Below, one piece after another: positions 1-23,768 of a stretch of 23,768 nucleotides of DNA. How positions within the stretch are numbered: the stretch's first letter is position 1; each line of letters begins with the position of its first letter. Source of the stretch: a virus. The translations under genes were made by a program, and so were the position numbers. The notes beneath the pieces are model-generated. The model did not search any database. It worked only from the letters and a program-made list of their open reading frames with translations, and was not told where the DNA came from. Where the stretch lies: positions 1 through 23,768 of IMG/VR virus record IMGVR_UViG_3300006802_000577, one strand, 5' to 3'.

Positions 1-2
1 GT

Positions 3-44
3 CTTGATATGGCACCAGTGCTAAAGGACATCGTCAATGAGTGA
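3..44 (+). CDS. 3' end of an upstream gene, probably small terminase subunit (partial)
   Basis: An open frame enters from the left edge and ends at TGA 42-44, giving the last 13 residues LDMAPVLKDIVNE. It overlaps the large terminase start in the arrangement ATGAGTGA, which is typical of translationally coupled phage genes. The AAAGGA that serves the terminase lies inside it. The gene just upstream of a large terminase is usually the small, DNA-recognising subunit, so that identity is inferred from position only. Too little protein is visible to recognise a family. Confidence 0.5.
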   Translation, partial: LDMAPVLKDIVNE

Positions 45-1296
45 CCTTACGTTCTCATTGCTGCCTTGGCAACAAGAGGTGTTTGCTGACCAGACCCGAT
101 TCAAGGTTGTGGCCGCAGGACGGCGCTGTGGGAAGTCACGGCTAGCGGCGACGACGCTACTTATAGAGGCGCTACGCTGTCCGGCTGGCTCGGCGGTGCT
201 GTACGTTGCGCCAACGAACGGGCAGGCGCGGCAGATTATCTGGAACGTGTTGATGGAGTTGGGGCGAGAGGTCATTCAGTCTAGCCACATCAACAACCAA
301 GACATCGTGATGATTAACGGCGCAACGATCTATGTCAGGGGCGCTGACCGTCCAGACACGCTGCGCGGTGTGTCCTTGACCTACGCGGTCTTGGACGAGG
401 TGGCCGACATTAAGCCAGAGGCGTGGGAGCAGGTCATCCGTGCGTCGCTGTCAGATAAGAAGGGGCGCGCTATGTTCATCGGCACGCCCAAGGGGCGTAA
501 TTTCTTCTACGACTTGTACAAGTTGGGGCTGAGTGGCGAAGATACGGATTGGAAAAGCTGGCACTTCACCACGCAAGACAACCCGCTGATTGATCCTACA
601 GAAGTTGAGTCGGCTAAAAAGACGCTATCTAGCTTTGCTTTTAAGCAAGAATACCTAGCAAGCTTTGACAATGCTGGTTCGGACGTATTCAAGGAAGCCT
701 GGCTTAAGTATGGCGAGGAGCCGGAGTACGGAAGCTATTTTGTGGCTGTTGACTTGGCTGGATTTGAAGAAGTTGCTAAACAGGCAGCAAATGCCAAGAA
801 GCGGCTAGATGAGACGGCTATCGCGGTAGTCAAGGTGACTGAGGATGGCAAGTGGTTCGTGGTGAAGATTGACCACGGGCGGTGGGATATCCGAGAGACG
901 GCGGCTAAGATTTTGATGGTCATGCGCGACTACAGACCGCTGAGTCTGGGGATTGAACGCGGAGCGTTAAAAAACGCTGTTTTGCCGTATTTAAGTGACT
1001 TAATGCGCAAGAATAATGTATATTCCCACATAGTTGATCTCACGCATGGCAACAGGAAGAAAGCCGACCGGATCATCTGGAGTTTGCAGGGGCGTTTTGA
1101 GCACGGCCGTATTGTGCTCAATAGCGAAGAAAACTGGGATGACTTCACTGACCAGCTTCTAATGTTTCCTGCCAACGGCGTCCATGATGACTTGCCCGAC
1201 GCGCTATCCTATATAGACCAATTGGCCGTTACTTCGTACTTTGAAGACGAAGATGACGATGAGTGGGAGCCTATTGACGTTATATCAGGATTCTAA
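37..1296 (+). CDS. terL: terminase large subunit
   Basis: This is the ATPase-nuclease motor that packages DNA into the prohead through the portal. The 419-aa protein has an N-terminal ATPase domain with Walker A GRRCGKS at residues 28-34. Walker B is AVLDE at 117-121, with D120 and catalytic E121, and the coupling motif is GTPKG at 149-153. The C-terminal RNase H-like nuclease domain has a probable metal-binding D239 in VAVDLAG, E307 in GIERG and an HDDLPDAL motif around 383-390. The length is normal for the compact terminase families and shorter than T7 gp19. The ATG at 37 is preceded by AAAGGA about nine bases away and overlaps the upstream gene. It abuts the portal gene (TAA then ATG). All key residues look intact. 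Confidence 0.97.
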   Translation: MSDLTFSLLPWQQEVFADQTRFKVVAAGRRCGKSRLAATTLLIEALRCPAGSAVLYVAPTNGQARQIIWNVLMELGREVIQSSHINNQDIVMINGATIYVRGADRPDTLRGVSLTYAVLDEVADIKPEAWEQVIRASLSDKKGRAMFIGTPKGRNFFYDLYKLGLSGEDTDWKSWHFTTQDNPLIDPTEVESAKKTLSSFAFKQEYLASFDNAGSDVFKEAWLKYGEEPEYGSYFVAVDLAGFEEVAKQAANAKKRLDETAIAVVKVTEDGKWFVVKIDHGRWDIRETAAKILMVMRDYRPLSLGIERGALKNAVLPYLSDLMRKNNVYSHIVDLTHGNRKKADRIIWSLQGRFEHGRIVLNSEENWDDFTDQLLMFPANGVHDDLPDALSYIDQLAVTSYFEDEDDDEWEPIDVISGF

Positions 1297-3327
1297 ATGG
1301 AACAAAACGACTTTGACCAGCCATCTGAGAACGACAAGGAACTGATTTCCTTCGTCGTTGACCATTGCGACCGCTGGCGCGATTATCGCAATACTAATTT
1401 CTTAAGTGACTGGGAAGAATATGAACGCATATTCCGTGGTCAATGGGCGTCAGAAGATAAGACACGCGAATCGGAGCGCTCAAGGATTGTTACTCCAGCA
1501 ACGCAGCAGGCGGTTGAAACGCGTCATGCGGAGATCATGGAGGCGATCTTTGGCTCCGGTGAGTTCTTTGACATCAAGGATGATATCAAGGACATTGACG
1601 GCAACCCGATGGATGTAGAGTTCATCAAGTTGCAGTTGATGGAGGATTTTAAGAAAGACAAGATTCGTAAAGCGATTGACCAGATCGAACTGTTAGCCGA
1701 GATTTACGGAACAGGCATTGGCGAAATTATCACCAAAGAAGTAACCGAATACGTACCTGCTACTAAACCTATCCCAGGCCAAAAAGGCCAAGCGGCTATT
1801 GGTGTGACTGAAAAACCACGCGTCGGCGTGTTCTTGAGTCCGGTCAATCCTAAGAATTTTCTGTTTGATCCCAACGGTACATCGGTAGATGACTGCATGG
1901 GCGTGGCGATTGAGAAATATGTATCTGTCCATAAGATCGTACAAGGCATCGAGTCGGGTATGTACCGTAAGGTCAACATCACGGCGACGTATGAGGACAC
2001 ACAGTTAGAGCCAACACAAGAAGTTACGCAGTTTCAGGACGAGAAAGTTCTGTTGCTAACCTATTACGGTTTGGTTCCACGCGAGTATTTGAAGAAGGAC
2101 GACGAGGAAGTTGTCGAGTTGTTCCCTGATAGCTCAGGCATGGAAGACTACAGCGACATGGTTGAGGCGATTGTTGTAATTGCCAACGACGGGCTGTTGT
2201 TGAAGGCTGAAGAATCACCCTACATGATGAAGGATCGTCCGGTACTGACATATCAGGACGACACGGTTCCTAATCGTCTGCTTGGCCGTGGTACGGTCGA
2301 GAAGGCGTATAACATGCAGAAGTCGATTGACGCGCAAGTGCGTAGCCATATTGACTCGCTGGCGTTGACGACTAGCCCGATGATGGGTATGGACGCAACC
2401 CGTCTGCCACGTGGTGCTAAGTTTGAAGTAAAGCCAGGTAAGGCCATGTTGACGAATGGACCTCCAGGTGAGATTCTGTTCCCATTCAAGTTTGGCACAA
2501 CTGACGGCAGCAACATCACAACTGCTCAGAATTTTGAGCGTATGCTGTTGCAAGCGACAGGCACGCTGGACTCACAGGGCATGGTCAGTCAAGTTGCGCG
2601 TGATGGCGGCCAAGGCGGCATGTCTATGGCCGTGGCATCCATTATTAAGAAGTACAAACGCACACTGGTGAACTTTCAGGAAGACTTCCTGATCCCGTTT
2701 ATCAAAAAAGCAGCATTTAGATACATGCAGTTTGATCCTGAGCGTTATCCATCAGTCGATCTGAACTTTATTCCTACCGCTACGTTGGGCATTATCGCTA
2801 GAGAGTATGAGCAACAGCAGTTTATCGCTCTATTGCAGACTCTTGGACCCAATACGCCGGTGCTGCCGTTGATTCTGAAGGGCATTGTGGGCAATAGTAG
2901 CCTGTCTAACAGGCTCGAATTGATGGAATCGCTAACTCAAATGGCGCAACCTGACCCACAAGCACAGCAAAAGCAGCAAATTCAGGAGCAATTGGCTCTG
3001 CAAGCGGCTCAGGCACAGATTGCGGTCAATACGACGCAGGCTGAACGTAACAGAGCCGAGGCACAAAGCACAATAGTCGAGACACAATTGAAGCCACAAG
3101 AGGTTCAGGCTAAGATTTTGCAGGCTACGACGGCTAATTTGCCCGATGCAGACGCAGCAGCTAGCCGTGAGTTTGATAAACGGGCAAAGATTGCTGAATT
3201 GATGCTCAAAGAAGCGGATATTAAGAACAAGTCTAAGATTGTTGAGCTGCAAATGGAAAACAAACGGGCAAATATTCGCAAAACGGAAAATGATTTCTTA
3301 GATCAGCTAGCGGGAGAGTTGAAATGA
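1297..3327 (+). CDS. portal protein (head-tail connector)
   Basis: This 676-aa protein should form the ring at the unique head vertex, through which DNA is packed and ejected and to which the tail adaptor binds. The call rests on its place directly after the large terminase, its length and its overall style. The N-terminal part is acidic and aromatic with DxWRDYRNTNFLSDWEEYERIF-like helices (residues about 27-48). A mixed alpha/beta core follows, and the C-terminal about 125 residues are rich in Gln, Ala and Lys with long helices, like the barrel or crown extensions of podovirus portals. It is larger than T7 gp8 (536 aa) and nearer the P22 portal (725 aa). The start has an AGGATT Shine-Dalgarno just inside the terminase end. 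Its TGA overlaps the next ATG as ATGA. Confidence 0.92.
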   Translation: MEQNDFDQPSENDKELISFVVDHCDRWRDYRNTNFLSDWEEYERIFRGQWASEDKTRESERSRIVTPATQQAVETRHAEIMEAIFGSGEFFDIKDDIKDIDGNPMDVEFIKLQLMEDFKKDKIRKAIDQIELLAEIYGTGIGEIITKEVTEYVPATKPIPGQKGQAAIGVTEKPRVGVFLSPVNPKNFLFDPNGTSVDDCMGVAIEKYVSVHKIVQGIESGMYRKVNITATYEDTQLEPTQEVTQFQDEKVLLLTYYGLVPREYLKKDDEEVVELFPDSSGMEDYSDMVEAIVVIANDGLLLKAEESPYMMKDRPVLTYQDDTVPNRLLGRGTVEKAYNMQKSIDAQVRSHIDSLALTTSPMMGMDATRLPRGAKFEVKPGKAMLTNGPPGEILFPFKFGTTDGSNITTAQNFERMLLQATGTLDSQGMVSQVARDGGQGGMSMAVASIIKKYKRTLVNFQEDFLIPFIKKAAFRYMQFDPERYPSVDLNFIPTATLGIIAREYEQQQFIALLQTLGPNTPVLPLILKGIVGNSSLSNRLELMESLTQMAQPDPQAQQKQQIQEQLALQAAQAQIAVNTTQAERNRAEAQSTIVETQLKPQEVQAKILQATTANLPDADAAASREFDKRAKIAELMLKEADIKNKSKIVELQMENKRANIRKTENDFLDQLAGELK

Positions 3328-5339
3328 ATCTCGACGCAATGACTGATGAAGAAAAAATGGACGCTTTGGATAGAATCCAAGAGTCCATTCGTCAAAATAA
3401 AGAAATTCAGAAGCAAAAAATAGCGGCTAATGTAGATCTAGTTATTCAGGCGCTTAAAAAAATTGAATCTGATATTCAGAGTAAGTATGACGGCGTAACT
3501 GCGGCTATTGAAACGCGTGTAGCCAATATCAAAGACGGCCGCGATGGCCGTGATGGTATTGACGGTAAAAATGGACGTGATGGGCTACCTGGCAAAGATG
3601 GTTTGCCTGGTCCACGCGGCTTAGATGGTAAAGATGGCGTCAATGGGTTAGATGGCGTTGATGGAGTGTCCGTTGTAGACGCTCGCATCGACTTTGACGG
3701 GTCGTTAGTAATTTATCTATCTAGTGGACGCGAGATTAACGTAGGTGAAGTAGTGCCTATGGATCTTGCTGAACGAATAAAAGTTATTACTAATGGCGGT
3801 GGCACATCACAATCTGTTTTAGATACGCTGGCTAGTCTACAGACACAGATTAATAATATCTCTACAGGTAATATAACTAGCATTGCTTCCGCAGACGGAA
3901 GCGTAACTGTTACTAATGTATCTGGTGCAATAGATTTGTCCGTTGCTGTTGCTGCTTCCACTACTAATGTAATTGTTCAAGTACGTAATGTTACAGGCGC
4001 TACGCTTACTAAAGGTACTGTAGTCTATATTAACGGTGTTACAGGCCAAATTCCTACCGTTACTAAAGCCATTGCATCTGCCGATAGCACGTCCGCGCAG
4101 ACTTTAGGTGTTATGTCTGCTGATTTGGCTAATAACTCTAATGGCTATGTAACCATTATTGGCTTAATCACTAACGTCAATACTTCCGCGTATACAGACG
4201 GAGAGCAGTTATATCTTAGCGGTACAACAGCAGGCGCGCTTACTGGTACTAAGCCTTACGCCCCTACTCATCTTGTTTATGTTGCCATTGTTGAATATGC
4301 GCATCCTACACAGGGTAAATTATTCATTAAAGTACAGAATGGATATGAGTTAGATGAGCTACATGATGTAGCGGCTCAAAACCCTAGCAACAATGACATA
4401 ATTATTTATAATTCTACTAGTACATTATGGGAAAAAAGTACCTTAACGGCAGGTACAAATATAAGTGTCACCAAAAATAGTACAACTACTACCATAGGCG
4501 TAACAGGTACATTGCCAATCGCTAATGGTGGCACAAATGCGACAAGTGCTCCGGCAGCAATGGCTAGTTTGATGGGTTTTACTTCAACTGCAACAGCAGC
4601 GGGTACAACCACATTAACCAATACTAGTAGCTACTATCAAGTCTTTACTGGCACAACAACTCAAACGATTGTATTGCCAGTCACAAGCACTCTGGTCACA
4701 GGTTGGACGTTCCACATTTGTAATAACAGCACAGGTGTTTTAACGGTCAATTCATCTGGCGGCAATTTACTTATATCAATTCCGGCAGGCACAACAGCAA
4801 TGTGTACCTGTATTGGTACGGCATTAACGACTGCTGCGGATTGGGAAGCAGGTCTTACTGATTTTAGTACGGCAACAGGTACGGGTAGCGTAGTTTTGGC
4901 TACGTCACCAACGCTGACTACACCAGTTTTTTCTTCTATTGTAAATACGGGAACGCTAACGCTTCCAACAAGCACAGATACATTAGTTGCTCGCGCTACA
5001 ACGGATACGTTGACGAACAAACGCGTAACGCCTCGCGTAGTAACCACAACATCGAGTGCAACGCCAACAATTAATACAGATAACACCGATCAGTATGGCC
5101 TAACAGCGCAAACGGTAGATGTTACGTCGTTCACGACCAACTTGAGCGGTACGCCAACAGACGGTCAAAAGTTGTGGATTTATATTGTTGGAACTGCTGC
5201 TAGAGCAATTACCTGGGGTGCTTCATTTGAATCATCTACGGTAACTTTGCCAACTACTACAGTTACAACAAACCGTTTAGACGTTGGTTTTGTTTGGAAT
5301 GCTGCTACGTCTAAGTGGCGTTGCGTTGCTACAGCGTAA
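3324..5339 (+). CDS. collagen-like tail fibre / adhesin
   Basis: A 671-aa modular virion fibre. Residues 1-70 are charged and predicted helical or coiled-coil, probably the trimerising anchor. Residues 72-114 carry uninterrupted Gly-X-Y triplets, with glycine at every third position 15 times and many KDG, RDG and LPG units, so a collagen-like triple helix is expected. The rest is Thr/Ser/Gly/Asn-rich and low in charge, resembling stacked beta domains. It contains the linker motif LPIANGGTNAT and a C-terminal module (about residues 560-671) of a type common in phage tail proteins, with TNKRVTPRV, TDNTDQYGLTA and SGTPTDGQKLWI motifs. It overlaps the portal stop by ATGA. It probably acts in host recognition or as a virion appendage. 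The receptor cannot be told from sequence. Confidence 0.85.
   Translation: MNLDAMTDEEKMDALDRIQESIRQNKEIQKQKIAANVDLVIQALKKIESDIQSKYDGVTAAIETRVANIKDGRDGRDGIDGKNGRDGLPGKDGLPGPRGLDGKDGVNGLDGVDGVSVVDARIDFDGSLVIYLSSGREINVGEVVPMDLAERIKVITNGGGTSQSVLDTLASLQTQINNISTGNITSIASADGSVTVTNVSGAIDLSVAVAASTTNVIVQVRNVTGATLTKGTVVYINGVTGQIPTVTKAIASADSTSAQTLGVMSADLANNSNGYVTIIGLITNVNTSAYTDGEQLYLSGTTAGALTGTKPYAPTHLVYVAIVEYAHPTQGKLFIKVQNGYELDELHDVAAQNPSNNDIIIYNSTSTLWEKSTLTAGTNISVTKNSTTTTIGVTGTLPIANGGTNATSAPAAMASLMGFTSTATAAGTTTLTNTSSYYQVFTGTTTQTIVLPVTSTLVTGWTFHICNNSTGVLTVNSSGGNLLISIPAGTTAMCTCIGTALTTAADWEAGLTDFSTATGTGSVVLATSPTLTTPVFSSIVNTGTLTLPTSTDTLVARATTDTLTNKRVTPRVVTTTSSATPTINTDNTDQYGLTAQTVDVTSFTTNLSGTPTDGQKLWIYIVGTAARAITWGASFESSTVTLPTTTVTTNRLDVGFVWNAATSKWRCVATA
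3537..3665 (+). repeat. collagen-like Gly-X-Y coding repeat
   Basis: Fifteen glycine codons recur every nine bases without interruption, encoding residues 72-114 of the fibre at 3324-5339. The X and Y positions are dominated by Lys, Arg, Leu and Asp, with three prolines. Charged pairs such as KDG and RDG are known to stabilise bacterial and phage collagens that lack hydroxyproline. The nucleotide repeat is imperfect (GAYGGY, GGYAAAGATGGY), so it is old enough to have diverged. Confidence 0.9.
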
Positions 5340-5347
5340 GGATAGCT

Positions 5348-5527
5348 ATGGCTACTTGTGCGGTTGTACAAATCTCTGATGGAGTAGTAATAAATAAAAT
5401 TATTGCTGAGGTAACTGACCTTGCACCAGATGGTTGCCAATTAATTTTAATAGACAATGTGGTTTGCGATATCGGCTGGACGTGGAATGGCGCGACATTT
5501 ATTCCGCAAGCAATGGAATTGAGCTAA
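5348..5527 (+). CDS. small tail-associated protein (59 aa)
   Basis: A 59-aa protein that begins at ATG 5348. This start is chosen over an in-frame ATG at 5315 because TAAGGA lies six bases upstream at the end of the fibre gene, and starting at 5315 would overlap that gene. The protein is beta-rich with three cysteines and ends in the motif CDIGWTWNGATF. Similar I/DIGW-W-G-F endings occur in small proteins and C-terminal domains near phage tail fibres and tail-fibre assembly genes. Sitting between two adhesin genes, it may be a fibre tip, a chaperone or an accessory subunit. That role is inferred, and no enzymatic motif is visible. It is followed immediately by ATG 5528. Confidence 0.7.
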   Translation: MATCAVVQISDGVVINKIIAEVTDLAPDGCQLILIDNVVCDIGWTWNGATFIPQAMELS

Positions 5528-6541
5528 ATGGCAACTAAAACCGTATTACTTACGTCTGGCACAACGTGGACAGTTCCGGCTGACCTTGACACAACGCAGA
5601 CAGTTACTGTTGTTGCTATCGCTGCTGGCGGTGGTGGCGCTAGGCCGACTACTGGTAGAAACTCAAGTGGTGGCGGGGGCGGTGCATGGTCATCATCCGC
5701 TATAACCGTAACTTCTGGCGCAACAGTTTTTTGCTCAATTGGTGCGGCTGGCACTGGTAGTACAACTGCTGGTACAGGTGGAACAGCAGGCGGTGATACT
5801 TGGATTAATAAAGCTGCGAACTCCGCACCCGCAAGTTCGACCAATGGTGCATTAGCAAAAGGCGGCGGCGGCGCTCCTACTAATAATTCCGTTGGTGCGG
5901 GTGGTTTATCTTCAGGCGGCATTGGAACTACTGTTTTTTCTGGTGGCGATAGCGGTGCTAGTAGTGGTAATAGCAATTCAGGTGCTGCCGGTGGCGGTGC
6001 GGCAGGATCATCTTTAGGTAATGGCTTTGCCGGTGCTTCAACTGCTGCAAATACTGCTTCTGGCGGTGGTGGTGGTGGTGGCGTTAAAAGCGCAGGAACA
6101 GCGGCAGCATCAGCATTAAACAGTAATGGCGGTGTAGGCGGTAACACTTTCAGTAATACAGCAGGTGGTGCTGGCGGCACAGGCAGTGCAACTGCCCCAA
6201 CATCAGGAACAGCCGGTACAAATGGCGGCGGCGGCGGTGGTGGTGGTGGTAGTAACGGCGGGAGTACAACAGCAGGATCTGGTGGTACTGGTGGAGCAGG
6301 CTCAGAATATACAATAACCGCAGGTGGTACGGCCGGTTCTGGCGGTGGCGGCGGCGCAGGTGGCGGCGGCTCTAATATTGGCGGTGCTGGCGGTGCTGGT
6401 GGTGGATACGGTGGTGGCGGTGGTGGCGGTGCTGGTGGTGGTACAACTGGCAATGGCGGCAATGGTGGAGCAGGTGCAATTGTTATTACCTACACTGTTT
6501 TAGCTGCTAATACAGGTAACTTTTTCTTACTATTTAAATAA
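5528..6541 (+). CDS. glycine-rich (polyglycine) tail adhesin
   Basis: A 337-aa protein with an N-terminal beta segment (about residues 1-35, ending VTVVAIAAGGGG) of the kind that opens many phage glycine-rich domain proteins. More than 250 residues follow that are dominated by Gly with Ala, Ser, Thr and Asn, including a run of nine glycines. A short hydrophobic C-terminus comes last (about 315-337: VITYTVLAANTG, then FFLLF). Such sequences can fold as packed polyglycine type II helices, as in the T4-like adhesin gp38 of phage S16, where the loops between glycine runs contact the receptor. A receptor-binding role is therefore likely but inferred. It lacks a strong Shine-Dalgarno, and its TAA at 6539-6541 abuts the next ATG. 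The long antisense frame opposite it is a proline-rich shadow. Confidence 0.8.
   Translation: MATKTVLLTSGTTWTVPADLDTTQTVTVVAIAAGGGGARPTTGRNSSGGGGGAWSSSAITVTSGATVFCSIGAAGTGSTTAGTGGTAGGDTWINKAANSAPASSTNGALAKGGGGAPTNNSVGAGGLSSGGIGTTVFSGGDSGASSGNSNSGAAGGGAAGSSLGNGFAGASTAANTASGGGGGGGVKSAGTAAASALNSNGGVGGNTFSNTAGGAGGTGSATAPTSGTAGTNGGGGGGGGGSNGGSTTAGSGGTGGAGSEYTITAGGTAGSGGGGGAGGGGSNIGGAGGAGGGYGGGGGGGAGGGTTGNGGNGGAGAIVITYTVLAANTGNFFLLFK
6224..6250 (+). repeat. GGC/GGT trinucleotide run (nine Gly codons)
   Basis: Four GGC codons are followed by five GGT codons in frame within the glycine-rich adhesin. Shorter GGY runs surround it at roughly 6065-6085, 6340-6370 and 6405-6440. Runs of this kind can gain or lose codons by polymerase slippage without breaking the frame. 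Confidence 0.85.
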
Positions 6542-6781
6542 ATGGATAAAGAACTTCAAAGATACTATGAGGATCGCTTCAGTATGATGGCGACTCAAGG
6601 ATGGAAAGATTTAATGGATGATATTGATAATATGATTGCTCCATTAAACAATATATCCGCTATTCCAGGCGAAAAAGAATTACAATTTAAGAAAGGCGAG
6701 ATGTCAATTTTGACATGGCTGAAAACCTTAAAACAGGCCAGCGAACTTGCTTACGAGGGTTTAAATGAAAAGAATTTATGA
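6542..6781 (+). CDS. small conserved-type structural-region protein, unknown function
   Basis: A 79-aa mostly helical, charged protein (MDKELQRYYEDRFSMM start) with two Trp-containing segments, GWKDLMDDID and TWLKTLKQASE. I do not recognise a named family. Its stop codon context (TAA then ATG, with no good Shine-Dalgarno) suggests reinitiation after the glycine-rich gene. Its 3' end overlaps the next start by 17 bases. Small proteins of this type recur between tail or portal genes and the scaffold in podovirus-like genomes. A minor virion or assembly role is possible but not shown by any motif. Confidence 0.72.
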   Translation: MDKELQRYYEDRFSMMATQGWKDLMDDIDNMIAPLNNISAIPGEKELQFKKGEMSILTWLKTLKQASELAYEGLNEKNL

Positions 6782-6992
6782 ATTTGCCTGCGGGAGTGGG
6801 CAACGCATTGAACGGTTTGTTGATTATGAGACAACAACTGTTGAATGTAAATGCGGCGCTTCAGCCAACCGCATTATATCCGCGCCAAATTTTAACTTAG
6901 AAGGCTGGTCAGGAAATTTTCCAACTGCTTACGCAAAGTTTGAAAAAAGACACGTAGATAAGTTAAAATCGGAGCAAAAGGCGAACAGATAA
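6765..6992 (+). CDS. FmdB-like zinc-ribbon protein
   Basis: A 75-aa protein resembling the small FmdB-type putative zinc ribbon, with an N-terminal IYEFACG strand, a middle V-D-Y-E-T stretch and then CKCG followed by RIISAP. In typical members each knuckle is CxxC. Here the first knuckle shows a single Cys (C9 in ACGSG) and the second is CxC (C28, C30), so only three cysteines are available and metal binding may be altered or shared in a multimer. The C-terminal half is basic and includes NFNLEGWSGNFP. GAGGG six bases before ATG 6765 supports the start. FmdB-like genes are frequent in phage structural regions, with unproven function. Confidence 0.7.
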   Translation: MKRIYEFACGSGQRIERFVDYETTTVECKCGASANRIISAPNFNLEGWSGNFPTAYAKFEKRHVDKLKSEQKANR

Positions 6993-7042
6993 GCAGAAAT
7001 GCGCTGTTCATGTGTAATCCTGAGAACCAGTTATGGCAGGAA

Positions 7043-7047
7043 AAGGA
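7043..7047 (+). promoter_or_regulatory. ribosome binding site favouring scaffold start at 7057
   Basis: AAGGA lies nine bases before ATG 7057. The alternative in-frame ATG at 7033 has only a weak GAG eight bases upstream. The later start therefore looks better supported, removing the eight residues MAGKGTHN. Confidence 0.5.
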
Positions 7048-7056
7048 ACCCACAAT

Positions 7057-7800
7057 ATGATTATTGATAACGACTCAGAGTTGCCTAGTGAGTTAGAAGC
7101 TGAAGAACAGAAAATTGAGCAAGTTAACGAGATTCCTGATAGATATAGGGGCAAATCACTCGAAGACGTAATGAAGATGCACCAAGAAGCTGAGAAAGTC
7201 ATTGGTCGTCAGGCTCAAGAAGTAGGTGAAGTCCGTAAGTTAGCGGACGAACTTATTAAGCAAAACCTCGCGTCGAAGCCACAATCTATTGAAAAGGACG
7301 AGCCAGAAGTAGATTTTTTTGAAGATCCACAGAAGGCAATTCGTAACACAATTGATAAACATCCGGATGTACTTGCCGCCCGTAAAGCTGGCATAGATTT
7401 CAAACGGATGCAAACGCAGCAAAGGTTAGCGCAAGAACATCCTGACTTTGGTCAGATTGTTCAGGATCAAGATTTTGTTGATTGGGTGAAATCATCCAAT
7501 ATTCGTCTTGGTTTGTATGCAAAAGCCGATGGTGAGTTTGATTACGATTCTGCTAATGAATTGCTGTCCACGTACAAACAACTTCGTGGTGTTAAGGCCA
7601 AACAAACTGAGCAGACTGGTGAAGTTACCAGAAAGCAAAATATGAAGGCTGCACAGGTTGATAGTGGTGGTACTGGGGAAAGTTCAAAACGTATTTACCG
7701 TCGGGCTGACCTAATTCGGCTGAAAATGAATGACCCAAACCGTTACGATGCCCTATCTGATGAAATCATGCAGGCATACGCAGAGGGTCGCGTTAAATAA
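7057..7800 (+). CDS. capsid scaffolding protein
   Basis: This protein is expected to guide assembly of the major capsid protein into a prohead and then leave or be degraded. It sits directly upstream of the capsid gene, is about 247 aa, is strongly charged and predicted helical, and has no catalytic motif. All of this is typical of podovirus scaffolds. The N-terminus is acidic (ELPSELEAEEQKIEQ). A GKSLEDVMKMHQEAEKVIGRQ-like helix around residues 35-55 is a pattern I associate with phage scaffolding proteins. The C-terminus is basic and helical (RRADLIRLKMNDPNRYDAL), which commonly contacts the coat protein. ATG 7057 has the better Shine-Dalgarno, and ATG 7033 would add eight residues. The gene ends 18 bases before the capsid ATG. 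Confidence 0.85.
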   Translation: MIIDNDSELPSELEAEEQKIEQVNEIPDRYRGKSLEDVMKMHQEAEKVIGRQAQEVGEVRKLADELIKQNLASKPQSIEKDEPEVDFFEDPQKAIRNTIDKHPDVLAARKAGIDFKRMQTQQRLAQEHPDFGQIVQDQDFVDWVKSSNIRLGLYAKADGEFDYDSANELLSTYKQLRGVKAKQTEQTGEVTRKQNMKAAQVDSGGTGESSKRIYRRADLIRLKMNDPNRYDALSDEIMQAYAEGRVK

Positions 7801-7818
7801 CTTTTTAAGGAATACATC

Positions 7819-8790
7819 ATGGCAACTGCATTTTCCCCTGCAAATAGTGTAACTACTACTACCGCAAATACGTTCATTCCAGAAATTTGGAGTGACGAAA
7901 TTGTGGCGGCGTACAAAAAGAACCTGGTTCTTGCAAACGTCGTCATGAAAATGAACTTCCGTGGCAAGAAAGGTGATACCGTTCACGTTCCTGCCCCTAC
8001 TCGCGGTGCTGCATCTGCTAAAGGCGCAACTAACGCCGTTACGTTGATCGCTGCAACTGAGACCGAAGTTCAGATCAGCATTAACAAGCACTACGAATAC
8101 AGCCGTTTGATCGAAGACATCGTCGAAGCTCAAGCACTGAATTCGCTGCGTCAGTTCTATACCAGCGACGCTGGTTATGCTCTGGCTAAACAAGTTGATA
8201 CCGATCTGGTTCAATTGGGTCGTGCATTTAACGGCGCTACCGTTGGTACTGATGACTATGCAACGTCGAATACAACCACCAAAGCCTATATCGGTGGTGA
8301 CGGTACGACTGCTTACAACTCGACAACCTCTAACGCTTCGGCTCTGACCGACGCTGCCATCCGTCGTACTATTCAACGTCTGGATGACAACGACACGCCA
8401 ATGGACGGCCGTTTCTTCATCATCCCACCATCAAGCCGTAACACGCTGATGGGCTTGGCTCGCTACACTGAGCAAGCATTCGTGGGCAATGGCGATGCGA
8501 TCCGCAATGGTGAAATCGGCAACCTGTACGGTATCCCAGTGTTCGTGACTTCCAACGCCGACTTCGGTGCTGGCTCGTCTGGCGCTGACCGTATCTGCCT
8601 GATGGGTCATCGTGATTCGATGGTGTTGGTTGAGCAAATGGCAGTTCGCTCGCAGACTCAGTACAAACAAGAATACCTCGGTACTCTGTTTACTGCTGAC
8701 ACCCTGTACGGCGTGAAAGCCATGCGCACTGCGGCCACCACTGGCGCTGCCCTGTCGTCTTCGGCATTCGCATTGGCCGTCCCTGCCTAA
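7819..8790 (+). CDS. major capsid protein
   Basis: The 323-aa shell protein, expected to have the HK97-type fold. It has the usual podovirus start with a flexible Thr/Asn-rich N-arm followed by FIPEIWSDEIVAAYKKNLVL. It then has HVPAPTRG, the spine-helix-like segment YEYSRLIEDIVEAQ, and the late region GNLYGIPVFVTSN and YGVKAMR seen in this family. AAGGAA lies upstream of the ATG. Its codons (many CTG, GAC, AAC, ATC, CGT) look more optimised than those of the neighbouring fibre genes, as expected for the most abundant protein. No slippery extension at the stop was seen, unlike T7 gp10A/B. A hairpin with terminator character follows at 8798. Confidence 0.94.
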   Translation: MATAFSPANSVTTTTANTFIPEIWSDEIVAAYKKNLVLANVVMKMNFRGKKGDTVHVPAPTRGAASAKGATNAVTLIAATETEVQISINKHYEYSRLIEDIVEAQALNSLRQFYTSDAGYALAKQVDTDLVQLGRAFNGATVGTDDYATSNTTTKAYIGGDGTTAYNSTTSNASALTDAAIRRTIQRLDDNDTPMDGRFFIIPPSSRNTLMGLARYTEQAFVGNGDAIRNGEIGNLYGIPVFVTSNADFGAGSSGADRICLMGHRDSMVLVEQMAVRSQTQYKQEYLGTLFTADTLYGVKAMRTAATTGAALSSSAFALAVPA

Positions 8791-8797
8791 TTAACCT

Positions 8798-8818
8798 GCC
8801 CCTCTTAGGAGGGGCTTT
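8798..8818 (+). terminator. intrinsic terminator-like hairpin after capsid gene
   Basis: GCCCCTC (8798-8804) pairs perfectly with GAGGGGC (8809-8815) around a TTAG loop, followed by only three T residues. The stem is strong but the U-tract is short, so termination may be partial. It lies between the capsid stop and the next gene's Shine-Dalgarno. It could also stabilise the 3' end of capsid mRNA. Confidence 0.75.
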
Positions 8819-8837
8819 AACCTATTAGGAGAGTAAT

Positions 8838-9164
8838 ATGGCTGCTGCTACTTCCGTAGTATCCCGTCGGGGTAACGACCAATTTCGCGGTATTTTTAGC
8901 GATACTTGGGTTGTAAAATGCACGCTGGACGCCGGTTCGCTGGTTGACGGTGCTGGTGAAACTGATACCATTGCCGTTCCTGGCGTGGCATTGGGTGATA
9001 TGGTTCTCGGTTGTTCTACTGCTGTCGATGAAGTTGGTCTTATCGTCGAAGGTTATGTAAGTTCTGCCGGTGTTGTCTCGCTGCGTATTCAAAATGAGTC
9101 CGGTACTACTGTGGACTTGGCTTCCACAACTGTCCGCGTGGTTGTTGCGCGTATGGTGGTATAA
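8838..9164 (+). CDS. probable head decoration / minor capsid-associated protein
   Basis: A 108-aa small beta-rich protein with no catalytic residues, in the place (directly after the capsid gene) where many phages encode a decoration or cement protein. It has an AGGAGAG Shine-Dalgarno and is flanked on both sides by strong hairpins, so it probably shares the capsid gene's high transcript level. The C-terminal half (VEGYVSSAGVVSLRIQNES, then VRVVVARMV) has alternating hydrophobic strands like virion surface proteins. The decoration role is inferred from position and composition. A head-tail joining or fibre-base role cannot be excluded. Confidence 0.7.
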   Translation: MAAATSVVSRRGNDQFRGIFSDTWVVKCTLDAGSLVDGAGETDTIAVPGVALGDMVLGCSTAVDEVGLIVEGYVSSAGVVSLRIQNESGTTVDLASTTVRVVVARMVV

Positions 9165-9167
9165 AAG

Positions 9168-9191
9168 TTGGGGGCTTGCCCCCAATTTTTT
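9168..9191 (+). terminator. strong intrinsic terminator
   Basis: TTGGGGGC (9168-9175) pairs with GCCCCCAA (9178-9185). The real loop is probably the four bases CTTG. Six T residues follow at 9186-9191. The stem starts three bases after the stop codon of the 108-aa gene, and the T-tract runs straight into the Shine-Dalgarno (TGGAG) of the next gene. Readthrough is needed to express the downstream tail genes unless they have their own promoter. Confidence 0.88.
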
Positions 9192-9200
9192 GGAGATTAT

Positions 9201-9398
9201 ATGGCTACTTTTCGCTGCGTCGTAAGCGGTACATTGATAACCTTTACCCATCAGCATGATATTGATGCTATGCGTGGGCATGAAGGTTATGTTCGTCTGG
9301 ACGAACCAGAAGAAAAAGTAAGCGAAATTCGTAAAGATACCGCATTTGCTGCGCCACAAAAACGTCCAGGACGCCCACGAAAGATTCAACATGTCTGA
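9201..9398 (+). CDS. small protein with C-terminal AT-hook-like motif
   Basis: A 65-aa protein. ATG 9201 is chosen because TGGAG lies just upstream; the longer open frame would begin in the terminator. Residues 1-35 form a short beta-type segment (MATFRCVVSGTLITF, then HQHDIDAMRGHEGYVRLDE). The end is a basic tail, KRPGRPRKI, matching the GRP core of AT-hook minor-groove binders. I know no family for the whole protein, though small proteins with a similar N-terminus are common in phage head genes. It might bind packaged DNA or link capsid to DNA. That is inference from the motif, and such tails can also be mere basic linkers. It overlaps the next gene by eight bases. Confidence 0.7.
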   Translation: MATFRCVVSGTLITFTHQHDIDAMRGHEGYVRLDEPEEKVSEIRKDTAFAAPQKRPGRPRKIQHV

Positions 9399-9594
9399 TA
9401 TTGACCCACGCGAATTCGGTAAACTAGAAGCACAAGTACAAGCATTGCAGGCTGAAGTACATTCTATGAGTGCCGATGTTAAGTCGCTGCTGGCCTTGGC
9501 TAACAAATCCAAAGGTGGATTTTGGGGCGGCATGATGGTAGCGTCTGCTGCGGGTGGTGTATTTACTTTTTTTGTGGATAGACTTTTTCGATGA
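9391..9594 (+). CDS. small coiled-coil membrane protein, XhlA/holin-like
   Basis: A 67-aa protein from ATG 9391, with an N-terminal heptad-patterned helix (GKLEAQVQALQAEVHSMSAD, residues about 9-28). A short KSKGG turn and one transmembrane segment (about 42-62, FWGGMMVASAAGGVFTFFVD) follow, then a basic end RLFR. This layout matches XhlA-type and similar one-span phage proteins proposed to act with holins. Its distance from the lysis genes at 19.7-21.8 kb is unusual, so a virion or head-region membrane role is also possible. The start overlaps the preceding stop by eight bases, and its own TGA overlaps the next ATG as ATGA. The longer frame from 9346 is rejected because it would lie deep inside the previous gene. 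Confidence 0.7.
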   Translation: MSDIDPREFGKLEAQVQALQAEVHSMSADVKSLLALANKSKGGFWGGMMVASAAGGVFTFFVDRLFR

Positions 9595-9989
9595 AAAATC
9601 TATTATCTGGTGATGTTTGTCCTGTCGCTACGCAAGACGTAAAGACCAATCTTAAAAATCGCAACAATGCGTTTAAGAATTTTGGTTATGGGCCACCAAA
9701 TCCAGAGGAAACAAATACTGCATTTTGGCTAAAAAAAGCCACGATGTACAATGCGCCTACGGATACGGTAAAAGGTATGCGTTGTGGTAACTGCGCTGCT
9801 TTTATACAAGCGCCAAAAATGATGAAGTGTATTAAAGATGGGCTGGAAAAAGATGAGGAAGGTTTATCCTACGACGACCAATTTATCAAAGCAGCTAATC
9901 TAGGCTATTGCGACTTGTTTCAATTTACCTGCGCTGCTGCAAGAACTTGTGATGCGTGGAAATCTGGTGGTCCTATAACTAAGGATTAA
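9591..9989 (+). CDS. cysteine-rich protein, HiPIP-like
   Basis: A 132-aa protein with seven cysteines: C10, C65, C68, C80, C107, C114 and C120. The block MRCGNCAAF at 63-71, then GYCDLF at 105-110 and CDAW at 120-123, recalls the CxxC...C...C arrangement of high-potential iron-sulfur proteins, with the aromatic residues that surround their cluster. HiPIP-like small proteins are sometimes annotated in phage structural regions. Metal or disulfide content here is unproven. No signal peptide is visible, so in the host cytoplasm the cysteines would be reduced unless they bind a cluster or zinc. The gene overlaps the preceding one by ATGA and lies two bases before the next start. Confidence 0.7.
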   Translation: MKNLLSGDVCPVATQDVKTNLKNRNNAFKNFGYGPPNPEETNTAFWLKKATMYNAPTDTVKGMRCGNCAAFIQAPKMMKCIKDGLEKDEEGLSYDDQFIKAANLGYCDLFQFTCAAARTCDAWKSGGPITKD

Positions 9990-9991
9990 GC

Positions 9992-10165
9992 ATGAAAAAA
10001 TCGGCTAAAATCGGCAAAGTAATGGGTGAATACAAAGAAGGTACGCTGCATTCTGGCAAAGGTGGACCAGTGGTTAAATCACGCAAACAGGCTATCGCTA
10101 TTGCTATGTCTGAGGCTAAAATGCCTATGCGCGGGCAACGTACAGCTAAAGCTAAGAAAAAATGA
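9992..10165 (+). CDS. small basic protein, DUF6496-like
   Basis: A 57-aa protein. The pattern KVMGEYKEGTLHSGKGG, then VKSRKQAIAIAMSEA, closely matches the small DUF6496-type proteins found in many phages and bacteria (family name from memory). It is very rich in Lys and Arg and ends in AKAKKK. AAGGAT precedes the ATG at a good distance, and the stop overlaps the next ATG as ATGA. The function of the family is not established. The charge suggests nucleic acid contact. Confidence 0.8.
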   Translation: MKKSAKIGKVMGEYKEGTLHSGKGGPVVKSRKQAIAIAMSEAKMPMRGQRTAKAKKK

Positions 10166-10413
10166 TTAAGCGCGGCAAAGAAGAATTCGCAGGCTATAAC
10201 AAGCCAAAGAAAACACCTTCTCACCCTACTAAAAGTCATGCCGTATTGGCTAAAAGTGGTGATGAAGTTAAATTGATTCGCTTTGGTCAACAAGGCGTAT
10301 CTGGTAGTCCTGACGGCAGTAAACGCAATGAAGCGTTTAAAGCGCGTCACGCTGCTAACATAGCAAAAGGTAAAATGTCTGCCGCATTTTGGGCAAACAA
10401 AGTTAAGTGGTAA
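10162..10413 (+). CDS. conserved small basic phage protein, unknown function
   Basis: An 83-aa basic protein with the string of motifs KKTPSHPTKSHAVLAKSGD, VKLIRFGQQGV, SFKAR-like EAFKARHAANIAKGK and SAAFWANKVKW. This arrangement is familiar from small proteins in many podovirus and some myovirus genomes, but I cannot attach a proven function. It is coupled to the DUF6496-like gene by a four-base overlap and has no strong Shine-Dalgarno of its own. A 62-base spacer follows before the tail adaptor gene. The many Lys and His residues and the single ordered core suggest a small nucleic-acid-associated or virion protein. Confidence 0.8.
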   Translation: MIKRGKEEFAGYNKPKKTPSHPTKSHAVLAKSGDEVKLIRFGQQGVSGSPDGSKRNEAFKARHAANIAKGKMSAAFWANKVKW

Positions 10414-10475
10414 GTTTATCTACAGGCTTCTTCCCACTCGGGGTAGGCAAAAGCTATATCTAATAGGGCAAAGAA

Positions 10476-11138
10476 ATGACCTTTCTTGATATGGTTAATG
10501 ATGTGCTTGTGCGTTTACGCGAGCCTATTGTCATTACTACTTCCGATACTCCTTATTCAAGTCTCATAGCCTCGATGGTTAGGGATGCAAAAGTACAGGT
10601 AGAAGATGCGTTTTCATGGAACGCACTTGGTACATATTCCGTAGTAAATACTGTGCCTGGAGTTTCCGAATATATATTAGAAAATATCGGATCAAAGTTT
10701 CAGATAACAGACGCTATAAATGCTACGTCAAACCTTGGCTTAGTACAGATACCATTCGCAACAATGAATAGGTACTTAAATTTTAGCGCATCTGCAACAG
10801 TACAAGGTATTCCACAGTTCTATAACATTGATGGCCTTGATCCGTATTCAACTTTTTACGACGTAAAATTTAACGTCTATCCAATACCAGACGCGGTGTA
10901 TTCCCTTAGATTTTCTCTTATAGCCCCGCAGGCTGATTTTGCGAATGATTACATTGTTCCATTAGTTCCTAGTAAATTGATTGTTCAAAACGCGTATGCG
11001 CGTGCTTTGGTTGAGCGGGGCGAAGATGGCGGCCTAAATTCATCAGAAGCGTACGCGTTGTATAAATCAATGCTAGCTGACTATATTGCTTTAGAAGCTA
11101 CGCGCACTCCAGAAAATATGGAGTTTATTGCGGTATGA
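10476..11138 (+). CDS. T7 gp11-like tail tubular protein A / head-tail adaptor
   Basis: A 220-aa protein that should form the adaptor ring between portal and tail nozzle. It fits the gp11-like adaptor family by length, by an N-terminal helix (TFLDMVNDVLVRLREP), and by the pattern of a V-A-F-W-x-ALGT segment. It also ends in the long helical hairpin of this family (ASLIV-like SKLIVQNAYARALVERGEDGG). The RBS-like AGGGCAAAG lies inside a TAATAGGG element a few bases before the ATG. It is followed, with an ATGA overlap, by the gp12-like gene, the canonical order in podoviruses. Confidence 0.88.
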   Translation: MTFLDMVNDVLVRLREPIVITTSDTPYSSLIASMVRDAKVQVEDAFSWNALGTYSVVNTVPGVSEYILENIGSKFQITDAINATSNLGLVQIPFATMNRYLNFSASATVQGIPQFYNIDGLDPYSTFYDVKFNVYPIPDAVYSLRFSLIAPQADFANDYIVPLVPSKLIVQNAYARALVERGEDGGLNSSEAYALYKSMLADYIALEATRTPENMEFIAV

Positions 11139-12694
11139 GCCAGCCAATTGAAATTTCTAGCATTTCAGCGCCAGGTTTTTATGGGCTGAATACGCAGGAT
11201 TCGCCATTAGATTTGGCGGCTGGCTTTGCTCTTACCGCAATGAATTGCGTTATTGATCGTTATGGACGTATTGGCGCTCGTAAGGGGTGGGAAAAAGTAA
11301 ATTCTGCGGTAGGCGCAGCGTCAGGCATAGATATTGAAGTAATACATGAGCTAATTCAAGCTAACGGTACTCTTACAATTTTATTTGCAGGTGGTACTAA
11401 GCTATTTAAGTTAGATACTAGCAACGCCGTAGTACAGCTCACTTACGGGGGCGGCGGTACTGCCCCAGTTATAACGGCTAATAATTGGCATTGCGCATCA
11501 CTTAACGGTATTACATACTTCTTTCAGATAGGGCATGATCCGCTTATCTATGATCCTGCGGTAAGCACTACTACTTATCGCCGCGTATCTGAAAAGACAG
11601 GCTATGTAGCTACAGTTCAAAACTGTAATGTCTGCATTTCAGCTTATGGTCGCTTATGGGCTGCTAACACCTCCACTGTTAACAATACCGTTTATTTCTC
11701 TGATCTCCTAGCTGGACACATTTGGACAACGGGTACGTCGGGATCTTTAAATCTAGCTAATGTATGGCCTAATGGTCCTGATGAAGTTATTGGATTAGCC
11801 GCGCATAACAACTATTTGTTCATATTTGGTAAGCGTCAAATTCTTGTCTATAGCGGAGCTACAACTCCAGCTACTATGACGCTAGCAGATACAGTAGGGG
11901 GTATTGGATGTATCGCGCGCGATTCAATTCAAAATACGAATACTGATGTAGTATTTTTATCAAATAGCGGTGTTCGGTCTGTTTTGCGCACTATTCAAGA
12001 AAAATCTGCTCCATTCCGCGACCTTAGTAAAAATGTCCGCGATGATCTGATGCGGTATGTATCCGCTGAAATCTTAAGTGATGTAAAAGCTGTATATTCC
12101 GAAAAAGACGCGATGTATATTTTGGCGCTGCCAGTGTCAAAAATTTCATACGTATTTGATACCCGTGGTTCGTTACAAGATGGAGCTTCACGGGTTACCA
12201 CATGGGATACCATTAATCCAAAGGCTTTACTATCGCGTAGAAACGGCGATTTATTGTTTGGCAAGACTGGCTATATAGGCAAATACGGATCATATTTAGA
12301 CAATACGTCTTCCTATCGCCTTAGCTATTTTACAAATCATGCTGATCTAGGCGATCAAAACATAACCTCTTTACTTAAAAAAATAACTATTGTTGTTATT
12401 GGTGGATCAAATCAGTATGTAACGATTAAATGGGGTTTTGACTTTAGCACCAATTATGTTTCGCAAAACGTAAAAATTCCTGCACAATTAGTAGCAGAGT
12501 ATGGCATAGCAGAATATGGCAGTAATAGCACCGTTATCGCAGAATATGCGGGTGGCATATCACTTAACACTTTGCATGTAAATGCTTCTGGATCTGGAAA
12601 GATCGTGCAAACAGGATATGAAGCGGATGTGAACGCATTTGCTATATCCATTCAGAAAATTGAAATACAAGCCAAACATGGCAAGATAAATTAA
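11135..12694 (+). CDS. T7 gp12-like tail tubular protein B / tail nozzle
   Basis: A 519-aa beta-rich protein that should form the tail nozzle under the gp11-like adaptor. The N-terminus GLNTQDSPLDLAAG, then ALTAMNCVIDRYGRIGARKGW, is characteristic of P22 gp10/T7 gp12-type nozzle or stabilisation proteins. Propeller-like repeats follow, with GRLWAANTS, NNYLFIFGKRQILVYSGA and a DVVFLSNSGVRSV blade. Three AEYG-type units (AEYGIAEYG, then IAEYAGG) occur near residues 450-472. Some proteins of this type bind cell-surface polysaccharide as well as fibres. It starts inside the adaptor gene by ATGA, with GGAG eleven bases upstream, and ends eight bases before the fibre gene. Confidence 0.87.
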   Translation: MSQPIEISSISAPGFYGLNTQDSPLDLAAGFALTAMNCVIDRYGRIGARKGWEKVNSAVGAASGIDIEVIHELIQANGTLTILFAGGTKLFKLDTSNAVVQLTYGGGGTAPVITANNWHCASLNGITYFFQIGHDPLIYDPAVSTTTYRRVSEKTGYVATVQNCNVCISAYGRLWAANTSTVNNTVYFSDLLAGHIWTTGTSGSLNLANVWPNGPDEVIGLAAHNNYLFIFGKRQILVYSGATTPATMTLADTVGGIGCIARDSIQNTNTDVVFLSNSGVRSVLRTIQEKSAPFRDLSKNVRDDLMRYVSAEILSDVKAVYSEKDAMYILALPVSKISYVFDTRGSLQDGASRVTTWDTINPKALLSRRNGDLLFGKTGYIGKYGSYLDNTSSYRLSYFTNHADLGDQNITSLLKKITIVVIGGSNQYVTIKWGFDFSTNYVSQNVKIPAQLVAEYGIAEYGSNSTVIAEYAGGISLNTLHVNASGSGKIVQTGYEADVNAFAISIQKIEIQAKHGKIN

Positions 12695-12702
12695 GGATTG
12701 AT

Positions 12703-13608
12703 ATGACAGACTACGTAAAATCCACTGATTTTGCTGCTAAAGATGCTCTTACATCTGGTAACCCATCTAAAATTGTTAGAGGTACTGAGATTGATACGGA
12801 GTTCAATAACATTGCTATTGCTATTGCGTCTAAGCTAGAAACAGTTAGCGGCGGTACAGTAGTTGGACCCGCATCATCAACAAATAACGCGCTCACTAGA
12901 TACAATGGAACAACAGGCAATCTATTAAAGGATAGCCCCGCTATTCTTAGCGATGCTGGCGCGTTATCCGGCGTTACTATGTCTGCTGCGGTAATTACAT
13001 CAGGTACGCTTGCTGAAGCTAGGCTTCCTACTACTTTTACCACTACTAAAACTTTTACAGGCACTGTCGGAATTGGTGCAGCTAATCCGTCTGGTGGTAA
13101 TTGGAATCTTTACTGTAAAAATCTTACGACTAACCCTGGCGCAGTATTTTTTAACGATGACACTACTGCATGGGCGCAAATTAACGTAGTTGCCACAGGT
13201 AAAACGCAATTAATCTTATTTCAAAAGTCTGCTACCTCTAGCGTTACTGGTACAAAGACTGACGTTGGATCTATCACAACATCAGGTTCCTCCACGTCAT
13301 TTAATACCTCATCTGACTACCGGCTAAAAACAAATATTACGCCTATGACGGGGGCTATCGCTCGCATAAAGAATTTAGCTCCTGTTCGGTTTAACTGGAT
13401 AGCAGAGCCTGAATTAGCGGCGGTAGATGGGTTCATTGCGCATGAAGTAGCCGATGTTGTACCAGAAGCAATTAGCGGAAGTAAAGACGCGGTTTATCCT
13501 GACGGAAAAATTAAGCCACAAGGAATTGACCAAGCTAAACTAGTGCCATTACTAGTTGCTGCGTTGCAAGAAGCTATTGCACGTATTGAAGCATTGGAAG
13601 CAGCATGA
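12703..13608 (+). CDS. tail fibre with C-terminal S74 self-cleaving chaperone domain
   Basis: A 301-aa fibre. Residues 1-45 (MTDYVKSTDFAAKDALTSGN, then EIDTEFNNIA) are a widely conserved podovirus virion-anchoring start. The middle is Thr/Ser/Gly-rich. From residue about 200 comes the peptidase S74 intramolecular chaperone, with S204-DYRL-K209 forming the Ser-Lys dyad spaced as in phage endosialidases. NWIAEPEL, GFIAHEV and a C-terminal coiled coil (LLVAALQEAIARIEALEA) follow. In the family the domain drives trimer folding and then cuts itself off, so the mature fibre here would be only about 203 residues. AAGGATTGAT precedes the ATG. The stop overlaps the cupin start as ATGA. Confidence 0.9.
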   Translation: MTDYVKSTDFAAKDALTSGNPSKIVRGTEIDTEFNNIAIAIASKLETVSGGTVVGPASSTNNALTRYNGTTGNLLKDSPAILSDAGALSGVTMSAAVITSGTLAEARLPTTFTTTKTFTGTVGIGAANPSGGNWNLYCKNLTTNPGAVFFNDDTTAWAQINVVATGKTQLILFQKSATSSVTGTKTDVGSITTSGSSTSFNTSSDYRLKTNITPMTGAIARIKNLAPVRFNWIAEPELAAVDGFIAHEVADVVPEAISGSKDAVYPDGKIKPQGIDQAKLVPLLVAALQEAIARIEALEAA

Positions 13609-13937
13609 ACGTAGATAAGGCGCTAGTAGAAATTGGCGGCGACGTTACTCATCATTTTTCGGATGGGTTGTACGCTAAAGAATTCTTTGTGCCAAAAGAT
13701 GCTGCTGTGATGAAGCATACCCATGATTTTAGCCACTTGTCTATTCTTGCTAAAGGTAGGGTTGTAGTAAAGAAAGGCGATAGCCTTGAGATCATTGAAG
13801 CGCCTGCGTGCATAGAAATTAAAGCGGGTATTGAACACGGTATTAAAGCTATTACAGACTGCGTTTGGTTTTGCATTCATGCTACGGATGAAAAAGATCC
13901 TAATAAAGCAGACGCTATTTTAATAAAAGGAAATTGA
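13605..13937 (+). CDS. cupin-fold protein with all-histidine metal motif
   Basis: A 110-aa protein with a single cupin barrel. Motif 1 reads H38-T-H40, three residues, H44, six residues, then G51, so the usual glutamate ligand of cupins is replaced by H44. Motif 2 has G75 and H78. The four histidines could hold Fe, Zn, Ni or Mn. Strand pattern and length fit small stand-alone cupins. The start overlaps the fibre stop as ATGA with GGAAG upstream, so its synthesis is tied to that of the fibre. Substrate and activity are unknown. Options include sugar or amino acid modification, or a purely structural beta-barrel bound to the tail. Confidence 0.8.
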   Translation: MNVDKALVEIGGDVTHHFSDGLYAKEFFVPKDAAVMKHTHDFSHLSILAKGRVVVKKGDSLEIIEAPACIEIKAGIEHGIKAITDCVWFCIHATDEKDPNKADAILIKGN

Positions 13938-13938
13938 T

Positions 13939-15156
13939 ATGCCAATCATGGGCGCAATTATCGGCGGCGGTTTAGGGTTAATTGGCAGCAGCATGTCTGC
14001 TGGCTCTGCTAGAGACGCCGCAGAAGCAGACGCGCGAGCGCGAATAGAAGCCGCACGTATTGCAGCCGAAGAAGCGCGTTTTAGACCAGTAGGTATTACA
14101 TCGCGTTTTGGCAAAAGTACGTTTGAGTTTGGCATACCAGGCGTTACCGCACCTACTATTGACCAATTCAAGACACGCGAACAGCAATTAGCTGACGCGA
14201 TGAAAGATTATCGCCCTTCGTCTCAATATTACGCTCCAGGAATTAATGGGGCTGGTGGAGCGCCTACACTTTCTCAATTTAAAACCCCTGAAGAACAGTT
14301 AGCTGAAGCGACGAAAGCGTATGAATCGCGGTTATCAAGCGAAGGTCGTTTAATTGGGGCTGGATATGAATTAAGTCCAGAAATGAAAGCCTTGCAAGAC
14401 CGTTTAATGGGTCTTACTACGCAAGGTCTTACTGACGCAGAAGGTGCGGCGGCTCGATATCAGCCTTTACGTGAAGCAGGGCAAAGTTTATTTGATCTTG
14501 GTAAGCAATACTTAGCTCAAAGTCCAGAAGAAGTTGCGGCTAAATATATGGCGCAACAGCAAAGTCTTTTAGCCCCTAGCCGCGAACGTCAATATGCTGG
14601 CCTGCAAAACCAGTTATTTAATACTGGGCGCGCTGGATTAGCAGTCGGTGGAACAGGAGAGCGACCAGATGGTACAGCCGGTTTAGCTGCGGCTAATCCT
14701 GAGATGGAAGCATATTACAACGCGCTGGCGCAACAAAACGCTACGCTTGCAAGCGAAGCACAAAAACGAGGGCAGGAAAATCTTGCTTTTGGTACGACGT
14801 TGTACAACACTGGTGCGGGTTTACTAGGTGGCTACGATACGGGCGTTACAGGTGCTCTGTCTCCATTCAGTTCCTATTTAAGCGGTGCTACTGGACTTGA
14901 GTCATTAGGCCAGCAACCGCTTACATTAGGTTCGGAATTAGGTGGACGTGCAGCCACAGCAGGCGGTAATGTAGGAAATTATTTGATGACTGGAGGTACT
15001 GGGGCTGCTGCTGCTATAGCTCGTACTGCTGGACTTAATCCAACGGCTGACTTTATATCCGGTTTATCGTCTAATAAACAACTAACTGGTGAATTAGGTG
15101 GATATTTAAGAGGACTTTTTGGTGGTGGTAGTTCTACTTCTGCTTTTATACCGTAA
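13939..15156 (+). CDS. internal virion / DNA-ejection protein (first of three)
   Basis: A 405-aa protein that is probably packed in the capsid and ejected with DNA, comparable in place to T7 gp14. It opens with a glycine-rich hydrophobic helix (GAIIGGGLGLIGSS, residues 5-18), a candidate membrane-inserting segment. An Ala/Arg/Glu helix and the motif FRPVGITSRFG follow; similar arrangements recur in podovirus internal proteins. Residues 71-91 and 108-128 are an internal duplication with the pattern APT-xx-QFKT-x-E-x-QLA-x-A-x-K-x-Y. The remainder is Ala/Gln-rich and helical, turning Gly-rich toward the C-terminus. AAAGGAA upstream supports the start. The ejection role is inferred from position and composition. 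Confidence 0.78.
   Translation: MPIMGAIIGGGLGLIGSSMSAGSARDAAEADARARIEAARIAAEEARFRPVGITSRFGKSTFEFGIPGVTAPTIDQFKTREQQLADAMKDYRPSSQYYAPGINGAGGAPTLSQFKTPEEQLAEATKAYESRLSSEGRLIGAGYELSPEMKALQDRLMGLTTQGLTDAEGAAARYQPLREAGQSLFDLGKQYLAQSPEEVAAKYMAQQQSLLAPSRERQYAGLQNQLFNTGRAGLAVGGTGERPDGTAGLAAANPEMEAYYNALAQQNATLASEAQKRGQENLAFGTTLYNTGAGLLGGYDTGVTGALSPFSSYLSGATGLESLGQQPLTLGSELGGRAATAGGNVGNYLMTGGTGAAAAIARTAGLNPTADFISGLSSNKQLTGELGGYLRGLFGGGSSTSAFIP
14149..14322 (+). repeat. duplicated 21-residue motif within internal virion protein
   Basis: The protein at 13939-15156 carries two copies of APT-xx-QFKT-x-E-x-QLA-x-A-x-K-x-Y, at residues 71-91 and 108-128, encoded at 14149-14211 and 14260-14322. The spacing between copies is 37 residues. 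The DNA copies have diverged at third positions, so the duplication is not recent. Confidence 0.8.
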
Positions 15157-15165
15157 GGAACAATC

Positions 15166-16500
15166 ATGGCACAAAGCGAAATTCTAGGGTTGTTCACGAC
15201 GCCTGAGCAGTATCAACAAATGCAGCAAATGCAGCAACAGCAAATGGCTGCTGATTATGCTGCCCGTAGTCCCGAGCAACAAATTCGTTATGGTGCGTAC
15301 TCTGCTGGTCAACAGTTTGGCGGCGGTTTAGCAGGCGCGTTAGGCGCGCAAGACCCGCAGCTAAAAATCATTGCGCAACGTCAGGCGTTGTCTAAACAAA
15401 TCGACCCTGCTGATCCTGAGTCGATTATGAAAGCCGCTAACATTGCTGCACAAAGTGGCGATCAGCAGTTTGCTATGACGTTAGCAGAGTACGCACGTAA
15501 AGCGCAAAGTGAAATGGCTTTGGCTACACAACGTGGGCAAGAAAAACTTACGCCTGAAGATCGTAACGCTAAGGCATACGCACTTACTAAAGGTTTTCCT
15601 GGTAGTGAAGAATACGCTAACGCGTATCAAGAAAGGTTAACCGCACTTACTGTAAAAGGTAAAGAAGATAAAACGCCTGAATGGAGACAAAAACAGGAAG
15701 AATTATTTTTACGTAAAGGGCAACTTCGCACGTTAAAGAAAAATGCGCCAGACGATCCATTTATAAAAGATTTGGAAGACGAAATCAGACGGCTAGAAGG
15801 TGGCGCTGAAAAAACACCTACGTTTGGCGCTGAAAGAGAAGCTAAAGCTAGAAGTGAATTTGGAAAACCGTTTAACGAATTAACGCAACCACAACAAAAA
15901 GAAGTTGAAAAACTTGTTGAGGCTCGACAAACGGCTACGACGCCTAAAACTACAATTACCAATGTATTGCCAGGTCAAAAAGCATTGGTAGACATCCCTA
16001 AGTTTAGGCGCGATGTTCAGCAAACTATTGACCCGCAAATTAAAACTGTTACGGCAGCGGATCAGGCATTGCAAGCTATCAATGATTCGTTAGCTACTAA
16101 CAACTTCGCGTCGTTCCGTGCTGGACAGACGCAATTTGCGCGGGCTATTTCTGGTTCAGGCGATTTAAGTCAAAAAGAACTTAAAGCAGCGGGTGCTGAC
16201 CCTTCACTGTTAGGGGGGACTGCGGATTACATTTCCAGTTTGTTTACTGGAACGCCTACCCCAGATACGCAGAAAAAGATTCGCGCTACGTTACTAGCTA
16301 TTAAAAAGGTTGCTACCGCAAAAGCTAACGCTGAATTGATGCAGCAGCGTAAACTTGCGGAACGGGCTAAATATTCGCCAGAGGATATTGACGCTGCGCT
16401 TAACTTTCCTGAGTTTAGCGCCCCCGCTGTTTCCATCCCTAAAGGTAAAACAGTTACGCGTACGCTTAAAAGCGGAAAAGTTGTCACAGTTGAGGAATAA
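15166..16500 (+). CDS. internal virion / DNA-ejection protein (second of three)
   Basis: A 444-aa, very hydrophilic and helical protein with no clear catalytic motif. The N-terminus is Gln/Met-rich (YQQMQQMQQQQMAADYAA). A short glycine patch near residues 48-60 (GGGLAGALG) and Ala/Gln/Lys/Glu helices follow, then a Pro/Thr-rich linker around 260-275. The C-terminus is basic (KGKTVTRTLKSGKVVTV). Placed between two other proteins of similar style and downstream of the tail genes, it corresponds to the T7 gp15 position. AAGGAA lies upstream of the ATG, nine bases after the previous stop. Its role in the internal core or in DNA ejection is inferred. Confidence 0.75.
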   Translation: MAQSEILGLFTTPEQYQQMQQMQQQQMAADYAARSPEQQIRYGAYSAGQQFGGGLAGALGAQDPQLKIIAQRQALSKQIDPADPESIMKAANIAAQSGDQQFAMTLAEYARKAQSEMALATQRGQEKLTPEDRNAKAYALTKGFPGSEEYANAYQERLTALTVKGKEDKTPEWRQKQEELFLRKGQLRTLKKNAPDDPFIKDLEDEIRRLEGGAEKTPTFGAEREAKARSEFGKPFNELTQPQQKEVEKLVEARQTATTPKTTITNVLPGQKALVDIPKFRRDVQQTIDPQIKTVTAADQALQAINDSLATNNFASFRAGQTQFARAISGSGDLSQKELKAAGADPSLLGGTADYISSLFTGTPTPDTQKKIRATLLAIKKVATAKANAELMQQRKLAERAKYSPEDIDAALNFPEFSAPAVSIPKGKTVTRTLKSGKVVTVEE

Positions 16501-16502
16501 TA

Positions 16503-19130
16503 ATGCCGACCTATACCATTGATGGAAAGCGGTACACTAGCGATACGCCGTTGTCAGACGCGGAATTGGAAGAACTATCGGGGGGTGCTCCTGCTGGTGA
16601 TTATAGAGCCGAAGCAGCGCGTAAAGGGTTAGCTGGTACGGCAGGTACAACGGCTGGCGTTGGGCGTGTTATTTCTGATTTACTTACTAGTGCTAACATA
16701 AATCCAATTACACTTGCATCGCGTACTGCTGGTTTGCCTGCGGAAGCGCCTAGTGTATCTATTCTTGAATCATTTAGAAAAGGTCGTTCTGCGGTTTATG
16801 ATCCTTTAATGAGTTTGTTTGGTTCTACTGGCGCGCAACCACAAACAGGCGGAGAACGCTTAGTAGCAGGTGGCATTGAAGCAGCTACCTCGCCTGAAAG
16901 TTACTTATTTCCTCCATTAGCAGGTATTCGCCGAATGGGGCCTGCTGCTCAAGCATTGTTGCGTCCTTCTGAACAAGCGGTGGTTGGCGCTGGTGCTGAA
17001 GGCGGTGGACAAGCCGGTGAGTATGCAGGGGGTAAATTTGGTTATCCAGGTACAGGCAGATTTGTCGGCTCTTTAGTAGGTGGAGCAGGCACAGCCTACG
17101 GTACAGGAACGGCGCTTAAAACAGGCGCGTTAGTTAACAAGGCTGTGGACTATGCTAAGAATAAAGTTGGCGTTTTAACTGGGGTAGAGCCTAAAGATGA
17201 ACTATTGCGCGATGTAAATTCGCGTATCAATAATATCTTTATTGCTGCTGGCGCTGCTGACCCTAATTTTATCGACACACTTGAAAAAGCAGTTAAGGCA
17301 CAACAAAGCGTGTCGCTCAAAGCGCCTGGTGCTCCGGCAGTTGAAATGCCGCTTAGTTCGTTGCTGGCTAACAATCCGGTTATCAATAACTTTATTCAAA
17401 ACTTGTCTTCGCGCGATCCTGTATTTCGCGCGCAGTACGGCGCGCAATTTGAACAAGCTAAACAAGCATTAGCGCAAAATCAAATTCGTTTGTTTGGCGA
17501 CCCAACAAAAGTTAAGCTAGAAGTAACCCCAATTAATTTGGCTAAGGTACAAGAACGTAAACTTCGTTCGTTAGATGAACAGATTGCGGACGCGTACAAC
17601 AAACAAGAAGTTGATCCAAATGTGTTTGGTCAACGAGTGTCTACTTTGCTTGCTAAGAAAGAAGAAGACGCACGTAAAACAACTAGCCCGTTGTACACCG
17701 AAGCGTTTACGATTGCTAAAGACAAAGGCGTAACGCTTCCTGAAGCGGCGGTGGACGACATTTACAACTATGTTGTTGCGTCCAAAGATGCCGACGTATT
17801 TCGCACGTTTAAGCCTATTTTTAATAAGGTAGAGCGCGTATTCAAGCCAAGCGTCACGCCACCTAGCTCCATTCTTACGGCAGGCGGTAAGCCAATGACA
17901 GAAGGCGGCGCTCGATTTTCAGCGGCTACAGTTGAAGATTTGGATTCGCTCAAACGCGAGATTAATTCAGCTTTGCGTAAAACCAATACTGACTCTGAAA
18001 TTCGTTTATTGTCAGATCTTAAATCCCGCGTAGCAAGTCATATTGATAGCCTTGATCCTGATTTTGTAACGGCGTATAAAAACGCAGACAAAGCGTATCT
18101 GGAAAAAGTTGGTTTGCCGTTTAATAGCGCCACGTTAAAAAACGTAGACCGTAAAAAGTTTGTCGAGCAAATTGCGCCAGCCATTATTGGTAATAAGTCT
18201 AACGTCTTAGATTTTGTAAACGCAACAGGTGAAGAAGGCGTCAAAGTTGTACGTGATGCGTTTTACGATAGCTTTAGTAAAGCCGCATTAAAGAATGACG
18301 TAATTGACCCCAAGGCGGCTAACAAATGGCTGGCTAAAAATTCTAGCGCCATGTCATTAGTACCAGGGTTGACCGATGAGTTGCGCGGTTCGGTCAATAA
18401 TGTGCAGGCGCTATTAGCTAAACGTAATACGCTTAATTCTGAATTTGAACGAGTAGCGGGCGAGCAAATAGTTAGAAAAGAAGGTTTAACTAACCCGCAA
18501 GAGTTAGTCAATCGTATGTACGGCGACGTTAAGTTTACCAATAAGTTCATGAGCCAATATGGCGCAGACAAAGACGCGGTAAACGCTGCTAGATCATTTA
18601 TGTTGCAAGATATTGTTAATTCAGGCGATCCCGTAGCTTTATTAACTGACCGTAACAAAGCTGCGGTTTTTAACCGCGTGTTCGGTCCTACTTACGCGCA
18701 AAAAGTTGCTGACTTTGCGACCGTATCAAATCGTTTGCAAAAAGATTTGACTGACGTGTCATTTAGGGGTGAAACCGTACCAAAAACGCCTATTGAGCAA
18801 TTAACAGGCGTGCCACCAGAGCAAATTATTTCGCGTATTTATAACCCTGTATCTGGCCCTGTCTATGCTATGACTTCTTTGTTCAGTAAATATTGGGCAA
18901 ATGCTGCGGCTAAAGGTACGGAAGAAAAGTTAAAGGCGCTGCTGCTAAACCCTAACGACGCGCTTAAAGTATTTCAAGCTGTTGAATCACAAACCAAAAA
19001 GTTTGACCCTAAGAAAATTGAAGACGCGGTTGCCATAGGTAAAAAATATGGCATTCAATGGATTAATGATGCGGTAAACGATCTTCAGTCTGGCGCGGCA
19101 CGCGGCGCGATACAGGGTATGGAGCAGTAA
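16503..19130 (+). CDS. large internal virion / DNA-ejection protein (third of three)
   Basis: An 875-aa protein, the longest in the window. Its N-terminus (YTIDGKRYTSDTPLSDAEL, residues 4-22) is a short domain seen at the front of other large phage virion proteins. Residues about 165-215 are Gly/Ala/Tyr-rich and hydrophobic, and could insert into membrane. The rest is long helical segments with frequent Lys and Glu. I see no lytic transglycosylase (E-S-x-x-x-P-x-A) or other peptidoglycan-hydrolase motif, unlike T7 gp16. GAGGAATAAT gives a good Shine-Dalgarno. By place and size it is the ejection-channel protein, which is inference. A 19-base spacer follows to the next gene. Confidence 0.78.
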   Translation: MPTYTIDGKRYTSDTPLSDAELEELSGGAPAGDYRAEAARKGLAGTAGTTAGVGRVISDLLTSANINPITLASRTAGLPAEAPSVSILESFRKGRSAVYDPLMSLFGSTGAQPQTGGERLVAGGIEAATSPESYLFPPLAGIRRMGPAAQALLRPSEQAVVGAGAEGGGQAGEYAGGKFGYPGTGRFVGSLVGGAGTAYGTGTALKTGALVNKAVDYAKNKVGVLTGVEPKDELLRDVNSRINNIFIAAGAADPNFIDTLEKAVKAQQSVSLKAPGAPAVEMPLSSLLANNPVINNFIQNLSSRDPVFRAQYGAQFEQAKQALAQNQIRLFGDPTKVKLEVTPINLAKVQERKLRSLDEQIADAYNKQEVDPNVFGQRVSTLLAKKEEDARKTTSPLYTEAFTIAKDKGVTLPEAAVDDIYNYVVASKDADVFRTFKPIFNKVERVFKPSVTPPSSILTAGGKPMTEGGARFSAATVEDLDSLKREINSALRKTNTDSEIRLLSDLKSRVASHIDSLDPDFVTAYKNADKAYLEKVGLPFNSATLKNVDRKKFVEQIAPAIIGNKSNVLDFVNATGEEGVKVVRDAFYDSFSKAALKNDVIDPKAANKWLAKNSSAMSLVPGLTDELRGSVNNVQALLAKRNTLNSEFERVAGEQIVRKEGLTNPQELVNRMYGDVKFTNKFMSQYGADKDAVNAARSFMLQDIVNSGDPVALLTDRNKAAVFNRVFGPTYAQKVADFATVSNRLQKDLTDVSFRGETVPKTPIEQLTGVPPEQIISRIYNPVSGPVYAMTSLFSKYWANAAAKGTEEKLKALLLNPNDALKVFQAVESQTKKFDPKKIEDAVAIGKKYGIQWINDAVNDLQSGAARGAIQGMEQ

Positions 19131-19149
19131 AATTCCTCTAGCTATCCTA

Positions 19150-19806
19150 ATGGCTGCGAATTCAGCCATTGCGGCAGCAAAGGCGGGATGTAAGCTGTAC
19201 AGAGATATTAAAGGTACGGCAGGCGAAGTAAAAGATGTACTGGACGATTTAAAAAAGCAGTTCCATTCAAAACCACGAACTGCTGCTGAAAAAGTCCAGT
19301 ACAACGCTGAAGTACAACGCGTGCAAACAGTAGCAAAGACTGATCCGAATGACGCTATTTCCCAGGTCGGTGAAAACTTGGGTAAGTTCTTTGACGCAAT
19401 GGATCAAGTTGAGCAAATATTTTGGGTTGAAGAAAATAGCGCCAAGAAGGTTTACTCAGGTAATGAGTCGTTAAGTAAACGTGCGTTACAGCGAGTTTTA
19501 ATCAGGACTCGACTTGACCAAATGCAAGAGGAAATTCGGGAAGAAATGGTATACCGATCCCCACCTGAGATGAAAGATGTGTGGACGCGCTTTGAAGCTA
19601 TGCGAGCGCAGATTATGGAGGAACAGCGTGAAGCGCAAGAATCTCGACTGCGGCAGCAGCAAATATCCGCGTGGAAACGCAAGCAAATGATCGCGGAACT
19701 CAAGGAGCAAGCAACATGGATTGGCGCAGTCCTTTTCGTCGTAGCATGGATGGCCTTCGTGTTCGTGTACCTAAGAACGACGGAAACGTACCGTGGGCTT
19801 TACTAA
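19150..19806 (+). CDS. helical protein with C-terminal transmembrane segment
   Basis: A 218-aa protein. The N-terminus is an amphipathic Ala-rich helix (MAANSAIAAAKAGCKLYRDI). The middle is charged and coiled-coil-like (EEIREEMVYR, EEQREAQESRLRQQQ). One membrane span lies near residues 190-208 (WIGAVLFVVAWMAFVFVYL). No start with a good Shine-Dalgarno is visible. ATG 19150 is the first in frame after the upstream stop, and translation is likely coupled. Similar single-span proteins occur between ejection proteins and lysis genes in podovirus-like genomes; I cannot name the family. A membrane-anchored virion assembly or lysis accessory role is possible. Its last 91 bases also encode the start of the next gene. 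Confidence 0.75.
   Translation: MAANSAIAAAKAGCKLYRDIKGTAGEVKDVLDDLKKQFHSKPRTAAEKVQYNAEVQRVQTVAKTDPNDAISQVGENLGKFFDAMDQVEQIFWVEENSAKKVYSGNESLSKRALQRVLIRTRLDQMQEEIREEMVYRSPPEMKDVWTRFEAMRAQIMEEQREAQESRLRQQQISAWKRKQMIAELKEQATWIGAVLFVVAWMAFVFVYLRTTETYRGLY
19702..19707 (+). promoter_or_regulatory. ribosome binding site for the overlapping gene at 19716
   Basis: AAGGAG eight bases before ATG 19716 decides that start over the in-frame ATG at 19671, which lacks such a site. It lies within the coding sequence of the 218-aa protein, just before its transmembrane segment. Confidence 0.75.
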
Positions 19807-19976
19807 TTTGTTTGCTGACAATGTCGCTTGTGTTTGTCATCGCAATTCCTGTATTGGGTTTTATGTATATGGATATGAATAACGCAACAGTCGCAGCAGT
19901 GCGCGAAATTCGTAAGATGCGAGCTATACAAAAAGAACATGAGTTAGAAAGGGCTCAGCACAATGATAATAAGTGA
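19716..19976 (+). CDS. small single-span membrane protein overlapping two neighbours
   Basis: An 86-aa protein with a basic N-terminus (RRSMDGLRVRVPK) and one long hydrophobic span (about residues 27-50, WALLICLLTMSLVFVIAIPVLGF). A charged helix follows (AAVREIRKMRAIQKEHELERAQ). The positive-inside rule places the N-terminus in the cytoplasm. It starts 91 bases inside the previous gene in another frame, with a strong AAGGAG, and ends 14 bases inside the endolysin gene. Being immediately upstream of the endolysin, it could be a holin or antiholin. Other candidates at 20739 and 9391 make this uncertain. No family is recognised. Confidence 0.7.
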   Translation: MDWRSPFRRSMDGLRVRVPKNDGNVPWALLICLLTMSLVFVIAIPVLGFMYMDMNNATVAAVREIRKMRAIQKEHELERAQHNDNK

Positions 19977-20586
19977 ATCGCAGCTACGACAAATGTTGCC
20001 GCGCAATAAATATGTTACTCATTGGCATCACGCGCTATCTGTACTACTGCCTGACTACGATATCAATACCGCAGACCGTATAGCCGCATTTGTAGCGCAA
20101 TGCGCGCATGAATCCGGCGGCTTTGAAGTTCTGAAAGAAAACCTCAATTACAAACCACTTGCGCTTCGCAGATTGTTTCACAAATACTTTCCCACTGATG
20201 AACTCGCAAACCAATACTGCGCAAAGCCCAACAAACAAGAAGCCATTGCGAACCGCATCTACGCTAATCGTATGGGCAATGGTGATGAGTCTAGCGGTGA
20301 TGGCTTCCGTTTTTGTGGCCGTGGTCTTATCCAACTCACAGGCCGTAGCAATTACCAGTCATTCGCAGACAGTCTTGAGATGAGCATCAACGACGTGCCA
20401 GAGTACCTGGCGACGTTTGAGGGTGCGGCGCAAAGCGCATGTTGGTTTTGGGAGACGAATAAATTAAACAGATTTGCTGACGCGAACGATATTAAGGGTT
20501 TAACGCGCGCGATCAATGGTGGCTTTATTGGACTTGAGGATAGGATACATCACTATGAATTGGCTAAAGCTATTATGCGTGGTTAG
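19963..20586 (+). CDS. endolysin, glycoside hydrolase family 19 (chitinase-like)
   Basis: A 207-aa enzyme expected to cut the glycan strands of peptidoglycan in the periplasm at lysis. It shows the GH19 signatures: the catalytic acid E50 in CAHESGGF, a likely second acid E59 in KENLNYKP, and RFCGRGLIQLTGRSNY at 116-131. The later segments ACWFWETNKLNRFAD and TRAINGG (substrate cleft) are also present. There is no signal peptide, so it needs a holin to reach its target. No separate binding domain is attached. The start is supported by AAAGGG about ten bases upstream. It overlaps the preceding gene by 14 bases and the following lipoprotein gene by 32 bases. Confidence 0.95.
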   Translation: MIISESQLRQMLPRNKYVTHWHHALSVLLPDYDINTADRIAAFVAQCAHESGGFEVLKENLNYKPLALRRLFHKYFPTDELANQYCAKPNKQEAIANRIYANRMGNGDESSGDGFRFCGRGLIQLTGRSNYQSFADSLEMSINDVPEYLATFEGAAQSACWFWETNKLNRFADANDIKGLTRAINGGFIGLEDRIHHYELAKAIMRG

Positions 20587-20737
20587 TCTGTTAGCAGGCT
20601 GCGAAGATAGATTTCGCTACCCTTGCCAAGACCCAAAAAATTGGAATAAGCAGGAATGCCAGCGCCCGCAATGCGCGATTAATGGCGTTTGTCCTGACAT
20701 GTTAGTTACCCCTGATGAATTGAAAACGGAGAAATAA
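20555..20737 (+). CDS. small phage lipoprotein
   Basis: A 60-aa protein with a clear lipoprotein signal MNWLKLLCVVSLLAGC, cleaved before the lipobox cysteine C16. The short mature part holds four more cysteines (in YPCQDP, QECQ, PQCA and GVCPD) that could form two disulfides in the periplasm. ATG 20555 is chosen over an upstream ATG because AGGAT is well placed and the signal then begins at residue 1. It starts inside the endolysin gene in another frame. Similar small Cys-rich lipoproteins sit in lysis clusters of related phages. Superinfection exclusion or a lysis accessory role is possible but inferred. A conventional Rz1 is present elsewhere, so it is not needed as outer spanin. Confidence 0.82.
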   Translation: MNWLKLLCVVSLLAGCEDRFRYPCQDPKNWNKQECQRPQCAINGVCPDMLVTPDELKTEK

Positions 20738-20738
20738 C

Positions 20739-21149
20739 ATGCCAGAATCAGAAAAAATGGACGCAATGCTTAAGTTGATTATTGGCGCTACGTTTTGTTT
20801 AGTAGTTCTTTTGATCGTATCTTTGATTCTTTACTCGCTGGTGTTTGTACCGCAGCCAATGAACGGCATCGCTCCTGCTGACAAGCAGTTTTTCCTGATC
20901 TTGTCGGATATGAGCAAGTACATTCTTGGCTCACTAGCGACGTTGTTAGCGATCAAGGGCAAAGAAGCATTTGTACCGCCAGGATTATCTACGGCTAAAG
21001 AACGCGATGCTACGCCTCCTACACTTACACCTACACCTACAGTACCGCGCGCTCCCTTACGTTCTGAACCTGAGTTAAGTACGCCTACTGTTACTGGATT
21101 TGCTGGTAAACCAGCCCCACCACCTGCACCTCAACCGGAGATTGACTGA
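20739..21149 (+). CDS. two-span membrane protein, probable holin
   Basis: A 136-aa protein with a strong first membrane span at about residues 11-37 (LKLIIGATFCLVVLLIVSLI). A second, weaker hydrophobic segment lies at about 48-70 (FLILSDMSKYILGSLATLLA). The C-terminal half is a long Pro/Thr-rich disordered cytoplasmic-type tail ending in EID. Two spans, small size and position between endolysin and spanins support a holin role, setting lysis timing by permeabilising the inner membrane. The proline-rich tail is longer than in classical class II holins. CGGAGAAA lies upstream. It is one base after the lipoprotein stop and one base before the next ATG. Confidence 0.75.
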   Translation: MPESEKMDAMLKLIIGATFCLVVLLIVSLILYSLVFVPQPMNGIAPADKQFFLILSDMSKYILGSLATLLAIKGKEAFVPPGLSTAKERDATPPTLTPTPTVPRAPLRSEPELSTPTVTGFAGKPAPPPAPQPEID

Positions 21150-21150
21150 T

Positions 21151-21306
21151 ATGAAGAAACTTATCGCGCTACTTTGCCTGATCTCGTTTAACGCCTACGC
21201 CGGTGGCGAGATGAAGAAAGTCTGCCACATGGAAGGCAAGAAAGAAGTCTGCAAGACGATCAAAGTCCACAAGAAACTAGAAGGCACGAAAGTACCGCCA
21301 AAATGA
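21151..21306 (+). CDS. secreted 51-aa protein
   Basis: The ATG at 21151 gives a Sec signal peptide (MKKLIALLCLISFNAYA, cleavage after A17). About 34 very basic residues follow, with two cysteines (KKVCHMEGKKEVCKTI) and a Lys-rich end. A longer in-frame ORF starting at 21100 is rejected because it would put the signal internally and overlap the holin-like gene. The mature peptide has a His-bearing, possibly metal- or disulfide-linked loop. Comparable short secreted basic proteins sit next to spanins in related phages. Its role in lysis, such as peptidoglycan or outer-membrane destabilisation by charge, is inference. The stop overlaps the Rz start as ATGA. Confidence 0.78.
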   Translation: MKKLIALLCLISFNAYAGGEMKKVCHMEGKKEVCKTIKVHKKLEGTKVPPK

Positions 21307-21770
21307 ACCCGTGGCTAATCGTCGGGTTTGTAGTGGCCGTTTGCGGCGCTTTTGGCACTGGCTATTGGCGTGGCGATACGGCTGGTCAGGCTAAAATCCA
21401 GCAAGAATGGGATAAAGAAAAGGCTATTCAATACGCCGAGTATGCCAAAGGCCAGGCCGCAGCGCGGGAAAAAGAACAGGCGCTACAAGCTAACGCAGAC
21501 ACGTTACGACAGGAGAAAGATCGTGAGATTAAGAATATTAGCGCTCGCGCTGCCGCTTTGTCTAACAGCCTGCGCAACAGGCCGGAGCGCCCCACCAATA
21601 GCGGTGGAGTGTCCGAAACCGCCAGTGCTGGATCACATAGTTGTACCGGAGCAGAACTCTCTCGACAGGATGCAGAATTTCTTATCGGGGAAGCTGCCCG
21701 AGCCGACGAATATCGCGCCGCCCTCAAGCAATGCTATACCCAGTACCAAGCCTTGATGCCTTCTCCTTGA
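21303..21770 (+). CDS. Rz: inner-membrane spanin Rz (i-spanin)
   Basis: A 155-aa protein with an N-terminal signal-anchor (PWLIVGFVVAVCGAFGTGYW, residues 3-22). A long periplasmic coiled coil follows (about 25-90: EWDKEKAIQYAEYAKGQAAA, then EKEQALQANADTLRQEKDRE). The C-terminal part contains two cysteines, which lie in SHSCTGAEL and KQCYTQYQ. With the outer-membrane lipoprotein Rz1 it bridges the periplasm and fuses the two membranes at the last step of Gram-negative lysis. The nested Rz1 frame confirms the call. Its end overlaps, on the other strand, the gene at 21724-21936 by 47 bases. Confidence 0.93.
   Translation: MNPWLIVGFVVAVCGAFGTGYWRGDTAGQAKIQQEWDKEKAIQYAEYAKGQAAAREKEQALQANADTLRQEKDREIKNISARAAALSNSLRNRPERPTNSGGVSETASAGSHSCTGAELSRQDAEFLIGEAARADEYRAALKQCYTQYQALMPSP
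21511..21516 (+). promoter_or_regulatory. ribosome binding site for Rz1
   Basis: AGGAGA six bases before GTG 21523 defines the Rz1 start. Starting at the ATG of 21352 would bury the lipoprotein signal at residue 58, which is implausible for an outer-membrane lipoprotein. Confidence 0.8.
21523..21756 (+). CDS. Rz1: outer-membrane spanin lipoprotein Rz1, nested in Rz
   Basis: A 77-aa lipoprotein read in the +1 frame entirely inside Rz, beginning with GTG. The signal is VRLRILALALPLCLTAC with lipobox LTAC, so the mature protein starts at C17. The mature part is proline-rich (SAPPIAVECPKPPVLDHIVV), as expected for Rz1, and carries one additional Cys. A nested Rz1 with lipobox is the hallmark of two-component spanins. 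The non-ATG start and tight Shine-Dalgarno fit a low, matched expression level. Its 3' end (21724-21756) is also coding on the opposite strand. Confidence 0.92.
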   Translation: MRLRILALALPLCLTACATGRSAPPIAVECPKPPVLDHIVVPEQNSLDRMQNFLSGKLPEPTNIAPPSSNAIPSTKP

Positions 21771-21936
21771 TACTACGTGGGATCTTCGGCTTAGGACACC
21801 ATCCTATACAGTCGTCTGTCCAATTGCCTACGATCAATACGCCGCCAGGATTTAGTAGTAGTAAGCTAACTGCCCTTGGTGGCGGTTCTATTTCTGGATC
21901 TCGGAAATAAAGCTCATCAGTTGTTATCTGTTTCAT
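21724..21936 (-). CDS. small phage protein of unknown function
   Basis: A 70-aa protein, last gene of the leftward cluster. The sequence has the pattern SLLLLNPGGVLIVGNW, then GWCPKPKIPRS, resembling a recurring small phage protein whose variants contain similar LLLLNxGGV and GW-P-PKIP strings. The function is not known. A weak GAGA lies upstream, and it overlaps the DUF3310 gene by 20 bases (21917-21936). Its 3' end runs through both spanin reading frames, so convergent transcripts here would be complementary. Coding status is supported by the motif conservation I recall and by the gene chain, not by a computed score. Confidence 0.75.
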   Translation of the reverse strand: MKQITTDELYFRDPEIEPPPRAVSLLLLNPGGVLIVGNWTDDCIGWCPKPKIPRSIKEKASRLGTGYSIA

Positions 21937-22123
21937 TCCGAATTTCTCTTGTTAAATACCACTGCGCCTTCTGTAAATCTTCAAGCCTATTTCCTTTTTT
22001 ACCCGCACGGCTGACGTATTTGATGACATTGCCAAGATTGTACCCAAGTTGCTTGGCTTCAATAAAGTCAATCGTTTCAATGCCGCCGTCAGTATAGTGT
22101 GCGGGCTGGTTTACTACGTCCAT
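21917..22123 (-). CDS. DUF3310 family protein
   Basis: A 68-aa protein that matches DUF3310, once called nucleotide kinase-like, by its motifs NQPAHYTDGGIETIDFIEAK, GNVIKYVSRAGKKGN and EDLQKAQWYLTREI. The family is common in phages, in early or middle genes. The exact biochemical role is unsettled, and T7-like members are small modulators near DNA metabolism genes. GTAGGAGACAAG before the ATG (22123 on the - strand) is a strong Shine-Dalgarno. It overlaps the preceding gene by 35 bases and the next by 20 bases, which suggests coupled translation along the leftward operon. Confidence 0.93.
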   Translation of the reverse strand: MDVVNQPAHYTDGGIETIDFIEAKQLGYNLGNVIKYVSRAGKKGNRLEDLQKAQWYLTREIRNETDNN

Positions 22124-22280
22124 TCTTGTCTCCTACGATAATCCGTTGATCGGCAGGTACGCCTTTGCTTGCATCGGATACAAATCTAGCCATCGAGTAG
22201 TCACGGCAAATTAGCAGCACAAGTCCTTGGTCGTTTAAGACTGTGTACGTCCTATCTAATCCGTCATTAAGCAGAACCAT
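22089..22280 (-). CDS. small hypothetical protein in leftward operon
   Basis: A 63-aa protein with the layout of a short beta hairpin (RTYTVLNDQGLVLLICRDYS) and a helix (MARFVSDASKGV), ending in basic residues (GRSKPARTLY). I recognise no family. The ATG at 22280 lies 14 bases inside the upstream gene with no good Shine-Dalgarno, so coupling is needed. A shorter version could begin at M30. It overlaps DUF3310 by 35 bases. It is supported mainly by its place in a continuous chain of overlapping genes. Confidence 0.6.
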   Translation of the reverse strand: MVLLNDGLDRTYTVLNDQGLVLLICRDYSMARFVSDASKGVPADQRIIVGDKNGRSKPARTLY

Positions 22281-22599
22281 GTAGTACGTTGGTCAGTGCT
22301 ATCATTTTCTTCTTGCTACGATACCGCTGTGTACGCTCGGCATCCGTCATCCTTGCCCGTGGTTTGTCCTCCCCGTTGCCGAACTTATATACCTGCGTGC
22401 AATCCCGCCCCTTCACGTCCTTTTCCCACGCGCATATATGTACTAGCTTGTATCGCTTAAAGCATCGCATCAAGCGCTGCGCTGTCACTAGATGGATGCC
22501 CGTTTCTTCTACTAAGTCGTGCGTGGTACACGGCTCACGGGTCAGCATCACGAAGATTTGCGCGTACATGTTCTGGTTTAGCTTTCTTTGTTCAGCCAT
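22267..22599 (-). CDS. winged-helix-like DNA-binding protein, possible regulator
   Basis: A 110-aa protein. Residues about 11-75 have the pattern of a winged helix: helix (NMYAQIFVMLTREPC), turn, helix-turn-helix (THDLVEETGIHLVTAQRLMR), then a hairpin wing (LVHICAWEKD, CTQVYKFG). The C-terminus is basic (TDAERTQRYRSKKKM). Two cysteines are unremarkable. AAGGAA upstream of the - strand ATG at 22599 supports the start. It lies after a 91-base gap that contains a long hairpin. It may regulate early genes or act in replication initiation; no target site is identified. Conserved phage proteins with the same basic tail occur in related genomes, so a real gene is likely. Confidence 0.8.
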   Translation of the reverse strand: MAEQRKLNQNMYAQIFVMLTREPCTTHDLVEETGIHLVTAQRLMRCFKRYKLVHICAWEKDVKGRDCTQVYKFGNGEDKPRARMTDAERTQRYRSKKKMIALTNVLHGSA

Positions 22600-22649
22600 T
22601 GTTTTTTCCTTACAGTATAATTAATTTACTAGGTTGTCCTTTGGTCTGG

Positions 22650-22690
22650 CGGCCTAGCGGTCATAGGGAAACCGGTCTGAGGTTAGGCCG
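22650..22690. promoter_or_regulatory. hairpin element in the leftward intergenic gap
   Basis: The 91-base gap 22600-22690 holds an inverted repeat. CGGCCTA (22650-22656) pairs with TAGGCCG (22684-22690), with an inner CGGT/ACCG pair at 22658-22661 and 22671-22674. GGTCTG occurs twice, at 22643-22648 and 22674-22679. No U-tract follows on either strand, so it is not a normal terminator. It may be an RNA processing site, an operator for the adjacent DNA-binding protein, or a leader structure. The rest of the gap is AT-rich next to the 22599 start, with nothing more certain. Confidence 0.45.
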
Positions 22691-22903
22691 TTAGTACCCG
22701 TTCTTCTTCTTTGTTTTATCTAACATCGCACGCAGCTTGCCTTCAAAGTCTGAGGATGTCGCAGGCCACACAAACTTACGTTGGTCTATCGTCATGTCAT
22801 TCCCATACATCATCGCTTTAACAAGTTTTGGTGTCATCGCTGTGTATTGTTTTGGGTTCGGCTCGTCTGGGCAGATCGTGATTGTGTACGGTAACTTAGC
22901 CAT
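22691..22903 (-). CDS. small hypothetical phage protein
   Basis: A 70-aa protein with strong AAGGAGAAG before the ATG at 22903. It starts LPYTITICPDEPNPKQYTAM and ends in a Lys-rich helix (GKLRAMLDKTKKKNGY). Its TAA is followed by the hairpin at 22650-22690. I do not know the family. Its eight-base overlap with the preceding gene and the good Shine-Dalgarno make it a convincing gene. Function cannot be inferred. Confidence 0.75.
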   Translation of the reverse strand: MAKLPYTITICPDEPNPKQYTAMTPKLVKAMMYGNDMTIDQRKFVWPATSSDFEGKLRAMLDKTKKKNGY

Positions 22904-23390
22904 TGTTCTTCTCCTTTATTTTTCCTCTTGCCCATATTGCACCACTAAAAAACGATTCATCAAATACATGATGGTTGGCTTCGTTGCGTATCTCATCATA
23001 CGTCAGCCCCTGCCATTCGCGCTGTGGTGGGGAGGTGTAGAGTGGTGTCACAGGCCAGCCCTTTTCTTTCCAACGCTCTGACATTTTCTTACTGTATGTA
23101 GTCGCTGATTTATCTTCCCTGTGGTCTTCAGTAAACCACGCCACCGGCTCCTGCTCTGGCTGCGCTAGTCGAGCTTCGAGTTCTTCAATACGCTTCGCCA
23201 TGCGCTGTTGCTCCTCAACCATGACTGCCATTGCGTCCCAATCTGGATTAAAGTCGTTCTCAGGCTGCGCTATTCTGGCGCGTAGTGCTTCGATTGCACG
23301 AAAACGCTTGAAATTCTCTGGTGTTTCCGGCCATGCTTGTAAACTTTCTAACGCATCCAGCGCATCTTGCATTACTTCTTTATCAGTCAT
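22896..23390 (-). CDS. modular hypothetical phage protein (164 aa)
   Basis: A 164-aa protein with a common phage patchwork. It has a helical N-terminus (DALDALESLQAW), and a coiled coil with two near-identical units (ALRARIAQPEN and ELEARLAQPEQEP). A segment VAWFTEDHR and the tail VTPLYTSPPQREWQGLTYDEI follow. These QPEQEPVAW, TPLY-PPQREWQGLT and EI strings recur in many phages of beta- and gamma-proteobacteria, usually in early regions, without assigned function. AAAGGAAG precedes the ATG. It overlaps the next gene's start by eight bases and the previous gene by ATGA. Confidence 0.82.
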   Translation of the reverse strand: MTDKEVMQDALDALESLQAWPETPENFKRFRAIEALRARIAQPENDFNPDWDAMAVMVEEQQRMAKRIEELEARLAQPEQEPVAWFTEDHREDKSATTYSKKMSERWKEKGWPVTPLYTSPPQREWQGLTYDEIRNEANHHVFDESFFSGAIWARGKIKEKNNG

Positions 23391-23587
23391 GTCGGCTTCC
23401 TTTCCCCTGTTTCAAACGCCTCTCTATTGTCTGCGCTGTTGTGCGTGACTAAGTTCAACTCCTCGTCAACTCGCGGGTTACACCAGCACGTCGCTTCTTC
23501 TGCGTGTTCTCGAAGATCGTTTAACGGAACCACATGAGTTGAAGCCCCGTTCTTCTGCATTATGTTTGTCCATACTTGCCATGTCAT
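23387..23587 (-). CDS. small phage protein, MTWQVW type
   Basis: A 66-aa protein. The start at 23587 is chosen over the longer frame because GGGAGAAG lies just upstream and the protein then begins MTWQVWTN. The sequence continues THVVPLNDLREH and TCWCNPRVDEE, then VTHNSADNREAFETGER. This layout is familiar from small phage proteins that open with MTWQVWT-N. It has two cysteines as CWC. The function is unknown. It is coupled to the next gene by an ATGA overlap. Confidence 0.82.
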   Translation of the reverse strand: MTWQVWTNIMQKNGASTHVVPLNDLREHAEEATCWCNPRVDEELNLVTHNSADNREAFETGERKPT

Positions 23588-23600
23588 GTGTTCTTCTCCC

Positions 23601-23768
23601 TTAATTTGGCTTCGATGGCTCGGGTATATCTCCAACTTCCAGATGTTCAGCAATAAATTTTCTAACCGTAATTGCACCCGATGCCTCAACATCACAACCA
23701 TGAGTCACAAAACTCATCTCCGTAACCTCACACATACGCATACATTCCAGCACAATCAACTCGGCGAA
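23601..23768 (-). CDS. 3' part of a further leftward gene (partial, runs off window)
   Basis: A - strand frame open from the right edge ends at TAA 23601-23603 and gives 55 residues, including LIVLECMRMCEVTEMSFVTH and ITVRKFIAEHL, then EVGDIPEPSKPN. Translation is uninterrupted and the stop lies 13 bases before the next gene's start codon, which fits the operon. Internal methionines could serve as starts, but a longer gene continuing outside is equally possible. The family is not recognised. Confidence 0.6.
   Translation of the reverse strand, partial: FAELIVLECMRMCEVTEMSFVTHGCDVEASGAITVRKFIAEHLEVGDIPEPSKPN

Follow-up and report, generated by a model that had tools for sequence, protein, structure and literature searches.

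Phage cupins annotated as tail proteins are already catalogued, and the gene analysed here is a variant, carrying four histidines, of one such poorly understood family. Its product matches three PHROG profiles, 24280 (“tail fiber adhesin,” E 9.8e-21), 12032 (“short tail fiber protein,” E 9.2e-18) and 34170 (E 1e-10), and the PHROG category of the matched family is “tail”; we know of no test of the adhesin function named for 24280 and 12032. The annotated phage relatives resemble the gene in sequence and, in 13 of 15 records, in position, within the late structural operon and ahead of a gene encoding 150–275 aa. They differ at the histidines, all four of which are found in Xanthomonas phage Mallos alone among the 15. 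The copy in Shewanella phage X14 is annotated “putative structural protein.” A passage in PMC8703784 likewise concerns a podophage cupin with a tail-protein annotation, the “short tail fiber” of Ralstonia phage phiAP1 with its RmlC-like cupin domain, stated there without experimental validation; the likeness is one of description. Besides that passage, we found no paper on this cupin family in the open-licence literature. A preliminary description of the locus had supposed that a stand-alone cupin tied to a fibre was an undescribed system, which holds in part: little else was found in print, yet PHROGs contains the family and the passage on phiAP1 mentions a cupin tail fibre.

Two proteins of solved structure offer comparisons for the histidine site. 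TM1459, the manganese cupin of Thermotoga maritima (PDB 1vj2, 5wsd), has the same fold, and its HSHPWEH and NEIH segments align with HTHDFSH and GIEH of the phage family, so that in the sequence alignment the four histidines of our cupin fall in TM1459-equivalent positions (the TM1459 ligand numbers being taken from mutant names in PDB titles). It differs in being a cellular protein with about 15–19% structural identity, and it is matched in sequence at E 0.004 by the family profile and at E 0.11 by the single sequence. Among PDB sequences, the family profile matches CelOCE best (PDB 9bwf, E 1.2e-5), a cellulose-oxidising enzyme according to its PDB title, which has the fold in common but carries Gln where the third ligand would be (HTHPYEQ).

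By position, the described counterparts are P22 gp14 and T7 gp13, which lie, like the cupin gene, between tail proteins and the first ejection protein (gene orders gp26-gp14-gp7 in P22 and gp12-gp13-gp14 in T7). Genes in this position are poorly understood, and Pfam names the two DUF2824 and “probable scaffold protein” (PF11090), respectively. Neither has a Pfam match to cupins, and at E 0.1 our cupin matches neither DUF2824 nor PF11090; the idea that P22 gp14 is itself a cupin was rejected, DUF2824 being its sole Pfam match. PDB searches returned acetyltransferases alone for T7 gp13, at a non-significant E of 0.39–0.40, and a putative glyoxalase for P22 gp14 (E 0.008), which is a weak hint; we do not claim that either protein is an acetyltransferase. 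Relatives of P22 gp14 were uninformative, as the best 80 of 474 are 94–100% identical.

The window, by which we mean the whole stretch of DNA analysed, is a virus record of 23,768 bases. Its cupin gene and surroundings are as follows.

10476..11138, + strand: SU10-type head-tail adaptor (Pfam SU10_adaptor, E 2.4e-9)
11135..12694, + strand: nozzle or head-closure-like protein, 519 aa (PHROG 5107, named amidase, E 1e-28; also PHROG 3287, “virion structural protein,” E 1e-15, and PHROG 578, “head closure Hc3,” E 2e-10)
12703..13608, + strand: tail fibre, 301 aa, with an N-terminal domain common to sister viruses and a C-terminal S74 chaperone (Pfam, PHROG, sister loci)
13312..13470, + strand: Peptidase_S74 domain of the fibre, residues 204–256 (Pfam E 3.5e-11)
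13605..13608, + strand: ATGA, the cupin start codon overlapping the fibre stop codon (sequence, recurring in the window clade)
13605..13937, + strand: the cupin under study, 110 aa (ORF, Pfam, PHROG, predicted structure, PDB folds)
13716..13736, + strand: motif 1 codons for H38 (13716-13718), H40 (13722-13724) and H44 (13734-13736) (sequence, window-clade alignment, alignment with HSHPWEH of TM1459)
13836..13838, + strand: codon of the fourth histidine, H78 (sequence, within the stretch aligned with NEIH of TM1459)
13939..15156, + strand: probable ejection or internal virion protein, 405 aa (position, and spacing, as it starts 1 nt past the cupin stop)
15166..19130, + strand: probable further internal virion proteins of 444 aa (15166-16500) and 875 aa (16503-19130) (position, related ORFs following in sister loci)

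The preliminary description had read much of this correctly from the sequence: the cupin ORF is present, it shares four bases with a fibre gene that does carry an S74 domain, and its motif has His in place of Glu with four histidines in all. As a fold, the product is weakly recognisable from the single sequence, while the predicted structure is clearly that of a cupin double-stranded beta-helix barrel. Cupin_2 and AraC_binding were the sole families listed in a Pfam scan at E 0.1, and the Cupin_2 score of 21.5 bits is below the curated cut-off of 27.2; Cupin_2 was matched at E 0.01 or better by 30 of the 73 members of set A1. The AlphaFold2 model (mean pLDDT 88.1, pTM 0.79) is a compact 110-aa barrel, and the 50 matches listed by Foldseek against the PDB have E 3e-6 to 2e-5, fold matches to cupins being obtained from both Foldseek and VIA. 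The matches listed include the small bacterial enzymes KdgF and DddK, as well as the cupin domains of CENP-C and Mif2, which are non-enzymatic; no virion cupin of solved structure was among the 50 matches listed in each PDB structure search.

Relatives were collected from IMG/VR, where a first scan gave at least 591 confirmed viral relatives. The best 80 of these were analysed and, together with the window, make up the 81 loci that we call the window clade; the peptide pattern KHTHDFSH was one of six used in that scan, and the window-clade loci were chosen by overall similarity. The wider set of 275 loci, with 199 distinct cupin domains, comes from scans that include distant phage-protein seeds and from 15 annotated phage records. 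These scans keep the best matches, and proportions among the 275 are not population frequencies; L204 was dropped, its match being to a SET part alone, and VPMS1 and BA3 are each present twice.

The ATGA overlap between fibre and cupin recurs in 59 of the 81 window-clade loci. In 13 others the upstream ORF ends about 80–160 nt before the cupin (L021, L049, L052, L053, L055, L058, L059, L063, L065, L068 and L073-L075), so that the overlap is not a constant feature. An upstream ORF in the window clade matched HNH/NUMOD3 endonuclease models. As to whether the pairing of a cupin with an S74 fibre is found in other phages, the expectation of the preliminary description was borne out for the fibre and failed for its tip. 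Matches to the N-terminal domain of the fibre are found in 75 of 77 sister loci; among 80 upstream proteins (window included), Pfam assigned the tips to Gp10_C in 52, to S74 in only 5 and to gp53-like in 2, the rest matching none of these, and phmmer found S74 upstream of the cupin in 4 of 80 loci. S74 was on these counts rejected as the true partner, and its link to the cupin is incidental. Because the tips differ while the N-terminal domain is shared, the tip has been exchanged and the cupin has remained in place. Among the sister loci, the cupin has a median identity to the window of 73.5%, compared with 54% (adaptor), 69% (nozzle-like protein), 65% (fibre, across 17% of its length), 57% (downstream protein) and 41% (the protein after that); the loci were chosen by cupin similarity, which inflates cupin conservation relative to its neighbours.

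The consensus of cupin motif 1 is G(X)5HXH(X)3-4E(X)6G, and a motif 2 completes the pair. In the window cupin, motif 1 reads H38-T-H40-D-F-S-H44-x6-G51, that is, HxHx3Hx6G with His replacing Glu, and H78 is the fourth histidine; the leading Gly is missing here and is found in several sister sequences. All 81 window-clade loci, which represent 62 distinct coding segments, have His at all four positions, with codons that alternate silently between CAT and CAC. Median dN/dS for the window-clade cupin is 0.07 (1013 of 1891 pairs with usable dS), a rough estimate with synonymous sites close to saturation. Because the motif is kept in every locus, its codons vary silently and dN/dS is low, it is not a chance resemblance, and judged from the coding sequences the four-His site is maintained by purifying selection in this clade.

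Family-wide, all four histidines are present in 111 of the 275 loci and 73 of the 199 distinct domains; the 111 comprise the 81 window-clade loci, 29 of the 33 from the VPMS1-seeded scan, and phage Mallos. In a tree of 63 representatives the four-His sequences fill one side of a single branch with support 100/99, in a topology that rests on 98 columns, so that inner forks are often unsure, and that places Mallos on a long branch; rooting was by midpoint, and gain versus loss of the site thus has no direction. C90 and H92 are at 100% across 72 distinct four-His domains. As these domains were selected for four His, the invariance of the four ligand columns among them is by construction, and the independent evidence for His conservation lies in the tree and in the codon analysis of the window clade. 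The other clade shows patterns such as RHHR, KHHR, QHHV and HQHM at the ligand positions; R25, G51 and W88 are still 98–100% conserved outside the four-His clade, and this sister clade mostly retains the gene in the same slot. The full site is dispensable elsewhere in the family, though the protein persists, and since the sister clade works without it, the core role need not be metal-dependent. Loss of the ligands in homologues, which the preliminary description had named as evidence against its reading, is therefore seen for the full set across a large sister clade, but in none of the 81 window-clade loci.

As far as contigs extend, the window-clade genes encode, in order, the adaptor, the 519-aa nozzle-like protein, the fibre, the cupin and the proteins of 405 and 444 aa. 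The tightest spacing of the cupin is to the gene downstream, tighter than on the fibre side: the next ORF of at least 80 aa begins exactly 1 nt after the cupin stop in 79 of the 81 loci, and the two with no downstream ORF (L035 and L039) both end six bases past the cupin. Searched against PHROGs, 57 downstream ORFs from the whole family gave 27 matches to phrog_598, 13 to phrog_21132 and 2 to phrog_4287, all named for DNA ejection; the sets overlap and amount to at least 29 distinct ORFs, in a sample that omits L087 and L091 for their differing context and includes a few ORFs (e.g., L246, L260, L244) resembling wrong-frame ones. In VPMS1, BA3, VvAW1 and 234P9 the gene after the cupin is annotated as DNA injection or ejection, and in Rhodoferax phage P26218 and Sphaerotilus phage R1 it matches DNA ejection or internal virion families, those of R1 being named “internal virion protein.” The 405-aa protein of the window itself matched no PHROG and no Pfam family, and in a profile comparison only its N-terminus resembled DNA-ejection proteins, weakly (probability 66.6 across 38 columns); for this reason we infer its ejection role from its place. 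Exceptions to the order are Alteromonas phage R8W, with the cupin between RNA polymerase and head-tail connector, Mallos, which keeps the four His with the cupin in the replication region, and L123, L113 and L200, with a terminase-like ORF upstream (by eye).

Links to protein-modifying enzymes appear among the relatives. At least 72 of the 275 loci have a SET-like motif C-terminal to the cupin, a lower bound given that the regular expression misses L086, L131, L234, L236, L237 and L240, and none of the 72 has the four His. Such fusions occur in many of L131-L200 and several of L231-L241, examples being L133:4019-4870 and, in phage P26218, L086:7896-8771. Pfam SET was found in 33 of 36 fusions scanned; the other three, including the L133 protein that we folded, had no Pfam SET match at E 0.01. 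A profile of the fusions matched KMT2A (E about 1e-9) and vSET (1.6e-6) in the PDB, and one fusion was modelled as a cupin plus a SET domain (pLDDT 92.6), with both folds among its structure matches. Residues N225, H226 and N231 of the SET part are invariant and Y266 nearly so; we take these four to be SET hallmark residues.

Within the four-His loci beyond the window clade (Mallos not counted), the upstream ORF is an Asp/Asn-hydroxylase-like gene in 19 of 29. The test protein, from L103, matched PF05118 at E 3.9e-7, and the PF05118 cut-off was exceeded in 9 of 12 searched records of this hydroxylase-bearing type. The cupin–hydroxylase pair is also present, in both gene orders and each time ahead of an ORF of ejection-like appearance (by eye), in three of seven bacterial-genome contigs, those of Variovorax boronicumulans NBRC 103145, Paraburkholderia kirstenboschensis LMG 28727 and a betaproteobacterial MAG. 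Loci with a hydroxylase-like gene beside a four-His cupin are L102-L109, L114-L122, L125 and L130, and L360, L361 and L363. PF05118 was absent from all 12 window-clade records searched, and SET from all 24 records searched, those 12 among them; the theme of protein modification therefore comes from the relatives.

The best-supported statement about this family is that it is a conserved tail/ejection accessory gene in which the barrel persists whether or not the full metal-type site does. For the window, we favour, with a probability of about 0.5, a cupin that serves as an accessory factor of the tail/ejection module, is metal-dependent here and probably acts on virion proteins. Its gene would sit immediately ahead of the first ejection-type gene in podovirus-like phages, the position of P22 gp14 and T7 gp13. 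In the window clade the barrel retains four histidines arranged as in TM1459, and a divalent metal (Mn, Fe, Cu, Ni or Zn) is therefore most likely bound there. The action of the cupin would fall during assembly and be directed at a neighbouring virion protein, foremost the first ejection-type protein downstream and next the fibre, and could be either a metal-dependent, catalytic modification or a metal-stabilised chaperone-like contact, after which the cupin might or might not be retained in the virion. That the metal form modifies or stabilises a neighbour is suggested by the TM1459-like ligands, by the SET fusions of the other clade and by the hydroxylase pairing in relatives, and the latter two suggest that genes in this position help to prepare virus particles.

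The chief alternative is a purely structural role, a serious possibility although clearly below even odds. Here the barrel would dock in the tail or at the needle, and metal, where present, would stabilise the fold or oligomer. Such a part would account for a gene that mostly stays in its slot even in loci lacking the full His set, and for R25, G51 and W88 at 98–100% outside the four-His clade; the PHROG category, the annotation of the X14 copy, and the presence of CENP-C and Mif2 among the fold matches agree with it. It leaves unexplained, however, the retention of four His across the whole window clade, as well as the SET fusions and hydroxylase neighbours of the relatives. The names “tail fiber adhesin” and “short tail fiber protein” in PHROGs and GenBank, and the adjacency to a fibre or needle gene, would instead fit a receptor-binding short tail fibre or adhesin, which we consider improbable: the names are annotation behind which we found no experiment, the cupin evolves slowly (dN/dS about 0.07) while the adjacent tip is exchanged among S74, Gp10_C and gp53-like forms, and the model is a compact barrel of 110 aa.

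Nor do we give much credence, indeed very little, to a host-directed auxiliary metabolic enzyme, for example a sugar isomerase, even though the fold is close to the small bacterial enzymes KdgF and DddK, since the gene is fixed in position beside fibre and structural genes. One bacterial family (that of G024) was searched with the four-His-clade profile at E 1e-10, and 6 of its 399 genomes had a match, members of other branches being among the matches; the cupin is therefore uncommon as a host gene in that family, and by eye its surroundings in the named bacterial contigs are phage-like. Neither as adhesins nor as host metabolic genes, then, should these cupins be read. Returning to the accessory factor, a broader form of that reading is tentative and on balance doubtful: the gene before the first DNA-ejection protein of short-tailed phages would be a conserved “modification slot,” occupied by mutually unrelated protein-modifying factors, which would chemically ready ejection or fibre proteins ahead of their entry into or passage across the host envelope. 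Candidate occupants would be the four-His cupin, the cupin-SET lysine methyltransferase, the cupin with its Asp/Asn hydroxylase and perhaps the P22 gp14 and T7 gp13 proteins. A family with metal-type, SET-fused and hydroxylase-paired members makes the modification of ejection and tail proteins by phages directly testable. The ejection-gene link, the cupin-SET fusions and the hydroxylase pairing may surprise specialists, and we found no mention of them in the open-licence literature.

A second family of four-His phage cupins was reached from one genome match (L371), which led to 18 IMG/VR loci, HxHxxxH being present in all; members of the family (L371, L374-L391) lie in what look like tail-region neighbourhoods. 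By profile the family is homologous to the four-His clade (E 4e-20), with a CIHA-type motif common to both, and two queries against 50,697 phage records found no member at E 1e-3. Judged by eye, most of its cupins come after fibre-like or small tail-region ORFs, and a scan of three such ORFs gave no Pfam match. A 2OG-Fe(II) oxygenase adjoins the cupin in three of six loci scanned, L391 also having a tryptophan halogenase; the six were partly picked by eye, some for neighbours that looked like oxygenases.

Elsewhere in the window, a 671-aa protein (3324-5339) with a collagen triple-helix repeat (Pfam E 8.5e-8) precedes a Gly-rich protein (5528-6541), and the virus may have a second fibre region here. 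A 75-aa protein of the late operon (6765-6992) contains a short Cys-containing stretch that looks zinc-ribbon-like by eye. Further downstream lie a GH19-type chitinase or endolysin (19963-20586, Pfam E 4.1e-7) and an ORF that is spanin-like by eye (21303-21770) and encloses a second ORF in a different frame.
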